Position numbers and translations under genes: made by a program | Origin: a virus | IMG/VR virus record: IMGVR_UViG_3300025087_000048 | Location: 30,224 to 94,223 of that record | Direction: 5' to 3' (one strand) | DNA: 64,000 bases | The notes under the pieces: model-generated | What the model was told of the DNA's origin: nothing | Database searches by the model: none | What the model saw: only the letters and a program-made list of their open reading frames with translations | In this document: positions 1 to 64,000 of the stretch, piece after piece | Layout: each line of letters opens with the position of its first letter | How positions within the stretch are numbered: the first letter of the stretch is position 1

Positions 1-852
1 ATTCCGCCCACGCACACCCTGCGGGCGAGCAAGATCATACTGCTTATATATCCGCTTGCCAGCAATTTTACATATCATATCAATTAACTTATTCACCGAA
101 ACTACCTCAGTAGACCCAAGATTTAATGGTTGGTGTATATCAGACTGCATAATGCGATAAATCCCCTCTACACAGTCATCAACATAACAATACGATCGCG
201 CCTGTGCGCCATCTCCCCACACCTCAATGGTCCCCCCATCGGGGGCCATAGCGATCTTGCGGCACAGAGCCGCTGGGGCCTTCTCACGGCCTCCCTGGTA
301 GGTTCCGAGCGTGCCATAAATGTTGTGAAAACGAGCAATACGAGTTGACAGCTTCTTATCTTCCCAATAATACTTACACAGTTCCTCTGCAAACAATTTC
401 TCCCACCCATATGCTGGCTCAGGATTCGCCGGATATGCTTCCCATTCAGCCAACGGTTTTGCTCCAACCCACCCCTGCCGTTCAACTGGGTACACGCATG
501 CGCTAGACGAATAAAAGAACCGTCGTACCCCGACATCAGCCGATGCCTCTAGCATATTCGAATCAATCAACACGTTATTGCGAGCAACATCCGCATGCAC
601 TGACGTAATATACCCGATCCCGCCCATGTCAGCTGCAAGATGGTACACTTCGTCAATATCTCGTACAGCCTCATCGCAAGCCGACACCTGACGCAAATCC
701 AATGTCAAGAACTCATGAGCAGCTGATAGCTCATACTCAGGCAACTTCACATCAACACCACGCACATGATATCCACCACGAACAAGATATTTCACAAGGT
801 GATGCCCTAGGAATCCGCCCGCACCTGTCACTAACGCATTTATTTTGCTCAT
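1..852 (-). CDS. GDP-mannose 3,5-epimerase-like NAD-dependent epimerase (3' end cut by window)
   Basis: Extended short-chain dehydrogenase, 284 codons visible with no stop before the window edge. The N-terminal Rossmann motif is TGAGGFLG, followed by LAADMGGIG, SSACVYP, a YGWEK active site (YxxxK) and NIYGTLGTYQGGREKAPAA. The visible end reads PQGVRGRN. These segments match the plant and bacterial GDP-mannose 3,5-epimerase pattern closely. That enzyme converts GDP-mannose to GDP-L-galactose or GDP-L-gulose in the cytoplasm. ATG at 852 overlaps the stop of the upstream dehydrogenase gene by ATGA, so the two are translationally coupled. It is the last visible gene of the minus-strand sugar cluster. 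The exact substrate is inferred from family resemblance. Confidence 0.85.
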   Translation of the reverse strand, partial: MSKINALVTGAGGFLGHHLVKYLVRGGYHVRGVDVKLPEYELSAAHEFLTLDLRQVSACDEAVRDIDEVYHLAADMGGIGYITSVHADVARNNVLIDSNMLEASADVGVRRFFYSSSACVYPVERQGWVGAKPLAEWEAYPANPEPAYGWEKLFAEELCKYYWEDKKLSTRIARFHNIYGTLGTYQGGREKAPAALCRKIAMAPDGGTIEVWGDGAQARSYCYVDDCVEGIYRIMQSDIHQPLNLGSTEVVSVNKLIDMICKIAGKRIYKQYDLARPQGVRGRN

Positions 853-2099
853 CGCACAACCCCCCCAAGACGAAGCACAGGCGCTGTTACTTCAAGCTTC
901 GCCTCACCGTACATCAGATTGTCAAACTCCGGCCACGCCGTCGCAATAATAAACACGTCTGCCTTATCTAATACGTCAGAGAGCCCCAGCGGAGTCTCGC
1001 ACGACACCCCTGACACAATGGAACCGCCCATCGGATCATACCCAAGCACGGGCCATCCGCGACCAATACATGCATCGACGATTGCCATGCCCTGAGACAG
1101 TGTCGTGTCGGCAGCCCCTGGGTTATACACAAGACCAAGAACTCCAATTACAGGCTTTTTCCGCGCACTACTGAGTTTTATATGCGTCTCAATCCAACCC
1201 AGCGTCGAAGTAATCACTCGCTGTCTAGACAGTCCATGCCCCAGCTTTGCACTCACAGCCATCGGCGATGACCCCAGCGAGCACCACACATCAAGGTCAC
1301 GAGGCAAGCAAGGTCCCGCTGGACTCCAACCAGGTTTCAAATATGCAGACCCAATACGCGCATCCCCACCTACAGCTTCAAGAACCTTCTCAGACGACGC
1401 TCCAACGGCACGACACATCTCAGCAATCTCGTTTGCCCAAGCAATACGTGATGACAACGACACATTGATTGCCAATTTTGCCACCGCAATACTCAGAGGA
1501 TCACCCACAACTTCACGAACATTCACCTGATGAACACCCGACCAACCCCACAACTCTCTCAGAACCTCCAACCCCGCTGACGTATTCATCCCAAAAAGAC
1601 CCACCGTCGGATACGCCAAATCCTCAATCACATGCCCAAGCCGAATTAACGGCGGGTTATACAGCACTTCAGGCCCAGTACACACTTTCGTCACCGTACG
1701 AGGATCGAGCGTAGACCCAACAATGACCCACCCGGACCACCCAGATATGTTGATCTGATCCAGAACCGATTTGACATACTCCGCTGAAAGCCCAGAACCA
1801 CGTTTTGGAGTTGGAACAATGACGTATGCGTACGCTCGATCAGAAACAAGTCCTTTTGATATCCCTGGATGATACAACGCCTCATCAAGCGTTCTTACGT
1901 ATTTGATTGACCCGAGCCATTCAGCAACACCAGGTTCCCAAGGAAGCGGATTTTCCCCTTGAGATAGCCGTGACAACAACTCTGAATCCACATCATACCC
2001 GATCACTTGATGCCCAAGACGAGCAAAATAGCAGGCAGTAGGAAGTCCGACACGCCCTAATCCGATCACAGCAACATTCACGGTTCGCTGTCCGGCCAT
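849..2099 (-). CDS. UDP-glucose/GDP-mannose dehydrogenase family protein
   Basis: A 416-residue nucleotide-sugar dehydrogenase, which oxidises C6 of an NDP-hexose to the uronate with NAD. The N-terminal Rossmann motif is VIGLGRVGLP and the central domain has KLAINVSLSSRIAWANE with the conserved Lys and Asn. The catalytic cysteine lies in AGPCLPRD, and the C-terminal UDP-binding domain has GVLGLVYNPGAADTT. Start: ATG at 2099 has GGGAG seven bases upstream; an in-frame TTG at 2117 lies deeper in the previous gene and is less likely. It overlaps the epimerase by 4 bases and the upstream glycosyltransferase by 22. Whether the substrate is UDP-glucose or GDP-mannose cannot be decided by eye. Confidence 0.85.
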   Translation of the reverse strand: MAGQRTVNVAVIGLGRVGLPTACYFARLGHQVIGYDVDSELLSRLSQGENPLPWEPGVAEWLGSIKYVRTLDEALYHPGISKGLVSDRAYAYVIVPTPKRGSGLSAEYVKSVLDQINISGWSGWVIVGSTLDPRTVTKVCTGPEVLYNPPLIRLGHVIEDLAYPTVGLFGMNTSAGLEVLRELWGWSGVHQVNVREVVGDPLSIAVAKLAINVSLSSRIAWANEIAEMCRAVGASSEKVLEAVGGDARIGSAYLKPGWSPAGPCLPRDLDVWCSLGSSPMAVSAKLGHGLSRQRVITSTLGWIETHIKLSSARKKPVIGVLGLVYNPGAADTTLSQGMAIVDACIGRGWPVLGYDPMGGSIVSGVSCETPLGLSDVLDKADVFIIATAWPEFDNLMYGEAKLEVTAPVLRLGGVVR

Positions 2100-3148
2100 A
2101 TTTCTCTCCCATTCCAATATGTAAAATTGTCAACATCGTTAATTGGAACTGACGCCGTCGTTCTCCATCCGGTCAACAACTCTGATAACTCATCCATTGA
2201 CCACGGATTCAATGCTCGAGGGGACCCACCCGCTTGCATCTCTGCCTTCCGACGTTCCACGTACGCCAATCCATCGGGCCAACTCCAACGTCCCTCCAAC
2301 CGAATTGGCTTTGACGATCCAAAAGGCAGCGCAGGATCAATCATATGCGGATCGAGATAGCACACCGATACCTCAGGAGCCCACCATAATTCAACATGTG
2401 CCGCTAACAAACGATATTGTAAGTCAATATCCAGCGGACCCCGCCCCCGTTCCAACCGTTCATCTAACCCGTTGAGCTCCCACATCACATCACGACACAC
2501 CGAATCATTCTTAATATGGAGCCACCCATCTCCAAGACCAGACCCACCCGTTCGCCTCAACTCTGTCATGCGAAGATCCTGATGGCGTACTGGCAATCCC
2601 ATCAAATGCGGCAGCCACGCAGATTGAAATCTCCCAGCCTTCATTGGGTACATCTCATCCAAAATCTCCCCGCGTGCCACCGGGCTCTCTTCCGTACATT
2701 CGAATCCTGCTTCCCACTTTCGCACCACCGCCTCAAAATCATACGGCTGCTTGAGAACAAGTTCAGGAATCGGGACAAACCGGTAGCTCCCCGCCACGTA
2801 CCGCCGCTGCCCGTCCAACGCCTTCAGGTGCCCCTCAATCCATCCTGGCGGGGTATACATCCAATCAGCCAAGAAGATCACCACACGCCCTCGAGCCAAC
2901 GCAATTGCAGTATTCCAAGCTGACGCGAAAGACACCCATTTCCCATTCCGCCGATGTTCAGGAACATGAAGCAACGGCACATCATAACCCCACGCCATCT
3001 CCTGTACTTCTTTATGTCTCTTCTCGTACCGACGGTCAACCAAAATAACTTCAAAATCTTTGAACGTCTGATCTCTCATCCCAGCCAAAAGAACATCAAT
3101 TCCGCCCGGCCTGAACACAGTAGACAATACGGACACTTCAGGCGTCAT
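2078..3148 (-). CDS. Glycosyltransferase family 2
   Basis: A 356-residue GT-A fold transferase. The N terminus reads VSVLSTVFRPGGIDVLLAGM and then FEVILVDRR, the usual GT2 nucleotide-binding start. Residues near 100 read NTAIALARGRVVIFLADWMY, where the metal-binding DXD is replaced by LADW. It probably adds a sugar to a surface or virion glycan in the cytoplasm. ATG at 3148 shares ATGA with the stop of the HNH gene before it, and this coupling decided the start over the TTG at 3169. It is related to the GT2 protein at 7034-8050, which has the same RPGG-DVLLAG N terminus, so the two may be paralogues. Confidence 0.8.
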   Translation of the reverse strand: MTPEVSVLSTVFRPGGIDVLLAGMRDQTFKDFEVILVDRRYEKRHKEVQEMAWGYDVPLLHVPEHRRNGKWVSFASAWNTAIALARGRVVIFLADWMYTPPGWIEGHLKALDGQRRYVAGSYRFVPIPELVLKQPYDFEAVVRKWEAGFECTEESPVARGEILDEMYPMKAGRFQSAWLPHLMGLPVRHQDLRMTELRRTGGSGLGDGWLHIKNDSVCRDVMWELNGLDERLERGRGPLDIDLQYRLLAAHVELWWAPEVSVCYLDPHMIDPALPFGSSKPIRLEGRWSWPDGLAYVERRKAEMQAGGSPRALNPWSMDELSELLTGWRTTASVPINDVDNFTYWNGREIWPDSEP

Positions 3149-3654
3149 ACAGACACCAAATACGACCAAGATCGTCCCCTACGAACGTCACGAATAGCAG
3201 AATCAGACACTCCAAAACGACGACCTAACACTGGTGCAGACTCATTACTCATTCTTATTTCCAAAACACGCGCTTCTGTCAATTTAGTCCAACCCAACCG
3301 CTCACCTCTTCGCCACGAATGGTCAATTAACCCCAAAGCATTTGCATGTTTCATATTTTCGGAGCGAGTAACATACTCCAAGTTAGAAACAAAATTGTTA
3401 GTTTTAACCCCATCTAAATGGTTAACCTCATACCCATCCGGCCTTGGTCCAATAAACGCTTCTGCAACAACTCGATGAACAAGCATCAAATTTGTCACTC
3501 CTGGACGTCTAAGGCGAATACATAAGTACCCACCTGGGTGTTTCCACACTCTCATCATATGTACACGCCCTTTAATTCTGAACACATCCCCCAAATTAGA
3601 TACCAAATATTGCTGCTCGTAACCAACAACAGGACGCCAATCAAGTTCAAGCAT
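3145..3654 (-). CDS. HNH homing endonuclease with NUMOD4-like N terminus
   Basis: A 169-residue free-standing homing endonuclease. The N terminus (WRPVVGYEQQYLVSNLGDVF) is a NUMOD4 motif. The HNH core follows: LVHRVVAEAFIG, EVNHLDGVKTNN and NLEYVTRSENMKHA. The C terminus (GRRFGVSDSAIRDVRRGRSW) is a helix-turn-helix DNA-binding repeat typical of these nucleases. It lies between a methyltransferase and a glycosyltransferase of the sugar cluster, keeping 4-8 base overlaps with both, which suggests an insertion that preserved coupled translation. Its A+T content looks higher than that of its neighbours. It is probably a selfish element and not part of sugar metabolism. Confidence 0.88.
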   Translation of the reverse strand: MLELDWRPVVGYEQQYLVSNLGDVFRIKGRVHMMRVWKHPGGYLCIRLRRPGVTNLMLVHRVVAEAFIGPRPDGYEVNHLDGVKTNNFVSNLEYVTRSENMKHANALGLIDHSWRRGERLGWTKLTEARVLEIRMSNESAPVLGRRFGVSDSAIRDVRRGRSWSYLVSV

Positions 3655-4210
3655 GCCTAACCCCGGTCACATGCATTTCCCATTTATTATACCAACCGCC
3701 ATGCACAATATTAGAAAAACCAGCAAATTCTAACTCAGTTTTAAACGAATCAAAATTATACAACCATTTATGATATCCAAATCCATTTTCATTATTAGGC
3801 CCATGAAACAAACATGAAAGCCACCCTTCAAACAATCCATCCTCTCGTAACCGTTCAAGAATAAAATCACCATCCCCTATCATCACAATAATTTGCCCAC
3901 CAGTATCAAGAATACGATAACATTCACGAAGAATTTTTCGAGCTGCATCCCGTGATAAATGCTGTAAAGAATGAATTGCCTTTACACACTGTGCATGCCC
4001 ATCATGAAACGGAAGATCTTCCTGTTCCAAATCGCACACAATATCCACATTTGGCCCAGCAGATATATCAACATTCGGATGATAGACATCCTCTGCCGGA
4101 CCCCCACCAATCTCCACCCACCGAGAGATCCCACACTGCTCGCACAGAGGTCCATACCCCCCTGATGGCGGAGGAGGCCCATGGGACTGCCACCGCGTAA
4201 TATCCACCAT
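3647..4210 (-). CDS. Class I SAM-dependent methyltransferase
   Basis: 187 residues of the Methyltransf_11 type. Motif I is WVEIGGGP, motif II includes PNVDIVCDLEQEDLPF, and post-I features are CVKAIHSLQHLSRDAARKIL followed by ILDTGGQIIVMIGDG. A preceding CEQCGIS pair may be a small metal knuckle. It probably methylates a sugar or lipid-linked intermediate made by the neighbouring enzymes, as inferred from context. ATG at 4210 overlaps the stop of the radical-SAM gene by one base (TGATG) with AGGTGG just upstream; the longer start at 4258 would run 49 bases into that gene and was rejected. Confidence 0.8.
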   Translation of the reverse strand: MVDITRWQSHGPPPPSGGYGPLCEQCGISRWVEIGGGPAEDVYHPNVDISAGPNVDIVCDLEQEDLPFHDGHAQCVKAIHSLQHLSRDAARKILRECYRILDTGGQIIVMIGDGDFILERLREDGLFEGWLSCLFHGPNNENGFGYHKWLYNFDSFKTELEFAGFSNIVHGGWYNKWEMHVTGVRHA

Positions 4211-7041
4211 CAGACCACCTCGACAGGTTTCTGAAGCAACCGCTTCCTGGCGTACCACACGGCCTGCTTTGCAAACTCCTCCAGATTTCCGCCAAACTCA
4301 TCAGCCGTTCTCACTAACACACGATCCCAAGCAAGCCGTAACAACACATCCACCAAATCCGGCCATTGAAGCCGAAGTAATAAATTCATCTCTTCGTAAA
4401 ATCTGGAACTCTTCTGTGAAGCAATATTCAAATATGTAAATTCCTCAGTTGGCCAGATAATATTCCCATACCGAAGATCAACCTCACCCCACTGGCCTCC
4501 GTCCAACCCGCGTTTCACAATCGCGATCGTTCGCCTATATTCCTCAGCCAATAATGTCGCGGGTCGTCGAGATGCCACCTGCAAAAGCCACTCATAAAAC
4601 TCCCGGTATGACACACCTTGAACATCATGCAAATACATCGCAACTTCCCGGAGTAACCCAAACCCATGAAATGTCTGAACTGCCCACGAGAACATATACG
4701 CCTGCACCCAATCCGCTTCCGGCATCGTTGCGGTCTCAATACATAGGAGACAGGTTTCTTGAATTCCATCCTGATTCGGAGTCGAGTGCTGTTGCAACAG
4801 CGGAGACTGAATCACACGCATTCCATGCTTCTTCTGATACTCGAGATCGCCCATCTCTGCATTCGGAAGAACTGCCAACAAATAAATATTCAGTCCCTCA
4901 TGTTGCCCAGCCTTTAATAGCTGCTCAATCCCCCTGGTAAACGAGTCGTATGTCTCCCCTGGCAAACCAAGAATTAACTCCGTGTATGTAGGAATTCCCT
5001 CCTGACGATATGTCCCCAACAATGATTTGAAGTTCTCGATCTTAATATTACTCCGCTTGATCTCCTGTAACGTATGTGCGTCAAGGCTCTGAAAACTCAA
5101 TGTGGTCCCCTTACTCATTCCTGCCTGGTGGACCACACTAGAGATATCAAGAACTTTCTGATTACTGTTCTTTGCGTATGCCGCCCGAAATTGCCGTGGA
5201 TAGCCATATTTTTCTTTCGCAGCAACCATTTCCTTTGTCAATTCAAGATCACGTGGAAGCAATCCAAAATTCGCATCACAATTATAAAGTAGTTCAATTT
5301 CGTGCTGACCCATCCACTCAAATTCACGAACAAGACGTTCATCATCAAACGCTCGTATCTTCGTAAGGACCGCAGAACCCCAATCACAATTGTGGCTTTC
5401 CAACCCGAAAACACTATAAATTGGAGTATCTTCTACTTCTAAATTAAAAACATACCCAGAAAAATCGGCATCACTTACGGACGTCACATACGCCCACAAG
5501 TTTATTGGTAACTTTTCCGGAAACCGCCCAGCAAATTCTATCCGATAGGATTCATGCACATTAACATCTCGCCCGCAAATTCTAGGAACAAGCAATTTAC
5601 GTTTAGAAACACCAGCACAAATACCAAGCAGACTCAGCAAAACCTGAAGTTGAGTAGCAAGAGTCAACGACACAGTCGAAGCAATACAGCGACCTTGAGA
5701 ATTCTTCTTATCAATACTGAAACACCCATCTCCATCGAAATAGCCGCGAATAAACGCATGTATCAATTCCGACGAAACACTAAACCACGCGTACGGAATC
5801 TTTTTCCTTAACGATCCAGAACCGAACAACTTAGAAAACAAACGAGCATACACCGAACTACAAACATAAATTTGCATGCCTGTATCAGTTTCAGATACGA
5901 TCGGTTCGACACCTAAGCACAACCTAACCAGTTGGCATGTTTCAGTAATTAAATCAGTCTCGTGTTTCCCAAACGTCCATCCTACAACACCAGAATTTGG
6001 CCGAGTTTTTGAAAAAGAAACATGTCCTTCCGCAACATACAACCCGCACAAACGCATAAACAAGTTATTCATAATTACATAACGTGGCACTTTCACTTTG
6101 CCACGCTTGAATTTAACAAACATACCATCTACACACAACGCATCTAAATAGTTACATAGATCTAAAATCTCCACGCCCGCTCTCTGTGTATCCGGCACAG
6201 ATACACGAATACGATCTCCTACAGTAATTTCACCAGCAGAAATCCATCCGCGCTGCGTCAACCATTCATGATTAGGCGTACACTGTATCAAAGGACGCCC
6301 TACAACTTTCACTCGTTTAATCACCCCGGAGTACCGCCGCTCATACCTATGCAGAATCTGCTTCAATCCAGTATGCGTCCAAACTTGTTCGCCTACTTTA
6401 TCCAAAACAACTTCAGAAATAGGCACAGACCCAGCGTCTGTCATAATAACTGCATCACCTGTCAAACAAAAACTGCAAGAATAGACACATCCCCTATGCG
6501 TCTCTTGACTAGCATTATGATTATAGTCCGCTTCAAGCATCATGTCGAACACACCGGTCACATACGGAGATGGCAAAATAGAAAGATCAGCAATTCGTGA
6601 ACCAGATCGGTGAACCAAGGTTTCTGCCTTCAACCCACTACAACGAACCAGTAAAATCTCAGAAAACGCGATTTCTCCCTCATGATGAACAACAACGTCC
6701 ACATAATCCGGGATATCACGACGTAATGCCACTGACTTTGGAACATGCGGACCACCAAACACGATCAAACAGTCCGGATACGATTCACGAACTTTCTGTG
6801 CAAGAACCTTGTTAAACTCCCAGTTCCAAATATAACATGAAAACCCGACAACATCCGGATTTTCCATTCGTTCCACAATCGCATCAGAACGCTCTCGAAG
6901 ATAAATCAACTCTTTGAAACAGTATTCTTTGTTTACCCAATCAAGTGACTGACAGTATGCTTGAATCAATCCGACGGAATACGGAAGAAACACGTTATCC
7001 CCGAACCGATTATTCACTTGAACCAAATACACGTTACGCAT
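4210..7041 (-). CDS. B12-binding-domain radical SAM protein interrupted by an intein
   Basis: 943 residues in total, about 583 after removal of the intein. The N-terminal part (residues 1 to about 150) looks like a cobalamin-binding Rossmann domain (VVGFSCYIWNWEF, IVFGGPHVPKS). The radical SAM motif is split: RGCVYSCSF is followed by the intein, and the mature protein continues CDWGS, restoring CxxxCxxC. Downstream segments include TLSFQSLD and YTELILGLPGETYDSF, typical of the radical SAM barrel. B12 radical SAM enzymes methylate or rearrange unactivated carbons; here the substrate may be a sugar or lipid of the cluster, which is inference. ATG at 7041 was preferred to 7083 because it overlaps the previous stop least. 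Confidence 0.82.
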   Translation of the reverse strand: MRNVYLVQVNNRFGDNVFLPYSVGLIQAYCQSLDWVNKEYCFKELIYLRERSDAIVERMENPDVVGFSCYIWNWEFNKVLAQKVRESYPDCLIVFGGPHVPKSVALRRDIPDYVDVVVHHEGEIAFSEILLVRCSGLKAETLVHRSGSRIADLSILPSPYVTGVFDMMLEADYNHNASQETHRGCVYSCSFCLTGDAVIMTDAGSVPISEVVLDKVGEQVWTHTGLKQILHRYERRYSGVIKRVKVVGRPLIQCTPNHEWLTQRGWISAGEITVGDRIRVSVPDTQRAGVEILDLCNYLDALCVDGMFVKFKRGKVKVPRYVIMNNLFMRLCGLYVAEGHVSFSKTRPNSGVVGWTFGKHETDLITETCQLVRLCLGVEPIVSETDTGMQIYVCSSVYARLFSKLFGSGSLRKKIPYAWFSVSSELIHAFIRGYFDGDGCFSIDKKNSQGRCIASTVSLTLATQLQVLLSLLGICAGVSKRKLLVPRICGRDVNVHESYRIEFAGRFPEKLPINLWAYVTSVSDADFSGYVFNLEVEDTPIYSVFGLESHNCDWGSAVLTKIRAFDDERLVREFEWMGQHEIELLYNCDANFGLLPRDLELTKEMVAAKEKYGYPRQFRAAYAKNSNQKVLDISSVVHQAGMSKGTTLSFQSLDAHTLQEIKRSNIKIENFKSLLGTYRQEGIPTYTELILGLPGETYDSFTRGIEQLLKAGQHEGLNIYLLAVLPNAEMGDLEYQKKHGMRVIQSPLLQQHSTPNQDGIQETCLLCIETATMPEADWVQAYMFSWAVQTFHGFGLLREVAMYLHDVQGVSYREFYEWLLQVASRRPATLLAEEYRRTIAIVKRGLDGGQWGEVDLRYGNIIWPTEEFTYLNIASQKSSRFYEEMNLLLRLQWPDLVDVLLRLAWDRVLVRTADEFGGNLEEFAKQAVWYARKRLLQKPVEVV
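5389..6468 (-). other. Intein with LAGLIDADG endonuclease inside the radical SAM protein
   Basis: A 360-residue protein intron. It begins CLTGDAVIMTDAG (block A, nucleophile Cys1). It contains the block B pattern LIQCTPNHEWL and two LAGLIDADG-type helices, LCGLYVAEGHV and FIRGYFDGDGCF. It ends VFNLEVEDTPIYSVFGLESHN, followed by Cys+1 of the host protein. All the usual residues for class 1 splicing (Cys1, TxxH, terminal His-Asn, Cys+1) are visible, so it is probably active. Cys1 and Cys+1 both occupy the place of the third cluster cysteine. Confidence 0.92.
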
Positions 7042-8050
7042 ACCACGCCCACTCTGGTTTTTGCCCCACAAGATGCCCTGCATTGCCGCTCACAATCCTG
7101 GACGCATCATGCTCACACGCCAAAAACCTCGGGAGCGACGCTTCAGGTGTACTTCTCCACACTGAATGCGGGAAGTAATGCCGAGGATTCACAATCTCAA
7201 CAGTTGCCACCGGATCAAGAAGCATCCATGCAGCTCCAGAACGACTCAGACGAAGACCCATATCCGAATCATCATAACAATGACCGATCCACGACTCGTC
7301 AAACCCGTTCACTTCACGTCCCCGCTCAGCCCCCATCCCTTCATTTTTCGCATGAAACGCAGTCGGAGGAACATCTCCACTCACAAGTCCATTCAATTTT
7401 GGATCAGCACGGAAAAAATACGGATCTTCATCCAAAGTCAGAACTTGCTCAGGATACTTAATCGGCGGATCAAAGATCGTGTACATCCATTTATCGTAAA
7501 CCCCGTCCTGTATCGCGTCAGCAAACTCTTGTCCAGCCTGTGCTGAATATTGGTAGGTTGCTCCCTGCACTGGTTTCACCACACAGTCCACTGTGGCTGC
7601 TCCGTATACCCAATGTGCCCGAATTGGTGCATACGCTGGAAGATCATATGCCAGAGTCGGAGGATACCGGTATCGGTGCGCTCCCATCCCGGCCTTCTTC
7701 TTCTCGGTGTACTCCCAGACCCCCCAGTGTTCCCGTAAGCATGCTTCTGGGAAAAACGAGTAATCCACCCCCCACACAATCAGTTCCCCGGATGCCTTCG
7801 CAATCGCCGTATTCCTAGCGGCCGGAACTGAATCCAATGGGAATATCCGATCCTTCGGGGGTGTATGAACCACCCGAATACTCGCATCAAAAAAGGCATC
7901 CGCCACTTGTTCGGCCCGGCGATGGTACAATGCATCAACGAGTACCACCTCGAAATCATCAAAGATCTGACGAGTCAACCCAGCTAAAAGAACATCAAGA
8001 CCGCCTGGCCGCACAGTCACAATACACAAACTTAACCTGGGTGCCCCCAT
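7034..8050 (-). CDS. Glycosyltransferase family 2
   Basis: A 338-residue GT2-type transferase. It begins LSLCIVTVRPGGLDVLLAGL, then FEVVLVDALYHRR, and has PAARNTAIAKASGELIVWGVDYSF where a DXD motif would stand. It ends with segments rich in Trp, His and Asp (GHCYDDSDMGLRLSRSGAAW) that resemble acceptor-side GT2 motifs. ATG at 8050 shares the A of the preceding TAA. Together with the GT2 at 2078-3148 it suggests a multi-step glycan pathway. The acceptor is unknown. Confidence 0.78.
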   Translation of the reverse strand: MGAPRLSLCIVTVRPGGLDVLLAGLTRQIFDDFEVVLVDALYHRRAEQVADAFFDASIRVVHTPPKDRIFPLDSVPAARNTAIAKASGELIVWGVDYSFFPEACLREHWGVWEYTEKKKAGMGAHRYRYPPTLAYDLPAYAPIRAHWVYGAATVDCVVKPVQGATYQYSAQAGQEFADAIQDGVYDKWMYTIFDPPIKYPEQVLTLDEDPYFFRADPKLNGLVSGDVPPTAFHAKNEGMGAERGREVNGFDESWIGHCYDDSDMGLRLSRSGAAWMLLDPVATVEIVNPRHYFPHSVWRSTPEASLPRFLACEHDASRIVSGNAGHLVGQKPEWAWYA

Positions 8051-8265
8051 TACCGAACATCTGCCAATTGCATATGAACCAAACGAGATGTTAACACCAG
8101 CTCTGGTTCCTCATGAACCCCCTCAACAACACATGCACACACGTCTGAAAATACCTGCCGCACTGTCCCTGTCCATGACGACACACCCCTCGGACCCCAG
8201 CCTGACTTCACAAACACAACATCTCCAACATTAATCACTCGGAGATCCTGACTTGCATGTGGCAT
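8050..8265 (-). CDS. Small SH3-like/KOW-like protein of unknown function
   Basis: 71 residues, starting at an ATG preceded by AAAGGGG. The stretch LRVINVGDVVFVKSGWGPRG followed by SWTGTVRQVFSDVCACVVEG resembles a small beta-barrel (KOW or SH3-like) fold. It is coupled to the following glycosyltransferase through a TAATG overlap. I do not recognise a specific family; a role in binding RNA or an enzyme partner is only possible. Confidence 0.65.
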   Translation of the reverse strand: MPHASQDLRVINVGDVVFVKSGWGPRGVSSWTGTVRQVFSDVCACVVEGVHEEPELVLTSRLVHMQLADVR

Positions 8266-8277
8266 ACGTCACCCCTT

Positions 8278-9330
8278 TCAGTTTTTACCAGTGTACAACT
8301 CACGAAGCACCGCCTCCTCGGACTTTACCCACGTGCACATGTCCTTCACTCCAGCCTGGATCGTCACCGTTGGATGCCACTGCATCCCCACCATTCGCTC
8401 AATATTCGATACATACACTTTATTGTCCTGTGGCCTCCAATCTCCGTACACGATCACTGGTTTCATTCTCAACTCATCGGCAATCAACGCAAGTGCTTCG
8501 ACCAATGACGTAGCGTTCCGCACTCCACCACCGAGATTGAATAATTCGCCCTTGTACACATCAGCCACCTCGAACAACCGATCAAACGCAGTACACACAT
8601 CCAGCACATGCAACATATCTCGCACCTGGAACCCGTCGCCCTTGATCTCAATAGGCAACCCCAGGAGCGTTGCAATACAGAACCACCCGAGCCATCCCTG
8701 TGCGGATCGTCCAAATTGCCGTGGACCATACATCCCGGATGGCACGACAATCACAATTGGCATGTCATACATCGCCGCATAACAACGGCTGTAATATAAT
8801 CCAGCTATCTTCGACGCCCCGTACGGCTCCTTCGCATCCGTATAAAATGGAAACTGCTCCGATGGACCGTGCCGATTCCCGACCCACCGATATCGAGATC
8901 CATTCAACTCGACAGGCCACCCGGTCACGTCGTATACCTTGTTCGATGCTAAATACAACACCTTTGCCTTCGGAGCAGCGTGTCGAAGTTCGTCCAGAAG
9001 CGTAAATGTACCAATAACATTCGATGAAAAATCAACTTCAGGAGCTTCCATTGATACATTGACACTTGACTGTGCTGCGGCATGTACAACACGATCAATC
9101 CCATCAAATTGCTTCAATGCACTTTGCACCACTTCTGGTAACGCAACATTTCCGTGAACAATTCGCAAAAACGGAGACGTCGCATATTTCCTAAGCCACT
9201 CTTCGTTATACTTACACGATCTCCCACGAGTATACCCATCAAGCACAACAACCTGATATCCATGTTCCAGGCAATGTTTTGCATAGTTACTCCCGACCAA
9301 CCCTAGACCGCCCGTAATTAACACTCGCAT
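8278..9330 (-). CDS. CDP-paratose 2-epimerase-like NAD-dependent epimerase
   Basis: A 350-residue extended SDR. The N terminus is MRVLITGGLGLVGSNYAKHC; the active-site region reads LASNKVYD and EPYGASK, and then GMYGPRQFGRSAQGW. The SNKVYD and YGPRQFG-QGW pair is characteristic of CDP-paratose/tyvelose 2-epimerases (RfbE-like), which make the dideoxyhexose tyvelose of O-antigens. Start: ATG at 9330 with AGGAG ten bases upstream; the 37 codons before it lack a ribosome site. It supports the view that the cluster makes or remodels a surface polysaccharide. It could instead act on a related NDP-sugar. Confidence 0.8.
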   Translation of the reverse strand: MRVLITGGLGLVGSNYAKHCLEHGYQVVVLDGYTRGRSCKYNEEWLRKYATSPFLRIVHGNVALPEVVQSALKQFDGIDRVVHAAAQSSVNVSMEAPEVDFSSNVIGTFTLLDELRHAAPKAKVLYLASNKVYDVTGWPVELNGSRYRWVGNRHGPSEQFPFYTDAKEPYGASKIAGLYYSRCYAAMYDMPIVIVVPSGMYGPRQFGRSAQGWLGWFCIATLLGLPIEIKGDGFQVRDMLHVLDVCTAFDRLFEVADVYKGELFNLGGGVRNATSLVEALALIADELRMKPVIVYGDWRPQDNKVYVSNIERMVGMQWHPTVTIQAGVKDMCTWVKSEEAVLRELYTGKN

Positions 9331-9344
9331 GGATAATCTCCTGT

Positions 9345-9521
9345 TTAATTCAAACACGTACGCTGTGAATCCAGATCTCCCATCTGAAGTAACGCTCCCT
9401 GTAGCAAATACATTTCCCCGTCCGGCACGAACGGACAACACACCACCTCCACGTTCCCCATCTTTCCGACACTCTTATGGTCAAGCTGACAAATCGGACA
9501 CCAGACACAAACCTTATTCAT
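9345..9521 (-). CDS. Small zinc-ribbon protein
   Basis: 58 residues starting MNKVCVWCPICQLDHKS, with a second Cys pair VVCCPF. The CxxCxxC followed by CC pattern suggests a zinc-bound knuckle. ATG at 9521 overlaps the stop of the upstream glycosyltransferase by ATGA. Function is unknown. Confidence 0.6.
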   Translation of the reverse strand: MNKVCVWCPICQLDHKSVGKMGNVEVVCCPFVPDGEMYLLQGALLQMGDLDSQRTCLN

Positions 9522-10624
9522 GTTGGAAGCCTGCGCTGAATCATCTCCTCCCACTGACGAGCCACCACATCCCACTGATACTGCTGGGCAAACGCACGAA
9601 CCTGTTCACGAGCATTATCAATCGACTCCGGATGCTGAAACGCCTGAAGAACAGTCTCAATATAACTATCCGTCCATTTACGTGTTTCTCCGCGAGGAAC
9701 AACCAAAGCCCCACTCTCTCCATAAATCTCTCCGAGCGCATCCGCATCAGTAATCACTGGAACCACACCAGCGGCACACGCTTCCAATACAGCAACTCCA
9801 AACCCCTCAGTAAAACGAACTGGATCACATGGATACAGCATCACATCAGCCTGCAACAACTCCTCTGCCAGTACGTGAGGAGCAACTGCCCCGTGAACAA
9901 ACACACCATGTCCCTTCAACTCGTTCAATCGTCGTACAATAAACTTAGCCCGTTGCCCGATCTCGGAATTCAACAAGATCGCACTATCGAGCCATTTTTG
10001 AATTTCATAAAATATATGAAGTTCCGCGTCCGGATACGCCAAATGGATCTCGGCCCACATTGCTAACACCCAGTGCAATCCTCGATCCGGAGATGACAAA
10101 TAAACACATCGTCTCTTCTTACGAGGTCTCACCGCTAAAAACCGATCCACATCAACTCCATTCGGGAGAATCTCCACTCGCTCCATACTTGTCGGATGCC
10201 CATCTTCTTTCCACAAGTGATCCCGATGGGCCTGTGAAACTGAAACATAGACATCGACAAAGTTCTCAAACCCGTGCGTTGACAACATCCAATCATTAAT
10301 CTGAATACTCAACACCCGCAACGTCTTCGACCCAAGATCTCGAAGAAAATCTGCGGTCAACCACGAAATCACGACATCAGCCCCATCAGTTCTTCGCAAT
10401 CGAGGCCACGCTCTCCGCACATCCAACACTTCCACCCCGTCAAAGAATCCTGGTTGATCTGTCGGCATATAGCACACCACACGGTAACCACTCTTGGCCT
10501 GAGCCTTAGCCAGATACAACATGGTCTGTTCCGACCCGGTCACCCCTCGACCACCAGATACAAGATCTGAGTAGCTCAATGGGCCGTGGGCCGTTTCGAG
10601 CAAACAATGCACCAATGTTTTCAT
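9518..10624 (-). CDS. Glycosyltransferase family 4 (GT-B fold)
   Basis: A 368-residue GT-B transferase. The N-terminal domain has GGRGVTGSEQTMLYLAKAQA, a GT4 glycine loop, and VSVSQAHRDHL. The C-terminal domain has ILPNGVDVDRF, VYLSSPDRGLHWVLAMW, ADVMLYPCDPVRFTEGFGVA and LEACAAGVVPVITD, the E-x7-E nucleotide-sugar signature. ATG at 10624 overlaps the upstream stop by ATGA. It resembles the C-terminal third of the protein encoded immediately upstream, suggesting local duplication. Retaining sugar transfer in the cytoplasm is expected from the family. Confidence 0.83.
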   Translation of the reverse strand: MKTLVHCLLETAHGPLSYSDLVSGGRGVTGSEQTMLYLAKAQAKSGYRVVCYMPTDQPGFFDGVEVLDVRRAWPRLRRTDGADVVISWLTADFLRDLGSKTLRVLSIQINDWMLSTHGFENFVDVYVSVSQAHRDHLWKEDGHPTSMERVEILPNGVDVDRFLAVRPRKKRRCVYLSSPDRGLHWVLAMWAEIHLAYPDAELHIFYEIQKWLDSAILLNSEIGQRAKFIVRRLNELKGHGVFVHGAVAPHVLAEELLQADVMLYPCDPVRFTEGFGVAVLEACAAGVVPVITDADALGEIYGESGALVVPRGETRKWTDSYIETVLQAFQHPESIDNAREQVRAFAQQYQWDVVARQWEEMIQRRLPT

Positions 10625-13494
10625 GCTAATCTCCCAATAAATAGCCGTTCCCAGTACGCAGCACAATCATCCCAGGATGTATTCCGACGCGTCCACTCCA
10701 TCATGGTCTGACGCCCAGCCTGCGTCTGAGCCGCTTCACACACCGCTTCAACAAAATGTGCATCATCCACCTTCCACCCGAACACTACGGATTGACCAAG
10801 AGCCCCCATCGGGAACACCACAGGCCATGCCCCGCACGCTTGCGCCAGATAACTCGAGATACAATTTTCTTCTTTCCACGTACTCGGGTAACACCAAACC
10901 CCTGATTTCAAAAGTTCCTTATACAGTTCTGGCTGCCCAATCCGCCCACGCCACGTCACTCCTGGCAACGTCTGGACCAACGACATCACGCGCTCCTTGA
11001 ATGCCGCCCCTTCTGGTGTCGCGGTCACCCCCATTTTATCCGCTGAATCCCACCCGTAATAACAGTGGAGCTCCGCCTGAGGAAGTTGCTTCACAATCGT
11101 CGGCCAATACCGCTCGAGCAATACATTCAATCCACGAAACGGTGTACTCACATACACCATGCGCATAGGATTTCTCTGTTTCTCAACCTCATCCTCATCT
11201 TCACACGGATTAATATCATGCGGATCAATCCCATTTCGCCCTGAATATATTTTAGAAATCCCAGAATATAAACTAGCGTGATAATCTGAAATACACCAAA
11301 TCGCATCGACCCACTGGGATGCCATCTCCACCCGTTGACGATCAATCGAATCATGCAACCACAGCCCCCGCCACCCAGCTTCCAATGGGCGAACCTGATT
11401 CACAAAGATCTCTGGATGCCTCCAGCCGAGGAGAATCTCAGTCGGGACATACTCAGATACGGGTTTGTAGGAGATCTCGCCGTACAAGTCAACGTCGGCC
11501 CCCACAAAGCCACTCCCATACACCGTCACCGCATGCCCCCGGCGGGCAAACGCCCGACTCAACCGGATCACCGCCTCTTCGCTCCCCCCAATCCCTTTCC
11601 CAAGGGATTCAGGACCCCACACTTCTGGTGACAGAGGGCACACAATGGCAATTGTTCGACTTCGCACCGAACTCATGGGAAGTGGAACCATCAAGGCAAG
11701 GTCACCAGCATCAGCCGGAGCTCCGCCCAACACAGCTGGCATTCGCACCGTTCCCATGACTTGACGGAACGTGTCAACTGAATACGCACGTAACCGTGCC
11801 GTCTCGAACCTTGGAGGAGCCAAACCCTTGGACGACGGCCCATTTGGCACCAACGCAAAAACATATCCACCCGGATTCACCACTTGATATGCCCGTTTTA
11901 CAACTTCGTCCGGGTACTTCACCCGTTCCAAACAACTCCACAGCACCACCGCGTCATAGTGACCGACAATCTGATCAACTCGTTCAATCCGCACCGCCTT
12001 CAACCCGTATTCTTTGTAAAGAACACTTGTTTCAAGAGGCCCTCCAATCTGAAGCAGCGACTGAATCTCAGGAGCTTGCGATATATGATCAAAGATATAC
12101 TTCACCGATGGATCATCCCACGTGTCTTCAAATTGACGAAGCTGCGCCTTAGGGATCTCCCCACGAGACGCAGCACCACACACGGCTCCAGCAATACGTA
12201 TCCATTTTTTGATTTCCGCACAATCACGAAGAACTGGACTGGATCGAGCAATAATTAATCCTGCCGTTTCCGCATCATCATGCCGAAGGAAAAACTCCGC
12301 AGCATCTGAAATGGCCTGCTGCCCGCGACGAAGATTCAATGCAACGGACAACGTATCCACATTATGCCGATGCGCCGTATCTTCAGGAACACGGCACAAC
12401 GCCGTCTCTGACTCGTCCAATGCCTCCTGGAGCTGCCCAACTTCCATCAATGCCCGAACATAGTCCCCCACCCAGCCCACGGACTCATGGAGCGGGTTAA
12501 TCGCAAACGGCGTCTCTGGAATCTCAGCCCGTTTGGCCATGGCTCCGTAATAGATACATGAATTCCAATCAGACTTCTTCGCATGCGTTTCAAGCAATCC
12601 TGCATACGCATCCCGCCATGTCGGACGAAGCGCCACAGCCTGTAAATCGTATCCAACAGATCGATCCAAATCCCCCTTGAACCGATACAGATCCCCCAAA
12701 AAATGTAACGCAAGATATTTTTCATCTGACACTGTAGCTTTTGGCAGGTACTTCTCAAACGCAGACACCGCCGCATCAAACTCCTGATGATGCGCATGCT
12801 CTAATCCAAGATAAAATAAGATCCTCTCATCATATTTTTCATACGGAACCTTCAACAAAATATCCAAATTTCGACGACTTGGCACCGCTCGCTTTCGCAC
12901 ATGACGACGATGCACCACTTTCATATGCGTATATTTTCCCAGCCGATGGCCTGCCGATGGAATTGCTTCATGCACGGGATACATCCACCGCCAATTCGGA
13001 TCATTACGAACCAACCGCTCACGATGTTGCGTCGTAACACACCGAAGCCCCAACTGCTGAATCAACTCCTGCGGGATCAATTGCCCTGCACGAATTAACG
13101 GATCAATCTGCTCAGTCAACAGCTTCTCGCCAACCCCATCAAACGCATACAAATATTCCAGCACCGCGCCATCTAAATTCTGTTCAATACACTTCTGCAA
13201 CATATCCTCAAGATATTCACGACCGACCAGCACGTCATCGTCGTCGAGCCAAAAACAATATTCAGTTGTCAATTTAGAAAATGATTCATTTCGGGCTGCT
13301 GAGAAATCATCAATCCACGGGAAGGAAGACACTTCAGCACCAAACGCTTTTGCCACTTCAATCGTATTATCAGTTGAACCAGTATCTACCACCACAACCT
13401 GATCAAATAATCTATGCACTGAACGAAGACACTGCTCCAACGTCTCAGCACAATTTTTCACAATCATAGCAAGACCTACAGAGCCTTTTCGCAT
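10621..13494 (-). CDS. Giant multidomain glycosyltransferase: GT2 + TPR + methyltransferase-like + GT4
   Basis: A 958-residue fusion. Residues 1 to about 220 are a GT2 domain (LAMIVKNCAETLEQCLRSV, VVVDTGSTDNT, FWLDDDDVLV with an intact DDD). About 230-480 are helical repeats of the TPR type (YLGLEHAHHQEFDAAVSAFE, LALHFLGDLYRFKGDLDRS). About 490-610 resemble a degenerate methyltransferase fold (ILQIGGP, HYDAVVLWSCLERV, VNPGGYVFALVP). About 630-958 are a GT4 domain (IGGSEEAVIRLSRAFARRG, MVYVSTPFRGLNVLLERYWP). It could attach two sugars in sequence. ATG at 13494 has GGGGGT upstream; the TTG or ATG further up lies inside the preceding gene. Confidence 0.82.
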   Translation of the reverse strand: MRKGSVGLAMIVKNCAETLEQCLRSVHRLFDQVVVVDTGSTDNTIEVAKAFGAEVSSFPWIDDFSAARNESFSKLTTEYCFWLDDDDVLVGREYLEDMLQKCIEQNLDGAVLEYLYAFDGVGEKLLTEQIDPLIRAGQLIPQELIQQLGLRCVTTQHRERLVRNDPNWRWMYPVHEAIPSAGHRLGKYTHMKVVHRRHVRKRAVPSRRNLDILLKVPYEKYDERILFYLGLEHAHHQEFDAAVSAFEKYLPKATVSDEKYLALHFLGDLYRFKGDLDRSVGYDLQAVALRPTWRDAYAGLLETHAKKSDWNSCIYYGAMAKRAEIPETPFAINPLHESVGWVGDYVRALMEVGQLQEALDESETALCRVPEDTAHRHNVDTLSVALNLRRGQQAISDAAEFFLRHDDAETAGLIIARSSPVLRDCAEIKKWIRIAGAVCGAASRGEIPKAQLRQFEDTWDDPSVKYIFDHISQAPEIQSLLQIGGPLETSVLYKEYGLKAVRIERVDQIVGHYDAVVLWSCLERVKYPDEVVKRAYQVVNPGGYVFALVPNGPSSKGLAPPRFETARLRAYSVDTFRQVMGTVRMPAVLGGAPADAGDLALMVPLPMSSVRSRTIAIVCPLSPEVWGPESLGKGIGGSEEAVIRLSRAFARRGHAVTVYGSGFVGADVDLYGEISYKPVSEYVPTEILLGWRHPEIFVNQVRPLEAGWRGLWLHDSIDRQRVEMASQWVDAIWCISDYHASLYSGISKIYSGRNGIDPHDINPCEDEDEVEKQRNPMRMVYVSTPFRGLNVLLERYWPTIVKQLPQAELHCYYGWDSADKMGVTATPEGAAFKERVMSLVQTLPGVTWRGRIGQPELYKELLKSGVWCYPSTWKEENCISSYLAQACGAWPVVFPMGALGQSVVFGWKVDDAHFVEAVCEAAQTQAGRQTMMEWTRRNTSWDDCAAYWERLFIGRLA

Positions 13495-13510
13495 ATTGAC
13501 TCTACCCCCG

Positions 13511-13804
13511 CTATGCCGTTGTACGCTCCCACCGCACTGCAACTTCCTGAAGAACAGTTTGTTTGACAAGGCAATGTCCAAGCAGATCCAACCAGAGACA
13601 CTCAGAATCCCATAAACGGCGAGTCAGAAAATCATAGGCATCATCTCGAATCAGTTGCAGTTCTTGTTGCGTTTGTATGTCCGTAACCTCGTGAACCTCT
13701 AAGTCACTCAACGCCTGCCGAACCACACGAACAGCAATCAATACGGGAAAATCAAATCCTTGAAGATCATCTCCACCCCAGACCGCTCTCATCGAAGTGC
13801 TCAT
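13511..13804 (-). CDS. Phage protein of unknown function
   Basis: 97 residues starting at the ATG at 13804; an in-frame TTG at 13822 is the alternative. The C-terminal half is predicted helical (LIRDDAYDFLTRRLWDSECL, LLGHCLVKQTVLQEVAVRW). It is the first gene after the structural block and may open the sugar operon. I do not recognise a family. Confidence 0.55.
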   Translation of the reverse strand: MSTSMRAVWGGDDLQGFDFPVLIAVRVVRQALSDLEVHEVTDIQTQQELQLIRDDAYDFLTRRLWDSECLWLDLLGHCLVKQTVLQEVAVRWERTTA

Positions 13805-13872
13805 GAACCCACGATAACCCAACCGGTTGGACTATGCAAGCACTTTTTTCAGATCACGGACGTAAAAACTCA

Positions 13873-13901
13873 ATTATAAGATAAGTCCCTTATTAGAACC
13901 A
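13873..13901 (-). promoter_or_regulatory. Weak candidate promoter for the sugar operon
   Basis: On the minus strand a perfect TATAAT (13873-13878) lies 17 bases from TGGTTC (13896-13901), a poor -35. It sits at the end of the LamG-like gene and would fire toward the 13511-13804 gene. Support is only the -10 box and position. Confidence 0.25.
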
Positions 13902-14686
13902 CCACCACCAAAGAAATAATACGGATTATTATACAATTTCAAAGCAAGAGTATTCCCCGACGGAATGAACTCATTAAACTGGTACCAGTATTCAAAATCA
14001 GCAGTCGGAGCATCAATAGTAACACCCAAGGTAATCGGCAAAGCACCGGGACTCGAACTATTAATCTCCGTAGCTTTACTTGACACCAGTACGCCATTAT
14101 CCCAAATTGCCATTCCAGTTGCCGAATCAGCACCAGTCCCGTCGCTCCATGACACCATGATCGCATGCCACTCATTAATTAACGTTGACCCAGCAGTCCC
14201 ATCGAGGAAATCAGCACCCGGAGATGCTTCCGTGGCGGATATCCGTTGACCCAGATTCAGCGAGATGACATCATTACTAGGAAAAGCTACCTCTGGAGCC
14301 TGAATCGAAAACATTGATAGGGGGTTACCAGCAGACTCATTATTCGTCATAATCAATGTGGGGGTTTGCACCAACACCCGTTGCGCCCACGCGATTGTAC
14401 GTCGGTGCCGATCCATCGCGAGAAACGACGTTTCGGACACCTGGACAGACCTCGCCCCTGTCGTCCCTCCCCCGTTCATGTTCACTCCGTACGATTGCCA
14501 TGTTGTCTGCCCAGTTGCACCAGCGTTGAAAGTCGTTGCGTCCCCTGGAAGTCGCGTCACATATTCTAAAGTCGTCGTAGGATCTTCACCTTGAATTAAC
14601 GGGCAACATCCAACTAACGACGCTGGTGCTACACGCCAATTAATAAGCGCCTGCGGATTTGGTTTTGGAGATAGCGTATATGCCAT
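13874..14686 (-). CDS. LamG/concanavalin A-like virion protein
   Basis: 270 residues, starting at an ATG preceded by GGGGATTAAC. The middle alternates short beta strands with segments such as WHAIMVSWSDGTG, GMAIWDNGVLVSSK and LGVTIDAPTADFEYWYQFNE, the usual pattern of phage LamG (laminin-G/concanavalin A-like) domains that bind carbohydrate or decorate virions. The C terminus (NPYYFFGGGGSNKG) is typical of the same family. It lies at the distal end of the structural block, so a virion-surface carbohydrate-binding role is likely. Family assignment is by pattern, not alignment. Confidence 0.65.
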   Translation of the reverse strand: MAYTLSPKPNPQALINWRVAPASLVGCCPLIQGEDPTTTLEYVTRLPGDATTFNAGATGQTTWQSYGVNMNGGGTTGARSVQVSETSFLAMDRHRRTIAWAQRVLVQTPTLIMTNNESAGNPLSMFSIQAPEVAFPSNDVISLNLGQRISATEASPGADFLDGTAGSTLINEWHAIMVSWSDGTGADSATGMAIWDNGVLVSSKATEINSSSPGALPITLGVTIDAPTADFEYWYQFNEFIPSGNTLALKLYNNPYYFFGGGGSNKGLIL

Positions 14687-14700
14687 GTTAATCCCCTAAC

Positions 14701-14744
14701 AAAGAAAAGGCCCGACTGAGAACCACATATTCCCAGCCGAGCCT
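14701..14744 (-). terminator. Rho-independent terminator downstream of the duplicated virion genes
   Basis: In minus orientation an 11-bp stem (two G-U pairs) AGGCTCGGCTG / CAGTCGGGCCT encloses a 15-base loop and is followed by TTTTCTTT. It ends the transcript of the 14765-15037 gene. Confidence 0.7.
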
Positions 14745-14764
14745 ATCGTAACACACATCGCCGA

Positions 14765-15037
14765 TCAATACCCGTACGCGATTGCCTTCCCCTCCAACGC
14801 GGCACCCTCCAGAACAAAGGTCACCACCCCTCGACGACTCACTGGAGATGAAATCGTCACCCCCCACTGAGTCCCACCAGCCGCCGTACTCGGCGTAAAC
14901 ATAAAATGTTCGATGATCGCAAGCCCTGGAGTCCAAGTCTCGCCATCGCCAACTGATGTCAGATCTGCCTTCACACCACGCATGTTTCCCTCGATAAAAT
15001 CCAATCGAGTTCCAGCTGTCTCAGCAACTTCTGCCAT
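14765..15037 (-). CDS. Small virion protein, tandem copy 2
   Basis: 90 residues, almost collinear with the next gene upstream: shared segments include AETAGTR-DF, VKADLTSV, TWTPGL-IIE, QWG-T-S-P and the C terminus AYGY. Alternating polar and beta-prone stretches fit a small beta-sandwich, possibly a capsid decoration or spike subunit. Its position after the capsid genes and high predicted expression suggest a structural role. A terminator follows it directly. Confidence 0.75.
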   Translation of the reverse strand: MAEVAETAGTRLDFIEGNMRGVKADLTSVGDGETWTPGLAIIEHFMFTPSTAAGGTQWGVTISSPVSRRGVVTFVLEGAALEGKAIAYGY

Positions 15038-15050
15038 TGCATCCTCCTAC

Positions 15051-15323
15051 TTAATACCCGTACGCCATGGCAATTCCCGCCAACGTCCCAGACTCAATGG
15101 CAAACGTGACGACAGCTTGCCTCGTTGCCGGAGCTGACACTGTCGCACCCCACTGTGTCGTTGCCCCAGCCGTCGTTGGAGTAAACACAAAACTCTCGAT
15201 AATAGACAACCCAGGCGTCCACGTATCCGCATCATCAACGGACGTCAGATCCGCCTTCACGGCCCGCAGATTTCCCACAACAAAGTCACGCCGAGTCCCC
15301 GCTGTTTCTGCCGCTGCCGCCAT
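15051..15323 (-). CDS. Small virion protein, tandem copy 1
   Basis: 90 residues, a paralogue of the gene at 14765-15037 and exactly the same length, separated by 13 bases. Identity by eye is about 60 percent, with differences spread evenly, so the duplication is not recent. A 16-bp hairpin lies just upstream, between this gene and the decoration protein. Function is unknown but probably structural. Confidence 0.75.
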   Translation of the reverse strand: MAAAAETAGTRRDFVVGNLRAVKADLTSVDDADTWTPGLSIIESFVFTPTTAGATTQWGATVSAPATRQAVVTFAIESGTLAGIAMAYGY

Positions 15324-15353
15324 ACCAGCATCCCCCTTTCGTCGTCATCGACT

Positions 15354-15413
15354 GTGTGGTGGCCGGAGGATAACTCGACCCCATCCAACGTCCTGGCCCT
15401 CCGGCCACCACAC
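15354..15413 (-). other. Strong 16-bp intercistronic hairpin without T-tract
   Basis: GTGTGGTGGCCGGAGG at 15354-15369 is perfectly complementary to 15398-15413, with a 28-base loop. No T-run follows on either strand, so it is not a classical terminator. In the minus-strand mRNA it lies between the decoration protein and the duplicated genes and could block exonucleases or be an RNase processing site. Confidence 0.75.
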
Positions 15414-15423
15414 GCAACACCGA

Positions 15424-15885
15424 CTACAATTGACTGATGAAAACAGCCGACCCAGCAGACAGCCCGGTCTGAATCGCAATCGCAGCCGCATTGAAGTGCG
15501 ACGTATTGCGAATACTCAGAACACCCGTGTTTGCACTCGGGCCAAGACCCGCGCCAGCCGCATCCGCCGTCACCACCCGACCCGTTGCCGGACCGTAGAT
15601 GGTCACCCAGCCGAAGTTCAACGCGGCCAGAGTCGTCTCAGCGATGCCGAAGAACATATCCGTCGCGCCGCTGGACGCCTGTACCTGCATCCCCATCAAT
15701 GCCGCCGTCGTCACGGACGAATCCATCTTCAGAGCTTCACCAGCCGGAATCAAGGCACTCGCCTTCACATACCGCAACACCTTGCCCGCTTCAAACCGCC
15801 ACACACCAAGCTCTTCCTGTTGCGTGGTATCATTGGCAGTGATTTTTGTTTTGAACGGCCCAGTATTCAAATACGGCCCACTCAC
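15424..15885 (-). CDS. Capsid decoration/head protein candidate
   Basis: 153 residues, Ala-, Gly- and Thr-rich, with no Cys. Segments include KVLRYVKASALIPAGEALKM, TDMFFGIAETTLAALNFGWV and TIYGPATGRVV. The pattern of a short protein encoded beside the major capsid gene, with GEALK and a Gly-Pro turn, fits capsid-stabilising beta-barrel proteins of the DUF2190/gpD type. It is separated from the capsid gene only by a homing endonuclease gene. Structural assignment is by context and composition. Confidence 0.6.
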   Translation of the reverse strand: MSGPYLNTGPFKTKITANDTTQQEELGVWRFEAGKVLRYVKASALIPAGEALKMDSSVTTAALMGMQVQASSGATDMFFGIAETTLAALNFGWVTIYGPATGRVVTADAAGAGLGPSANTGVLSIRNTSHFNAAAIAIQTGLSAGSAVFISQL

Positions 15886-15903
15886 GGCAATCCTTTCGCG
15901 TAC

Positions 15904-16536
15904 TTACAGTACGCCACTAGAGGTGGTTCCCATGGCCGGGTGGGGATTCATTTCTCGCTCTCGGTCGGCCCCTACCACACCCTCTAGCGGAGACCCAACT
16001 GAGCCAAGGACAACCCGAGAGGGCTCAGACAGAGTCGGTTCCACTACGTCGCCATGGCCAATTCCACGACGATTCAACTTTTTTACACCCATCAAAATAG
16101 ATAAAATTTCTTTATCTGTAACCATCGGTACTGTAGTTTTATACCCAGCCCCCAAAGAAATTGCACGACGTCGTGCAATCAACCGAATAAGCAAATCTGC
16201 GTGAGCGCGTTTCGTTACAAGATATGGCTGGACCGAGCTAATAAATCGCTCAATTTGCTCCTTGCCCTTAACTTCTAGCCACCACGCTGGCTTACATCTT
16301 GGATTTGGCTGCTGATAATATTGCACAAAATACTTTACCCCGATCGTATCCAAAATTGAACTAGTCTCTAAGATCATCGCCTCGTCGGTATTAGACAAAA
16401 TAAATCTAATCACCAAGCTTGAGTACGCAGATCCCCCTCGACGCGTACGCACACTCTGGCTTAAACGGGCTTGAAAAGAACCTTCCCCGTCAACTATCCC
16501 AGCAAGCCAGCCGAGACGACAATCCAGAGACTTCAT
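15904..16536 (-). CDS. Free-standing LAGLIDADG homing endonuclease
   Basis: 210 residues. The first motif is LGWLAGIVDGEGSF, a textbook LAGLIDADG helix with the catalytic Asp and Glu; a second helical region is VTKRAHADLLIRLIARRRAI. It resembles single-motif group I endonucleases that act as dimers. It lies between the capsid and decoration genes with 18-22 base gaps, so it has entered the structural operon without breaking a gene. The C-terminal 50 residues look unstructured and may be read-through sequence. Confidence 0.88.
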   Translation of the reverse strand: MKSLDCRLGWLAGIVDGEGSFQARLSQSVRTRRGGSAYSSLVIRFILSNTDEAMILETSSILDTIGVKYFVQYYQQPNPRCKPAWWLEVKGKEQIERFISSVQPYLVTKRAHADLLIRLIARRRAISLGAGYKTTVPMVTDKEILSILMGVKKLNRRGIGHGDVVEPTLSEPSRVVLGSVGSPLEGVVGADREREMNPHPAMGTTSSGVL

Positions 16537-16558
16537 GTCACCACCCCTATTATTTATT

Positions 16559-17530
16559 TTACGATAAACCGGTCATGCGACACTGCAACCTTGGAGCTTG
16601 AATGACAAGCTGACCTGCAAAAAGGATCTGACCCAGCAATGCATCCTGGTTCGTAGGCTTCTGGAATCCAGTAAACTGGAAATCTCGATCCTTATGGATG
16701 AGCAGCTTGATAAAGTCCGTATTCAGCTGCCACAAATTCCCTGACGCACAGTGGCTATCCACCACCACCGCAGCGCCATTGAAGTTGATCGCAGAGAACC
16801 CAACACGCGCAAGGTCATCAAACCCAGGCCCAGACGGGGTCCGCTGAGAGGGCTGAGACCGCTCCCAGAACCTATCCCAGAGGGCCTGCGTGGTCACGAT
16901 CAGATCAGGCCGATGGGGCTGAATCGTCGCACTCCCCATCCCGGTATTCACCAACGCCAAAGACAGCGCCCCACCCGTCGTATTCAGATTCCCCTGAACA
17001 GCAGTTGCCTGAACCGATCCATCGTTCCGGCTGATCCCGCCGTAGGTCGCCACGTTCGTCCCGCTGTCAATCCCGGCGATCAGACCCTGAATCGCCTTAT
17101 TGGCGTTCCCAGTACCGTCGAGATACGCATCCGTCCCGAGCAGATCAGCCAGAGTGATCCGGGCCGTCTCCATCTCGGCTTCAACCAGATCAAGAATCTT
17201 GGTCCCTGACCCGGAAGTCTTCAGAATTGTCCGCCCATCCACCGTCAGATTGACATAATACTGTGCCCAGTCGAACTGCAATACCGTCTTGGTCGGGCGA
17301 CGGCTGATATCAAACGTATCCAGACCAGAGTATGACCCTGCATTCAGCTTGTCATACAAGATCGGCTGCCGAATCAGATCTCCCCCATCGAGGATCGCCC
17401 GCTCCTTGGACGCCAGTCGGACCCACATCGCATTGCTATTGAAAAACAGATCAATAAGCCCTGGCAGATATGAGTCAACAGCACTGGCTGCCACATCGGC
17501 AAGCTGTCGGCTATCAGTAGGAAGCGCCAT
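16559..17530 (-). CDS. Major capsid protein
   Basis: 323 residues with the composition and pattern of HK97-fold coat proteins: N-terminal helix (SRQLADVAASAVDSYLPGLI), then YSGLDTFDISRRPTKTVLQF and WAQYYVNLTVDGRTIL. A central ADLLGTDAYLDGTGN and RPDLIVTTQALWDRFWE follow, with a C-terminal GQILFAGQLVIQAPRLQCRM. The order scaffold, capsid, decoration on the minus strand matches phage morphogenesis modules. Starts MALPTDSRQL at 17530 and ends 23 bases before the homing endonuclease gene. It forms the icosahedral shell. Identification rests on pattern and context. Confidence 0.82.
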   Translation of the reverse strand: MALPTDSRQLADVAASAVDSYLPGLIDLFFNSNAMWVRLASKERAILDGGDLIRQPILYDKLNAGSYSGLDTFDISRRPTKTVLQFDWAQYYVNLTVDGRTILKTSGSGTKILDLVEAEMETARITLADLLGTDAYLDGTGNANKAIQGLIAGIDSGTNVATYGGISRNDGSVQATAVQGNLNTTGGALSLALVNTGMGSATIQPHRPDLIVTTQALWDRFWERSQPSQRTPSGPGFDDLARVGFSAINFNGAAVVVDSHCASGNLWQLNTDFIKLLIHKDRDFQFTGFQKPTNQDALLGQILFAGQLVIQAPRLQCRMTGLS

Positions 17531-17567
17531 GTCTCATCATCCTCCTCGCAGGGGCGATCATCCGACG

Positions 17568-18497
17568 CTATTCGTTAAACAACGACGGACCAAACTTCTT
17601 CGCAAGTGCATTCGCCGCCTGCTGTCTCAGTGTTCCAAATCCCGCCTTGTTCCCTAAAGAAATAGGAACCTTATAGACGGGGGCTCCACCAGCCTGCGCG
17701 GGAGCCGCCTCGAGCTTTTTATTTGCAACCTCCTGCTCAAAATCCTTCTTCCCCTGCTCGTACGCCGCCTTCTTTGCCGTCTCCAACTGTGACCCAAAAG
17801 ACGACGCCTGAAGCAGTTGCTCTCCAAGAGCGATCGGGTCCATCTGCCCACCAATCGCTTTCGCCGCTTGCTCCATAACAAGATCCACATTGAACGACGG
17901 ATCTTGGGCCTTCCGCTCCAACGCCTTCCTCAAGAGCGACAGATGATTCGTCAAGTACGTCTGGTACCACTGTTCCTTATTCGCCAACGTTGTGTTCATC
18001 GCCTGAGCAAACTGATTTAGCGTCTGATTCAAATTCTGAGCAAACTCCTGTCCCATCATCTGACGAAACTTCCCAAACTGTTCCGCCACCGGGAGCCCTT
18101 CATACTCTTCAAATGTATTCCGCGTCTGTTGGGTCGGCTGCTCCGTCGCCTGCCGAACCTGCTGCCGACCCTGTCCAGTAAGCTTCGCCCGCAACACCGC
18201 CTCAACATCATCACCCCAGAGGGGCTGTACCGTCTGCCACCACTCGTTCCACCGCTGTGCCTGTGTCTGAGCTTCGTCATACTTCTTTTGCAAATCCCCG
18301 TGCTGCTGCGTCCACTTCCCATGTTCAGACTGAAGGGACTCATACGCTTTCCCAAGATCGTCAACTGAACCGTACTCTTTCCCGCCAAACTTCAGCGGCT
18401 GACCTGACGGCGCACCTGCACCGTTCGACACCGATGTTCCCGTCGATGCCGCCGCTGTCCCTGTTCCACCAACTCCGGTAACCGATTCATCCGCCAT
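17568..18497 (-). CDS. Capsid scaffold protein
   Basis: 309 residues, rich in Gln, Ala, Glu and Lys, with long predicted coiled coil (YESLQSEHGKWTQQHGDLQK, NQTLNQFAQAMNTTLANKEQ). The N terminus is Thr/Gly-rich and disordered, and the C terminus is short and basic (RQQAANALAKKFGPSLFNE), a usual coat-binding tail. It sits directly upstream of the major capsid gene. Such proteins guide procapsid assembly and then leave. ATG at 18497 has AGGA six bases upstream; the GTG or ATG at 18551 was rejected. Confidence 0.8.
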   Translation of the reverse strand: MADESVTGVGGTGTAAASTGTSVSNGAGAPSGQPLKFGGKEYGSVDDLGKAYESLQSEHGKWTQQHGDLQKKYDEAQTQAQRWNEWWQTVQPLWGDDVEAVLRAKLTGQGRQQVRQATEQPTQQTRNTFEEYEGLPVAEQFGKFRQMMGQEFAQNLNQTLNQFAQAMNTTLANKEQWYQTYLTNHLSLLRKALERKAQDPSFNVDLVMEQAAKAIGGQMDPIALGEQLLQASSFGSQLETAKKAAYEQGKKDFEQEVANKKLEAAPAQAGGAPVYKVPISLGNKAGFGTLRQQAANALAKKFGPSLFNE

Positions 18498-18572
18498 GAT
18501 ATTCCTGTCTCCCTCAGAAGTTCCCGTTACGGTCCCCAGTTCCCTGGGCATAACGAGTTCTGGTTCGATATA

Positions 18573-18938
18573 TTACATTCCTGGCATCATTCCCGGGGGC
18601 ATCCCCGGAGGCATCCCGCCGCCAGCCGACGGGCCACCCATCATCGAACCACCACCGGCCCCTGGAGGCTGTGAGGCACCCGGTCCGCCGGGTGGTCCCT
18701 CGAGCAGCACACGCAGAGCCTCGCTCGCAATCATTCCAACGCGAGGGTCCGATTTTGATACTTCCCGAAGCAATTGCACAATCTGTGACATTTTCTCCTG
18801 AGTCGTATCTGGCGGTGGTGACTTCTGTCCAAGCATCATCGCCAGCATTGACATCGGCGACGCACTGTCTGGCGTCACCCCCTGAGAAGCCGTCAATCCT
18901 GGAACAGGAGGAGCAAATCCCACAGGAGTTTGCGGCAT
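18573..18938 (-). CDS. Small Pro/Gly/Met-rich protein in the head module
   Basis: 121 residues starting MPQTPVGFAPP. The middle has a helix (TQEKMSQIVQLLREVSKSDP) and the C terminus is a low-complexity Gly/Pro/Met tail of GGMPPGMPPGMMPGM type. The composition is shared with the 19536-19967 protein, so they may be related. It is coupled one base after the preceding gene. A role in head assembly is inferred from position. Confidence 0.65.
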   Translation of the reverse strand: MPQTPVGFAPPVPGLTASQGVTPDSASPMSMLAMMLGQKSPPPDTTQEKMSQIVQLLREVSKSDPRVGMIASEALRVLLEGPPGGPGASQPPGAGGGSMMGGPSAGGGMPPGMPPGMMPGM

Positions 18939-18939
18939 G

Positions 18940-19137
18940 TTACATTCCTCGTCCAGACTTGAGACCACGCTTACCAATCGAGAACGTCTTCGTTCCAAGA
19001 GACTTGTCCGCCTTATACAAAGACTTCGGACTCCCGACAAACCCACCACCAGCCCCACCTGGTGACGCAGATCCCTTGATCACAGACGACTTCCCGCCAC
19101 CCTTGCTGCCCATCACCGCCTTGACCCCCTCACCCAT
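18940..19137 (-). CDS. Small basic Gly/Lys/Ser-rich protein
   Basis: 65 residues, with 13 Lys and many Gly and Ser (SKGGGKSSVIKGSASPGG), preceded by GGGGGAATAT. Highly basic and probably disordered; it could bind DNA or the portal. I do not recognise a family. Confidence 0.6.
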   Translation of the reverse strand: MGEGVKAVMGSKGGGKSSVIKGSASPGGAGGGFVGSPKSLYKADKSLGTKTFSIGKRGLKSGRGM

Positions 19138-19154
19138 ATATTCCCCCTATTCAG

Positions 19155-19358
19155 CTAGACACGCCGTTGATAGACCCGTGCTGTCTTCCGATCTCGAGTC
19201 GGAGAGAATACACGAGCCGCGCGCTTCGGCCCCAATGACCGAGCATCTCCACAATCCCGATGACCTTCCATGTCCGTATAGTCACCAGACGAATCACGAA
19301 TCCCTTGTGCCTTCTCGGTCGATTCGCGCGCTGGCCCCATTGAAGACATCGCCTTCAT
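19155..19358 (-). CDS. Small charged protein of unknown function
   Basis: 67 residues, Arg- and Lys-rich, starting at an ATG preceded by AAGGA and overlapping the upstream stop by ATGA. No recognisable motif. It belongs to the run of short basic proteins between portal and scaffold. Confidence 0.55.
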   Translation of the reverse strand: MKAMSSMGPARESTEKAQGIRDSSGDYTDMEGHRDCGDARSLGPKRAARVFSPTRDRKTARVYQRRV

Positions 19359-19471
19359 GACATTTTCCTTGAACCAGTAGGCAACTTTGGCGTCATCTTC
19401 TTTTTATTCGCCGTAGCGTAAAAATTACTTTTGCCCTTCTTCGACCCGTACCGAGCCACCATTGATCGCAT
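19355..19471 (-). CDS. Very small basic protein (38 residues)
   Basis: A complete 38-codon ORF, MRSMVARYGSKKGKSNFYAT followed by a Lys-rich end, with a clear AGGAG eight bases before ATG at 19471 and an ATGA overlap with the next gene. The YGSKKGKSNFYATANKKK pattern occurs in small basic proteins of phage head modules. The ribosome site and coupling make it a likely gene despite its size. Confidence 0.65.
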   Translation of the reverse strand: MRSMVARYGSKKGKSNFYATANKKKMTPKLPTGSRKMS

Positions 19472-19535
19472 GACTTTATCTCCTCGCCCCTTGAAGTACG
19501 CATTAACTGGAATTGTTTTTCTCCATTAGACACAG

Positions 19536-19967
19536 TTACATCGCCCCTGGAACACTCGGCGGACGCAACTGCCGCACCATCTGATCCGGACTTGGCATCC
19601 CCGTCTGCCCTGGCATCCCCACAGGAACACCCTGTTGAGACAATTCATCATTGGAACGATGCGGTTTTGACACAAACTTGCCACTCTTTTCAAGAGCTTC
19701 CCTCAATCCCATCCCAGCAAAAAGAAGAACCGCAGCCGGATTCAACTGCTTCGTCTGCGGGTCCATCAGCAGAAGAGACACACGCTGAAATAAATCTAAA
19801 TCAGATCCACCGTCTGGACCACCTTGCATCAGTCCAGGAACTTGACTACCTGGAGGACCACCAGCTCCGGGCGCTCCACCCATCGGAGGACCTTGCATCA
19901 CTGGGGGCGTCGCCCCCCTATTCAAAAATCCAGGAACACTTGAAAATGGCGACGGAGCAAGCGGCAT
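19536..19967 (-). CDS. Pro/Gly-rich head-module protein
   Basis: 143 residues starting MPLAPSPFSSVPGF, with GGAGGATAAT upstream of ATG 19967. The central part has a helix (LDLFQRVSLLLMDPQTKQLN) flanked by Gly/Pro/Gln low-complexity segments. Adjacent to the portal gene, it may be a portal accessory or internal head protein. Function is inferred only from position. Confidence 0.6.
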   Translation of the reverse strand: MPLAPSPFSSVPGFLNRGATPPVMQGPPMGGAPGAGGPPGSQVPGLMQGGPDGGSDLDLFQRVSLLLMDPQTKQLNPAAVLLFAGMGLREALEKSGKFVSKPHRSNDELSQQGVPVGMPGQTGMPSPDQMVRQLRPPSVPGAM

Positions 19968-20042
19968 ATTATCCTCCAACTAATCAATCACACACTTACA
20001 ACTCGTGGTCAATAGTTGCACCATAAGACCACCTATTTATTT

Positions 20043-21716
20043 TTAACGCCGCCCACTTTTTCCTTTCGGCGGAGGCGGTTGAGGCAACTTTGCTAGTTCT
20101 TCCAACCCCTCCTGAATCAGCTCATCCGGGTCTCCAAGATCTGCTTCGCCAAGAATTCGACGCACGCTTGGAGCCACCCCAGTCGCTGCTCGCAACTGAA
20201 GAGCTGCCATCACACGCTGAATGCGTGTACTCGCAAGAGAACTTCCAGGCGTCACCAAAAACTTAAAATCACGATACATCCGAGACCGCTCCTCCGCTGG
20301 ACGCGCATTCCCCTCGTCATCCTGAAGCAACTTTTGCCGTTCAAACGTATACGAAACCCACTCGTGACTTGGGCCTTGCTGAAAGAGAATACGATCTGAT
20401 GTATAATATTGAAAAATACGAGAAATAATCTTCTGCCCGACACGCCCCAACAACGATTCAAACCGACGAGCAACAGAACGAATCAGCACCTGACGAGAAC
20501 TCTGCAATCCCTCTAACCCGGCTCCAGGTCCTGATTCTCCACGAGACCCAGACGGGTCCATATTCCCGGTCAACAAATCGCACAACTGCATGAGAGATTG
20601 AATCGCCGTTGGAGTCCCAGGATCAGCAGGAATCGGAGCTTGATATTCAAACTGACGATTAGGCTTTTTCCGTACAATCAGTCCAGCATCATTGTCAAGT
20701 TTATCCCACTGATCTGGATCGAGTGCATCTGCATCGGCGATCACACGGAAGTTACTTCCAAGCAACAGATTTTTAATCCACGAATCTCCCATCCGATTGA
20801 TTGCTTCTTGAAGCCTCTTCAGATCTTGAACCTCACCAATTCCCCATGGATGATCAAAATCAACATCCCACTCAAACATATCAATAGGCCATTCGCCATC
20901 CCAGTTTTTATTTGCTTCATCCACAAGAATCAAATTACCAGCTCGTGTGACATGTCGCCCACCAGGAAACAGAAGATCACCCTCCGTGTTTATTTGTGGA
21001 TCATTAATCCAGTAATCCCGCAATTCTGCCCGTGGAATCGGCCCTGATTTTCTCGACGCTCCAGGGTGATACGGACGAGGCAACATTGCAAGTGCCGCCG
21101 AGATCAACGACGTTTTATTCTTCTCAACATAGGAACTCAATCGCTCGTCCGGTTGTACCAACGCACCACGCCCCGGAAATCGTTTTCTGATTTCAGCCAA
21201 CGATGTCGGTGTATCAATTCGAAGATATTGTGCATGTCGTAAATCCGCCCCAGAGGATACACCCGGGTCAATTTGAACACGACGAGGGTCAATAAACGAA
21301 AGAACAATATCATCCTGAATCGGATCGTACATTGTCGAAATAAACCCAGGACCGATCGTCATCGCAAATAAACACATTCGATAGAACACATCGTCCGTTT
21401 CATTCCGATCAAAAATAGCACGTGTTGCGTTGTACAGCACCGATGCCGCTTTTGTCAATTCTAGCTTCTGTGCGCTGATACGAATTTGCGGCTTCATCTC
21501 AGTCACCGCACTGATTTTTCGTTTCACTTGATTCTTGATAATATTAACCAAGAAGTATGGAGCCCGTTTAATCTTCCACTGATCCCCCTGCACCTGCCGA
21601 ATATTCTCCTCCCATGGGCGAGCGATCTCCCGCTTCGCAGACTCGGATTCGCTATCCAACGCATCCAGAAACCGAATCAGCGTCAGCTCTTCGCCCTTCG
21701 GAGGAAGACTTGCCAT
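20043..21716 (-). CDS. Portal protein
   Basis: 557 residues. Typical portal features: an early helix (SAKREIARPWEENIRQVQGD), NIIKNQVKRKISAVTEMKPQ, and a core with IGPGFISTMYDPIQDD and FIDPRRVQIDPG. It also has PWGIGEVQDLKRLQEAINRM, a clip or stem region, and a C-terminal helical crown ending in basic residues. P22-like and T7-like portals share the motif in which Pro and Trp precede DLK-LQEAINR. It forms the dodecameric DNA channel. ATG at 21716 shares the A of the upstream TAA and has AAAGGGG before it. It lies between the terminase and scaffold genes. Confidence 0.85.
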   Translation of the reverse strand: MASLPPKGEELTLIRFLDALDSESESAKREIARPWEENIRQVQGDQWKIKRAPYFLVNIIKNQVKRKISAVTEMKPQIRISAQKLELTKAASVLYNATRAIFDRNETDDVFYRMCLFAMTIGPGFISTMYDPIQDDIVLSFIDPRRVQIDPGVSSGADLRHAQYLRIDTPTSLAEIRKRFPGRGALVQPDERLSSYVEKNKTSLISAALAMLPRPYHPGASRKSGPIPRAELRDYWINDPQINTEGDLLFPGGRHVTRAGNLILVDEANKNWDGEWPIDMFEWDVDFDHPWGIGEVQDLKRLQEAINRMGDSWIKNLLLGSNFRVIADADALDPDQWDKLDNDAGLIVRKKPNRQFEYQAPIPADPGTPTAIQSLMQLCDLLTGNMDPSGSRGESGPGAGLEGLQSSRQVLIRSVARRFESLLGRVGQKIISRIFQYYTSDRILFQQGPSHEWVSYTFERQKLLQDDEGNARPAEERSRMYRDFKFLVTPGSSLASTRIQRVMAALQLRAATGVAPSVRRILGEADLGDPDELIQEGLEELAKLPQPPPPKGKSGRR

Positions 21717-22207
21717 TAGACCCCTTTCGCAGCACCAAGCCCAGTCGGGCAATCAGACGTATGTCCAAACGCCGCCAGCTTGTTAAAGTGGCACGGAGCA
21801 CAACAATACTTTGCCTGTGCGAATCGTGATCTAAACATCCCGCCACATGTCCCGCACGGACGTTCCTCATTCGGTTTCTTCCCCGCTTCCCATGCCGCCA
21901 GCAAAAACGGAGAAAAGAGCTCCGACCGATCGGACACAATCATGACATATCCAAGAAACATTTGCCATAATGGCACTTGCATAGCCTCTTTCGCTTCACG
22001 AATCAGCATCTGCGTGTCTTCTGGAAGATACGGAATAAGAATTTCAGCCGCCTTCTCAGGGTCATCCTCCATCACAAAAACAGAACCAGGCTCGTTAGGC
22101 AGAAAATCCATTTCCACATTCGGAGGAACATTCAATTCCAACGTAGGTGGTCCCTGTTCCACAGTTGCACCAGATCCAAATCGACGACCAATCTTCGGCA
22201 CTGCCAT
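21716..22207 (-). CDS. Zinc-finger protein next to the terminase
   Basis: 163 residues, starting MAVPKIGRRFGSG with AAAGGGG upstream of the ATG at 22207. The N-terminal half has many acidic and hydrophobic residues; the C-terminal 50 residues hold CGTCGGMFRSRFAQAKYCC followed by APC, a Cys4-type zinc finger. Many tailed phages encode small zinc-finger proteins here. It overlaps the portal start. A role in packaging is possible but not shown. Confidence 0.65.
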   Translation of the reverse strand: MAVPKIGRRFGSGATVEQGPPTLELNVPPNVEMDFLPNEPGSVFVMEDDPEKAAEILIPYLPEDTQMLIREAKEAMQVPLWQMFLGYVMIVSDRSELFSPFLLAAWEAGKKPNEERPCGTCGGMFRSRFAQAKYCCAPCHFNKLAAFGHTSDCPTGLGAAKGV

Positions 22208-22218
22208 ACATTCCCCTT

Positions 22219-25092
22219 TCATTCCCAAGGTTCATCTTCTCGCCCACCAACCATCCTACGGAATGTTCTATCACATTCCCAAGGTTCAGGCTCCCGCTTC
22301 TCTGCCCCACCAGATACGGTATCGCGTGACACTAACTTCTGAAGCCCATAATATTTCTCAAAACATTCATCATCTGATGTCAAAAGAGCAATCATCCACG
22401 CAATCGCTCGATCATCATGATGTCCAGCAACAGCCCCCCATTCGTTCGGACCCTTCTGCACGAACATTTCCAATTCACGCAGGAGTGATTCACTGGCGAT
22501 GTGGACCCGGCCATTCACCATCTCATGAGATGCAAACCCAACGAGCCACGGCTTCGATTTAGAATTCGTCTCCCAGCCCGTTTTTCGAGAATAGCGAGGC
22601 ACCACCTCATCCCTATACCTCCAGACGTAATTATTTGAATAGCCCATCTTACTTAGTTGTTGATTTGTCCCACCGCCAATCCCATTTGTTTCAACTGCAA
22701 TCTGTGCAGTGTTATAATATTTCCCTAACCAGTACAACACGTTTGCGAGTTCAAACGGATCAACAGCCCGTGATGTCCACTCAGCCACCTGCTTATTCGA
22801 TCCCCGCTGCAACACGCACGCGACCGACGAATCCAAATCCTCTTCCATCGAATCATCTCGACCTTGGCCCATCGCCACATCTATGCCAATGTCATATGCC
22901 TTCCCCTGTTCTGGCTCATCCCAGATCCACAGTTTACCTTGTGGCGCATCAAGAATCCGTGGACCCGAATGCACCTCAGCCATTCGCATCGGGGGACGCA
23001 CTCCATGCCGAAGCTCCCGCAACGATTTCGCAGGAAATACCTGTGCCCCAGGGGTCACCCACGCATCTTCAACCGTATTATGCGTAAGAATTCCATTGGT
23101 ATCATGAAGATGGTCAGGAGCAACACGAAAATCGTACACATCCACACACCCGGCCGATGTAACAGACTTTACTCGATCGCTTAACACATGACGTAAACGA
23201 ACCTTTCCAGAAGGATATGCACGACGCCCATTTTGTTTACGTGCCGAAACAAATCCGATCTTCTCGTGAAATAAAGTTGCTTCAGACGCCGATAAATAAA
23301 GCATCGTTTTATACCCAAGAGACCCATCAATATACGGACGGCTCTGTCTTTCTCGTCGCAACCGCCCCTTAATTCCAAACGCAAGCAATAATAATTGAAT
23401 ATCACGACAGAACTGCTCCCCCTTTGAACAAAAAACAACTTTCGCCTGACGATTTCCAGCGTAACCGTCACTTTCAAACAAAGCGGATAAAAATCTGCGA
23501 ACACAGGGCTGCGGACTCCGAAAGATAGCCTCCGGAACACGAACCACTCGATGCCACAAACCCTTCCCAGAATACTGTTCGGCGATTTCAAATTGAGATA
23601 ACAGGTGTATCCAATCGCGTGTAAACGATCGTACGCCAATAGCCCCCTGCAACCGATGTCGTCGTGTAATTGATGGTCGAGTACCCCGCGACGTTAAATA
23701 ACCAGATGCAACAATACCAACCACACGTTCTATATCTTCAACCACATCCATATCTCGACTATCAGAAGCAATCTCGACACAGTGCCCATCAAAACTTCCA
23801 TCTCCCAGATAATACCCAAGAAATGCAGATAATTCTTCTGTTACCAACACGCTACTCTGTACACCAGGAGAAGAAATCCAACGATGAACAAACATAGATT
23901 CAGACAAGCGAGGGGGTTCTAACGTAAGAACCATATCTTCCAACAGATCTTTTGCTTCAATAAACGCATCACCAACAACAAATGGATGATTGGGAGTACA
24001 TTGAACACGATACCCATCTTTAGTTTCCACAAGAACAGTCTCATGTACCCCTTGTGGCAACCACTCCTTTACTACACGAGACCCAGAAAGTTCTGAAACT
24101 CCTTGTGCTTGATCAATCCGAATCAAGCCAAGATTCGTTCCGACTCGAGTATCTCCGGACACACACAAAGGAAAACTTTGCCGAAACAGATCCCAATCGT
24201 TCCCCATTTCACCGAGCTTTTCCCGCATCCATTTGATATGTCCAGGATTCAACCCGAATTCCGCTACGATATGGCGCTCATTCGCTGAAAACTCGATGGA
24301 CTCACCCACGTTCAATGGCATACAATATTCAGGCTGAAGGAACCATGGGACAAAGGTAAATTCAAACGCGGTATCTCCACGCATGGATGCTTCACAAAAA
24401 TCTCGATACCACGTCCCTGCCATTTCAGCAGAAGACTCCATGATAATAATCGTCCCAGGAACCCGATGGACTGCCGGGATGACCCCGTCAAGCACAAACG
24501 CCGGATCAGGGAACCGGGCACATTCTGACAAATGAGCAACCTGCCAATTCGCACCTATAGCTATGTTTTTCTTGTGGGCAGACTCCACCACAATTCTCGA
24601 TCGTAACCCTGGATCATGTTTACGCGTTGCCTGGGAGGGATTGGCAAACACCAGTTCCCGTTTGGTAATATACCGACCCACTGGGCGAATATCATCATCC
24701 AGATGGTCATAAAATGTCCGTGAAATCTCGAAGAGCGTCCGTGCCCGTTCAGCTTGATCAGCCAGCACCAACGCGTTCACATGAGGCCAAAGCATTGTCC
24801 GCCATGCAACCAACGATTCGGCCAACGTGCTGGCCCCAACCTGGCGAGCTTTCAACCAAACACATCGCGCAAACCCTCGAGCTTCAAATTGGCGCTCAAT
24901 AGATTCAAGAAGTGGGATTTGGCACGGCCAGAAGTTAAACGGGTTATCCCCAATTCTTAACTGCTCCGATGCGAACGCCCGGAAATCCCGACGGTACCGG
25001 ACAATCTTCTGTGCCGATTGCTGTGCTTCGCCAAGCACGACCCCCGTATCAACCGTCCGAGTCAAGGTAACCGGTATCTCCGCTTCCGACAT
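22219..25092 (-). CDS. terL: Terminase large subunit interrupted by an intein
   Basis: 957 residues, about 594 after splicing. The ATPase half has VWLKARQVGAST (Walker A, residues about 81-88) and GTIIIMESSAEMAGTW (Walker B, IIIMES). The nuclease half has YDIGIDVAMG, AVETNGIGGG and GHHDDRAIA, the three acidic motifs of RNaseH-like TerL nucleases. The intein lies between FPL and TVEDAW, just after the ATPase domain. It pumps and cuts DNA at the portal. Start: ATG at 25092 (MSEAEIPVTL), overlapping the zinc-finger gene by 31 bases; a TTG at 25104 is possible. Confidence 0.92.
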   Translation of the reverse strand: MSEAEIPVTLTRTVDTGVVLGEAQQSAQKIVRYRRDFRAFASEQLRIGDNPFNFWPCQIPLLESIERQFEARGFARCVWLKARQVGASTLAESLVAWRTMLWPHVNALVLADQAERARTLFEISRTFYDHLDDDIRPVGRYITKRELVFANPSQATRKHDPGLRSRIVVESAHKKNIAIGANWQVAHLSECARFPDPAFVLDGVIPAVHRVPGTIIIMESSAEMAGTWYRDFCEASMRGDTAFEFTFVPWFLQPEYCMPLNVGESIEFSANERHIVAEFGLNPGHIKWMREKLGEMGNDWDLFRQSFPLCVSGDTRVGTNLGLIRIDQAQGVSELSGSRVVKEWLPQGVHETVLVETKDGYRVQCTPNHPFVVGDAFIEAKDLLEDMVLTLEPPRLSESMFVHRWISSPGVQSSVLVTEELSAFLGYYLGDGSFDGHCVEIASDSRDMDVVEDIERVVGIVASGYLTSRGTRPSITRRHRLQGAIGVRSFTRDWIHLLSQFEIAEQYSGKGLWHRVVRVPEAIFRSPQPCVRRFLSALFESDGYAGNRQAKVVFCSKGEQFCRDIQLLLLAFGIKGRLRRERQSRPYIDGSLGYKTMLYLSASEATLFHEKIGFVSARKQNGRRAYPSGKVRLRHVLSDRVKSVTSAGCVDVYDFRVAPDHLHDTNGILTHNTVEDAWVTPGAQVFPAKSLRELRHGVRPPMRMAEVHSGPRILDAPQGKLWIWDEPEQGKAYDIGIDVAMGQGRDDSMEEDLDSSVACVLQRGSNKQVAEWTSRAVDPFELANVLYWLGKYYNTAQIAVETNGIGGGTNQQLSKMGYSNNYVWRYRDEVVPRYSRKTGWETNSKSKPWLVGFASHEMVNGRVHIASESLLRELEMFVQKGPNEWGAVAGHHDDRAIAWMIALLTSDDECFEKYYGLQKLVSRDTVSGGAEKREPEPWECDRTFRRMVGGREDEPWE
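23077..24165 (-). other. Intein with LAGLIDADG endonuclease inside TerL
   Basis: 363 residues. It begins CVSGDTRVGTNLG (Cys1), has VQCTPNHPFVV (block B) and LAGLIDADG helices LSAFLGYYLGDGSFDG and VRRFLSALFESDGYAG. It ends VYDFRVAPDHLHDTNGILTHN before Thr+1. All splicing residues are present. Inteins at this place in terminases are known from several phages. Confidence 0.92.
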
Positions 25093-25274
25093 TGCCCAGA
25101 ACAAAACCTTGTATATTGCCCTGTCGCATTCGCTGCAATATCATGTCCGCATACCTCACACACACGCCCGGACCCAGCGAATTTATACCCGCGCGGCACG
25201 TCCCTCCCAGGCACACGTTCAACCCGTTCACGTCCCGTCAAACCCAACTGCTGTCGTCTCCGCGCTTCACCCAT
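25062..25274 (-). CDS. Small zinc-finger protein
   Basis: 70 residues, starting MGEARRRQQLGLTGRERV, a start common in small phage proteins. The C-terminal half has VCEVCGHDI and FCSGQCRKRR, a CxxC-CxxxC zinc-binding pair. It is basic and probably binds nucleic acid. It overlaps the terminase start by 31 bases and has GAGGTCGAAC before the ATG. Confidence 0.65.
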   Translation of the reverse strand: MGEARRRQQLGLTGRERVERVPGRDVPRGYKFAGSGRVCEVCGHDIAANATGQYTRFCSGQCRKRRYRLP

Positions 25275-25488
25275 GTTCGACCTCTTCCTCGTCTTCTAAC
25301 CAACGCGGAGGCAAAACAACATGTGTCCCGCCTTCCTGCAACCGCGCTTCGGCCGTTGGTCCGAGCTGACGAAACACGGTTTCGAGACGATTCACACGAC
25401 GCTGCAATTTCACAAAGTTCACTACAGCAAATACAATAAGGTATACATACGATATTATAAAGAGAACCAGTAAAACGTTATTTCCCAT
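25267..25488 (-). CDS. Single-pass membrane protein with coiled coil
   Basis: 73 residues. Positions about 5-25 form a transmembrane helix (VLLVLFIISYVYLIVFAVV), followed by a basic coiled-coil stretch (NFVKLQRRVNRLETVFRQLG) and an acidic tail. Such an arrangement is seen in i-spanins and other phage membrane proteins; spanin or holin function is only a guess. ATG at 25488 has AAAGGA upstream. Confidence 0.6.
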   Translation of the reverse strand: MGNNVLLVLFIISYVYLIVFAVVNFVKLQRRVNRLETVFRQLGPTAEARLQEGGTHVVLPPRWLEDEEEVEHG

Positions 25489-25687
25489 GTTCAAAGATCC
25501 TTTCCCATCCCGATCTAAATAGTTTTGAAGTAAAACGGATCTGCGAATAACTCTTCCACGTCCGTGACCCTACCTGAGCCTCCCGAGGTCGTACCTGTCC
25601 GTACTCTCGGACTTCACGAGCCACATCGTCCTTGTATTCCAAAGCCCGCCGTTCTAGCACACGATCTAAATGGGCAGACTTTGCCAT
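25478..25687 (-). CDS. Small charged phage protein
   Basis: 69 residues with alternating acidic and basic residues (ALEYKDDVAREVREYGQVRP), coupled to the previous gene by a TGATG overlap and preceded by GGAGCAGGG. No known motif recognised. Confidence 0.55.
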   Translation of the reverse strand: MAKSAHLDRVLERRALEYKDDVAREVREYGQVRPREAQVGSRTWKSYSQIRFTSKLFRSGWERIFEHGK

Positions 25688-25923
25688 CAGCCCTGCTCCT
25701 CGATCCCCGCCACCAATTTCAACACATCGGCCGTCGTCGGACGCCCCCCGCCACGCTTCCGTATCATGGTCTTTCCTTCTCCGAGGATATACTTGGCCAA
25801 CAATTCAGATACCTTGATTTGATCCTGGGGCTCCGACTTGTCTGACCCCATCATCGTCACCCAAAACTCAGTCAGCATCACACGAAGATCCTCTTTCGTG
25901 ACCTCCTGCTCCTCTGTCGTCAA
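25687..25923 (-). CDS. Possible small terminase subunit-like protein
   Basis: 78 residues from a TTG start overlapping the previous stop (TTGA); ATG at 25878 would give a shorter product. The helical segment IKVSELLAKYILGEGKTMIR resembles the assembly helix of small terminase subunits, and the C terminus has a basic Gly-rich turn and a helix. It lies two genes upstream of TerL, the usual place for TerS. The resemblance is weak. Confidence 0.4.
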   Translation of the reverse strand: MTTEEQEVTKEDLRVMLTEFWVTMMGSDKSEPQDQIKVSELLAKYILGEGKTMIRKRGGGRPTTADVLKLVAGIEEQG

Positions 25924-26372
25924 ACCGGGATCACCTCCACCCCCTGCTTCTGTTCCTTCTCACGTGTATCATCAAACTGTGCCTGACGCACTGCGGCGAT
26001 TACTTCAGAAAGAAGCACTTCCCAAATATCCTGATGCAAAAGAATCCCCTCCCCGGACGGCTTTCCAAACTTGTACTTCCTCAAATCGAAATAACACCCG
26101 CGAGACCATTGAATCTTTGAAAATCTATATTCTGTCTCCCGATGCTGAAAATATAAATTCGGATGCTTAATCCGACAAATGATCTCTTTACATCGCTCAA
26201 AGAATTCATAATCCATACGGCCTTTTGGCCACGTACCGCCAGCTGTTCGTTTCTTTGGGTACCGTTTGCCAGGGCTAAACTCAATCGGGGACATCGGCCG
26301 TAGCACACGAACCTTCGAATCCAATGCAAACGACCGACGAACCTCCGTCGGTCGCTTAATTTCAAACCCCAT
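25920..26372 (-). CDS. PC4-like single-stranded-DNA-binding protein
   Basis: 150 residues. The C-terminal region (IQWSRGCYFDLRKYKFGKPS then GEGILLHQDIWEVLLSEV) matches the PC4/YdbC beta-sheet and helix pattern: YFDLRKY, a GKP turn, GI-L, and a W-L helix. The N-terminal 90 residues are basic with a Cys pair (CKEIICR). PC4-like proteins bind single-stranded DNA and can act in replication, repair or transcription. It is coupled to the lipoprotein gene by TAATG. Confidence in the domain is moderate. Confidence 0.6.
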   Translation of the reverse strand: MGFEIKRPTEVRRSFALDSKVRVLRPMSPIEFSPGKRYPKKRTAGGTWPKGRMDYEFFERCKEIICRIKHPNLYFQHRETEYRFSKIQWSRGCYFDLRKYKFGKPSGEGILLHQDIWEVLLSEVIAAVRQAQFDDTREKEQKQGVEVIPV

Positions 26373-26668
26373 TACTTCGACTCCACCTCAGTCCTGCACT
26401 CTTTCGGAGACCCACCCAATGCCAGACATGCTGCTTTTAACTCACGCTCGAGTCCAAGACCCCACTGCACCATCGTTTTTAGATCAGGCTCCCAGAGGTT
26501 CACACAGCGCCCACGTTGCCCGTTGACCACTTGGCAATCTATGACGTCAGGCTGGACGGTCAACGTCGGTCGTGGGGGAATCTGGGGCCTGTAGGGTGCC
26601 ATTGAGACGCTAGGTGCAGCACAGGCTGTCAACAGCATTATGCTAAAACACAGAACCACAAGTTTCAT
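26372..26668 (-). CDS. Lipoprotein, spanin-like
   Basis: 98 residues with a signal peptide (MKLVVLCFSIMLLTAC) and a lipobox LTAC, so Cys16 is probably lipidated. The mature part is Pro-rich then helical with three Cys (VIDCQVVNGQRGRCVNLWEP, LALGGSPKECRT). A short lipoprotein in a late phage operon resembles an o-spanin, but no i-spanin partner is certain here. It has a strong GGAGGGGG ribosome site. The presence of a lipobox suggests a diderm host. Confidence 0.65.
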   Translation of the reverse strand: MKLVVLCFSIMLLTACAAPSVSMAPYRPQIPPRPTLTVQPDVIDCQVVNGQRGRCVNLWEPDLKTMVQWGLGLERELKAACLALGGSPKECRTEVESK

Positions 26669-26700
26669 ACATCCCCCTCCACAATACCAACAACAGCATA

Positions 26701-28578
26701 CTACAGTTCGACGGTCACATCAGGTTCCCATGTTGCCGATCCCCTCCCGTCTTTCCTTGGTCCGTATCTCCGATATTTCACAACCGGAACAATTTTAATC
26801 AATGGAGCCCCAAGACTCGCTGGGCTCAAGAGCCGTTGTTCCACATAATTTCCCATGGGAATCTGCCCCTGCTTCGCCCCCTCGACATATGATTTTGAAA
26901 ACCCGCCACATCCGACCATGTACACCTTCCGATGAACCAGATCAGGAGAACCGAACCCGTGCCACCGTGGCATAATCCGATTCACCGGAGCTGCCGCCTG
27001 TTTCGTCATATGTCCAAGAAGAAACACATCAGCATCCCAGTAGGGGAGAAGATTTTCAATCTTATTCAACGGTGCCGACATTTTCATCCCGCCTCCGCAC
27101 CCGTGATGGACAAAAAGAACAATAGAAAATCGAGATCCGTTACTGCGAAATACGAGACGAATATATGCACAGGTCCCTAAAAACTTCGCATCGAGCATCT
27201 GACATAATCGCATGTCGGTCGTATCACCCGTACGCAATTGCGCCCAATGATGCCCATGGCATAACCCAAGCCAACGACCCTTCGTTGGTTTCAAATAATC
27301 CTCATATAATTCATGCACAAGTTCAAGTGCCGCGTCATCCACCACATCTTCGGCCGAATTTCCAGTAAATGATGTTTGCCCTTCATAACAGCCCATCCAC
27401 GTACCTGTGTCAGTCACCGGACACCACACAGTCTCATGAGCCACAATCCTCTCAACAGATCGAGCCCACGCCTGCCCATGCACCCAACGCAATGCGCTTG
27501 ATCGTGTTCCAGTTCTCGTTATTCCATCAACGTCAATAGACCGGTGCCTAGTGGGCACTCCCAGAAGAGCACAAAGAGCATAAAACAAATCAAGACGAAG
27601 TGGGTCCTTCTGAGTAAACTGCCACCCCCCATGATCTGATCCTCGACCTTTAGAAAATTCCCGATGCCCCTCCGCGTGCAACATCGCATCCAGCATCGCC
27701 CGACGAGCCTCAACAGACAAACACATCGAAATTCGTGGGATATCACCCTCAACAGATGCCCCAGCTCGTGCGAATAACCCACGAATTTCAGGAGCAGAAA
27801 ATCCCCATCGAATCCACGTTCCCTTACCAGCCCCATATCCTGTCTGTTCATTCTCTGTTTCTGCAACTTTGAGCCAAGGCAACCGAGCAAGCAACCGACG
27901 AATATCCTCCACGTATTTTCTTTTCGTTTGAGATAAGTACGTAGTCCAGCACTCTGGAAATTTCACATGACCATCTGTTAATATCCACCCCAGCAACGCT
28001 GCTTCATCAGGAGATAGATCAGCATCTCCACTCTCATCGCACACCCCCGCAGTAACAATTCTATGTATTCCTTGACGAAGAGCGTATGTGGGCATCATAC
28101 TCTGGTGTCCATCAATATGCTGAACAACCCAGCGATGATTATCTGTAACTCGCCACGACCACCCTCTTGCTTTTACATTGACAACAGGAGCATGCTCCCA
28201 CGTCACAACTTTACGAAGAGGGGTCCACACAGCCTTCCGCGTTACCAAATCGTACCCCAGAATATCTTCACCTATGAGAAGTTGTGAATAAAATTTCCAC
28301 CCAAACTTAGTCAAAATTCTTGTATCAACAGATACACAATCGTACAATGCCGCCGCTTTGAATCGCTGTCTATTGCTCGGAGACATAAAATCTGTGTAAT
28401 CCCCAAGACCAACAAACCACGCACCCAACTTCATACACTTGTCAATATGACGTTTAAGAATATCCCCAGCAGTTGATCCACGCTTTCCTGACCACTGAAT
28501 ATCCCCGATAGGCGCAATCACGATCGGCTGATGATTTCGCCTTGAGGACCACGTAATATTATGAGTGGCCAGTTCCAC
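26701..28578 (-). CDS. Metallophosphoesterase interrupted by an intein
   Basis: 625 residues, about 298 after intein removal. The GTG start at 28578 follows the previous TAA directly. The first half has IAPIGDIQWSG (metal-binding GDIQ) and WFVGLGDYTDF (GDxxD), and the second half has LCHGHHWAQLRTGD, LFVHHGCGGG and LLGHMTKQ, giving the usual calcineurin-like set of Asp and His ligands. Members of this family hydrolyse phosphoesters; phage versions include nucleotide phosphatases and nucleases. The intein sits after the first metal motif. Confidence 0.8.
   Translation of the reverse strand: MELATHNITWSSRRNHQPIVIAPIGDIQWSGKRGSTAGDILKRHIDKCMKLGAWFVGLGDYTDFMSPSNRQRFKAAALYDCVSVDTRILTKFGWKFYSQLLIGEDILGYDLVTRKAVWTPLRKVVTWEHAPVVNVKARGWSWRVTDNHRWVVQHIDGHQSMMPTYALRQGIHRIVTAGVCDESGDADLSPDEAALLGWILTDGHVKFPECWTTYLSQTKRKYVEDIRRLLARLPWLKVAETENEQTGYGAGKGTWIRWGFSAPEIRGLFARAGASVEGDIPRISMCLSVEARRAMLDAMLHAEGHREFSKGRGSDHGGWQFTQKDPLRLDLFYALCALLGVPTRHRSIDVDGITRTGTRSSALRWVHGQAWARSVERIVAHETVWCPVTDTGTWMGCYEGQTSFTGNSAEDVVDDAALELVHELYEDYLKPTKGRWLGLCHGHHWAQLRTGDTTDMRLCQMLDAKFLGTCAYIRLVFRSNGSRFSIVLFVHHGCGGGMKMSAPLNKIENLLPYWDADVFLLGHMTKQAAAPVNRIMPRWHGFGSPDLVHRKVYMVGCGGFSKSYVEGAKQGQIPMGNYVEQRLLSPASLGAPLIKIVPVVKYRRYGPRKDGRGSATWEPDVTVEL
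27358..28338 (-). other. Intein with LAGLIDADG endonuclease inside the phosphoesterase
   Basis: 327 residues from CVSVDTRILTKFGWK to GQTSFTGN, followed by Ser+1. Block B is RGWSWRVTDNHRWVV; the endonuclease helices are LLGWILTDGHV and ARRAMLDAMLHAEGH. The penultimate residue is Gly in place of His, as in some phage inteins that end TGN. Cys1, the N-terminal block, terminal Asn and Ser+1 are present, so splicing is likely. Confidence 0.88.
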
Positions 28579-30537
28579 TTAACTTGGTGACTCCTGTTGA
28601 TCTGACAGAGCCGTCGCTCCAGCCCCCAGTCCAATTGCTGACGGAGCAAACTGCCACAGAGGCTGACCCTTCGTCAGTATATCCTTCCGCATCTGCGGCG
28701 TAATTGGCAGATAGTGAATTTGAGCCATATTTGCACTCCTGGATGCTTGCTCTTTCAAGTAGGTGATTGCCTGTTTAATCTCCTTAAATGCTTCCTGCTT
28801 TGTCTTATACGGCCGCTCCAAAAACCGGAACACACGCAATACCGACTGATGATCTAATCCTGTATGCTCTAATTCTTTACGAAAAGTTGTTTCCATTCGT
28901 ACCACATACCCGGAACGTTGCTCACTCCGTGTCAACGGACGACCTTTTGCTTCCGCATATTGTGGAAATAATGTTGCAATCGCCTTCCCTTCTCGTCCAC
29001 TGTCAGAAAGCACATAATACGCATCTTCATAACCTGGCAATTGGCCCCGATCAAACATATGGGCTTCCGTTACATTTTTCAGCGCCAACTTCGAAGGGTC
29101 TACCATAAATTCTCCAGACGTAGAAATATCACGATCCTGAACCTTCACCCCCCACTTCTTCGCATAATTATTTGCAGTATTCGGCAATATTTCATCGTAG
29201 AACCTCCGCATCCCCTTCCCACCCAGCTGAATCTCTTCCCCCTCAAGCAGCCCCACATTTCCAACACCACGAAAGAGCACCCGTGGATTCGTTGCCTCAA
29301 GCTTATTGACCCCCTCACCAGCAAGAATCTTCTTTGCCGCGGATGCCCCAACCCACGATGAAAGATCCTTCGGATCTATTCCGCCAAACTCCTGACCTTG
29401 TGCGTACAAAGCGTACCCATTTGGCGTCTTCTCCCAACGTAATGTTCCAACTCGTTCGGATAATGATGCATATCGCCTCAACTGCTGATCGCCAGTGGTC
29501 CACCCGATGCCATCATACCCACGAGCCACCGCATCATTCAGCATTTTCTTGATTGACAACTCAGGCCATGATTTCTCGAAGGGACCAACAGGAAGCGCCC
29601 CGCCAAATTCAGGCCGATATGCCTTTGACAATTGTGCAAGTCGTTCCATTGCGTTCACGTATTGATCGTATAAATTTTTATAAACATCCCCGTATTTTCT
29701 GTCCCATTCAGGATCATTAAGAGACAGCCGTGAATATGCGCTTGCATGCTCTACTTCACGCATTTTAGAAAATAGCGTCTTCACATCCTTTCCCAATTTA
29801 GTTTTAGCCTCTTCCAATTTAATCTTTTCCTCTGCAACACGTGGCCCAATCTCCCGTGGAATGTATCCCATCCCACCTTCTTCTTTCATTGCTCGTGCCT
29901 TCTGATGCCAGTCAGACTGAATCTCTTCGCCAAACAACACCTTCTCCCCAGTGGGAAGCTGCCGATCCGTCGTCCGCATATGAAATACCGTATTCGAAGA
30001 ATAATGCCCCTCCACATCTTGGAGATAGGGTTGAACAATCTTTGGATATTGCTCCTGAATTTGTTCTTTCCCGATACGCACTGGAATCTCCCGATATGCT
30101 TTCCCCCCGGGCAGTTGATAATCGGGATTTTGAAACAATGCACTTGGCAAACTCCTATGTTCAACAACGCGTTCCGGTTCAAAAAGAACAGCACGTTCAC
30201 CTGTCGCGGATATCGGACCTTCCTGTATGATTCGCGGATGTTCCAATTTTGCCAGCCGGGGCGTTGCCTCCAAGGACGGAGATCGTTCCTGGACATACCT
30301 CAGTACATCCGGTTTCATATATTGCTGTTTCGGATCGAGAAACCGTGAGAGTCCAATCCACTCTGCTTCAGCAGGCTTCGCCCCTTGGGCAATTCCGAGC
30401 ACCTGTTGGCCAGAGGCCCGCTGTGGCATCTTCTCTGTGAGCAACTGTGCTAATTTCGAAAAGAACCCTCCACCTTCCCTTTCGAATATCCCAGGGACTT
30501 GCTGCGTCCAAAATGGACGAAAAGACGGCACTGGCAT
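28579..30537 (-). CDS. Large virion-associated polyvalent-type protein
   Basis: 652 residues. The LFGEEIQSDWHQKARAMKEE segment and GMRRFYDEILPNTANNYAKK match modules seen in large phage polyvalent proteins that are packaged with DNA and delivered to the host. Other parts are helical (LGKDVKTLFSKMREVEHAS). TAATG overlap with the upstream gene and GGGAGATTCG support the ATG at 30537. No enzyme motif is certain. It follows an HExxH protein and may be injected with it. Confidence 0.6.
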   Translation of the reverse strand: MPVPSFRPFWTQQVPGIFEREGGGFFSKLAQLLTEKMPQRASGQQVLGIAQGAKPAEAEWIGLSRFLDPKQQYMKPDVLRYVQERSPSLEATPRLAKLEHPRIIQEGPISATGERAVLFEPERVVEHRSLPSALFQNPDYQLPGGKAYREIPVRIGKEQIQEQYPKIVQPYLQDVEGHYSSNTVFHMRTTDRQLPTGEKVLFGEEIQSDWHQKARAMKEEGGMGYIPREIGPRVAEEKIKLEEAKTKLGKDVKTLFSKMREVEHASAYSRLSLNDPEWDRKYGDVYKNLYDQYVNAMERLAQLSKAYRPEFGGALPVGPFEKSWPELSIKKMLNDAVARGYDGIGWTTGDQQLRRYASLSERVGTLRWEKTPNGYALYAQGQEFGGIDPKDLSSWVGASAAKKILAGEGVNKLEATNPRVLFRGVGNVGLLEGEEIQLGGKGMRRFYDEILPNTANNYAKKWGVKVQDRDISTSGEFMVDPSKLALKNVTEAHMFDRGQLPGYEDAYYVLSDSGREGKAIATLFPQYAEAKGRPLTRSEQRSGYVVRMETTFRKELEHTGLDHQSVLRVFRFLERPYKTKQEAFKEIKQAITYLKEQASRSANMAQIHYLPITPQMRKDILTKGQPLWQFAPSAIGLGAGATALSDQQESPS

Positions 30538-30764
30538 TATCGAATCTCCCGCACCATCAAAATGCTACTCAAATACCGTGGCTCCTGCACACGCATCCCA
30601 CTCCGTTCAAAATACACATATCCAAAATATTCCAATTCCTCCGGAGTCAGCATCCCGTGTGATCCACGGGTGTTCGCCCACCTGAATTCCCGGCTGTAGG
30701 GCCTCTGGACGCCTCCAGGTACGGACTTCTCCGCCTGGGCAATGCCCGGATACCCCTCGATCAT
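30537..30764 (-). CDS. Small virion-region protein
   Basis: 75 residues starting MIEGYPGIAQAEKSVPGG, with a GTG at 30776 as alternative. The middle has aromatic residues (EELEYFGYVYFERSGM). It sits between two larger virion-type genes and is tightly coupled. Function is unknown. Confidence 0.55.
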   Translation of the reverse strand: MIEGYPGIAQAEKSVPGGVQRPYSREFRWANTRGSHGMLTPEELEYFGYVYFERSGMRVQEPRYLSSILMVREIR

Positions 30765-30765
30765 G

Positions 30766-31572
30766 TTAGGACCCACGCTGAGACCCTCGGCGGGACATGA
30801 GATTCAATTCTCGAGCAAATGAGGCCAGACGCTCTGGATGCTGTGACTGTGTTTTCCACGCTGAAAGATAGAGCAGCGGATCGTTCATCGCCTCCCGGAG
30901 CATCTGACGGGACTGATATTCGGTCATCATTTCGGACAAGGCCCGCCAGATCGGTTCCTGCGGGCGATACATCCCGTACATCTGTTGCAGATCAGGGAAC
31001 TCTGTCACCGCATGTTGAATTTGTTCCAATGATTGGTCCATGGGCATCCCAGCGTTCACCACTTGCTGTGGGGACATCGACCCTGGAATCCCCGAGGGGA
31101 ACCGTTGCGTCGCCAAATCGGCATGTCGCCCTTCGTGTAATAACGTCCCAGACGCTTCTAAATCATCCTGAGACAACCGACGCATTGACGGGCGATCCAA
31201 CCCCAGATGGAGTGATCTCCCTTTCGTGGCAATATCCGGACGAGAGAGGCGCATGAGATCCATGGCCTCATATTCACTGGGACGAAGCTTTTTCATCGGG
31301 AGGGATTCAACCGTTCCCATAAACCCTCGAGCACTGAATTCAGGGGCTTGCGGGCGGAGGAACACTGGCGTCGCAGCCTGTTCAATCCGCCCCGCCATCT
31401 CCGGAGCAAGATTGAACAGTTTTCGCTTGAGGAGCGCCCCTCCGCGACCGACTGGAATGAGCGCGGCAAGGACGGCAGGAACGAGAAGGGCAGCCAACTG
31501 AGCAAGGGGATCAGTCTGTTGTCGTGGGGCCGGAGCCTCACCCTGCTGATCCCCCTGGTCAAATTGAGCCAT
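30766..31572 (-). CDS. Virion protein with HExxH zincin-like motif
   Basis: 268 residues. Residues about 22-42 are a hydrophobic helix (DPLAQLAALLVPAVLAALIP) that could span the membrane. The segment DLEASGTLLHEGRHADLATQ contains HEGRH, an HExxH zinc-binding motif; a third ligand is not obvious. Combined with the adjacent polyvalent protein, an injected peptidase is conceivable. The ribosome site is weak. The motif may be coincidental. Confidence 0.5.
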   Translation of the reverse strand: MAQFDQGDQQGEAPAPRQQTDPLAQLAALLVPAVLAALIPVGRGGALLKRKLFNLAPEMAGRIEQAATPVFLRPQAPEFSARGFMGTVESLPMKKLRPSEYEAMDLMRLSRPDIATKGRSLHLGLDRPSMRRLSQDDLEASGTLLHEGRHADLATQRFPSGIPGSMSPQQVVNAGMPMDQSLEQIQHAVTEFPDLQQMYGMYRPQEPIWRALSEMMTEYQSRQMLREAMNDPLLYLSAWKTQSQHPERLASFARELNLMSRRGSQRGS

Positions 31573-31613
31573 GCTAAAACATACTCAAGAGGCAGTCTAC
31601 CACAGAGCAAACA

Positions 31614-31757
31614 TCACGACTCCCACTTGATGGGACCACGCGTATGCTGGCCCGGATGGCCCTGAGCCCGCTGGCACTGATACTCAATCGCCGTTTTTCC
31701 CTCTGCTCGTTCTACCGTCGATGCCTGACACCGCGTTTCCTTTCGAGGTCGAGTCAT
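31614..31757 (-). CDS. Very small basic Cys/His protein (47 residues)
   Basis: A complete ORF with an ideal AAAAGGAGGTGACAAC site before ATG at 31757. The sequence starts MTRPRKETRCQAS and has a second Cys (EYQCQRAQGHPGQHT) plus two His, a possible CC-HH zinc knuckle. Function is unknown, but the ribosome site strongly supports expression. Confidence 0.7.
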   Translation of the reverse strand: MTRPRKETRCQASTVERAEGKTAIEYQCQRAQGHPGQHTRGPIKWES

Positions 31758-31771
31758 GTTGTCACCTCCTT

Positions 31772-32257
31772 TTAGAAATATTTGATTGATCCATCACTGA
31801 GAAGATACGTTCCTGATGCGGCATTTTGAAGCTGTCCCAAAGACCAGTTCACCTGCCCTTGACCCTGGGGTGTTGCTGTTCCCAATCCAGTGAATGACCC
31901 GATAATGCTCCCCCCGACATTTGATGTTGAGAACGTGCCGAGCGAATGACTAGAACCGTAACGAATATTCAATCCGAGCGTCTCCAGTTTTTGTGGAGTA
32001 ATCGGACTAATCTGATCTGCTTTCTTGTTTTTCTCATGGCGTTCTTTGATCTTGTCAAGGTGTCCTGCACGTAAATCATCCAGATCCCGCTTGATCAGTT
32101 GGGCTGTTTCCACCGCCTCTTTCCGTGTTTTTTCTGCTTTATGCAACGCTTCCAGAGCCTGTTTCACCAATACTTTTACTTCATCCACCCGATCTTTCTT
32201 CAGAGCTTTGACGGCTTCTCGATAGGCTTCCTGATTGTCCTTCGCTGACATTTCCAT
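31772..32257 (-). CDS. Coiled-coil virion-type protein
   Basis: 161 residues starting MEMSAKDNQEAY, after AAAGGGGCGAAG. Residues 1 to about 90 are a highly charged coiled coil (REAVKALKKDRVDEVKVLVK, LIKRDLDDLRAGHLDKIKER). The C-terminal 70 residues are Gly/Ser/Thr-rich and beta-prone (GGSIIGSFTGLGTATPQGQG). This helix-stalk plus beta-head layout is like tail-fibre chaperones or head fibres; the exact role is unknown. Confidence 0.6.
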   Translation of the reverse strand: MEMSAKDNQEAYREAVKALKKDRVDEVKVLVKQALEALHKAEKTRKEAVETAQLIKRDLDDLRAGHLDKIKERHEKNKKADQISPITPQKLETLGLNIRYGSSHSLGTFSTSNVGGSIIGSFTGLGTATPQGQGQVNWSLGQLQNAASGTYLLSDGSIKYF

Positions 32258-32305
32258 CTTCGCCCCTTTCCCACGCATTATGGGAGGCGTGGACTTCGAT
32301 TTATG

Positions 32306-32382
32306 TGGTCAGGGTAGGAGGCTTTGATCCTCCGACCCCCGCGCCCCAGACGCGGTGCGCTCCCAGGCTGCGCCATACCCTG
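32306..32382 (-). tRNA. tRNA-Pro(UGG) with unusual loop bases
   Basis: 77 nt on the minus strand with encoded CCA. Acceptor CAGGGTA pairs perfectly with TACCCTG; the D arm is GCGC/GCGC; the anticodon arm CCGCG-TCTGGGG-CGCGG gives UGG; the T arm is GGAGG-ATCAAAG-CCTCC. Two conserved bases differ: C33 in place of U33 and A54 in place of T54. It could be functional, decaying or modified in identity. Confidence 0.85.
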
Positions 32383-32397
32383 ATCCAACATGGGCCT

Positions 32398-32426
32398 ATA
32401 GAAACACATGAAAACGAATAAGTCAA
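32398..32426 (-). promoter_or_regulatory. Candidate sigma70-type promoter for tRNA-Pro and the late operon
   Basis: Minus strand TTGACT (32421-32426) and TTCTAT (32398-32403) are separated by 17 bases. The -35 is identical to that of the two central promoters. It lies 16 bases before the tRNA. The -10 is only a fair match. Confidence 0.4.
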
Positions 32427-32463
32427 GGAATTTTTCCACGGGATCTACAGGGCAATAATACAG

Positions 32464-32904
32464 TTAAATACCGCCTCGATCCAACGTACCAATATCCAGC
32501 ACGGCATGCAACAATTCATGCCAGTAGACTTCCCACTGTCGTTGTTTTGTCAAGCTCTTGTCGATGTAAATCGTTCGTTCTGTATCTACCCACGCACCAG
32601 CAGAAGCTCTGCGTATATGCTTATACATGTAGTTTCTACTTGAGTTCTTACTTGCTGTAGCCCAAAGGGCTACATGGTTGTTGCCTATAACAACTCTGTT
32701 TCTGTTTATACTTGTTGGGGCCCGTAGGGCCCCTGCATGTTGTTTTTGCTTGCTGTTGTTCAGAAGACGAGCTTTGCTCTTGCTTCTTTGAAGAGCTTTT
32801 GATTCGTTTGTAATACTTGCTAATTCCGTGGGTGTTACAAGCTTTACGTGTAGTACATAGCCTCTGCCTATGTTCTTTCTCTTGGGAAGCTTATGGTATT
32901 TCAT
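32464..32904 (-). CDS. HELLH zincin (ImmA-like) carrying an in-frame hairpin insertion
   Basis: 146 residues. The C terminus (WVDTERTIYIDKSLTKQRQW then EVYWHELLHAVLDI) has HELLH and the TIYID-K beta-strand context of short phage metallopeptidases related to ImmA/IrrE. The N terminus (MKYHKLPKRKN, YVLHVKLVTP) is the usual first strand. Between them about 60 Lys/Ser/Asn/Arg-rich residues correspond to a DNA stretch made of small hairpins, which looks like an in-frame insertion. Cleavage of a repressor or host protein is possible from the family. The ATG at 32904 overlaps the upstream gene. Confidence 0.65.
   Translation of the reverse strand: MKYHKLPKRKNIGRGYVLHVKLVTPTELASITNESKALQRSKSKARLLNNSKQKQHAGALRAPTSINRNRVVIGNNHVALWATASKNSSRNYMYKHIRRASAGAWVDTERTIYIDKSLTKQRQWEVYWHELLHAVLDIGTLDRGGI
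32600..32873. repeat. Array of nine short hairpins inside the zincin gene
   Basis: Successive palindromes with 3-7 base loops: 32600-32612 (GCAGA/TCTGC), 32613-32626 (GTATA/TATAC), 32629-32639, 32656-32674 (TGTAGCCC/GGGCTACA), 32677-32694 (GTTGTT/AACAAC), 32717-32733 (GGGGCCC/GGGCCCC), 32769-32779, 32783-32793 and 32855-32873 (ACATAG/CTATGT). They are separated by pyrimidine-rich spacers on the plus strand. Confidence 0.8.
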
Positions 32905-33211
32905 ATGTGTTTTGCTCCTGTTCTTGCTTTGTTTTAGATTCTAGTTCTTGTATATAATATGTATGTATATTGCCTTGCCCTACTTGTATTCTACTGTTTT
33001 GCTGCTGTAGATATTCATATACTTGTATACGAGCTCTATCCCCCGGGCAATATTTCATCTCAATGACCTGTTCAAGACTTTGATTTGGTACTACTCGACC
33101 CTCAATCGGCGTGGTGAAGAGGGCAAAGGCCGTGCACACCAGCCAGGCAGCACCCCCGAATATGCCACTGTGCGGCCCACAAATGCCCCAGGATCGACGT
33201 TTCCACCCCAT
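32891..33211 (-). CDS. Small membrane or exported protein
   Basis: 106 residues with an N-terminal hydrophobic segment (SGIFGGAAWLVCTAFALFTT) and a hydrophilic C terminus rich in Gln and Glu (LQQQNSRIQVGQGN, SKTKQEQEQ). The 3' third shares the T-rich minus-complement composition of the hairpin array in the next gene. It starts ATG at 33211 after GGGAGATAGCGGG. I do not recognise a family. Confidence 0.5.
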   Translation of the reverse strand: MGWKRRSWGICGPHSGIFGGAAWLVCTAFALFTTPIEGRVVPNQSLEQVIEMKYCPGDRARIQVYEYLQQQNSRIQVGQGNIHTYYIQELESKTKQEQEQNTYEIP

Positions 33212-33267
33212 CCCGCTATCTCCCTATTGCCAGCCTGTCGATCGTTGATCCTGGAGGCTCCTGGAGA

Positions 33268-33360
33268 TTATCCCGATCTCCCAAGGATGAACCCAATATA
33301 CCAGCAGATTCCACCGGCAATCAAAATTATGGCAGCCATGCCTTGGAAGGTGCAGAGCAT
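33268..33360 (-). CDS. Possible 30-residue membrane peptide
   Basis: ORF MLCTFQGMAAIILIAGGICW followed by YIGFILGRSG. It is almost entirely one transmembrane helix with short polar ends. The ribosome site is poor, so expression is uncertain. It lies in the otherwise empty gap between two minus-strand genes. Confidence 0.3.
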   Translation of the reverse strand: MLCTFQGMAAIILIAGGICWYIGFILGRSG

Positions 33361-33384
33361 AGCTCGTACATACGCGCGTTGTTA

Positions 33385-33894
33385 TTACGAGTCAATAGTG
33401 GCAGTTCTTACGGTTGTATCCTGCGCTGAATATTCATGGGGGCAACGGCCATGGAGATGTCGTGGTCCAGTATCTTTGGCCTTATGGCAGTTAAAACATA
33501 GGATCTGGAATCCATCTGGATATTGATGTTGCTTGAGCCAGCGTCCAATATGTTGGCGGACCATCCAAGATGTTCGACGGTGTTCCCCACCCCCACCTTT
33601 GATATGGTCAAACGTTAAAAATACAGGTTCTGTTTCGCCACAGCAAACGCATTGTCCACCATAGATTTGAAGTGTTTCAAGTTTTATTGTCCAATCCGTG
33701 GATGGTTTTCCTCCTTGACGTTTATATCGTGCCTCGTTTTGTGCATCACATAGTCGGCAATAGGCTCGAAATCCAGCTGAAGAAAGTCCACGTTTCCAAT
33801 TTTCTATTGTGAGGGCTAAATATCTATTGCATTTTGGACATGTTTTCATATCGCCGGGGAGTAGTCCTCGTTGTGTGTACACTCTCGGGACCAT
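33385..33894 (-). CDS. HNH endonuclease with N-terminal zinc ribbon
   Basis: 169 residues. The N terminus has CPKCNRYLALTIENWKRG and YCRLCDAQNEARYK, a Cys4 zinc ribbon common in phage HNH proteins. The nuclease core is CVCCGETEPVFLTFDHIKGG followed by ILCFNCHKAK. ATG at 33894 has AGGAGGAAGAACC upstream and was chosen over 33924. It is the first gene of the minus-strand arm next to the AT-rich centre; it may be a homing enzyme or act in packaging. Confidence 0.85.
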   Translation of the reverse strand: MVPRVYTQRGLLPGDMKTCPKCNRYLALTIENWKRGLSSAGFRAYCRLCDAQNEARYKRQGGKPSTDWTIKLETLQIYGGQCVCCGETEPVFLTFDHIKGGGGEHRRTSWMVRQHIGRWLKQHQYPDGFQILCFNCHKAKDTGPRHLHGRCPHEYSAQDTTVRTATIDS

Positions 33895-34008
33895 GGTTCT
33901 TCCTCCTGCTTGGTAGTCTATCACAATGTTCCCTCAGGTGACTCCTCTCTCCTCATGGTGTGAATAGTTCAATATCGCCCTGGGGAGCAACCCAGGGGAG
34001 AAGCCTTA

Positions 34009-34129
34009 AAGCTTTAGAAGCTTAAAAGCTTATAAGCTCTAGAAGCTTTAGAAACCATGTTTTGTTTCCAGGAAAAGCTTCTATAGTATATCTGGAAACA
34101 AAACATAGAAGCTTTACTGCTTAAAGCTT
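34009..34129. repeat. Cluster of seven AAGCTT sites in AT-rich DNA (possible origin region)
   Basis: AAGCTT starts at 34009, 34018, 34026, 34043, 34075, 34109 and 34124, set in CTTAAAGCTT and TAGAAGCTTTA contexts that can fold on themselves. A perfect 15-bp inverted repeat, ATGTTTTGTTTCCAG at 34057-34071 and its complement at 34092-34106, lies in the middle. Positions 34140-34310 are AT-rich with TATATACATA palindromes. No gene is visible from 33895 to 34411. Iterons, an inverted repeat and an easily melted stretch between divergent arms suggest a replication origin. Confidence 0.5.
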
Positions 34130-34324
34130 ATAAGCCTTAGAAGCATATAAACAGTATAAACAGTAGTTGTTATATACTTATATGCTTGATTGTGTAATAC
34201 GCGAATACTATACAGGGTTAACAGTGCAAATAACGCACAGGGGTACATGTAAGTAAGAAAACCATACTTATATATATACTATTAGTATATGTATATACAT
34301 ATATACATGCAAGGATGAATGGAC

Positions 34325-34355
34325 AACAAAAAACCCGCCAGACTTCGGCGGGTTC
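34325..34355 (-). terminator. Rho-independent terminator of the 34412-35065 gene
   Basis: Minus orientation: AACCCGCC, a 7-base loop, GGCGGGTT followed by TTTTGT. It lies about 60 bases past the stop codon. Confidence 0.85.
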
Positions 34356-34411
34356 CTTGTTACGGAATGCAGGACGATATGAGTTAGAACGTGAGAATCA
34401 GAACAACAAAA

Positions 34412-35065
34412 CTACTTCGCGGCACTCAAAGCCTGCTTGCGCTCGTTGGCCGCGATCATGGCCCGCTTGCGAGCCATCTGATACAACTGCTCGATTTGCC
34501 CATCCGTCAACGCGCCAAGCAGCGCGTTCAAGACTTCATCTCCGATATCAGCATCCCCGAGCTTGCCCTCTCGGATCACCTGATTGACCCACTTCCCGTC
34601 CGCGTTCTTAACGGCCATACTGATTGACGGGCCCACCGCCCCAACGAGCGCGGCAGTCTGGCCGCGCTTCGCGCTTGCCAGCTTCTTCTTGTTTTCCTTC
34701 GCCCATCGCTGGGCACCCCGCCGGATGATCTCCAGTGCCGGACGGATACGGGCGTCAGATGGCTTCTTCGCACCGAGCAGAGCAGCCACAAACGTGTTGC
34801 CGGCCGATGCCATATTGCCGCCCCACTTCACGCCAAGCTCGGTTGCCAGGTTGACAACAGTCTCGCTGGCAATGGCGTTCTGCAAGTGAAACGCAAACTC
34901 GCCGTGCTTGACGTAGAACGTAGACACTGCCCGATCCCGTGCCGCGACAAATTCGAGGCCACACGCCACAGCATCCTTCACAACTGCCGCCGTGAACTTC
35001 CGCGCCTTCAAGAGAAACGCATCGGAAACGGCAGCGGCTACTTCGAGTAGCTTTACCTTTGGCAT
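34412..35065 (-). CDS. Monocistronic Ala/Lys-rich phage protein
   Basis: 217 residues starting MPKVKLLEVAAAVSDAFLLK, mainly helical, with an Ala-rich core (VVNLATELGVKWGGNMASAG, RGQTAALVGAVGPSISM) and a basic C-terminal helix (YQMARKRAMIAANERKQALS). It has its own promoter at 35155-35182 and terminator at 34325-34355, unlike the operons on either side, which suggests strong and independent expression, for instance of a DNA-binding or early takeover protein. I do not recognise the family. ATG at 35065 follows GGGGTTTGTCA. Confidence 0.7.
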   Translation of the reverse strand: MPKVKLLEVAAAVSDAFLLKARKFTAAVVKDAVACGLEFVAARDRAVSTFYVKHGEFAFHLQNAIASETVVNLATELGVKWGGNMASAGNTFVAALLGAKKPSDARIRPALEIIRRGAQRWAKENKKKLASAKRGQTAALVGAVGPSISMAVKNADGKWVNQVIREGKLGDADIGDEVLNALLGALTDGQIEQLYQMARKRAMIAANERKQALSAAK

Positions 35066-35154
35066 TGACAAACCCCTTGTGTTGGTTTGTCCTGCATCCC
35101 ATATTCAGTTTTCAAGTGCGACCACTTCAGGACGTGAATCCCTTATCTACCTCT

Positions 35155-35182
35155 ATCATACCACGTCAATACTGAAAGTCAA
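35155..35182 (-). promoter_or_regulatory. Sigma70-type promoter of the 34412-35065 gene
   Basis: Minus strand TTGACT (35177-35182), 16-base spacer, TATGAT (35155-35160). It shares CACTTGACTT at the -35 and CGTGGTAT at the -10 with the plus promoter at 35537, so both may answer to the same factor. Confidence 0.75.
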
Positions 35183-35199
35183 GTGCTTTCTTTTCTTCA

Positions 35200-35217
35200 A
35201 TTCATACAGGCATGAAT
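35200..35217. repeat. 18-bp inverted repeat, copy 1
   Basis: ATTCAT-acaggc-ATGAAT, perfect 6-bp arms. It lies 18 bases upstream of the -35 of the minus-strand promoter. The family consensus over eight copies is ATTCAT, then a loop like M-C-A-K-G-C, then RTGAAT. Confidence 0.75.
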
Positions 35218-35536
35218 GCCAGGCTCGACTCTCGCCCGCGTATCCTCGCCCGATCATGTTCCTATTTTACCACGCAATATGCCTGATTGCGCCCGTATGT
35301 GAAACCTGACTATGCAAAATGGCCATCTTCGGGGATCGGTAGTGCCATGCCTGTGTACCGCGTGCTCTTGGCTCAGGCTGAACGATCGGCATGGACAGGC
35401 TATCTCACTATGTCTTGGGGTGGGATCGTCTCGCTCAGTGCCACTGTGGCCCGTATACAGGCTAATTCATGCGTGGGTAGCGTGCTCTTGTCACAACGGG
35501 TTTAGAGACCATGATAAACTGTGTACAAAATAACAC

Positions 35537-35564
35537 TTGACTTACACACTATTCGTGGTATAAT
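35537..35564 (+). promoter_or_regulatory. Strong sigma70-type promoter of the noncoding transcript
   Basis: TTGACT (35537-35542), 16-base spacer, consensus TATAAT (35559-35564). The flanks CACTTGACTT and CGTGGTATAAT match the minus-strand promoter at 35155. Start of RNA is expected near 35571. From 35066 to 35536 I see only promoters, the first inverted repeat and no credible gene. Confidence 0.85.
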
Positions 35565-35653
35565 ATAAGTAGGAGCATATATGCGGTTGGATGAAGGAAC
35601 CAGATGAATCCTTCGGGATCGGGTCCTCTCCACGGATGATGCTCCAAGATTGA

Positions 35654-35671
35654 ATTCATGCTGGTGTGAAT
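35654..35671. repeat. 18-bp inverted repeat, copy 2
   Basis: ATTCAT-gctggt-GTGAAT, one G-T pair. It forms the upper part of the noncoding RNA helix 35648-35677. Confidence 0.7.
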
Positions 35672-36468
35672 GCAATCGCTCTGGTGGGCCCCGGGCCCGT
35701 CGCCCAGATTGTGGCGACCCGATCACGCTCTCGGGAGAGAGAGTCAGGATGAACCGGACAAGCACGACGTCCGGAACGGAAGGCACCTGACGTGGGAATC
35801 GGGCAGAGACAAGACCGGAGCTGGGGCACCACGTAGCGACTGGTGTTCTGGAACATGCTCTGGAGCCTGCGTTAATCTGCGGGGCTGAGTGCCGTGATTC
35901 GCTTCACGACACACGCAGATAGTCGCTCCGCCGGGTATGACAACCGACAGCGGAGCGTGGTCCCAGGTGCCATATCACCGTAGATCGTACACGTACGGCG
36001 CACGGGGTGGCGTGAAAATACCAACTCCCATTCCCTTCCCACTCAAGGCTGGTCAGTTCAACAGCCGAGGGATGATCCTTCCGCTGACTCTCGGTGGTCA
36101 GTCGCTTCGCATCCGAGGAATGGATCAGGTATAAATACAATGGAAGTCGCCGATATTGTTATCATAATAACTCCGGCGATGGTCAGCAAATCAATAGATT
36201 AAATACCTGATGATTGATGCTGCCTGGGTGCGCGATTCTCTGGCGCACGTATCTCGTCAATACATGAGTGAATGATCACCATGCTCACAGAGGACATGTC
36301 ACTCCTGCTCACGACCCACATGACCGACTGCATTCCCAGTGCGGCTTACGCTGAACACCCGCACTCTATTGCAGCGGAATCCACATAATCCCCATGCCTT
36401 CGGGCGGGGATACCCACGGAACGGGTACGGATTGGGGATGTGCATTGACATGAGTCGGTGCAAACAAC

Positions 36469-36506
36469 AGGCGGCAGGTTGCTTTCAAAGGACCTGCCGC
36501 CTTTTT
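36469..36506 (+). terminator. Rho-independent terminator ending the noncoding RNA
   Basis: AGGCGGCAGGT (36469-36479), 12-base loop, ACCTGCCGCCT (36492-36502) running into TTTTT. Perfect 11-bp stem. Confidence 0.92.
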
Positions 36507-36509
36507 GCT

Positions 36510-36527
36510 ATTCATCCACAGATGAAT
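36510..36527. repeat. 18-bp inverted repeat, copy 3
   Basis: ATTCAT-ccacag-ATGAAT, perfect arms. It lies 6 bases before the AGGAG site of the first right-arm gene. Confidence 0.75.
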
Positions 36528-36546
36528 CAAAACAGGAGACTATCCC

Positions 36547-36702
36547 ATGGCACGAATCATCCGAGCCATCCGCAGCTGGTTCAGCTCATACGACGCCTCC
36601 GCCGTCTGGAACGACTGGAACACGGTCAAGGGACACGCAATGAAACGCGAGTGCTCCCGTCGCCTGCGCCAGCTGGAACGCGGGGTCATTCAGAAATTCT
36701 GA
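36547..36702 (+). CDS. Small basic early protein (51 residues)
   Basis: MARIIRAIRSWFSSYDASAV with a C-terminal Arg-rich helix (MKRECSRRLRQLERGVIQKF). AGGAG precedes the ATG and the stop overlaps the next start (TGATG). It is the first gene after the noncoding RNA terminator. Strongly basic, perhaps nucleic-acid binding. No family recognised. Confidence 0.65.
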   Translation: MARIIRAIRSWFSSYDASAVWNDWNTVKGHAMKRECSRRLRQLERGVIQKF

Positions 36703-36860
36703 TGAAATCCACACGACGAACGCCTGAACCGGGCAATGTTTGGGTTCTCACTTGTGCACAGTGTGGACATCGTCTTTACGCTCATGAAACAAGCACAGGT
36801 TGCACACAATGTGCGTGTGACGGATTCAGGAATCCTGACAACGATGGAGTTGAGCCATGA
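36702..36860 (+). CDS. Small zinc-ribbon protein (52 residues)
   Basis: Starts MKSTRRTPEPGNVWVLTCAQ. Cys pairs CAQCGHRLYAHET and GCTQCACDGF form a Cys4 ribbon typical of early phage proteins. ATG overlaps the previous stop. A longer in-frame ORF runs upstream through the terminator and has no ribosome site. Confidence 0.7.
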   Translation: MKSTRRTPEPGNVWVLTCAQCGHRLYAHETSTGCTQCACDGFRNPDNDGVEP

Positions 36861-36952
36861 ACAGCCCGCTCGTTGGCATCGGTGTTGTTCTTGTCGGATG
36901 CACAATCTTTTATGCGCTCCTCGGCATGCTGATTCAATGGGGGACCGGATGA
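36857..36952 (+). CDS. Single-helix membrane peptide (31 residues)
   Basis: MNSPLVGIGVVLVGCTIFYA followed by LLGMLIQWGTG, one transmembrane helix. Coupled to the previous gene by ATGA. Small membrane peptides of this kind are frequent in early phage operons. Confidence 0.5.
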   Translation: MNSPLVGIGVVLVGCTIFYALLGMLIQWGTG

Positions 36953-36964
36953 AAGGAGAAACGA

Positions 36965-37312
36965 ATGCCTGATCGGGATGGGTATCCGACCGAAGAGGAA
37001 TTGACGCGCATCCGTGAGTGGCCCATGGATGATCCACGCGGATGGCTCGCCTACATCAAGACCTGCTGGTGGGCCGCAGATTGGGGGTGGTCAGAACAGC
37101 ATACGTGGCCCGACCCTGGACCTGGATCGGTCACCGAGTATCACATCTCAACGGCGGGGTGGTCCGGAAACGAGGAGATCATCCGAGCCATGCGCGAGAA
37201 CCCCAATCTTCTCTGGAGTCAGACGTGGGAGAGCGTGCGTCGAGGTGGGCACTACGTGTTTGCTGTACCCGATGCTGTCGTGAGCGCCCAAGAAGGGGAA
37301 ACGGGAGAATAA
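36965..37312 (+). CDS. Conserved phage protein of unknown function
   Basis: 115 residues starting MPDRDGYPTEEELTRIREWP, after AAAGGAGAAACG. The C-terminal half (YHISTAGWSGNEEIIRAMRE, then ESVRRGGHYVFAVP) matches a pattern often seen in short phage proteins in early regions; the aromatic and Gly-rich GGHY-F ending is characteristic. No function is known to me. Confidence 0.75.
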   Translation: MPDRDGYPTEEELTRIREWPMDDPRGWLAYIKTCWWAADWGWSEQHTWPDPGPGSVTEYHISTAGWSGNEEIIRAMRENPNLLWSQTWESVRRGGHYVFAVPDAVVSAQEGETGE

Positions 37313-37313
37313 A

Positions 37314-37526
37314 ATGAACATGCCATGCTCGAGTCGAGACTGCATCAATTCTGCTGTGGCTCTGGCTCCGCAGGTGCGGGGAGCGGTGATCTCCCAAGCA
37401 ACAACCCAGTGGATATGGGTCGCGGCCTGCGAAGAGCATCTCCATGGCTGGTGGCGGGGGTGCGATATTCCCCATCACGAACGGCCATCAATCGTCCCGT
37501 ATCACGCACGGAGGAATTCAGCATGA
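37314..37526 (+). CDS. Small Cys/His/Trp-rich protein
   Basis: 70 residues with CSSRDCINSA, AACEEHLHGWWRGCD and IPHHERP, suggesting bound metal. Ribosome site GGGAGAATAAA. It overlaps the next tiny ORF by 4 bases. Unknown function. Confidence 0.6.
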   Translation: MNMPCSSRDCINSAVALAPQVRGAVISQATTQWIWVAACEEHLHGWWRGCDIPHHERPSIVPYHARRNSA

Positions 37527-37582
37527 ACAAATCACGACGTGAGTTACTCAGAGAGCTCCTCGCATGTCCCAGGGTACATTAA
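37523..37582 (+). CDS. Possible 19-residue leader peptide
   Basis: MNKSRRELLRELLACPRVH with a very good GGAGGAATTCAGC site and ATGA overlap with the previous gene. It ends inside the next gene, so it could couple translation. Too short to be certain. Confidence 0.4.
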   Translation: MNKSRRELLRELLACPRVH

Positions 37583-37785
37583 CATTTACCGTGGGACGCA
37601 TGCTCTGCGGGTCAGTGCGCGACTTCCTCAAAGAGACCAGATTTAGGGGGGCGGCGATCAACTGGATTGAATCCTCCGGCCGGTTGGAACGGCAGTTTGT
37701 GGTACGTGGTGACTACGAAACTCTTGACAGGATGCGTTCTAGTATTGTTGCGCGGGCCAATGAAATAAACAGAGAGGAGGGGTGA
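37564..37785 (+). CDS. Small phage protein
   Basis: 73 residues starting MSQGTLTFTVGRMLCGSVRD. The pattern VGRMLCGSVRDFLKET and YETLDRMRSSIVARANEI suggests an alpha/beta fold. The start overlaps the 19-codon ORF, whose ribosome site may serve both. No family recognised. Confidence 0.6.
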   Translation: MSQGTLTFTVGRMLCGSVRDFLKETRFRGAAINWIESSGRLERQFVVRGDYETLDRMRSSIVARANEINREEG

Positions 37786-37829
37786 TTCTATTTTTAGAGT
37801 CGGATACGAGGGAATGCTCGTATCCTGCC

Positions 37830-37847
37830 ATTCGCACATGCGTGAAT
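37830..37847. repeat. 18-bp inverted repeat, copy 4
   Basis: ATTCGC-acatgc-GTGAAT, arms with one mismatch. Intergenic, 17 bases before the AGGAG site of the next gene. Confidence 0.65.
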
Positions 37848-37876
37848 CAATACAAATCAGTACAGGAGAACGGCAC

Positions 37877-38089
37877 ATGGCCTTCCAACGGACCCAGCAA
37901 AGCGTACGTGCCCTCTGCATTGGCTCCAGAATCGACGATCTTCCAGGGGACAATGCCCTGATGGCCGACTTCACCCCATCGGGCAGCCTGACCCCCTTTG
38001 TGACCCCCTCAGAGGCGATGGACTCCGGGCAGGTAGACGACCTGCTTGAATGGCTCAGGGCGTACAAGCTGGACCAAAAAGGAAGATAA
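37877..38089 (+). CDS. Small phage protein
   Basis: 70 residues, MAFQRTQQSVRALCIGSRID, followed by a Pro-rich middle and an acidic helix (EAMDSGQVDDLLEWLRAYKL). AGGAG lies 9 bases before the ATG. Probably expressed; function unknown. Confidence 0.6.
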   Translation: MAFQRTQQSVRALCIGSRIDDLPGDNALMADFTPSGSLTPFVTPSEAMDSGQVDDLLEWLRAYKLDQKGR

Positions 38090-38091
38090 AC

Positions 38092-38385
38092 ATGGAACTG
38101 AACACGATTGCCACAGCCGTTACGGACCTGATGAGCACTTTTGAAACACAACCCATATCCGAGCAGATTGAAGTGCTGGTGCAGCAAATCGGAATGAAGA
38201 CGGAAACCTTTGATATCATGTCATTGCCTCTTCGAGCCCGCCCTGCGTTTATCCGCTTGATCCTTCTCCTCGTCGAATCTGCCCCGGACGATGTTCTGAC
38301 AACGGTATGCGCCACCGCATATATTTCAGCCGTTGCCATCAGCCGCGCCTACGATGACCCCGCCTGGCGAGAGAAGCTGGAATAA
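38092..38385 (+). CDS. Small all-helical phage protein
   Basis: 97 residues starting MELNTIATAVTDLMSTFETQ, with amphipathic helices (ISEQIEVLVQQIGMKTET, RPAFIRLILLLVESAPDDVL). AAAAGGAAG before the ATG. No motif recognised. Confidence 0.65.
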   Translation: MELNTIATAVTDLMSTFETQPISEQIEVLVQQIGMKTETFDIMSLPLRARPAFIRLILLLVESAPDDVLTTVCATAYISAVAISRAYDDPAWREKLE

Positions 38386-38396
38386 GGAGACACACA

Positions 38397-38885
38397 ATGT
38401 CATACGAAGGGCGTGAGTTTTTTCTATGTGAAGACGGGCACTTAACCATCCTTGATTCATCTACGAGTACCAACCTCGGGGAGAACTGCTTCGCAGTAAA
38501 CTGTACAGCAAGATTCTATCGGCAGGCTTCCGTCGATGATACAAACGGAGATGGACGTGAACCAAGGACTGAGATTATTATGCCAGAGCAGACATGTCAA
38601 TGCTGCGACTGTAGGAATATTCATACCACCAAGGAAGCTATACACAGACCGCTTGACAGAACTGAATGGCAGACTCTTGATTCATCCAGGCAGGAATCAA
38701 AGAACGAGCGGTGGAAGCTTGAGAAGGGAGGTGAACAGATTCTCACGGGAACATATGCGGAATGTATGCTGTGGTTGACACGGCATTGTCCGCATCCGAT
38801 CTTGCAGTCAGCACTGGAACGGGGGTATCACATTGAGCCGACGACGGTCGGAGGGAACCCACCATGCAAATCCGTAAGCAGTTGA
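38397..38885 (+). CDS. Cys-rich phage protein
   Basis: 162 residues. The N terminus (REFFLCEDGHLTILD) resembles the zinc-binding start of several short phage proteins, and the middle has a CQCCDC cluster. A helical C terminus (TGTYAECMLWLTRHCPH) follows. Inverted repeat copy 5 lies inside the coding sequence. It could be a fusion of two smaller genes. AAGGAG site present. Confidence 0.55.
   Translation: MSYEGREFFLCEDGHLTILDSSTSTNLGENCFAVNCTARFYRQASVDDTNGDGREPRTEIIMPEQTCQCCDCRNIHTTKEAIHRPLDRTEWQTLDSSRQESKNERWKLEKGGEQILTGTYAECMLWLTRHCPHPILQSALERGYHIEPTTVGGNPPCKSVSS
38680..38697. repeat. 18-bp inverted repeat, copy 5 (inside a gene)
   Basis: ATTCAT-ccaggc-AGGAAT, one mismatch in the right arm. 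The only copy of the eight that lies within an annotated protein-coding gene. Confidence 0.55.
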
Positions 38886-39052
38886 GGAACGCCGCGCTGA
38901 TCATGGCCCAGCATCCCGAGGAATATTTGAAATGCTGCTGGAATCGGACCTGCCCCTCCGGGTATCACGGGATGCATGTCCGGGTACGATTCAAGAGTCG
39001 GGCACGCCACCATGGAACCAAGACCGGGCAGAGCAAAAAGGCCAGCAAGTAA
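38864..39052 (+). CDS. Small basic protein
   Basis: 62 residues starting MQIRKQLRNAALIMAQHPEE, ending in a Lys/Arg/Ser-rich tail (RVRFKSRARHHGTKTGQSKK). GGAGGG precedes the ATG, and the stop overlaps the next start (TAATG). Unknown function. Confidence 0.6.
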   Translation: MQIRKQLRNAALIMAQHPEEYLKCCWNRTCPSGYHGMHVRVRFKSRARHHGTKTGQSKKASK

Positions 39053-39474
39053 TGGGCACCAATTACGATTGGCGGACAAAGGTATGCCAAACGTGTGGGC
39101 ATGCAGCAGAAGAGAAGCACATCGGAAAGTCCTCGGCCGGATGGTGTTTTGCGCTTCATGTCTATCCGGAGGAGGGCATCCTCACCCTTGAGAATTGGAT
39201 CACGAAATGGACCGCTGATCCACAGGGGGTGATTCGGAATGAGTACGAGGAAGTGCTTTCTGTTGAGGAAATGATTGAGGTGATCACCCGCCGGATGTGG
39301 CCAGCTCGCAACAATGATCTTTCGCCCGAGTGGTTCAAGGTCAATCACGCAGAACCAGGGCCCGCTGGATTGACTCGGCATAAGATTGAACGTGAGTTGG
39401 CTATCGGCTACGGCAACGGATGCATCGGACATGGCGAAGGGGCATGGGATCTGCTCATAGGAGAATTTTCATGA
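39052..39474 (+). CDS. Conserved small phage protein (MGTNYDW family)
   Basis: 140 residues starting MGTNYDWRTKVCQTCGHAAE, then KHIGKSSAGWCFALHVYPEE. This MGTNY-W / C-CG / HIGKSS-GW-F-LH layout recurs in small phage proteins of unknown role. One Cys pair may bind metal. Coupled on both sides by overlaps. Confidence 0.75.
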   Translation: MGTNYDWRTKVCQTCGHAAEEKHIGKSSAGWCFALHVYPEEGILTLENWITKWTADPQGVIRNEYEEVLSVEEMIEVITRRMWPARNNDLSPEWFKVNHAEPGPAGLTRHKIERELAIGYGNGCIGHGEGAWDLLIGEFS

Positions 39475-39773
39475 CCTACTGGATCTACATTTTCTTCGGG
39501 ATACTGGGTACGCTGATGTGTCTCAACTTCTGGTTACTGTTACGGAATCACAGAGTTGGACGGTTCAGGCTTGCACTCATTGACCAAATCTCCGAGGCAG
39601 CACAAGCAGATCTCCACGACGGGGAAAAGTCATGGCGATGGCGATACGACGTGTTGAACCAAGTTTCCTACGAGCATATGCTCTACCAATTCTGGAAACC
39701 ACTTCGTCCAGATGTGTGGTGGAAAGACACATCGTTTCTTGATCCTGGACAATTTGATCCGGCATGGCGATGA
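39471..39773 (+). CDS. Small membrane protein
   Basis: 100 residues with one N-terminal transmembrane helix (MTYWIYIFFGILGTLMCLNF) and a cytoplasmic domain rich in Trp and Tyr (KSWRWRYDVLNQVSYEHMLY). ATG overlaps the previous stop; AGGAG upstream. Function unknown. Confidence 0.65.
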   Translation: MTYWIYIFFGILGTLMCLNFWLLLRNHRVGRFRLALIDQISEAAQADLHDGEKSWRWRYDVLNQVSYEHMLYQFWKPLRPDVWWKDTSFLDPGQFDPAWR

Positions 39774-39811
39774 GAAAACGAAAGATCCCACGGGCAAAAC
39801 GTAGATTTTGA
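39770..39811 (+). CDS. Possible 13-residue basic peptide
   Basis: MRKRKIPRAKRRF, overlapping the previous stop by ATGA and ending at inverted repeat copy 6. Nine of 13 residues are basic or Pro. Could be a coupled peptide or chance. Confidence 0.3.
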   Translation: MRKRKIPRAKRRF

Positions 39812-39828
39812 TTCATCCGTGCGTGAAT
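39811..39828. repeat. 18-bp inverted repeat, copy 6
   Basis: ATTCAT-ccgtgc-GTGAAT. It lies 3 bases before the GGGGAGG site of the next gene. Confidence 0.7.
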
Positions 39829-39843
39829 TGAGGGGAGGTGAAC

Positions 39844-40053
39844 ATGATGTCTTATCTGGATCGGTTGACAACCGCATGTCTTCGAGCGTTTTACGATCAA
39901 GCGTCGCAAGCGTCACCTCAGCTCCGTCCGCCCATTGAACCATATCTTCGGCGAGCGGCCAGTCTCGCGTCAATTCATGGATGGGCCTGGGGATTCGCTA
40001 TCGGCTGGGTCCTCGGTAGTCTTGGATCGGCACTCTACTGGTACATGCAATAA
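39844..40053 (+). CDS. Small C-terminally anchored membrane protein
   Basis: 69 residues: a soluble helical part (LDRLTTACLRAFYDQASQAS), then a Gly/Trp-rich membrane helix (GWAWGFAIGWVLGSLGSALY). GGGGAGG precedes the ATG. Unknown function. Confidence 0.6.
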   Translation: MMSYLDRLTTACLRAFYDQASQASPQLRPPIEPYLRRAASLASIHGWAWGFAIGWVLGSLGSALYWYMQ

Positions 40054-40080
40054 CGCCCACACGTTCAGGAGAACCAACAC

Positions 40081-40389
40081 ATGCCCACACAGACAAAGGC
40101 AGCTTTAACTCCCGCATCATTGGCAGCGGTCAAGATCCCGCTTCAGGCGGTTCGGGCCATCATATCAGAACGAGTCACGGTGACACGCACTCAGCTCTGC
40201 GATGAATTCCACGTCATTTTGACGCACCTTGAGCATCTTGTCAACACCTTCTCCGGTGAAGTGTACACGGCTGATTCCACAGGACAGACCGTCAGCTATG
40301 CTCAGCTCTACGCCACACTGAACCATCTGCAATCTCAGATCGGGGCAAGCAAAGAGCAGGTGCTCAAACTACGAAGACCCAGGACGTAA
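40081..40389 (+). CDS. Small helical phage protein
   Basis: 102 residues starting MPTQTKAALTPASLAAVKIP, mainly helical (HVILTHLEHLVNTFSGEVYT, LYATLNHLQSQIGASKEQVL). AGGAG upstream. No recognised motif. Confidence 0.6.
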   Translation: MPTQTKAALTPASLAAVKIPLQAVRAIISERVTVTRTQLCDEFHVILTHLEHLVNTFSGEVYTADSTGQTVSYAQLYATLNHLQSQIGASKEQVLKLRRPRT

Positions 40390-40411
40390 TACCCACGACA
40401 AGGAGAACTTG

Positions 40412-40903
40412 ATGCCAAAGAAGATTCCTGATGGCGAAACTGAGGTGCTCATGGAACTCTGGAGAGCCCTCACACCAGTCCCAACCATCGCTACACGATT
40501 ACACATTAGTCGTCAAAGTGTGTACGCCAGGCTTCGTCGCCTCAGAGAGCAAAATCACATCGTTGATAGTCGTCCTCGAGGATCTCGAAACTATATTCCA
40601 TCTGCACGACGAATTGCCGCATTGAAAAACCTTCCTGTTCTATGGGAGTCCTCGGCATCCACTCAAGAAATCGCAGAGAAAATTCACTATTCAGTGCCGC
40701 AAACCTTTGCTTTTGCCCGCCTCTTGAAACTGCCATCCAGACATCGACGTCACCAGAAACCTCTTGATGAACACCGACAAGCGGCCATCGTGATTCTTCG
40801 AGAGAGCGAATGGGTCTTCGAAGATATTGCTGCTATCTTGACCATTTCCAGACAGCGAGCACACCAACTATGGACAAAAGCACAAAAGCAGAAGACATCA
40901 TAA
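40412..40903 (+). CDS. Helix-turn-helix DNA-binding protein
   Basis: 163 residues with at least two helix-turn-helix units: VPTIATRLHISRQSVYARLR near residues 24-43 and EDIAAILTISRQRAHQLWTK near the C terminus; a possible third is STQEIAEKIHYSVPQTFAFA. The Arg-rich linker is typical of sequence-specific binding. It is the only clear regulator in this arm and is a candidate to bind the 18-bp inverted repeats, which is inference. AAGGAG precedes ATG at 40412. Confidence 0.75.
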   Translation: MPKKIPDGETEVLMELWRALTPVPTIATRLHISRQSVYARLRRLREQNHIVDSRPRGSRNYIPSARRIAALKNLPVLWESSASTQEIAEKIHYSVPQTFAFARLLKLPSRHRRHQKPLDEHRQAAIVILRESEWVFEDIAAILTISRQRAHQLWTKAQKQKTS

Positions 40904-41145
40904 GCAAAACGATTCTCCGTCATGCCACCCTGCTCGCCTGTCTCCACACCACGGATGAAAACATTCATATTTACGCAACGCTGACACGTGCCCAACATTG
41001 GGCTCACCACCCGGGAGAGGCGGACACGTCCCAGAAACTGTCGTCAGCACTCAGGGAGTATCGGCGACTCGTGCATGCGTGGAGACGACTGTATCGAGAC
41101 GATCCCCCAGGATTTAGGAGCCCAACATGGATAAGAGTGTGTTGA
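40870..41145 (+). CDS. Small helical phage protein
   Basis: 91 residues starting MDKSTKAEDIISKTILRHAT, overlapping the regulator gene by 34 bases. Helical with a basic C terminus. Ribosome site weak. Function unknown. Confidence 0.5.
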   Translation: MDKSTKAEDIISKTILRHATLLACLHTTDENIHIYATLTRAQHWAHHPGEADTSQKLSSALREYRRLVHAWRRLYRDDPPGFRSPTWIRVC

Positions 41146-41420
41146 AACTCGGCACTGCGATTGGATTGTTTTTCATTGCGTTCACTGGATTCTTCTGGGA
41201 ATGCTTCGTCATATGGAAACTTTGGTCCTGGTACGGCGTCCCACTCGGGGGAATATCAATTCCATTCGGTGCAGTCATGGCCTTCTCTCTTATACTTTTT
41301 ATGAGCACCGACCATCTGCACCCTGACCGACCAGCAGATACGGAAGCATTGGAAAAACGACTGAGTGCGCAAATAGGTGGTTCCCTTATCGCATTCATTC
41401 TTGGATGGTTGTTAAAATAA
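41127..41420 (+). CDS. Membrane protein with two or three helices
   Basis: 97 residues: helices near LGTAIGLFFIAFTGFFWECF, GISIPFGAVMAFSLILF and a short C-terminal GGSLIAFILGWLL. Small inner-membrane protein; a holin-like role is conceivable but not supported by position. AGGAG upstream. Confidence 0.65.
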   Translation: MDKSVLKLGTAIGLFFIAFTGFFWECFVIWKLWSWYGVPLGGISIPFGAVMAFSLILFMSTDHLHPDRPADTEALEKRLSAQIGGSLIAFILGWLLK

Positions 41421-41435
41421 AGAAGGAGTGCCGAC

Positions 41436-42191
41436 ATGAGCTATTCGGACTACGGCGGGTTTGCGTGGAAGAACGGGGTCAGATATACAGAGGCAGAAGA
41501 TGGCACCGTAGTGGGTGTTGTCGCCCCGCAGGAACGTCCTCTTGAGGCAGCAACAGGTCTCAAGTTTGATGTTCTTCTGAACGCCGCACAGCAGCAAGGG
41601 CAAAAATACGGACAGGAGGATGACCGATACGATTGGCATACGCAGCACCCCCATCATGTTGTCTTTGGTGGCATGTCCGGGATCGCTCTTGTTGGACATA
41701 AACAAAGTGTCACGATCCTCTACAACGGGAAAGAGATTCGAACATTTCCGGCATATGACGGAGAGGCACTCGACGAACAACGCAACGGCCCATACGAAAT
41801 TACTGGGCAACGAGATGGATTCATCTGGGTCATCCTGGCAATCACGTACCCCCACAGCGATGGGTGTCTTCTATATCTCAGGCTTCCAGATGGGACAGCG
41901 TTATCCGGGTGTTGCGGCTACGGGATAGGCAGTCATTGGTGGAAAGACGATGATGGACGTGAGTTTCTAAAAACAGGAGATCGTTCAGACCCTGATACGG
42001 GTGGGTGGGTGTGGCAGAGCGATGCCCAAGACGAAGATTGTAAACAATTGGGGGTGAAACCAGGGTCGATCATTGGATATAAACAGGAAGAACCGTGGCC
42101 AACATATGCGCAGTGGAAAGCACGCGTCCACGAGTGGGCGACCGATCGAGTCGATATCCTCATAGAGAAAGGAGAAATCAATGGGAGCTGA
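41436..42191 (+). CDS. Phage protein with MSYSDYGGFAW start
   Basis: 251 residues. The N terminus MSYSDYGGFAWKNGVRYTEA and the internal GGMSGIALVGHKQSVTILYN with YDGEALDEQRNGP suggest a compact alpha/beta protein. A Gly/Cys turn (GTALSGCCGYGIG) and Trp-rich end follow. I know the opening motif from other phage hypothetical proteins but no function. Good AAGGAG site; it overlaps the next gene by 11 bases. Confidence 0.7.
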   Translation: MSYSDYGGFAWKNGVRYTEAEDGTVVGVVAPQERPLEAATGLKFDVLLNAAQQQGQKYGQEDDRYDWHTQHPHHVVFGGMSGIALVGHKQSVTILYNGKEIRTFPAYDGEALDEQRNGPYEITGQRDGFIWVILAITYPHSDGCLLYLRLPDGTALSGCCGYGIGSHWWKDDDGREFLKTGDRSDPDTGGWVWQSDAQDEDCKQLGVKPGSIIGYKQEEPWPTYAQWKARVHEWATDRVDILIEKGEINGS

Positions 42192-42582
42192 TATTCATTG
42201 TTACGTTGAATACAGACACAAAACGGATCAACTCGCATGGTCTTCGTTCGGCGGACAGATCAACCCTGGGCGAAATTATCTGCTCTTTGAACGGATGGCT
42301 GGTGTCCGTGGATCACTGGATCAAGCCATTGTTCAGCCCCGTGGAATTCCAGATGATCTTGGATATTATGCCCATGAGGATTGGAAGGTCGATTCAGATC
42401 CTCGTGGTGCATGTCATACCCCGTCATGGCTCACGTTGAAAGAGTTTGCACGTGTCCTCGCAAAGTACGAAGTAAAGTACGATGAGGTTGCACCCGTTGA
42501 ATATCGTGCCTTGTGTGCAGCCATGCAATGCCTTGCAACAGATCCAGCTGAGGTTCGTCTCGTCTTCTGGTTTGACTCATGA
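42181..42582 (+). CDS. Conserved phage protein (MGADIH family)
   Basis: 133 residues starting MGADIHCYVEYRHKTDQLAW. This MGADIH-Y-E opening, followed by a Tyr/Phe-rich NYLLFERMAGVRG, recurs in phage proteins of unknown role. It ends with a possible beta strand (DPAEVRLVFWFDS). AAGGAG upstream; ATGA overlap downstream. Confidence 0.75.
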   Translation: MGADIHCYVEYRHKTDQLAWSSFGGQINPGRNYLLFERMAGVRGSLDQAIVQPRGIPDDLGYYAHEDWKVDSDPRGACHTPSWLTLKEFARVLAKYEVKYDEVAPVEYRALCAAMQCLATDPAEVRLVFWFDS

Positions 42583-42908
42583 ATAAACAAGACATTGAAA
42601 ATAAGTTGCGTGCTGTTCCTCGACTCCAGCATGACGATGGCGACCACGTGCTTCCAGATTATCCAGCACTTACTGACCTTGTCATCTCTCTCATTGCAGA
42701 TCTCCCGCCAGATATGTGCACATGCGGACGGAGTGCTTTTGAAGCGGTCGGCGATGATCTCTTGGACCATGAAAAAACATGTGCGATTTACTTGGCTGCA
42801 CGTATCACAAGATTGACAGCGGTTATTAATTCCTGTTGTGGTGAACCAGAACTCACGTCATGGGAAATCACTAACAGACTCAATAACGTCATTGAGGAAG
42901 GGCTGTGA
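42579..42908 (+). CDS. Small phage protein with Cys pairs
   Basis: 109 residues starting MNKQDIENKLRAVPRLQHDD. CTCGRSAFEAV and a later CC suggest metal binding. Helical elsewhere. Coupled on both sides. Unknown function. Confidence 0.6.
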   Translation: MNKQDIENKLRAVPRLQHDDGDHVLPDYPALTDLVISLIADLPPDMCTCGRSAFEAVGDDLLDHEKTCAIYLAARITRLTAVINSCCGEPELTSWEITNRLNNVIEEGL

Positions 42909-43162
42909 TTACCATCGTTGTATCCATCGTCCCATTCGGGCTGAAATCAAAAACAGAAGTCCTGTACATAATGGACATTGTCAACGATATGACCGGCTCC
43001 CCGAAAGTTGGCAACTACCGCGTGCACATCAAGAATGGAAAGGAGGAAGAACTGTGGCGTGGGCGCGTCGTGCGTCATCGTCGAAAACAAGGGGTGCTTA
43101 AACTTGTGGACTTGGCCATTTCTCAATTTGAGAAGGAGGGTGGTGATACCCGAAAATCCTGA
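42905..43162 (+). CDS. Small phage protein, GTG start
   Basis: 85 residues from a GTG overlapping the previous TGA. Beta-rich (MITIVVSIVPFGLKSKTEVL, YRVHIKNGKEEELWRGRVV) then helical. Unknown function. Confidence 0.6.
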   Translation: MITIVVSIVPFGLKSKTEVLYIMDIVNDMTGSPKVGNYRVHIKNGKEEELWRGRVVRHRRKQGVLKLVDLAISQFEKEGGDTRKS

Positions 43163-43172
43163 CAATATGACT

Positions 43173-43190
43173 ATTCACACATACATGAAA
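43173..43190. repeat. 18-bp inverted repeat, copy 7
   Basis: ATTCAC-acatac-ATGAAA, near-palindromic. It ends next to the AAAGGACGGG ribosome site of the 43206 gene. Confidence 0.6.
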
Positions 43191-43205
43191 GGACGGGACT
43201 CGATC

Positions 43206-43484
43206 ATGGTGTACCCACCTCGTGGGGGAGACTTAACCAGAGAAACCATTCTTGCAATGGCCAATGATGTGATGGCCCGTGGAATGGATGTCTGGTTCAA
43301 GTTTACGTGTCCGTCATGTGGTTTCCGATGCACCGCAGAGACAAAGAATACGTTGCTTGACAACTACGAATGTTTCGAATGTAAAGAAACATGCGCACCG
43401 CAATACTTCGGATTGCTTGTTGCGATGTTTCTTAGGCCATCACCGGGATCTATACCCCAGTCAACGAATGGAGATACCGCATGA
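43206..43484 (+). CDS. Small zinc-ribbon protein upstream of the AAA+ gene
   Basis: 92 residues starting MVYPPRGGDLTRETILAMAN. The central CPSCGFRCTAET and YECFECKETC form a Cys-rich zinc-binding domain. Start 43206 was chosen because the repeat and AAAGGACGGG lie just before it; an upstream ATG at 43167 has no ribosome site. ATGA overlap with the AAA+ gene links it to the ubiquitin-like module. Confidence 0.6.
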   Translation: MVYPPRGGDLTRETILAMANDVMARGMDVWFKFTCPSCGFRCTAETKNTLLDNYECFECKETCAPQYFGLLVAMFLRPSPGSIPQSTNGDTA

Positions 43485-44923
43485 CCTTTCAGGAGAACAT
43501 TCAACTTGCCACGCTTGCTGGCGCTCGAGGAATCTGGATTACAACGTTCGAAGAAGTCCGTGTCCGTGAAGAGCTTCTTACACTGGCTGATCGCCTTGGA
43601 CAACTTACATTCACGTGGTCATCTGGATCTGGACTGCAATCAAGGGACACCGTGATTCTTCCACCAGCCGCAAAGCTGATGGGAGCCTTACAGTACATGC
43701 AGGATTCTAAGCAGGAAGGATGGTTCATTCTTTTTGACGCACATGCAGACCTCGAGGGTGTTCTTCGTCGTGTTCGTGAGCTGGTTCTCTACGGTGTTGC
43801 CAAGTGCCTTATGGTCTCTCCGAAGTCAGAGATCCCTTTTGAACTTTCTCATGAATTCATTCCCATTCCGTATAATCTCCCGACCAAAGTGGAACTTGCT
43901 AATTCTCTAAAGAATACACTAGATGTTCCAGCAGCTGGAATCTTTCAGGTTGCTGAATCGGCTGCCGGATTAACCCTCCATGAAGCACACTATGCAATCC
44001 GACGAGCCGTCATGGCTGGACATAAGAAGATTCCGGCACTTGTCCGCAACGTATGGGAATATAAGACAGATCAGATCTCTCAATCTGGAATGCTCACGAT
44101 CTCACGACCAACCGAAACGTGGAATGACGTGGCTGGCATCTACGGATTCAGATCCTGGATTGATTCACGCTTGCGTGTATTCAGTCCGGAAGCCCGCAAA
44201 AGAGGGGTCCCAATTCCGCGAGGTGTGCTCTTCGTAGGACCATTCGGCACCGGAAAATCTTTAATTTCCAAAGTCATAGCATCGAAACTGGGCTGGCAAT
44301 ACGTTGAGTGGAAATTGGACAAGCTGATGGACCCATTTGTTGGCAATACCGAATCCAATACACGACGCATGATCGAATTGACCGAACTTCATGCCCCCTG
44401 CGTTGTTCGCATTGATGAGATCACCAACCAAGTCTCTGGTCACGAATCATCCGGGTATACGGATTCCGGGGTTGTCAGCCGGATGATCGGAACCATCCTG
44501 ACATGGATGGAGGAACGCACGTCTGACATTTTCCTTGCTGCCTCGACGAACGAACCGTGGAAATTACCTGGACATATGGTCCGCGCTGGGCGATTCGATG
44601 CCATCTTCTACGTCGGTCTCCCCAAAGCTGATGCCTTGGAGGATGTTCTGAAACTCAAGCTCATGAAATATTCTCCTACAATCGACATGACCGCTGTTGA
44701 TATTCCGGAGATGGCTCGCACGATGGCCGCAGAGAAGTTTTCCGCTGCAGAAGCTGAACAAGTTGTCATAGAATCAGTACAAACAGCCTATCCCAACCTT
44801 CCGGACGCCCGACATCTCCAACGGGCATTGCACGCTGTCGTTCCTTCTGCTGTCACGATGGCGGAACAAACCAAGCGCATTGAGGAATGGGCTCGGACTC
44901 GTGCGCAATCCGCCGATCGGTAA
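43481..44923 (+). CDS. AAA+ ATPase (Ycf46-like/proteasome-type)
   Basis: 480 residues. An N-terminal region (IWITTFEEVRVREELLTLAD) resembles that of Ycf46-type ATPases. The AAA+ domain has Walker A GPFGTGKS (253-260), pore-type KLMDPFVGNTESNTRRMIEL, Walker B VVRIDE (308-313), a sensor 1 LAASTNEPW and an Arg finger in VRAGRFD. Such proteins unfold or remodel substrates in an ATP-dependent way. Its place just before a ubiquitin-like modifier gene suggests it acts on tagged proteins or on phage complexes, which is inference. No transmembrane helix or protease domain. Confidence 0.88.
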   Translation: MTFQENIQLATLAGARGIWITTFEEVRVREELLTLADRLGQLTFTWSSGSGLQSRDTVILPPAAKLMGALQYMQDSKQEGWFILFDAHADLEGVLRRVRELVLYGVAKCLMVSPKSEIPFELSHEFIPIPYNLPTKVELANSLKNTLDVPAAGIFQVAESAAGLTLHEAHYAIRRAVMAGHKKIPALVRNVWEYKTDQISQSGMLTISRPTETWNDVAGIYGFRSWIDSRLRVFSPEARKRGVPIPRGVLFVGPFGTGKSLISKVIASKLGWQYVEWKLDKLMDPFVGNTESNTRRMIELTELHAPCVVRIDEITNQVSGHESSGYTDSGVVSRMIGTILTWMEERTSDIFLAASTNEPWKLPGHMVRAGRFDAIFYVGLPKADALEDVLKLKLMKYSPTIDMTAVDIPEMARTMAAEKFSAAEAEQVVIESVQTAYPNLPDARHLQRALHAVVPSAVTMAEQTKRIEEWARTRAQSADR

Positions 44924-44961
44924 TCCGAGTCATCCTTCACATATCTCCACAGGAGGTTCCT

Positions 44962-45357
44962 ATGGCTGATGACCCAGAACCGGAGTTTGCTGACATGTTG
45001 GCTCACCTGCTGAAGCAGCTCGTTGGCACGTCTCGAAACCCGTCTGATCCTAAATCGGACAATCCGAACGATTACGAGCGATCCGTCGAGATCACGGATG
45101 ACGAATCCATTCTGTTGTTTGACAAGGTCCAGTATATTCGTAAAACTGGGGAACGAAAACTCTCTGAACTCAATGCCCTCAAACATGAACATGATGCGGT
45201 CAGGGAGCGGTTCTTTCTTCGTCTTGAAGATGCGTACCCAATCATTTCGGGGTCGGCAGCTCGTGCCGGAGTCGGATGGCGTTCCTGGCGTGGCAAGTTG
45301 TACTACGTTGCGTGGGATCGGAAAGAACAATCCAATTCGGATTCCCAGCCTGTCTGA
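44962..45357 (+). CDS. Protein of unknown function in the ubiquitin-like module
   Basis: 131 residues starting MADDPEPEFADMLAHLLKQL, after AGGAGGTTCC. It has a charged helical middle (KTGERKLSELNALKHEHDAV) and an aromatic end (AGVGWRSWRGKLYYVAWDRK). It lies between the AAA+ ATPase and the modifier gene, so an adaptor role is possible. No motif recognised and no cysteine is seen, which argues against an E2. Confidence 0.6.
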   Translation: MADDPEPEFADMLAHLLKQLVGTSRNPSDPKSDNPNDYERSVEITDDESILLFDKVQYIRKTGERKLSELNALKHEHDAVRERFFLRLEDAYPIISGSAARAGVGWRSWRGKLYYVAWDRKEQSNSDSQPV

Positions 45358-45438
45358 CTTGATCTCCGACGGCCTCCAGGATTGTCCAGGATGGCCGACA
45401 CGGGGACTTCTCACCCACACCAGTACAAGGAGATGGAC

Positions 45439-45720
45439 ATGGCCAACGGAGTCAAGACGAAGGAACATACGACGCCTGTGGACGCAGAGATTCCCACCCC
45501 GGCAATGATCACGATCAGTATCGGGCAACTCGGACGGAAATTGGCCACCATTCAGGTTGCTCCAGGAACCACGCTCAAGGATGCCGTGATCGCCAATGGG
45601 CTTCAGAATACTGAGATCCGTTTGCGTGGGGCAAAAATGCCCAATGACACGGTGCTGGAAGAAGGGGACCTGATCATCTCCGCTCCAGATGCCGTGGTTG
45701 GTGGCAGAACCAATAGGTAA
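45439..45720 (+). CDS. Ubiquitin-like beta-grasp modifier precursor (GG-RTNR)
   Basis: 93 residues. After a 22-residue charged N terminus, residues 23-86 (ITISIGQLGRKLATIQVAPG, TTLKDAVIANGL, IRLRGAKMPNDTVLEEGDLI) follow the beta-grasp order strand-strand-helix-strand-strand of ThiS/MoaD and ubiquitin-like proteins. The tail is AVVGG followed by RTNR, so the diglycine needs trimming before activation. ATG at 45439 has AAGGAG six bases upstream. A JAMM peptidase and an E1-like enzyme are encoded 1.3 kb downstream. Confidence 0.78.
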   Translation: MANGVKTKEHTTPVDAEIPTPAMITISIGQLGRKLATIQVAPGTTLKDAVIANGLQNTEIRLRGAKMPNDTVLEEGDLIISAPDAVVGGRTNR

Positions 45721-45721
45721 G

Positions 45722-46372
45722 CTATATCGAAGAAACTACAGGAGCTCCAGGTGTGCGCGGCACCCATGTTTCAGCGCCTTTGGTTCGATTGCATGGCCAA
45801 CAACAGGGGACCACGTTGTCTTTGGTGTGTGCCCCGCCTACTCCCAGGGGGATGACATGATCCATTGACGGTTTCCGACTCCGGCGTGTTTTCCATGGTT
45901 TTCCACAGTAGGCGCACAACCCAACAAACGATCGGACAATAATTCGCCACTCACGAGGGGTCAAAGGATGAACCGATGTTTCAATCTGAATCTTCCGTTT
46001 TTCGGCGTGTCGCCGCCACTTGTTATGTAAATACACTTGTCCCTTTTCTGTTGCCAGATACCGGCGAAGCGTGATCTGTCGTTTTTCTGTCTTCCGATAG
46101 CGAGCTTTAATTTCACTTCCTTTTTCAGCGTTATGTGCCTTGCTCCACGCTCGATACGCTGGATCTTGCCATCGACGTTTGCCATACGCCCGTTGTGCCT
46201 CACGGTGCGTGCTGTTAAAGGCGGTTCGTTTTGCGTGCTCGCACGTTTTGCAGTCGCCCGGGATACTAGTGTGAATATACGGTTCCCCGCGACGGACACG
46301 CTGACGATGACGCACGCAAAAGGAGGTGATGTCCTTCGTTTCGTGACAGGTCGCACACTGTTTCGTTTCCAT
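45722..46372 (-). CDS. HNH endonuclease inserted antisense in the module
   Basis: 216 residues on the minus strand inside a plus-strand operon. The N terminus has CATCHETKDITSF and CKTCEHAKR (zinc ribbon), and the core is LCAYCGKPWKTRRSRKPSMD followed by HVIPLGVGGAHTKDNVVPCC and WPCNRTKG, a classic HNH. It ends 2 bases from the modifier stop and its start faces the next gene's ribosome site. Probably a selfish homing element that split an operon between the modifier and the peptidase genes. Confidence 0.88.
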   Translation of the reverse strand: METKQCATCHETKDITSFCVRHRQRVRRGEPYIHTSIPGDCKTCEHAKRTAFNSTHREAQRAYGKRRWQDPAYRAWSKAHNAEKGSEIKARYRKTEKRQITLRRYLATEKGQVYLHNKWRRHAEKRKIQIETSVHPLTPREWRIIVRSFVGLCAYCGKPWKTRRSRKPSMDHVIPLGVGGAHTKDNVVPCCWPCNRTKGAETWVPRTPGAPVVSSI

Positions 46373-46421
46373 AGCCACACCGTACCAGATGCAATCACCT
46401 CATGCAAGGAGAGAACATCCC

Positions 46422-46838
46422 ATGACATCAGGACAGCGAAACCCCCGCAGTGATTATTTCCCCGATCTCTCTCAGTTCAAAATGACAGCACGCCACGAAC
46501 AACCATACGTGCGTGAATCTGAAGTGATCAATATGCGACTGATTGACGCCCTGCTTCGAACGCAGGACACTACAAAGGCCGTGACCTTTACATGTTCCCG
46601 AAGCTGGCAAAAACGAGTCTGCGACGCGATTTACTCATTCGTACGAAAGCAAAATCAGAAGCTGACCGTTCATCGAACATGCCGTAAGAACCAAGTGAGC
46701 ATGTGGGTCTCGACCTTTGTGAGTCGAAAGCGGCATGTGCCAGCGATCCAGCTCCCCGAAGCGCGTGCAGCCCGCGCAGCATCAAAGCAAGCGCAGTCTG
46801 CATTGCTGAAGCGGGAACGAAAGCACTCGAACGCATGA
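46422..46838 (+). CDS. Basic protein of unknown function
   Basis: 138 residues starting MTSGQRNPRSDYFPDLSQFK, Lys/Arg-rich, with two predicted domains and a positively charged C-terminal helix (RAARAASKQAQSALLKRERK). AAGGAG upstream and ATGA overlap with the following gene. Nucleic-acid binding or a modification substrate are possible. Confidence 0.55.
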   Translation: MTSGQRNPRSDYFPDLSQFKMTARHEQPYVRESEVINMRLIDALLRTQDTTKAVTFTCSRSWQKRVCDAIYSFVRKQNQKLTVHRTCRKNQVSMWVSTFVSRKRHVPAIQLPEARAARAASKQAQSALLKRERKHSNA

Positions 46839-47047
46839 TTATCAAGCTCAGTGGGAAGTGGACGGGTCCACATGTTCATGAACATGTATTTGTTGGACCC
46901 GATATTGATCATCTTGCGCTTGCCGGTGTGCTCCATCTTGGGGTAGAAGAGTCCTCGAAATTTAGAATAGCTCTCAGACTTGGAGCTATGCAAACGAACG
47001 GACGTGTTTCAATACTTGATGTTCCTATACGTAAGGAGGACGTATGA
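46835..47047 (+). CDS. Small protein coupled to the JAMM peptidase gene
   Basis: 70 residues, MIIKLSGKWTGPHVHEHVFV, with mixed beta strands and three His. The ATG overlaps the previous stop and its own stop overlaps the next ATG, so it is co-translated with the peptidase. Unknown function. Confidence 0.6.
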   Translation: MIIKLSGKWTGPHVHEHVFVGPDIDHLALAGVLHLGVEESSKFRIALRLGAMQTNGRVSILDVPIRKEDV

Positions 47048-47607
47048 ACCACCACATCGGACGAGCATCAGCAACATCTGTAACACTTGCAATTTCTGAT
47101 CAATTATTACGTGAATTGTGGGTGTACTCCCTCGCTACTGATCGCGAAATCTCTGGAATTGGGGAAGTCCATGGACCTGCATCAAATTTGCTGATCACGA
47201 CCCCACTGCATCTCCTCAAGCAGCAAGGAAATTACGTGAAGACAGTCCTCGATATCGACGAGGTCCTGGCACTTCTTGAACAATACATCATGACAGGAAA
47301 GGACCCGGAAACGTTGCGTTTCTGGTATCACAGCCATGCCTACCACCCGGCGTTCTTCTCGGAACAGGATCATGCCACCATCCGAAAATTAAGTGCCATG
47401 ATGCCTGTCTGTGTGGCTGGAGTCGTCAACCACAGAGGGGATTCAGCCTGGGAGGTCATCATCGAAAATGCTGTCACGTACTCGTTCTCTCTAACAATTC
47501 CAGGGGTACGTCCAACTAAAGCCGAAACGGATCTCGTCCATCCGTATCTTGACAAGATATTCACGATCCTCCCACCTCAAACATCTCATGAGGCATTGAC
47601 ATGGTAA
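47044..47607 (+). CDS. JAMM/MPN+ metallopeptidase (deubiquitinase-like)
   Basis: 187 residues. The complete JAMM set is visible: Glu41 in GIGEVHG and H96-S-H98 in FWYHSHAY, then seven residues, S106 and D109 in FFSEQDHA (HxHx7Sx2D). The size fits a single MPN domain. It would bind zinc and cut isopeptide or peptide bonds after the modifier's diglycine, either maturing GG-RTNR or releasing tagged proteins. It overlaps the E1-like gene by 7 bases. The pairing with E1 and a beta-grasp protein is the main support for a ubiquitin-like function. Confidence 0.9.
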   Translation: MNHHIGRASATSVTLAISDQLLRELWVYSLATDREISGIGEVHGPASNLLITTPLHLLKQQGNYVKTVLDIDEVLALLEQYIMTGKDPETLRFWYHSHAYHPAFFSEQDHATIRKLSAMMPVCVAGVVNHRGDSAWEVIIENAVTYSFSLTIPGVRPTKAETDLVHPYLDKIFTILPPQTSHEALTW

Positions 47608-48305
47608 AATGGAACATCCCTGATAACGAACATATGCGGCAGCTCGATTTCTATGATCCGTTCAGCCATGCCCAACGCGTAACCATCATCGGGGCTGGCG
47701 GAATCGGATCATGGGTCACGGTCGCCTTGGCAAAACTTGGCGTCCGCCATCTGCGTGTTATTGATCCTGATTGCGTGGAATCACATAACTTGTCAACAAC
47801 TCCGTATCGACAGATTGACGTTGGTAAGAAGAAGGTTCATGCACTGCAATCACTCTTAGATGAATTCAAGAGAACGATGGTAGCCGTTCCCCATCGGTAT
47901 GCTGGAGGTCAGTTACCGCAGACGGATGTGCTCATCTCAGCCGTTGATTCTATGGCGGCTCGACGTCTGCTCTTCAAGATTGTCCAGAAACAAAAGATTC
48001 CCTTTTACATTGACGGACGAATTGGAGGTGAGAATCTTCGTGTCTATTCAATTCGGCCAACGAATCCTGTTGATAGACACCTCTATCGCTCAACGCTTGT
48101 CCCTGATCACCGAGTAGCCCCGCTGTCATGCACTGGACAGCAAGTCATGGATGTAGGATTGACAATTGCTGGATTAATCGTTCGATCTGTACGGCAGTGG
48201 GCTGTGCTGCGTCGATATAATCCGGAAGTGATCGTAAAATATGATTGTCTCGTTTCATTTGTGGCAGATCCTATTGAGATTCCACACGCGGGAGAACCAC
48301 AATGA
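47601..48305 (+). CDS. E1/ThiF-like ubiquitin-activating enzyme
   Basis: 234 residues. Nucleotide-binding GAGGIGS (31-37), DPDCVESHNLSTTPYRQIDV with acidic, Asn and Arg residues of ThiF/E1, a later LISAVDS and a candidate catalytic Cys177 in PLSCTGQQ. It would adenylate the modifier's C-terminal glycine and pass it to a Cys. The size matches the bare adenylating domain without a ubiquitin-fold domain. It overlaps the JAMM gene and the following gene. No separate E2 or E3 is recognised nearby. Confidence 0.88.
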   Translation: MVKWNIPDNEHMRQLDFYDPFSHAQRVTIIGAGGIGSWVTVALAKLGVRHLRVIDPDCVESHNLSTTPYRQIDVGKKKVHALQSLLDEFKRTMVAVPHRYAGGQLPQTDVLISAVDSMAARRLLFKIVQKQKIPFYIDGRIGGENLRVYSIRPTNPVDRHLYRSTLVPDHRVAPLSCTGQQVMDVGLTIAGLIVRSVRQWAVLRRYNPEVIVKYDCLVSFVADPIEIPHAGEPQ

Positions 48306-48691
48306 TTTTTCCACCTGACAGGAAACTCGACCAGCAACAACTCGAAGATGTCTGTCTGTACTTAATGAGAAACAACCCCTGTCACACTCCTGGAGTTGAA
48401 GTCATAATGCGCAATCTCAGGGTCATAAGCAAACACCCTAGTTCGCCAGTTTTAGACGTAAACCCAATGCTACATCGTTCCTATACAACATATTTCTGGT
48501 GGACCTCCATGGATAAGAACGGAAATAGGTACGCTCACAAGGGTTCAAAAGAAGAAGTATATCAATATTGGATGTCAATTCTCACGAGTCTCAATGAGGC
48601 TCCGGATCTCATTCTGAGCAACCACGTAAAAACACGTAAATCTTGTCTCTACTATTACAGAATCCCAAACTCAACAGAACTGTCAAAATGA
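48302..48691 (+). CDS. Unknown protein, paralogue A next to E1
   Basis: 129 residues starting MIFPPDRKLDQQQLEDVCLY. The C-terminal half (YTTYFWWTSMDKNG, YQYWMSILTSLNEAPDLIL, KSCLYYYRIP) is shared with the next gene. Both have a Cys followed by Leu/Val-Tyr-Tyr. ATGA overlap with E1 gene and with the next. A transfer enzyme or adaptor is possible but unproven. Confidence 0.6.
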   Translation: MIFPPDRKLDQQQLEDVCLYLMRNNPCHTPGVEVIMRNLRVISKHPSSPVLDVNPMLHRSYTTYFWWTSMDKNGNRYAHKGSKEEVYQYWMSILTSLNEAPDLILSNHVKTRKSCLYYYRIPNSTELSK

Positions 48692-49026
48692 TGCATACTC
48701 CGCTCTCACAACGTGATCTCGAATCACTTGCTCGTGGCCTTGCACAGGGCAAGAGTATTCGTCTTCATCAGTTAACCATTGGACACCACTGTGGCAACCC
48801 GTACATTCTTCGAGTTATAACCCAGTCAGGCGCTTCCTACTTCTGGTTTACATCGAGTTTGGTCGGACGGTGGAACCTGCCAAAGGTAAAAATAGAAACC
48901 GTACTGAAATACCACTTGTCTATTCTTGAATTTCTAAACCGAACCCCACAAATCATTGAGGAAACACATAGGAAGTTAGGATGGCGTTGTGTCTACTATT
49001 TTCGGCCTGTCCAATCGACACGATAG
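48688..49026 (+). CDS. Unknown protein, paralogue B next to E1
   Basis: 112 residues starting MMHTPLSQRDLESLARGLAQ. Its C-terminal half (SYFWFTSSLVGRW, YHLSILEFLNRTPQIIEE, WRCVYYFRP) parallels the previous gene, with the same aromatic-TS motif and terminal Cys-Val-Tyr-Tyr. No family recognised. Confidence 0.6.
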   Translation: MMHTPLSQRDLESLARGLAQGKSIRLHQLTIGHHCGNPYILRVITQSGASYFWFTSSLVGRWNLPKVKIETVLKYHLSILEFLNRTPQIIEETHRKLGWRCVYYFRPVQSTR

Positions 49027-49035
49027 GAGATACCC

Positions 49036-49824
49036 ATGCGCGCATCATTCACCGGCACTGTGGTCATCGGCCTCGTCACAATGGCGATCAAAGCATTCAA
49101 AACCACACAGGAACAGAATCTTAATTTCACTCTGCTACATCGTGCATGTCAAGCTCCTTTGAAAATCATGCACGTATGTAAGATGTGTGAACAACCTGTT
49201 CAAAAGAACGATTCAGTCCGCGGAATTGAAACATCAAGTGGATGGGTTACCTTCGACGAGCAGGAGATTGAAGAACTCGAGCCCGTGTCCGCTGAAGGTC
49301 ATCCGATTCGCGGGGAGCAGTGTATCCCGCTTGCTCAAGTGGATTCTCTCTGGTACGATCAGACGTACTTCATGGTTCCAACCGACGTACAAGATATGCG
49401 CCCCTACGCACTGATCAAACGTGTGCTCCGTGATGAACGACTTGCGATCGTCGTCACATACACGACGCGAGGACACATCTACTTGGGACTTATTTGCCCC
49501 AATCAAGACAACCTCATTCTGCGACGTCTCTTCTACGCTGATAACATGCACGCGGTCGAAGATTTTCAGGCTGGAAACGCCCCGATTCACCTTTCTGCAA
49601 AAGAGGTGACTCTTGCCAAACGCCTATTCAAAACGATGACCCGACCGTTCAAACATGAATCCTACCACGACCTTGGGTACCTCCGTCTCATCGAAGTTCT
49701 CCACGCCAAAGAAAAGAAATTGCCAATCCCGCCTCAGAGACGCCCACGTCCAGTTCCAATTCGCACAATGCCCCTTGTTAATGCGCTTCATGATTCTGTC
49801 GAGTACAGGCGCGCTGCAAAATAG
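49036..49824 (+). CDS. Ku-like DNA end-binding protein
   Basis: 262 residues. The opening (MRASFTGTVVIGLVTMAIKA then FKTTQEQNLNFTLLHRACQA) is the standard bacterial Ku start, followed by CKMCEQPVQKNDSVRGIE, EIEELEPVS and DQTYFMVPTD. Ku binds double-strand ends as a ring and recruits a ligase in end joining; phage homologues can protect or circularise genome ends. No LigD-type ligase is visible in the window. It is separated from the modifier genes by 9 bases and could share their transcript. Confidence 0.88.
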   Translation: MRASFTGTVVIGLVTMAIKAFKTTQEQNLNFTLLHRACQAPLKIMHVCKMCEQPVQKNDSVRGIETSSGWVTFDEQEIEELEPVSAEGHPIRGEQCIPLAQVDSLWYDQTYFMVPTDVQDMRPYALIKRVLRDERLAIVVTYTTRGHIYLGLICPNQDNLILRRLFYADNMHAVEDFQAGNAPIHLSAKEVTLAKRLFKTMTRPFKHESYHDLGYLRLIEVLHAKEKKLPIPPQRRPRPVPIRTMPLVNALHDSVEYRRAAK

Positions 49825-49829
49825 AACCT

Positions 49830-50042
49830 ATGCTCGAATCTAAAGTCGTCAAAGTGAGACAACACCTTCTCTGTTTCCTTTGCCAGCAACCAATTGAAGG
49901 CCCGGATAGTCTTCGTCTCCGCTGGAGTCCACACAGAAAAGGTATCGGGCTCCTTGGGTATTTCCATCCAGGAGTTTGCGGAGCAGCCATGGAATCCGTA
50001 CTCCGTGAAAAGGACGAGACAAATGTCCAGACAGATTCTTAA
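49830..50042 (+). CDS. Small Cys-containing protein
   Basis: 70 residues starting MLESKVVKVRQHLLCFLCQQ, with CFLC and a later Cys. Overlaps the next gene by 20 bases. Ribosome site weak. Function unknown. Confidence 0.5.
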   Translation: MLESKVVKVRQHLLCFLCQQPIEGPDSLRLRWSPHRKGIGLLGYFHPGVCGAAMESVLREKDETNVQTDS

Positions 50043-50478
50043 AACAGAGACACAAATTCTTGAAACAGAAGTACGAAGATTATATCGAGACCAACCAGAT
50101 ATATGCAAAAGGGTTCTCAATCACAAACTAGGAGTTGATCACTACATTCATGGCATGATAGTGCATACTATTCCTGTGTGGATACACACTGCCGATTTTA
50201 TACATCCAAGACGAGTGGCTCTCGGAATGGTTAACGGAATCTGGACTCTATGTGTTGCACCAAAATACACCAACACTGAAGCTCCGGAATTCAAAGACAC
50301 GCCCTGGAATGACGAAGGGTCGCTCATTCATCTATCAAGCGTGGTGAGTAGCGGAGAAAATGGACGATTAAACACAATTTTATTTGCAGTAAACATGTCT
50401 GAAAAGGCGTGGTTAAAATTTAAGAAACAGGAACCAACATGTCTTGCCGTCTTATACCCCCGGAACCTGAACTATTAA
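50023..50478 (+). CDS. Phage protein of unknown function
   Basis: 151 residues starting MSRQILKTETQILETEVRRL; an amphipathic helix, then mixed segments (VDHYIHGMIVHTIPVWIHTA, GSLIHLSSVVSSGENG). AAAAGGACG upstream. It precedes the helicase and overlaps it by 40 bases. No family recognised. Confidence 0.55.
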   Translation: MSRQILKTETQILETEVRRLYRDQPDICKRVLNHKLGVDHYIHGMIVHTIPVWIHTADFIHPRRVALGMVNGIWTLCVAPKYTNTEAPEFKDTPWNDEGSLIHLSSVVSSGENGRLNTILFAVNMSEKAWLKFKKQEPTCLAVLYPRNLNY

Positions 50479-51590
50479 TGGCTCCGATCCCTCCGGCACA
50501 AGAACATCGTGCATTGGTCTGGCTTTGGTCTGCTTCGGCTCTATTTCCAGATATTTTGGAACAATTTCCACAGGACATCCTTTCGGAAGAAGGCCGGCAA
50601 TGGCTTACATGCATGCGTGAATTCCCGACCACCCCATTGGGAAGTTCACCGGCATCAGAACAGGAAGGACGTACATATTTTCGCACACAACTTCTTGCAC
50701 ATTTAGCCAAAGAAGCTGCAAAAGCACAGAAAAATGGGTCGCTTGACAGAGTCTATCGTGCTGTCGAATTTCTTGACACGTTTACTACGGCCATCTCTCC
50801 TCCACCTGTCGTTGCATACGATCTTGCTATTCCACAAGTGCGCTCAGTCATTCCAACAGGAATTGAACCCATAGACCAACAAATTCGTGGCCTTGCTGTT
50901 GGAGAACTTGGCATTATTTTTCTTCCTCCTGGGCGTGGTAAAACACAAATGCTTATTAATTTTACTGACACCGCGCTACTTCTCGGGAAGGATGTTTTAT
51001 ATCTTACAATTGCGGACCAATCAAAGGATGAACTGATTCCTCGGATTGATACATGTATCCTGGGAACCCCATGTCCAGCCGAAGCAACCGCAGACGTGTT
51101 ATTGGAACGACATCAACGGGCAAGCCAGCAACGAACAGGCCGTCTGTGGGTTGCCGACTACACAGATCGGGCCTGTGACATTCAGGATATTGAACGAACT
51201 ATTCAACATTGTGCATCAGACCTCATCATCGTTGACCACGCGGATGATGTGTTGTCTCCGTACGCCACAGATCCGACAGCCACTCGGCACAGTCTCAGAG
51301 TTGTCTACCTCGCACTCAAGAAGCTTTCCGTGCGGTACAATGTTCCCATCTGGACTGCAAGTCAATCACCTGAAGCTTCGTGGAACTTCAGAGACACAAG
51401 TATTTCTGATATGGCTGAGGCCAAGGTGGGGAAAGCCACTGGAGCAGCAATTATTCTAGGATTTTCCGGTGGGCCTATTGCCCAACAGGTTCCAGGGGTC
51501 ATGTACTGTTCCATTGCCAAGGCACGGCGATGGTTCACAGAACGGAATTTCCCGCTTCGATACGATCATGAGGTCTGTCGAATATGGTAA
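50439..51590 (+). CDS. DnaB/RecA-like replicative helicase
   Basis: 383 residues. The C-terminal RecA core has RSVIPTGIEPIDQQIRGLAV, Walker A PPGRGKTQ (163-170), Walker B DLIIVDHADDV and a sensor region WTASQSPEASWNF. The N-terminal 120 residues are helical, as in DnaB-type helicases. It would unwind DNA at the fork as a hexamer, with the primase gene just downstream and overlapping by 7 bases. AGGAACC upstream. Confidence 0.82.
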   Translation: MSCRLIPPEPELLMAPIPPAQEHRALVWLWSASALFPDILEQFPQDILSEEGRQWLTCMREFPTTPLGSSPASEQEGRTYFRTQLLAHLAKEAAKAQKNGSLDRVYRAVEFLDTFTTAISPPPVVAYDLAIPQVRSVIPTGIEPIDQQIRGLAVGELGIIFLPPGRGKTQMLINFTDTALLLGKDVLYLTIADQSKDELIPRIDTCILGTPCPAEATADVLLERHQRASQQRTGRLWVADYTDRACDIQDIERTIQHCASDLIIVDHADDVLSPYATDPTATRHSLRVVYLALKKLSVRYNVPIWTASQSPEASWNFRDTSISDMAEAKVGKATGAAIILGFSGGPIAQQVPGVMYCSIAKARRWFTERNFPLRYDHEVCRIW

Positions 51591-52291
51591 CCCCTTGGCA
51601 TTGGCAACAGTACCAACGACCGTCGCACACAATCAAAGTTCCAAAATCTCCAACGGCACTCCCGCCTGAAGCAGTTCCTGCGTGGGTACACCCACGCGGA
51701 CGTGCCTATCTTAAAGAACGCGGGCTCACCAAGGATGAATCGGAACGCTATGATCTTCACTTCTGCGATGGTGGAGTGTGGTCGCAGCGCCTCATTATTC
51801 CGATGTACGTGAACGACATTCTCGTTGCCTTCCAGGGGCGTGATGTCACAGGAACCGATCCGGGACGATACAGGACAGAGGGACCACGTCCCATTTATTG
51901 CCCAGTCCAACCAGACACGCACGCTCCAGGCCCGCTTGTCATTGTGGAGGGTCCATTCGATGCCTTTGCTGTCCTACGAACCTATACGGCTGTCGCCACC
52001 CTTGGCATCTATCCGAGCTCCGCCCAAATAGAAACGCTGATTCAACTCGTGTCCGCATATCACATACCAGTGACGTATGTGTGGTTTGATAACACAGCGA
52101 CCGGAGAAGCCTGCGCATTACAGCTTCAACTGACTCCGCACATCCCCACATTCGTCATTGTCGATGAACAACAGAAAGATCCAGGAGAATACCTATGTCA
52201 CACTCCGGCCAACGCTCTTGGAGACGTTATTTCCCGTCAGGGTTTTCACCAGCCACCCCAGCCAAACCACCATATAAGACCCACTCGTTGA
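51584..52291 (+). CDS. TOPRIM primase-like protein lacking the zinc domain
   Basis: 235 residues. Residues about 40-110 (GRAYLKERGLTKDESERYDL, RLIIPMYVNDILVAFQGRDV, PRPIYCP) follow the DnaG catalytic core. The TOPRIM Glu lies in LVIVEGPFDAFAVL; the later DxD is changed to FDNTATGEA, so the second acidic residue is missing. There is no N-terminal zinc-binding domain. It could be a degenerate or specialised primase. It overlaps the helicase gene. Confidence 0.78.
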   Translation: MVTPWHWQQYQRPSHTIKVPKSPTALPPEAVPAWVHPRGRAYLKERGLTKDESERYDLHFCDGGVWSQRLIIPMYVNDILVAFQGRDVTGTDPGRYRTEGPRPIYCPVQPDTHAPGPLVIVEGPFDAFAVLRTYTAVATLGIYPSSAQIETLIQLVSAYHIPVTYVWFDNTATGEACALQLQLTPHIPTFVIVDEQQKDPGEYLCHTPANALGDVISRQGFHQPPQPNHHIRPTR

Positions 52292-52614
52292 TTCATGTGA
52301 AAGAAGCTCCAGAAAACAAGGGAGAATGGAGTCTGGCGATCTTCGACGACACCATTTGTCTCCTGCTCTGCTGCCCTCTGTGCGGGAAACTCACTTCTAT
52401 ACGAACAGAAAACCATTCGATTTGTTTCAACCGGGGTAACACAATTTCAATTGAACCATCGTTGCGCTGTCCGGATACCACCTGCTCATGGCATACCTTT
52501 GTCGTACGATCTACCTGGAGTGAAATGCCCCTGATTACCATCACTGAAAAGGAGAAAACTCCACGAAATCTCCTGTTCGATACTGGAACACGTCCGTGGA
52601 CTGGTTACTGGTAA
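52195..52614 (+). CDS. Cys-rich protein, DUF6527-like pattern
   Basis: 139 residues, starting within the end of the primase gene after AGGAG. The segment GEWSLAIFDDTICLLLCCPL then CGKL, PSLRCPDTTCSWHTFVV and W gives a W-CPxCG-PSL-C-H-F layout similar to small metal-binding proteins found in some bacterial ubiquitin-like operons. The resemblance is by pattern only. It may instead be the missing zinc domain of the primase. Confidence 0.5.
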   Translation: MSHSGQRSWRRYFPSGFSPATPAKPPYKTHSLIHVKEAPENKGEWSLAIFDDTICLLLCCPLCGKLTSIRTENHSICFNRGNTISIEPSLRCPDTTCSWHTFVVRSTWSEMPLITITEKEKTPRNLLFDTGTRPWTGYW

Positions 52615-52617
52615 CTC

Positions 52618-53442
52618 GTGGCAAAAAAACACGTTGATCCCGAAGCTATTGGACCCGGGAAATGTCGGCTGTGCCCTCGATATCAACATGCACAGTCTAT
52701 CTGTCTCCCGGGACGTGGGTCAGTGGCCCCAAACTATATCGTAATCTTGGGATACCCGTCGCACGTTGATGATACGTGGTGTCGTACCTGTGATCGCCCA
52801 GCAACAGACCGCTGCCGTCAAACAGACCATCACATTGGGCACATACTCAGTAACGCAGCAGGACATGCATTACGAAACGTTTTACTGAAGGCATCCATTG
52901 ACCCGAACACGGTATTTTACACCAGTGTCGTTCGTTGTGCCGGGAAGCCGCCTGGAATCGTACAGATTCGCCGATGCCGGGCATATCTTTTGGACGAACT
53001 CGCGGCACTTGATCTGTCCCGATGCCGTGGCATCATGCTCCTTGGAGACTCTGCGGTCCACGGAGTGTTGAACCACCCGTATCTCACAGTCAAGCACACA
53101 CGTCTTCGTGTGTTGAACCCCACGGCCCCCCCTTGGGGCCCACCTGTTCGTGCCACCTATTACCCTGTAGAGCTTCTCCTACGCCAATCTGGAGCCATCA
53201 CACAGACAGAGATGGTTGCTGACTTCCTGGACCTTCAGAAACCACGAGATCCAGTCATGCCAACCGCACCCTGGAATTCATCCATGTATGATTTACCGGC
53301 ACCTCAATTGCTTGGAATCGACCTTGAGTGGACACAACACGGAACGATTCGGTGCATCGGATTTTCAGACGGAGTCTGGAAGATGGTAGCTCAGAGTCAG
53401 GATATCCCAAGTTTTCTCCAATGGCTCGAAGAAGCTAAATAG
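52618..53442 (+). CDS. Uracil-DNA glycosylase-like protein fused to exonuclease motif I
   Basis: 274 residues from a GTG. Residues 14-110 match family 4-like UDGs: GKCRLCPRYQ (iron-sulfur Cys pair), ICLPGRGSVAPNYIVILGYP, and FYTSVVRCAGKPP. Residues 230-252 read LLGIDLEWTQHGTIRCIGFS, which is the first acidic motif of a DEDD 3'-5' exonuclease, but the protein stops at EEAK before motif II. Motif II is present at the start of the polymerase gene 3.7 kb away. Removal of uracil during replication is expected. Confidence 0.8.
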   Translation: MAKKHVDPEAIGPGKCRLCPRYQHAQSICLPGRGSVAPNYIVILGYPSHVDDTWCRTCDRPATDRCRQTDHHIGHILSNAAGHALRNVLLKASIDPNTVFYTSVVRCAGKPPGIVQIRRCRAYLLDELAALDLSRCRGIMLLGDSAVHGVLNHPYLTVKHTRLRVLNPTAPPWGPPVRATYYPVELLLRQSGAITQTEMVADFLDLQKPRDPVMPTAPWNSSMYDLPAPQLLGIDLEWTQHGTIRCIGFSDGVWKMVAQSQDIPSFLQWLEEAK

Positions 53443-53470
53443 TACATATCTCAGGAGGTAAGAAAAAACC

Positions 53471-53821
53471 ATGTTCACACGTCCTTACTACATCCTCAAA
53501 AATGGGAAACCTGTTCAAGAACAAGATGTTCTCAAATGGGCACAGTGGTTCGAAGCATTTTGAAAAGAACGAATAATAGAACAAACAAAAATCAAGCAAG
53601 GTAAGACAAAGTCGAAGGAGATCCTCGTATCAACTGTCTTCCTTAGCTTTGACCACAACTGGAGTCTCTCTGGAAAACCCATGCTATGGGAAACCATAGT
53701 GTTCAATGGTCCCAGCGACGGATATCGAGTACACTATACCAGCCTTGCGGCTGCAAAGAAAGGGCACGCAAAAACCGTTGAACAAGAACGACGAATCCTG
53801 GCGCGATTGACAATCAAATGA
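53471..53821 (+). pseudogene. Conserved small phage protein interrupted by TGA
   Basis: The ORF starts MFTRPYYILKNGKPVQEQDV (AGGAGG upstream) and reads WAQWFEAF before a TGA at 53561-53563. The same frame continues with KEILVSTVFLSFDHNW, MLWETIVFNGPSDGYRVHYT and ends at the ATG of the next gene (ATGA). Both halves belong to one common phage protein type, in which WFE is normally followed by STVFLGLDH without a break. A nonsense mutation or recoding is possible; TGA is used as a normal stop elsewhere. Confidence 0.65.
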
Positions 53822-54078
53822 ACGATCACCACTGGTCGGGCTGGCCGGGTGCATATTGTGTTGATTGTGGGATTGAAGATCAGACAGAAATCTGTCTGGC
53901 TGAACATGATGTCATTCTATATTGCACAAACGGACACTGGTTACCAGACGTCAACACACAATCTCCGGATGATTGTCCACACGATCAAACGCTCTGCTCT
54001 GATCACATCAACCCACCTTGTGCCGAACCTGGGTCCAACAGGCATAACCCGTATCAAAAGAAAGGAGAAAACCATTAA
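53818..54078 (+). CDS. Small Cys/His-rich phage protein (HHWSGWPGAYC)
   Basis: 86 residues starting MNDHHWSGWPGAYCVDCGIE, with CTNGHW and later Cys pairs. This SGWPGAYC-CG opening is common to short phage proteins that probably bind zinc. ATGA overlap with the interrupted gene. Confidence 0.7.
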   Translation: MNDHHWSGWPGAYCVDCGIEDQTEICLAEHDVILYCTNGHWLPDVNTQSPDDCPHDQTLCSDHINPPCAEPGSNRHNPYQKKGENH

Positions 54079-54082
54079 AACA

Positions 54083-54292
54083 ATGACCGGTGTTCGACTC
54101 ATTGTTGTCAGCAAAGAAGTTGCCACGTTCAACGATATAGATGCGCTACGAAAACGAATGCCAAGTAAAGAAGATTTTGATATGTTTGTAGTCTGGGATG
54201 TTGATCATCCTATTGACATGGCTTTCATATCTCTTCGATCCTACTTAGAAAAACAGGGTATCAACTGTAATGGAGAGGAAAAAAACTCATGA
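54083..54292 (+). CDS. Small phage protein
   Basis: 69 residues starting MTGVRLIVVSKEVATFNDID. AAAGGAG lies too far from this ATG but seven bases from an in-frame ATT at 54074, so an ATT start (adding Ile-Lys-Thr) is conceivable. Alpha/beta character; unknown function. Confidence 0.5.
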   Translation: MTGVRLIVVSKEVATFNDIDALRKRMPSKEDFDMFVVWDVDHPIDMAFISLRSYLEKQGINCNGEEKNS

Positions 54293-54570
54293 CATGGAAT
54301 TATCGCCTTGTATACCGGAAAGATGTTAAAACAACTCCAGGCGCTCGAATGGGCGTCTATGCAATCCACGAAGTGTACTACGATGACAACGGAAAACCAG
54401 ATGCTGTGACTCAAGACGCCATCAGTATCTGCGGGGAAACGATTAACGAGGTATGGACAGCTTATCGACAAATGTCAGAGGCATTCGCACAACCTGTTCT
54501 TGACTACAACACCAGAAGACCAATCAAAAATACTGCAAAGAAAGTAGTAATAAAAGGTAAAAAGAAATGA
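54289..54570 (+). CDS. Conserved small phage protein (MTWNYRL)
   Basis: 93 residues: MTWNYRLVYRKDVKTTPGAR, MGVYAIHEVYYDDNGKPDAV, GETINEVWTAYRQMSEAFAQ and a Lys-rich tail. The NYR, YAIHEVYYDDNGKP, GET-E and PVLDY pattern is common in phages. Function unknown. ATGA overlaps on both sides. Confidence 0.75.
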   Translation: MTWNYRLVYRKDVKTTPGARMGVYAIHEVYYDDNGKPDAVTQDAISICGETINEVWTAYRQMSEAFAQPVLDYNTRRPIKNTAKKVVIKGKKK

Positions 54571-54728
54571 ACAAATGCCGACACGAAAACTATAGTGCAT
54601 TTAATTACTGCGGAAAATGCGGAAAACACTTAAACACGATCTGCCGCTGTGGCGCTGTCATAGTGCACTCCGATACTTATTGCGTACATTGCGGGAGAAA
54701 ATGCACTCATGAAAAAAGAACTGTGTGA
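54567..54728 (+). CDS. Double zinc-ribbon protein (53 residues)
   Basis: MNKCRHENYSAFNYCGKCGK, then CRCGAVIVHSDTYCVHCGRK. Eight or more Cys in CxxC/C-C pairs form two ribbons. Coupled by ATGA to the previous gene. Confidence 0.7.
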   Translation: MNKCRHENYSAFNYCGKCGKHLNTICRCGAVIVHSDTYCVHCGRKCTHEKRTV

Positions 54729-54975
54729 TACATGTTACGGCCGTGGATGCCCTGTCTGCCAGCCTGAAAGAGACTTCGAAGCAGAACTTGGAAATAAGGA
54801 TGCGCCTGAAGGACATGTCTATGTATGCTTGGCGTGCGGCAAACAATCAAAAGATAAATATGGATTCAAATCAATCACCCACGGCTGGGATGAATCCTGC
54901 ATGATGAACGCTGAGCTTCATCCCCTTGGAAAATGTATTATTGAACACGGACGTGTTGTCAAAATAAACGACTAG
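54709..54975 (+). CDS. Zinc-binding protein with DnaJ-like Cys motif
   Basis: 88 residues starting MKKELCDTCYGRGCPVCQPE, a CxxCxGxGCxxC motif as in DnaJ zinc domains, then VYVCLACGKQSKDKYGFKSI and DESCMMNAELHP. Overlaps the previous gene by 20 bases. Unknown role. Confidence 0.65.
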   Translation: MKKELCDTCYGRGCPVCQPERDFEAELGNKDAPEGHVYVCLACGKQSKDKYGFKSITHGWDESCMMNAELHPLGKCIIEHGRVVKIND

Positions 54976-54978
54976 ACT

Positions 54979-55437
54979 ATGGACGCTCTCATCGAGATGG
55001 CAAAAACAGACCACTATATTAAGAATTTCCTCAAACATTTTGGTCCAAAGCACCTCCGTGTACTCATTACAGGGGAACGCACATTCTCAAATAGTTATCC
55101 AATGTGGTTCCTTCTCTCGTATGTAAAAGAGATTTCTACACCACGTCCGACACTGATTCACGGGGCAGCCCGAGGAGCAGACACACTAGCCGCACACGTT
55201 GCGACGCTCCTCAAGTTCCATGTACGTGCCTACCCGGCGGACTGGACACGGTATGGACGAAGAGCAGGCCCGATTCGCAACCAGCAGATGTTCACAGAAG
55301 GAAAACCTGATCTTGTGATTGCCTTCTTTGTCAACCGTGAACATTCAAAGGGAACAAATCATATGGTTAAGATTAGCAAACGTGCTGGTCTTCCATGTAT
55401 TATTTGGGAGGAAAACAAAGGATGGACACTGGAGTAA
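54979..55437 (+). CDS. SLOG/DUF2493-type nucleotide-sensing protein
   Basis: 152 residues. RVLITGERTF, then LIHGAARGADTLAAHVATLL, VRAYPADWTRYGRRAGPIRN and QQMFTEGKPDLVIAFF, a clear Rossmann-like SLOG (YspA/DUF2493) layout. This family binds nucleotide ligands and occurs in many phages, often without known function. In-frame ATG 54979 follows closely after the previous stop. Confidence 0.85.
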   Translation: MDALIEMAKTDHYIKNFLKHFGPKHLRVLITGERTFSNSYPMWFLLSYVKEISTPRPTLIHGAARGADTLAAHVATLLKFHVRAYPADWTRYGRRAGPIRNQQMFTEGKPDLVIAFFVNREHSKGTNHMVKISKRAGLPCIIWEENKGWTLE

Positions 55438-55655
55438 AATCTAAAATACGTACGTGTCTTGTCTGTTTCTTCTATGTCGAGTGGGAACGTGATTCACCAG
55501 TCAGTATCGGACACTGTCATCGGTATCCACCAACGGCAGACTCCGGCCAGTCAACGTATCCATTTATGCGAAATTATCCAGTTGAAAGATTTCCATTAGT
55601 GCCAGGCGATCTATACTGCGGAGAATGGAAATCAAAAGGAGAAAAAACAGAATGA
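55422..55655 (+). CDS. Small Cys-rich phage protein
   Basis: 77 residues: MDTGVKSKIRTCLVCFFYVE, HCHRYPPTADS and DLYCGEWKSKG. The C-C-F, C-RYPP and YCGEW pattern is common to small zinc-binding phage proteins. GGAGG lies upstream of the ATG. ATGA overlap downstream. Confidence 0.65.
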   Translation: MDTGVKSKIRTCLVCFFYVEWERDSPVSIGHCHRYPPTADSGQSTYPFMRNYPVERFPLVPGDLYCGEWKSKGEKTE

Positions 55656-55897
55656 ATACACGGGTACTCGATTGGAAAACCATGGTTGGAAAACGAGTTC
55701 TCTGTGGGAGCAAAGACACTCAAATTAGAGAGGCCATAGTCCAGGAAGTATCTGAATCGGGTAACTACGTAAAACTATCATCAGTTGTCATGCCACTCAG
55801 TTCAAGCAGACAGGCATACTGGCATGACAGACAAGATATTCACTTCCTTGAAGTCCTACCAGATCCTCTAAGATTCATCAAACAAGATGAAAAATAA
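55652..55897 (+). CDS. Small phage protein with SH3-like pattern
   Basis: 81 residues starting MNTRVLDWKTMVGKRVLCGS, with beta-rich REAIVQEVSESGNYVKLSSV. Last gene before the tRNA pair. AAGGAG upstream. Unknown function. Confidence 0.6.
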   Translation: MNTRVLDWKTMVGKRVLCGSKDTQIREAIVQEVSESGNYVKLSSVVMPLSSSRQAYWHDRQDIHFLEVLPDPLRFIKQDEK

Positions 55898-55912
55898 TAG
55901 ACTCAACGCCCT

Positions 55913-55989
55913 GCCCCGCTATCCCAATCGGCAGAGGAATTGGTCTTAAAAACCAAAAAGTATGGGTTCGAATCCCATGCGGGGCACCA
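55913..55989 (+). tRNA. tRNA with UAA anticodon (Leu) but a short variable loop
   Basis: 77 nt with encoded CCA. Acceptor GCCCCGC/GCGGGGC, anticodon arm TTGGT-CTTAAAA-ACCAA (UAA), T arm ATGGG-TTCGAAT-CCCAT. The D arm resembles Leu tRNAs, but the variable region is only 5 nt (AAAGT), whereas Leu tRNAs normally carry a long arm. It would decode UUA. Charging identity is uncertain. Confidence 0.85.
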
Positions 55990-55994
55990 TACAT

Positions 55995-56082
55995 GCGAGA
56001 GTGCTTGGAATGGCAGACAGGCTGGATTCAAAATCCAGTGGGGGTTTCCCTCGTGGGGGTTCGAGTCCCCCCTCTCGCACCA
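55995..56082 (+). tRNA. tRNA-Leu(CAA)
   Basis: 88 nt with encoded CCA. Acceptor GCGAGAG/CTCTCGC, anticodon arm CTGGA-TTCAAAA-TCCAG (CAA), long variable arm with GGGG/CCCT, T arm GGGGG-TTCGAGT-CCCCC. A normal class II leucine tRNA, decoding UUG. Confidence 0.92.
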
Positions 56083-56120
56083 TGATATATTCAGTACGCG
56101 TACTGCGTGTGGCACGCGGT

Positions 56121-56150
56121 CACGGGGCATGTGAGTCCCCCGTGCTTTTT
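56121..56150 (+). terminator. Rho-independent terminator after the tRNA pair
   Basis: CACGGGG (56121-56127) and CCCCGTG (56138-56144) with a 10-base loop, then CTTTTT. Ends the transcript that carries both tRNAs. Confidence 0.8.
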
Positions 56151-56222
56151 AGGACGGTCGGTTCCGACTTACAGCGAATCCGGCCAGCGAGCATATTCAC
56201 CACATATAGGAGAAAAGAAATA

Positions 56223-56390
56223 ATGGCAAAAATATTTCTTACGCTAACATTTCTCGGCTGGTGGTTTCTTATGTCAGGGTGGCATCCAAAACAAATTGGT
56301 CCATTTGAATCACAGGAAATTTGCGATAAGGTACGTAATAACTATCTTACAGCAGGCAATATCTGCTGGTTCATAAAGCCAAACTGTTAA
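56223..56390 (+). CDS. Small exported or membrane protein (55 residues)
   Basis: MAKIFLTLTFLGWWFLMSGW has one hydrophobic helix or signal, followed by a short part with two Cys (QEICDKVRNN, NICWFIKPNC). AGGAG upstream. Unknown function. Confidence 0.55.
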   Translation: MAKIFLTLTFLGWWFLMSGWHPKQIGPFESQEICDKVRNNYLTAGNICWFIKPNC

Positions 56391-56409
56391 TAGCTTATAG
56401 GAGGAATCC

Positions 56410-56670
56410 ATGGACGAACTGGCAAAGGCAATCACTGAATTAATCCGCACGGGTGCCCCGCTTGGAGCCACAGCTATACAGTGGTACTTTATTATACGTT
56501 TATCAGAACAAGTTCTAAATCTAGTCGCCATCCTCTCTGCATTTGGAACAGCGATCTTTATCTTCATCCGTATCCAAAACTATCTTCGTTGGATACGTAC
56601 AAAGGAAATGGAATCAGCTGATAGAAAAGGCCAACCATACGAAGCCCCACGTCACGGAGAGGGGTTTTAA
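56410..56670 (+). CDS. Small membrane protein
   Basis: 86 residues. An amphipathic N terminus (MDELAKAITELIRTGAPLGA) and a transmembrane helix (VLNLVAILSAFGTAIFIFIR), then a basic tail. AGGAGG upstream. Holin-like shape but unproven. Confidence 0.6.
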   Translation: MDELAKAITELIRTGAPLGATAIQWYFIIRLSEQVLNLVAILSAFGTAIFIFIRIQNYLRWIRTKEMESADRKGQPYEAPRHGEGF

Positions 56671-56687
56671 TTCATTCATGCATGAAT
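56670..56687. repeat. 18-bp inverted repeat, copy 8
   Basis: ATTCAT-tcatgc-ATGAAT, perfect arms. It touches the stop of the membrane protein gene on one side and the tRNA-His-like sequence on the other. Confidence 0.75.
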
Positions 56688-56737
56688 GTGGCGGTAGCCT
56701 AACGGTAAGGCACGGGCCTGTGGAGCCCGCCACCCCA
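56688..56737 (+). pseudogene. tRNA-His(GUG)-like RNA lacking the T arm
   Basis: 50 nt. GTGGCGG pairs with CCGCCAC; D arm GCC/GGC; anticodon arm CGGGC-CTGTGGA-GCCCG (GUG); discriminator C and CCA follow, the usual His ending CCACCCCA. The variable loop and T arm are missing, with CCG at the junction shared between the anticodon stem and the acceptor strand. A deletion between short CCG repeats explains it. It may be a relic or a mini-tRNA-like RNA. Confidence 0.7.
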
Positions 56738-56754
56738 ATTTAACAGGAGGCGAT

Positions 56755-56958
56755 ATGCCAAAGTTTGGAAATCTGTATTGCACCAAATCTGGCAAGATAC
56801 GAAAGAGATTCTACAAGCATAACGACCTTGCAGACAAGGCAATGAAAGACCTTTACGCAATAGGGATTACGGCGGTTGCATTCTTTCCAGCTGAACGACG
56901 AGAAAAGAAGTTGTATAAAATCATGCATGATTTAGAAATAGAAACACCATCACCTTAA
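56755..56958 (+). CDS. Small basic phage protein
   Basis: 67 residues starting MPKFGNLYCTKSGKIRKRFY, rich in Lys and Arg, with a helical C terminus. AGGAGG precedes the ATG. Function unknown. Confidence 0.65.
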   Translation: MPKFGNLYCTKSGKIRKRFYKHNDLADKAMKDLYAIGITAVAFFPAERREKKLYKIMHDLEIETPSP

Positions 56959-56961
56959 ATA

Positions 56962-57144
56962 ATGTCATCCAGTTCTCCGTCAGCTGTCATTACTATTGTC
57001 CTTCGTCGTGTCTATCGCCTGGGCTGTGTTGAAGTCGGTCCAGGATATGTTCGCCTTATTAATAAAACAAACGACACAACCGTGATCCTGACGCCGGAAC
57101 AAGAACAACGCTGGCGTGCTCGACTCTTGAGATCGAAACCGTAA
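56962..57144 (+). CDS. Small phage protein
   Basis: 60 residues starting MSSSSPSAVITIVLRRVYRL, with beta strands and a basic helix (TPEQEQRWRARLLRSKP). It ends just before the polymerase ribosome site. Ribosome site of its own is poor. Confidence 0.5.
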   Translation: MSSSSPSAVITIVLRRVYRLGCVEVGPGYVRLINKTNDTTVILTPEQEQRWRARLLRSKP

Positions 57145-57154
57145 GGAGATCCTC

Positions 57155-58762
57155 ATAGTCACACTGGTCGGGCATAATCTCATCTCAGACTTGAGCATGC
57201 TCATTCGAGCCGGGCACCCACTCCCCACGAATGTCAATTACTTTGATACCTACGTGGCAGCCCGTTGGGTGTGGCCCGACATGGATGACTATGGACTTGA
57301 GGCGCTCGCACTCCGCTCAACCAACATCGGACAGTGGCGAACCACCTTAGGAAAACTCGAGGCTGAAGACTTTGATGCCATGCCCGATGAACAGCTCTAT
57401 GAACGCTGCGGAGGGGATGCCCAAGCCCCCATCCTCCTCCAGCGCCTCCTTGCCCCCCAGATCGACGATCTCCACATGGGGGCCATCTGGACCCTCGCCA
57501 TGGATGTATTGCCCATCCTGGCCGAAATGGGGGGCCGTGGGATGGCGCTAGATCACCCACTGCTCGCCTCCTGGGCATCTGAAACGGAAAAATGGCTCCA
57601 ACAAGCAGAAGAATCATTGAAACAACGACTCAACGTGGACAATATTAACAGCGACATTCAAGTGGCAAAGACGCTGTATAGCCCACCATGGAAGGCAGAA
57701 CCCTTATACAAGAATCTCACAGGCTACAGCGTTGATAAACTCTCGCTCCTGTGGGCACGACACCAAGCCACTGGCACGAATCAAATGGAACTCATTCGCC
57801 TGTTGACGGATCTCCTTGAGTATCGAACAAAAGAGAAACTTCAATCGACATACTACATTCCATGGTTAAATAACAGCGATCATACACGTGTGTATTCAGA
57901 ATATTCATTGGGTGTGACTGCAACAGGACGGCTCTCCTCGAAACGGTTTAACCTTCAAAATGTGCCCGAGTCCGTACGAACGGCCATCATTCCATCCCCG
58001 GGGTACGACGATATTATTGCAGCAGATTATAATATGTTGGAATTGTGCGTGGCAGCAAATCGCTCGGAAGATCCACTCATGCTGAAATGGATTCGTGAGG
58101 GGCTCGATATTCATTCAATCATGGCAGCACGTGTGCTCGGATTGAAAGAACCTGCTACCAAAGAAGAAGGGAAAACATTCAAAGCACGCTATCCAATCGA
58201 ACGAGCAACCGGAAAATTAACAAATTTTGCAGTGATCTTCGGTATTAAAGCCAATTCATTAACATGGAAAATCTTCCAAGACACCGATGGCACAACTTGG
58301 ATTCCAGAAGCAGATATGCAGCAGTATATTGACACTTTTTTCTCTACTTTCTCCGGGTACCAAGCATATAGCGAATATGGACAACGTGAACTTGCTAATG
58401 GACACCCGGTTGTCAGCCCATTCAATCGACAGTGGTCATTCCCAGCCACGGAAGCCGGACATCGAAAGTGGCTCAACTACCCGACCCAGGCGACTGCATC
58501 GGATATTACACTCATTGCACTTAAAACAATTGACCATGAACTAAAAACACGCAAACTGAAAAGCCGTCTCATCGGGGAGGTGCACGATGCCATAGTCATT
58601 GAAAACCCACGGAAAGAACGACCTGAAGTCCTCCGCCTCGTCAAATCCATCTGTGAGAATCCTGATACTCGTGCGTTTGGATTCACCCTGAAAGTCCCCC
58701 TTCGCGTTGAATTGAAAGTGGGACCCAACTGGGGAACACTCAAGGAGGTAATAATTCAATGA
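57155..58762 (+). CDS. Family A DNA polymerase, starting within the exonuclease domain at a non-standard codon
   Basis: About 535 residues. The reading frame begins IVTLVGHNLISDLSMLIRAG, which is exonuclease motif II, followed by YFDTYVAAR and DDYGLEALALR (motif III region). The polymerase has motif A IIAADYNMLELCVAANRSED, motif B RATGKLTNFAVIFGI and motif C GEVHDAIVIEN. AAGGAG at 57143-57148 is six bases from ATA at 57155, the best-placed start; the first ATG (57191) and a TTG at 57185 would lose motif II. Motif I is at the end of the UDG-like gene. It is the main replicative polymerase. Confidence 0.85.
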   Translation: MVTLVGHNLISDLSMLIRAGHPLPTNVNYFDTYVAARWVWPDMDDYGLEALALRSTNIGQWRTTLGKLEAEDFDAMPDEQLYERCGGDAQAPILLQRLLAPQIDDLHMGAIWTLAMDVLPILAEMGGRGMALDHPLLASWASETEKWLQQAEESLKQRLNVDNINSDIQVAKTLYSPPWKAEPLYKNLTGYSVDKLSLLWARHQATGTNQMELIRLLTDLLEYRTKEKLQSTYYIPWLNNSDHTRVYSEYSLGVTATGRLSSKRFNLQNVPESVRTAIIPSPGYDDIIAADYNMLELCVAANRSEDPLMLKWIREGLDIHSIMAARVLGLKEPATKEEGKTFKARYPIERATGKLTNFAVIFGIKANSLTWKIFQDTDGTTWIPEADMQQYIDTFFSTFSGYQAYSEYGQRELANGHPVVSPFNRQWSFPATEAGHRKWLNYPTQATASDITLIALKTIDHELKTRKLKSRLIGEVHDAIVIENPRKERPEVLRLVKSICENPDTRAFGFTLKVPLRVELKVGPNWGTLKEVIIQ

Positions 58763-58974
58763 CAAAACGTAAGCACAAACCAAAATTAAATCGACGTATT
58801 CATGGCATTCTTGGAGATAATGCAAATCTATATGTCAAGGCACGCAATAGCATAACAGGTAAAGTCCTCATCGGAGGACTCGGAAATCTCGGAGTAGGTG
58901 AAAAGTGGTTTCCAGAAGAACCAATCCACGCATCATACCCTGGATATCGTACCGCCCGAGAAGACCGATCATGA
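58759..58974 (+). CDS. Small basic phage protein
   Basis: 71 residues starting MTKRKHKPKLNRRIHGILGD, with a Gly-rich middle (GKVLIGGLGNLGVGEKWFPE). ATGA overlaps at both ends. Function unknown. Confidence 0.6.
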   Translation: MTKRKHKPKLNRRIHGILGDNANLYVKARNSITGKVLIGGLGNLGVGEKWFPEEPIHASYPGYRTAREDRS

Positions 58975-59109
58975 CCACTCCAGACTTCGTCACCATCCGC
59001 ACGCTCCTGGAAGCTGGGCGGGGGCTTTATCGGGGCCGATCGCACAGACTTTATTGCTGATTTGCCAGCTGCACATGTGAGGCCGTGGTCGAGCACGCGA
59101 AAGCAATGA
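58971..59109 (+). pseudogene. Frameshifted small gene
   Basis: From ATG 58971 the frame reads MTTPDFVTIRTLLEAGRG and stops early; shifting by one base at a run of five G (GGGCGGGGGCTTT) restores FIGADRTDFIADLPAAHVRP and ends at the ATG of the next gene with an ATGA overlap. The overlap argues the shifted frame is the real one. The region is GC-richer than its neighbours. Sequencing error, mutation or programmed frameshift are all possible. Confidence 0.5.
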
Positions 59110-59405
59110 CGGCGTGGGCTCGTGCCCTTCCATCCGCTCAGGCGGCGCTGGAGCGAGTGGAGGCGAAGCATGCTGACTGCGTTGCCTGTATCGCCTATGA
59201 TGCCGTCTGTACCGGCAACTCCGTGCAGGCATTTCGTCTCAGCGATCTCCGAACCCGCATCGCCCGCCTGGAGGCGGCGCTGATAGCGGCAAGCTACGTC
59301 GTTGAGAAATTTGCCTCTATCGGCATCCGTGATGAAGCAACTGGCCAAACCGGCGAAGAGTTGATGACGCAGATCAACGTTGCCTTGGAGGGACGCGATG
59401 CCTAA
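59106..59405 (+). CDS. Helical phage protein in a GC-rich patch
   Basis: 99 residues starting MTAWARALPSAQAALERVEA, Ala-rich and coiled (LSDLRTRIARLEAALIAASY), with one Cys pair CVAC. Codon use is GC-richer than in the surrounding genes, suggesting recent transfer. Unknown function. Confidence 0.6.
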   Translation: MTAWARALPSAQAALERVEAKHADCVACIAYDAVCTGNSVQAFRLSDLRTRIARLEAALIAASYVVEKFASIGIRDEATGQTGEELMTQINVALEGRDA

Positions 59406-59736
59406 GCCGCACCGACATATCTGGGTGGTCGAGATGCGCCTGGACGGACGATGGGAGTCAACGGTGGAAGGGAGCCTATCCCGTGATGCAGGTCGGACGG
59501 AAGTCCGGCACTGGCGCGAGGCGAACCCCGATGACCGCTTCCGACTCCGGCGCTACGTGCCGACAGAGGGGCGCGATGAGCGACAGAATAGACAAAGTAA
59601 AACAATGACCCAATCGAAACAAATGTGGGGAGATGGCCGGGTGTTCCGTCGCCACCGACGTTGGTGGATTGCGTACTACGCACACAACCACAGTATCGTG
59701 AATCAAGCTACAGCGAGAATCGAAATGTTGCTGTGA
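59398..59736 (+). CDS. Basic protein with an integrase-arm-like end
   Basis: 112 residues starting MPKPHRHIWVVEMRLDGRWE. The first 65 residues look complete on their own (ending RRYVPTE), and the second part (GDGRVFRRHRRWWIAYYAHN) resembles the N-terminal arm-binding segment of tyrosine integrases. It may be a fusion of two small genes. No catalytic domain follows, so it is not an integrase. Confidence 0.5.
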   Translation: MPKPHRHIWVVEMRLDGRWESTVEGSLSRDAGRTEVRHWREANPDDRFRLRRYVPTEGRDERQNRQSKTMTQSKQMWGDGRVFRRHRRWWIAYYAHNHSIVNQATARIEMLL

Positions 59737-59849
59737 TTCTGTTACAACGTCGTGTGGCATGCATAAAAACTGCACGAGCACAACACGCCGACCGCCTTGC
59801 CAAAGAAAAATGGGTGCGAGCACAACTATTCGAGGAAGAGAAACGATAA
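59733..59849 (+). CDS. Small basic helical peptide (38 residues), GTG start
   Basis: GTG overlaps the previous stop (GTGA) and the stop overlaps the next ATG (TAATG). The peptide is helical and basic (RRVACIKTARAQHADRLAKE). Coupling supports it despite the size. Confidence 0.5.
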   Translation: MILLQRRVACIKTARAQHADRLAKEKWVRAQLFEEEKR

Positions 59850-60274
59850 TGAAAATATCACCAATCATGAAAACAATCATTTGCCCCGCGACTCTTCCAA
59901 CAGTAGAAAAACTATATTCCCACAACCCTGTAAACGTGCAATTATTCACCCCGGAACTCACACTATATCCCTGGAAACTACACCCTGTGCAAAAACATTG
60001 GTGTTGTCTCCCCTGTCAATGCCCGCCTTACCCTGTGAAAACAAAAGAGAGAAGCACATTTAACTTATCACCACATCCACACGACAACCAATTTGATCTC
60101 CGCTACTACCACACGAGTCATTCCTCTTGGAACTCTTGGAGCTTACGTATTCACATGCCGTGGGGCACATTAGATACACTCTTATACATCCTCATCACAG
60201 ATCTACAATCTCTAAAAACCACCGCAACAAGAATCGGTTCTGGCTGCCTCACAACATTGGTACGTAACGCTTGA
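59849..60274 (+). CDS. Phage protein of unknown function
   Basis: 141 residues starting MKISPIMKTIICPATLPTVE. Contains a CCLPCQCPPYP cluster and a beta-rich C terminus (SWSLRIHMPWGTLDTLLYIL). It ends at the next promoter. No family recognised. Confidence 0.6.
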   Translation: MKISPIMKTIICPATLPTVEKLYSHNPVNVQLFTPELTLYPWKLHPVQKHWCCLPCQCPPYPVKTKERSTFNLSPHPHDNQFDLRYYHTSHSSWNSWSLRIHMPWGTLDTLLYILITDLQSLKTTATRIGSGCLTTLVRNA

Positions 60275-60300
60275 CTTCAACCGAGCAGTGCTGCTATATT
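60271..60300 (+). promoter_or_regulatory. Promoter for the recombination-type gene block
   Basis: TTGACT (60271-60276), 18-base spacer, TATATT (60295-60300). The -35 is identical to the central promoters. Confidence 0.65.
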
Positions 60301-60305
60301 TATCT

Positions 60306-60380
60306 TGCCACCGTGGATGGCAGGAAAGAGTCTTGACCTGTTTTCTGCCCCTGGGTCAAGCAGGAGAGTCCACGATGGCA
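60306..60380 (+). ncRNA. Structured 5' leader upstream of the 60428 gene
   Basis: TGCCACCGTGGA (60306-60317) pairs with TCCACGATGGCA (60369-60380) with one mismatch, enclosing CTTGACC (60332-60338) and GGTCAAG (60354-60360). It starts six bases after the -10 box and lies well before the GGAGG site. It could be a regulatory leader or protect the RNA end. Confidence 0.5.
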
Positions 60381-60427
60381 TTATAAAATAACGTATCGAC
60401 GATGTGCACCCACACTTGGAGGCGTCT

Positions 60428-60952
60428 ATGCCATTTCGACATCCGCAACCCCCACGATCTCCTCAGCCCAATGTTGACCCAGATCGCCCGCCACTTCTCA
60501 AACTTGGAGGTTTGTACCCAAGCAAAAGTGGAAAAGCACTAACAGGAAATATTAACCTTCTCTATCAAGATCGCCAAGGAAGCCCTTCCGTTGGAACCCA
60601 GTGGGTCGAACTCCTGCAACAATGTGTACAGGAGAACCTTCCCATTCGAGTGCTCGTCTTTGAAAACAATGGACAGTTTGGCGGAGCGCACCGAGCCCCC
60701 TACACTCTTCATGTCTGTTTGGGAACCCCACGGCAAGAACAAGCGACGTCTCCGCTCCCAGGCACGAAAACAGGCCGTACTCGAGGCACGGGATCGGAAG
60801 CAGACCTTCTCGAAGCCCCGGAAGGGCATGCCACATACGAGGATGCCCCAGAAGGCGAGCAAGAACCAGACGAGCCTGAGCCTCCAGCACGTCTTCGCAC
60901 ACCAGAACCGACTCCTCGCCCGCCCGTACGACGTGTAGCCCCTCGACGCTAA
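60428..60952 (+). CDS. Phage protein with proline-rich acidic tail
   Basis: 174 residues. The N-terminal half (LLKLGGLYPSKSGKALTGNI, then VELLQQCVQENLPIRVLVFE) looks like a small beta-barrel with a helix, as in some single-stranded-DNA-binding proteins of phages. The C-terminal half is disordered, acidic then Pro/Arg-rich (EGEQEPDEPEPPARLRTPEP), also usual for SSBs. Function as SSB is inference. GGAGG upstream; it overlaps the nuclease gene by one base. Confidence 0.5.
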   Translation: MPFRHPQPPRSPQPNVDPDRPPLLKLGGLYPSKSGKALTGNINLLYQDRQGSPSVGTQWVELLQQCVQENLPIRVLVFENNGQFGGAHRAPYTLHVCLGTPRQEQATSPLPGTKTGRTRGTGSEADLLEAPEGHATYEDAPEGEQEPDEPEPPARLRTPEPTPRPPVRRVAPRR

Positions 60953-61698
60953 TGCTCAAATTGCCCCCGCTTTCGATTATTCGGAATGAGTTCCAAGAGG
61001 TCCAACTCACGGAGAAAGCGAGGGCATGGATTGACGCTGGAAATGCAGACCGGTTGTCCGGTATCCATGCCTCTGATCTGCTTGATCCCCGATTAGCCTA
61101 TTGGAAAACCATCGTGCCGAAGCCGTTGACAGAACGATCCATCTGGCTCTTTGTCATTGGGAAAATCCTCCACCATTTTGTCATTGACGTGCATGTCCCT
61201 GGGGAGGTGAACTCGGACACCACGGACACCGGAGCCAATGAGTCCAACGGGATTCTCTTTTCTCCAGACCTCGAAGATGATGATGGACATCCAATCGAAC
61301 TCAAGACCACGCGATCATCTTCAGAACCAACGGATGAAACCATTCGACGCACGTACCACAACTACTTGGAACAACTGGTCATATACATGGTTCTTCGTAA
61401 TACGACCCGTGGATACCTGTGGGTCTTGTACATTAATTTGAAAAGTCGTACCTCACAGACATTCCCGGAACCTCGATGTTATGAAGTCACCATGTCCACA
61501 GAAGAATTCCTGAATCTGGAACAACGCATTTTTAATACACGTGATCTCCTCACGACTGCCATTGACACCAAGAACCCTGGAATCCTCCCGCTCTGTCGCA
61601 CGTGGCTCTGCGGTGATTCCTGCCCCTGGTGGCGTGAATGTGCACCTGCGGAACGCATCGATACACCACGTCGATCATGGACTGATATTCCAATATAG
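60952..61698 (+). CDS. Cas4-like/RecB-family PD-(D/E)XK nuclease
   Basis: 248 residues. GIHASDLLDPRLAYWKT matches the Cas4 opening, though the first cluster Cys is replaced by Asp. The catalytic set is D106 in LFSPDLEDD and E116-L-K118 in IELKTT, with a QxxxY-type helix EQLVIYMV. The C terminus has four Cys (LCRTWLCGDSCPWWRECA), three of which could hold an iron-sulfur cluster. It probably processes DNA ends in recombination or replication. TAATG coupling to the upstream gene. Confidence 0.8.
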   Translation: MLKLPPLSIIRNEFQEVQLTEKARAWIDAGNADRLSGIHASDLLDPRLAYWKTIVPKPLTERSIWLFVIGKILHHFVIDVHVPGEVNSDTTDTGANESNGILFSPDLEDDDGHPIELKTTRSSSEPTDETIRRTYHNYLEQLVIYMVLRNTTRGYLWVLYINLKSRTSQTFPEPRCYEVTMSTEEFLNLEQRIFNTRDLLTTAIDTKNPGILPLCRTWLCGDSCPWWRECAPAERIDTPRRSWTDIPI

Positions 61699-61706
61699 GA
61701 GCATCT

Positions 61707-62138
61707 ATGAAAAGCACACAAGAATTACCCGATTGGAAGGAACCAACCTCATTGGAGGAGGCTGAAACACAAGCCTTTGCTTTGTGGGAGGAAATCCAAT
61801 CCATTCAACTTCAACTTGCTGACCCGAACCGAATTGGAGAAAACAAACAACGCCTCCCCATCTCAGAATATTTAACGTGGCAGCATCGGGCCAAGTATGC
61901 GTTGACCATGAAGATCCGTACCTACAGATATTTGAAGCAATGGATCAAAGATCAACGTGCTATCCTCAAAGAACAAACAGCATCTGCACCCCTAAATTCA
62001 GAAACCTTACATGTATGTATTCAAAGACTGCTGGTTACCGACATAGAAGTTCTCATTAAGTTACACGGAACTCAAGAACAGCAACTTGCATACACTAATT
62101 TGTGGCTTGAATTCACGAATACACAAGGTTACAAATGA
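61707..62138 (+). CDS. Helical phage protein
   Basis: 143 residues starting MKSTQELPDWKEPTSLEEAE, almost all helical (HRAKYALTMKIRTYRYLKQW). AGGAGC upstream; ATGA overlap with the next gene. Function unknown. Confidence 0.6.
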   Translation: MKSTQELPDWKEPTSLEEAETQAFALWEEIQSIQLQLADPNRIGENKQRLPISEYLTWQHRAKYALTMKIRTYRYLKQWIKDQRAILKEQTASAPLNSETLHVCIQRLLVTDIEVLIKLHGTQEQQLAYTNLWLEFTNTQGYK

Positions 62139-62338
62139 GCACCGTCGTTCCGATTGGATTTCTCAACGAAGTCTGTTGTGCCAGTTGCAAAGACTCCATT
62201 GGGTGGTCCCTGGGGGCCCCACGAACACGGATCTCTGACTATGTCGTGAATGTGTATTGTAAAACATGCACTGAATCGTGGGAAAATCTCAATAGGGTTC
62301 TCCATGATGACACCACCGAATATCATTCTCAGCATTGA
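62135..62338 (+). CDS. Small Cys-rich protein
   Basis: 67 residues with VCCASCKDSIGW and VYCKTCTESW, a Cys4 zinc ribbon. Overlaps the resolvase gene. Unknown function. Confidence 0.6.
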   Translation: MSTVVPIGFLNEVCCASCKDSIGWSLGAPRTRISDYVVNVYCKTCTESWENLNRVLHDDTTEYHSQH

Positions 62339-62864
62339 TGTCCCTGGCCGCGCAACCGGAGGATTTATTCGATGGGACCGTGCCCTCAATTCGGTCTCCA
62401 TTGGAACACTCAGATTCAAACAAACTGAATCAGAGGCAGAAGATTATCGACGTCTTCTCACGGCAGTAGCCAATCAACAACCAGATCTTATTATTATTGA
62501 ACAGCCATTTCTTTGGCTCATCGCAGGTCCGATTGGTGGATTAAAAGCCTGGGCCGCATGGAATCATATTCCTTGGTGGATGGTTACCGCCTCAGGAGCC
62601 AAAAAAGCCGTACTCCAAAATGGTCGTGCCTCCAAAGCAGATGTTCTCGCGTGGGCCAAACGGACCCTGGCTGCCCGATGGCGCGTCATTCAACCCGAAG
62701 CCATCTCCCAGCATCAAGCCGATGCACTCCTCTATCTCGTAGCGTGGGAGCGCGCGCACGAACATATGAGACAGGAATATAATATTCGAGACGGAGTTCG
62801 AGGAAGGTATTACAAACAGTATAAGGAGATTGCCCATGACAAAAAAGAACCACTCGCAGACTGA
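62304..62864 (+). CDS. RuvC-like Holliday junction resolvase
   Basis: 186 residues starting MMTPPNIILSIDVPGRATGG. RNaseH-fold markers: Asp in LSIDVPGRATGGF, Glu in LIIIEQPF, TASGAKKAVLQNGRASKADV as the usual Lys-containing segment, and a C-terminal HQADALLYLVAW with Asp. It would cut branched DNA before packaging. Overlaps the previous gene; ribosome site weak. Confidence 0.8.
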   Translation: MMTPPNIILSIDVPGRATGGFIRWDRALNSVSIGTLRFKQTESEAEDYRRLLTAVANQQPDLIIIEQPFLWLIAGPIGGLKAWAAWNHIPWWMVTASGAKKAVLQNGRASKADVLAWAKRTLAARWRVIQPEAISQHQADALLYLVAWERAHEHMRQEYNIRDGVRGRYYKQYKEIAHDKKEPLAD

Positions 62865-63231
62865 TCCCCCGCTTGTGAGCGTCCCTGGGGATCACGGAAT
62901 CACAGAAGGACTCGTCCTCCTGACGCAGATTCTCCATGAACAGGGTCTCGCTGAAGCCACCGAAGGACTCCTTGGTGGGACCTACGGATACGGATGCCAC
63001 TTTGAAAATGCAACATTCTATATCCGCCCATATTGCTGGTGTGAAGAATCAACATGCCCCCAGTGTGGACACGATGCCCCAAACTTCTTCCACAAACCGA
63101 GTGGAAGTGAGGTACGATGGTATAAATATATTGGACGCGGACAGAGCATCCAATTTACACAACGCTGGTCAACCATCTTCGTCGATTGTATCCGTTCCCT
63201 TGGTCTGTCTCCGGGAAATGAGGCAGCGTAA
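62836..63231 (+). CDS. Zinc-binding phage protein
   Basis: 131 residues starting MTKKNHSQTDPPLVSVPGDH. The middle has YGYGCHFENATFYIRPYCWC and STCPQCGHDAPNFFHKPSG, a Cys-rich domain seen in several phage proteins. AAGGAG lies before ATG 62836. Unknown function. Confidence 0.65.
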   Translation: MTKKNHSQTDPPLVSVPGDHGITEGLVLLTQILHEQGLAEATEGLLGGTYGYGCHFENATFYIRPYCWCEESTCPQCGHDAPNFFHKPSGSEVRWYKYIGRGQSIQFTQRWSTIFVDCIRSLGLSPGNEAA

Positions 63232-63327
63232 TCCCGCGTCAGGTTCTATTTAGACCCATCGTGGGCTAAATTCTCCCCGCACTGAGCCAAGGGATTTTCG
63301 TACACCCACGCATTATGGAGGGCACGC

Positions 63328-64000
63328 ATGGAACAACGTCAAGGCATCATCGTCTCGCTCACTGGACGCCGAGGGCGAGGCCCCGGCTACATCACCTTCG
63401 ATGATGGATCGGAGATTGGGTCCTTTGAGCCTGAACTCCTCAAAACGGCTGCGGCCAATATCAATGCCACGGTGGATTACACCTGGGAGGAAAAACCAGG
63501 GAAGAAAGACCCGAAGAAGGTCTATAAAACCTTGCTGTCCCTGACGGTCGTGAAAGCGGCGGAACCACCCCTGGAAGGCACGATCGTCCAGACCCCGCCA
63601 TCTCACCCTGTCCAGGAGGGGAAAGTCCTTGCCTTGGCAAAATCTGGACCTCTGGTGGCCCATCGCTCAGGCATTGCCGATCTCGAAGAGGGATTTGCCA
63701 TGGCCGTGCGGCAACGAGAATTGATGGAGGCATTTATTCGTAGCCGTTTCCGTGAAGGCGAACATTACATGGACGGAGCCACATTTGGAAGCAAGAAAAA
63801 GGTTCTCCTCCAACCCGGAGCCCAACTCATTCATTACTGCCACGGACACTCTGTCGATTTTGAGATCCTCGCTGGTCCCATGGCCGCACAAGACCCCGGG
63901 GCCAAGTACACTCTCGTGATCAAAGCCAAAGTGAGCCGTCGAGAACAAGTACAAGGACACGGATTAGGCTCATGCTCATCCCTGATCTGGTCTAGAAGAG
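63328..64000 (+). CDS. Phage recombination-type protein (KPGA/GSC-S pattern), 3' end cut
   Basis: At least 224 residues, still open at the window edge. The N-terminal 80 residues look like a cold-shock or OB-type fold (GIIVSLTGRRGRGPGYITFD). The second part has REGEHYMDGATFGSKKKVLL then QPGAQLIHYCHG, TLVIKAKVSRREQ and GHGLGSCSS, a layout common in phage proteins encoded with recombination genes. I do not assign a reaction. GGAGGG precedes the ATG. Confidence 0.6.
   Translation, partial: MEQRQGIIVSLTGRRGRGPGYITFDDGSEIGSFEPELLKTAAANINATVDYTWEEKPGKKDPKKVYKTLLSLTVVKAAEPPLEGTIVQTPPSHPVQEGKVLALAKSGPLVAHRSGIADLEEGFAMAVRQRELMEAFIRSRFREGEHYMDGATFGSKKKVLLQPGAQLIHYCHGHSVDFEILAGPMAAQDPGAKYTLVIKAKVSRREQVQGHGLGSCSSLIWSRR

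Follow-up and report, generated by a model that had tools for sequence, protein, structure and literature searches.

The window analysed here comprises 64,000 nt (positions 30,224–94,223) of the IMG/VR record IMGVR_UViG_3300025087_000048, which represents a 94-kb tailed phage. Four genes on the plus strand encode a Cdc48/Ycf46-type AAA+ ATPase (480 aa; 43481–44923), a ubiquitin-like modifier (Ubl, 93 aa; 45439–45720), a JAMM/JAB metallopeptidase (187 aa; 47044–47607), and an E1/ThiF-type activating enzyme (234 aa; 47601–48305), and profile, family, and fold matches place all four proteins where a first-pass annotation of the sequence had named them. The run of module genes leads directly to genes for Ku, a DnaB-type helicase, and a primase. 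The same annotation described a single operon split only by an antisense HNH gene. The HNH endonuclease gene is indeed present on the minus strand (45722–46378; Pfam HNH, 3.9e-10; phrog_1035, 2.3e-24), but three additional ORFs, all on the plus strand, also lie in the region. The first, located between the AAA+ and Ubl genes (131 aa; 44962–45357), is an open frame behind an AGGAGG motif, with no family match and no relative among the fetched loci. The other two were identified as open frames alone, one (46389–46838) having no family match and the other (46838–47047; 70 aa from an ATG at 46838), which overlaps the start of the JAMM gene, having no relative that we could find. Because the HNH gene lies antisense between the Ubl and JAMM genes, co-transcription of the two halves is not assured, and promoter and terminator scans yielded nothing clearly above chance.

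Leave-one-out profiles for the Ubl, JAMM, and E1, made from the proteins of other phages, were used to rank the 1,938 ORFs obtained by six-frame translation of the 94-kb record. The three proteins were the sole clearly significant ORFs (E-values of 1e-6, 6e-20, and 5e-54, respectively), with margins over the remaining ORFs wide enough to exclude chance. Single-protein scans of viral_contigs with the E1 and with the JAMM protein retrieved no relatives, and tblastn against GenBank phages retrieved none of JAMM or Ubl, indicating that alignments are needed for the detection of this family.

The Ubl was not recognized by Pfam and NCBIfam alone, and as a single sequence it gave only a weak match (Ub-Mut7C, 0.048), whereas the leave-one-out profile detected it at E = 1.1e-6. 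Its predicted structure contains strands and a helix ordered as in the beta-grasp fold (approximately residues 22–87), and the PDB fold matches of the model were MoaD, ubiquitin, Caldiarchaeum Ub, SUMO, and FAT10, with mycobacterial MoaD at the top. The profile of the modifier family matched SAMP2 at 1.8e-11. The product is thus a small, single-domain SAMP/ubiquitin-like modifier with a C-terminal Gly motif, encoded near the enzymes. Structure prediction and the fold search therefore bear out the beta-grasp protein of the first-pass annotation, and a Gly-Gly pair is present (residues 88–89; 45700–45705), but the protein ends in RTNR rather than in GG, so that four residues must be trimmed before the pair is exposed.

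The JAMM protein matches Prok-JAB (1.8e-5) and its leave-one-out profile (5.7e-20), and its gene adjoins that of the E1. Its catalytic residues are complete, consisting of E35 and an HxHx7SxxD motif (approximately 47329–47370), and E35, H96, H98, S106, and D109 are invariant in 13 homologues, which agrees with the earlier description of a peptidase with all ligands. The family profile was closest to Rpn11, CSN5, and the SAMP2-specific JAMM1 (1e-4 for JAMM1). The E1, also named as such in the first-pass annotation, contains a single adenylation domain and matches ThiF (6.2e-23) and its leave-one-out profile (4.5e-54). C177 (codon 48129–48131) is the candidate catalytic cysteine, and this residue and those of the adenylation site are invariant among 15 homologues. 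The E1 shares at most 38% identity with its relatives and groups in a phylogenetic tree with those of phage Ubl-E2-JAMM-E1 loci, apart from the ThiF/MoeB-like E1s (support, 95/87). On this basis, and because all of the equivalog models scored below their cut-offs, the E1 does not fit the ThiF/MoeB sulfur-carrier type by sequence.

The phage Ubl-E2-JAMM-E1 operon family was defined in the present analysis from 121 related phage loci with this gene order, including those of isolated crAss-like and Flavobacterium phages, in which the E1 is annotated as a 'thiamine biosynthesis protein'. Flavobacterium phage Fpv1 and Bacteroides phage PhiCrAssBcn1 are two cultured examples that encode the complete set. 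The relatives of the window's E1 and JAMM genes thus lie in such operons and not in molybdopterin, thiamine, or cysteine clusters. The E2 proteins of these relatives are identified by an invariant HP…C…G core and a profile match to UbcH7; the model of one of them, from locus L008, gave weak fold matches (best E, 0.2), mostly to UBC/RWD folds. A uracil-DNA glycosylase link was considered for the family and rejected, the motif being frequent only in HSH-type (crAss-like) loci (22/62, versus 0/64 in HPH-type loci). In the relatives, the E2 gene lies beside the JAMM gene, a slot that in the window holds the antisense HNH gene and the small ORFs. As the first-pass annotation had remarked, no E2 is evident: two E2 profiles and a search for the HP/HS...C motif, with positive controls recovered, detected none beside JAMM, in the E2 slot, in the rest of the window, or in the left 30 kb of the record. 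The small neighbouring ORFs were also rejected as hidden E2s, as they showed neither the motif nor a profile match. Since nearly all relatives carry an E2, its absence looks like a derived loss, and on sequence grounds the window is classed as a derived, E2-less variant rather than a full member of the family. Two other phages have lost the E2 independently, and both retain an intact JAMM, an intact E1, and a GG-tailed Ubl. The Ubl-E2-JAMM-E1 system is widespread and apparently undescribed, no paper on a phage Ubl-E2-JAMM-E1 module having been found in the part of the literature covered.

The AAA+ ATPase matches Pfam AAA (1.1e-23) and, over its full length (residues 3–479, including the N-terminal domain), phrog_8638 (9.4e-77), a type that we take to be the one named Ycf46. 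Its Walker A motif is GPFGTGKS (approximately 44237–44260), and its alignment profile is nearest to VCP/Cdc48 in the PDB. The first-pass annotation regarded this ATPase as one of the parts defining bacterial Ubl conjugation systems. A phage Ubl module is supported by our analysis, but the family form includes an E2, and the ATPase is a recurrent, optional companion, present at approximately 10% of the E1 loci; the known conjugation systems of bacteria are not defined by it. It may even be an independent early phage gene that neighbours the module by position only, the module working without it. Consistent with such independence, no module is present within 10 kb of the AAA+ gene at 76 of the best 80 loci, and in Rhizobium phage RHph_I4 an AAA+ gene of the same type, whose product matches over the full length, occurs with DUF1257 and DUF2997, with no Ubl genes annotated nearby, whereas the window record contains no DUF2997-like ORF. 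We nevertheless consider mere adjacency rather unlikely, as the gene lies on the same strand as the Ubl gene, approximately 0.5 kb away, and three further E1 lineages carry a similar AAA+ gene less than 10 kb from the module; by rough reckoning, such recurrence across separated lineages is improbable for two rare genes.

Among known systems, the archaeal SAMP system (SAMP1/2, UbaA, JAMM1, and Cdc48a) shares with the window a GG beta-grasp modifier, a single-domain E1, and a JAMM protein. Conjugation of archaeal Ubls without an E2 and a link between Cdc48 and the Ubl have been described (PMC11354881, PMC10470531), and the window, with no E2 and a Cdc48-type ATPase gene near that of the Ubl, may have counterparts of both features. 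However, the window is of phage origin, its E2 loss is secondary, its AAA+ protein is of the single-ring Ycf46/phrog_8638 type, and its E1 scored only 39.3 bits against the UbaA model (cut-off, 450). The Bil/Bub operon (BilABCD) encodes a Ubl, an E2, a JAMM, and an E1 in the same order as in the phage relatives. BilA consists of two Ubl domains, BilD of inactive and active adenylation domains and a Cys domain, and BilB has a CEHH site (PMC11354881), whereas the window encodes one Ubl domain, an E1 with one ThiF domain, and no E2, and the E2 of the phage relatives has HP...C; membership was rejected for want of a BilB-type E2, a two-domain Ubl, and an E1 with two adenylation domains and a Cys domain. 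The PRTRC operon (type 6d of Iyer 2006; Ub, JAB, E1, and E2) has its classes of parts in common with the window family, and the window's E1 matches PRTRC_ThiF weakly (3.5e-11). The type 6d E2, however, lacks the classical upstream His of the phage-family E2, and membership was rejected because the NCBIfam scores fell below the cut-offs (ThiF, 42.9 versus 144.75 bits; A, 17.2 versus 101.8 bits; no B or C). The tail-assembly proteins TAPI/TAPK of Lambda/T1 also represent a phage Ubl with a JAB, but they occur without an E1 or E2 and among tail genes (PMC1779556), whereas the window has an E1 and an early-gene context. In type II CBASS, Cap2 is an E2-E1 fusion encoded next to a CD-NTase. Assignment to CBASS Cap2/Cap3 was rejected because the window's E1 stands alone and matches just the E1 part of E1-E2 models, and no CD-NTase was present among the searched genes around the module.

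The sequence establishes the parts, their intact catalytic residues, and their family, together with the apparent loss of the E2. With slightly better than even confidence, we interpret the window as encoding a protein-modification module that lost its E2 from a widespread Ubl-E2-JAMM-E1 operon family. This reading is based on the Ubl fold and profiles, the intact JAMM and E1 sites, the E1 clade, the conserved operon order, the UbcH7-like E2 and Rpn11/CSN5/JAMM1-like JAMM of the family, and the recurrence of the Cdc48-like ATPase in the three other E1 lineages. Against it stand the missing E2, the Ubl tail that would have to be trimmed, the AAA+ loci without a module, and the HNH gene separating Ubl from JAMM. 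In such a module, JAMM would cut RTNR from the Ubl precursor, and the E1 would adenylate the exposed Gly and load the Ubl on C177 as a thioester. The loaded E1 may then hand the Ubl directly to target lysines, as archaeal UbaA does with SAMPs, after which the neighbouring AAA+ ring would extract or unfold the tagged proteins and the Rpn11-like JAMM would remove the tag and recycle the Ubl. The run of module genes into those for Ku, the helicase, and the primase would place its action early in infection, and from gene position one might guess at replication/repair assemblies or host proteins meeting phage DNA as targets. The first-pass reading is partly supported, in its parts and in the idea of a phage Ubl module, and the tagging of any protein is what we infer. 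More tentatively, E2 shedding may have produced a minimal phage ubiquitin-Cdc48 axis for early remodelling of replication or host complexes, with a JAMM-processed modifier, an E2-free E1, an Rpn11-like deconjugase, and a dedicated unfoldase.

Two rival explanations of the module appear improbable. The Ubl might be a sulfur carrier, as in the MoaD, ThiS, TtuB, CysO, and QbsE pathways, which would be trimmed by JAMM, adenylated by the E1, and converted by a host sulfurtransferase into a thiocarboxylate that serves to thiolate tRNA, cofactors, or metabolites. A Ubl-JAMM-E1 trio in a record without an E2 fits this chemistry, as do the MoaD-like top fold match and the small ThiF-type E1, but the relatives possess an E2, the E1 falls outside the ThiF/MoeB-like clade and below the equivalog cut-offs, and the surrounding genes that were examined included no recognizable thiolation or cofactor enzyme. 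It is similarly doubtful that the HNH element, which occupies the exact E2 slot, displaced the E2 and left a decaying remnant that has no function, depends on an E2 of the host, or retains a JAMM that by itself could strip host antiphage tags, because every tested catalytic feature of the Ubl, JAMM, and E1 has been kept despite long divergence, which argues for selection, and the two other E2-less phages have likewise kept theirs.

In bacteria, Ubl conjugation has been described chiefly in antiphage defence (Bil, Bub, and type II CBASS). Here, complete Ubl-E2-JAMM-E1 sets with eukaryote-like E2 and JAMM proteins are found in phage genomes, and because cultured crAss-like and Flavobacterium phages are among the carriers, protein tagging by phages can be tested directly with isolates. 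The E2-less form in the window raises the question of whether E1-only conjugation occurs outside archaea and, lying beside a Cdc48-like ATPase, offers a minimal tag-unfoldase pair for reconstitution.

The window spans bases 30224-94223 of the 94,223-base virus record, and the recognised terminase large subunit (22219-25104), portal (20043-21752) and replication genes assign the source virus, by gene content, to the tailed phages. The Ubl module lies on the + strand immediately ahead of genes for Ku (49036-49824; Ku_bact, 1.6e-44), a DnaB-type helicase (50439-51590) and primase (51584-52291), with the DNA polymerase gene at 57191-58762, and thus sits among DNA-metabolism genes, which are usually early.

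The first-pass annotation had proposed a beta-grasp modifier with a GG tail, a JAMM peptidase with all ligands, an E1/ThiF-like enzyme and an AAA+ ATPase, with no E2 evident. The modifier (45439-45720) alone gave no significant family match (Ub-Mut7C, 0.048, Pfam) and was therefore tested independently with leave-one-out profiles, seeded from other phages and searched against the 1,938 six-frame ORFs of the whole record. It was the single significant ORF (E=1.1e-6; E=0.0016 with a smaller seed set). Its AlphaFold model (core pLDDT near 80, pTM 0.48) contains strands at 24-30 and 36-40, a helix at 46-52 and strands at 59-62 and 78-82, and a PDB fold search with this model retrieved MoaD, ubiquitin, Caldiarchaeum ubiquitin, FAT10 and SUMO (best E 5e-4). 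The family profile matched archaeal SAMP2 (1.8e-11) and polyubiquitin. These results bear out the beta-grasp assignment; of the proposed tail, the Gly pair is present but is trailed by four residues (GG-RTNR).

The JAMM gene (47044-47607; Prok-JAB, 1.8e-5, Pfam) was recovered by its leave-one-out profile at 5.7e-20, and its full ligand set was confirmed, E35, H96, H98, S106 and D109 being invariant among 13 homologues. Among solved structures its family profile matched Rpn11/PSMD14 best (2e-12), followed by CSN5 and archaeal JAMM1. The E1 gene (47601-48305) was recognised by both routes (ThiF, 6.2e-23, Pfam; leave-one-out profile, 4.5e-54), with R13, D55, D57, N63, K78, D116, R121 and C177 invariant among 15 homologues; C177 is a candidate catalytic cysteine, occupying what we take to be the position of that residue in E1 enzymes.

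The annotation had named, as a finding that would count against it, relatives whose E1 and JAMM clearly serve molybdopterin, thiamine or cysteine synthesis. In a 77-row tree, the phage-type E1s, including that of the window, split from ThiF/MoeB-like E1s with support of 95/87, and the NCBIfam ThiF, MoeB and UbaA models all scored far below cut-off against the window E1. Judged from these comparisons, the kinship of the E1 is not with sulfur metabolism. This is a statement of descent, not chemistry, and because sequence does not reveal chemistry, the module may have a thiocarboxylate (sulfur-carrier) role.

Relatives were gathered from IMG/VR with E1 alignments in two scans, yielding 148 loci with a recognisable E1, and gene order was scored in the 121 whose sequence reaches 4.5 kb or more ahead of E1. 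Most frequent were E2–JAMM–E1 (60 loci), Ubl–E2–JAMM–E1 (33) and Ubl–E2–JAMM–E1–AAA (10), and modifiers were found immediately upstream of E2 in nine non-seed loci. H146, P147, C155 and G157 of the E2 are invariant in 17 divergent sequences; the family profile matched human UbcH7 (5e-4), the match to Pfam UQ_con was weak (0.027) and covered the active site, and a fold model of one E2 retrieved mostly UBC/RWD folds, with no score significant. A second E2 class, with an HSH…C motif, is of the crAss-like and Flavobacterium type and occurs in the isolated Bacteroides phage PhiCrAssBcn1 and Flavobacterium phage Fpv1. In these phages and PhiXhv-12, GenBank labels the E1 a thiamine biosynthesis protein; an E2-like gene adjoins it in all three, as does a JAMM gene in the first two, and the label is probably misleading. 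Matches extend to ten contigs from assemblies of cellular genomes (Myxococcales, Chloroflexi, candidate-phylum bacteria and a proteobacterium), the majority of which carry JAMM and E2. The Fpv1 JAMM (3671-5963) occupies two reading frames flanking an antisense ORF with LAGLIDADG-like sequence, which may be the mark of an intron or of an endonuclease gene inserted into JAMM.

No E2 was found in the window and the left 30 kb with two E2 profiles and by motif, nor by a search of the whole record, possibly a fragment, that recovered three positive controls; the reported lack of E2 thus holds across the record. Between Ubl and JAMM, the slot holds an HNH gene in antisense orientation together with a pair of small ORFs. 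This HNH gene (45722-46378) and another elsewhere in the record (L089, 6942-7541) have similar zinc-binding N-termini, which suggests a mobile endonuclease family spreading within this phage genome.

E2 was not called by profile in eight of the 121 loci. Four (L028, L220, L222 and L234) carry divergent HP…C motifs on inspection; L015 and L202 have neither profile match nor motif anywhere in their contigs; L225 and L228, the remaining two, may belong to either group. In the E1 tree, L015 and L202 are placed among E2 carriers, and the window E1 pairs (98/92) with that of L028, a long branch carrying an E2 motif. From these placements, E2 loss looks derived, having occurred at least three separate times. 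L202 has a compact layout, in which Ubl overlaps JAMM and E1 follows; its E1 (8918-10921) has a long N-terminal extension.

The AAA+ ATPase lies where the annotation had placed it (43481-44923; Pfam AAA, 1.1e-23; phrog_8638, full length, 9.4e-77). Walker A and B residues are kept in the alignment, and VCP/Cdc48 is closest to the family profile among solved structures. Of the 121 loci, 12 have a similar AAA+ no more than 10 kb from the module, as do four further loci with shorter flanks; together they represent three E1 lineages besides the window, and in L209 the AAA+ precedes Ubl as in the window. Of the 80 best AAA+ loci, in turn, 76 lack a neighbouring Ubl module, which makes the AAA+ an optional partner. 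Most of the module-linked AAA+ genes come with DUF2997, for which the phage record of the window has no counterpart. In several large phages, the module and, after it, ParB-like, AAA+, RecA-like and DUF2997 genes form a larger conserved block (L022 and L030, about 10-16.5 kb).

Two small ORFs right behind E1 (48302-48691 and 48691-49026) are apparent distant paralogues without known family, and the Ku-like DNA end-binding protein is encoded just downstream of the module. In Corndog-type mycobacteriophages, a Ku-like gene likewise coexists with a relative of the window AAA+. A uracil-DNA glycosylase superfamily gene is present at 52618-53442; in crAss-like and Flavobacterium phages, too, genes of this kind are found next to the module. 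Glycosyltransferase genes (2078-3169 and 10621-13581, both - strand) and, outside the window, ORFs resembling a radical-SAM enzyme and a sugar-nucleotide epimerase (L089, 8544-9953 and 15086-15988) suggest glycan-related functions of the phage.

Ub/JAB/E1/E2 operons of bacteria and the lambda tail Ubl–JAB pair were described by Iyer et al. 2006 (PMC1779556). Bil and Bub are defence operons of bacteria. Neither the phage Ubl–E2–JAMM–E1 operon whose E2 is of the classical HP…C kind nor the E2-less form next to a Cdc48-like ATPase is covered by these systems, and a search of mostly open-access literature found no paper on either. In the mechanism we propose, JAMM would mature the modifier, E1 would form a thioester with it and pass it on directly, without E2, the AAA+ would extract tagged proteins, and JAMM would recycle the tag. 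The archaeal SAMP pathway is a precedent for E2-free conjugation (PMC11354881), and archaeal Cdc48 works with SAMP-type tags in DNA-damage recovery (PMC10470531).
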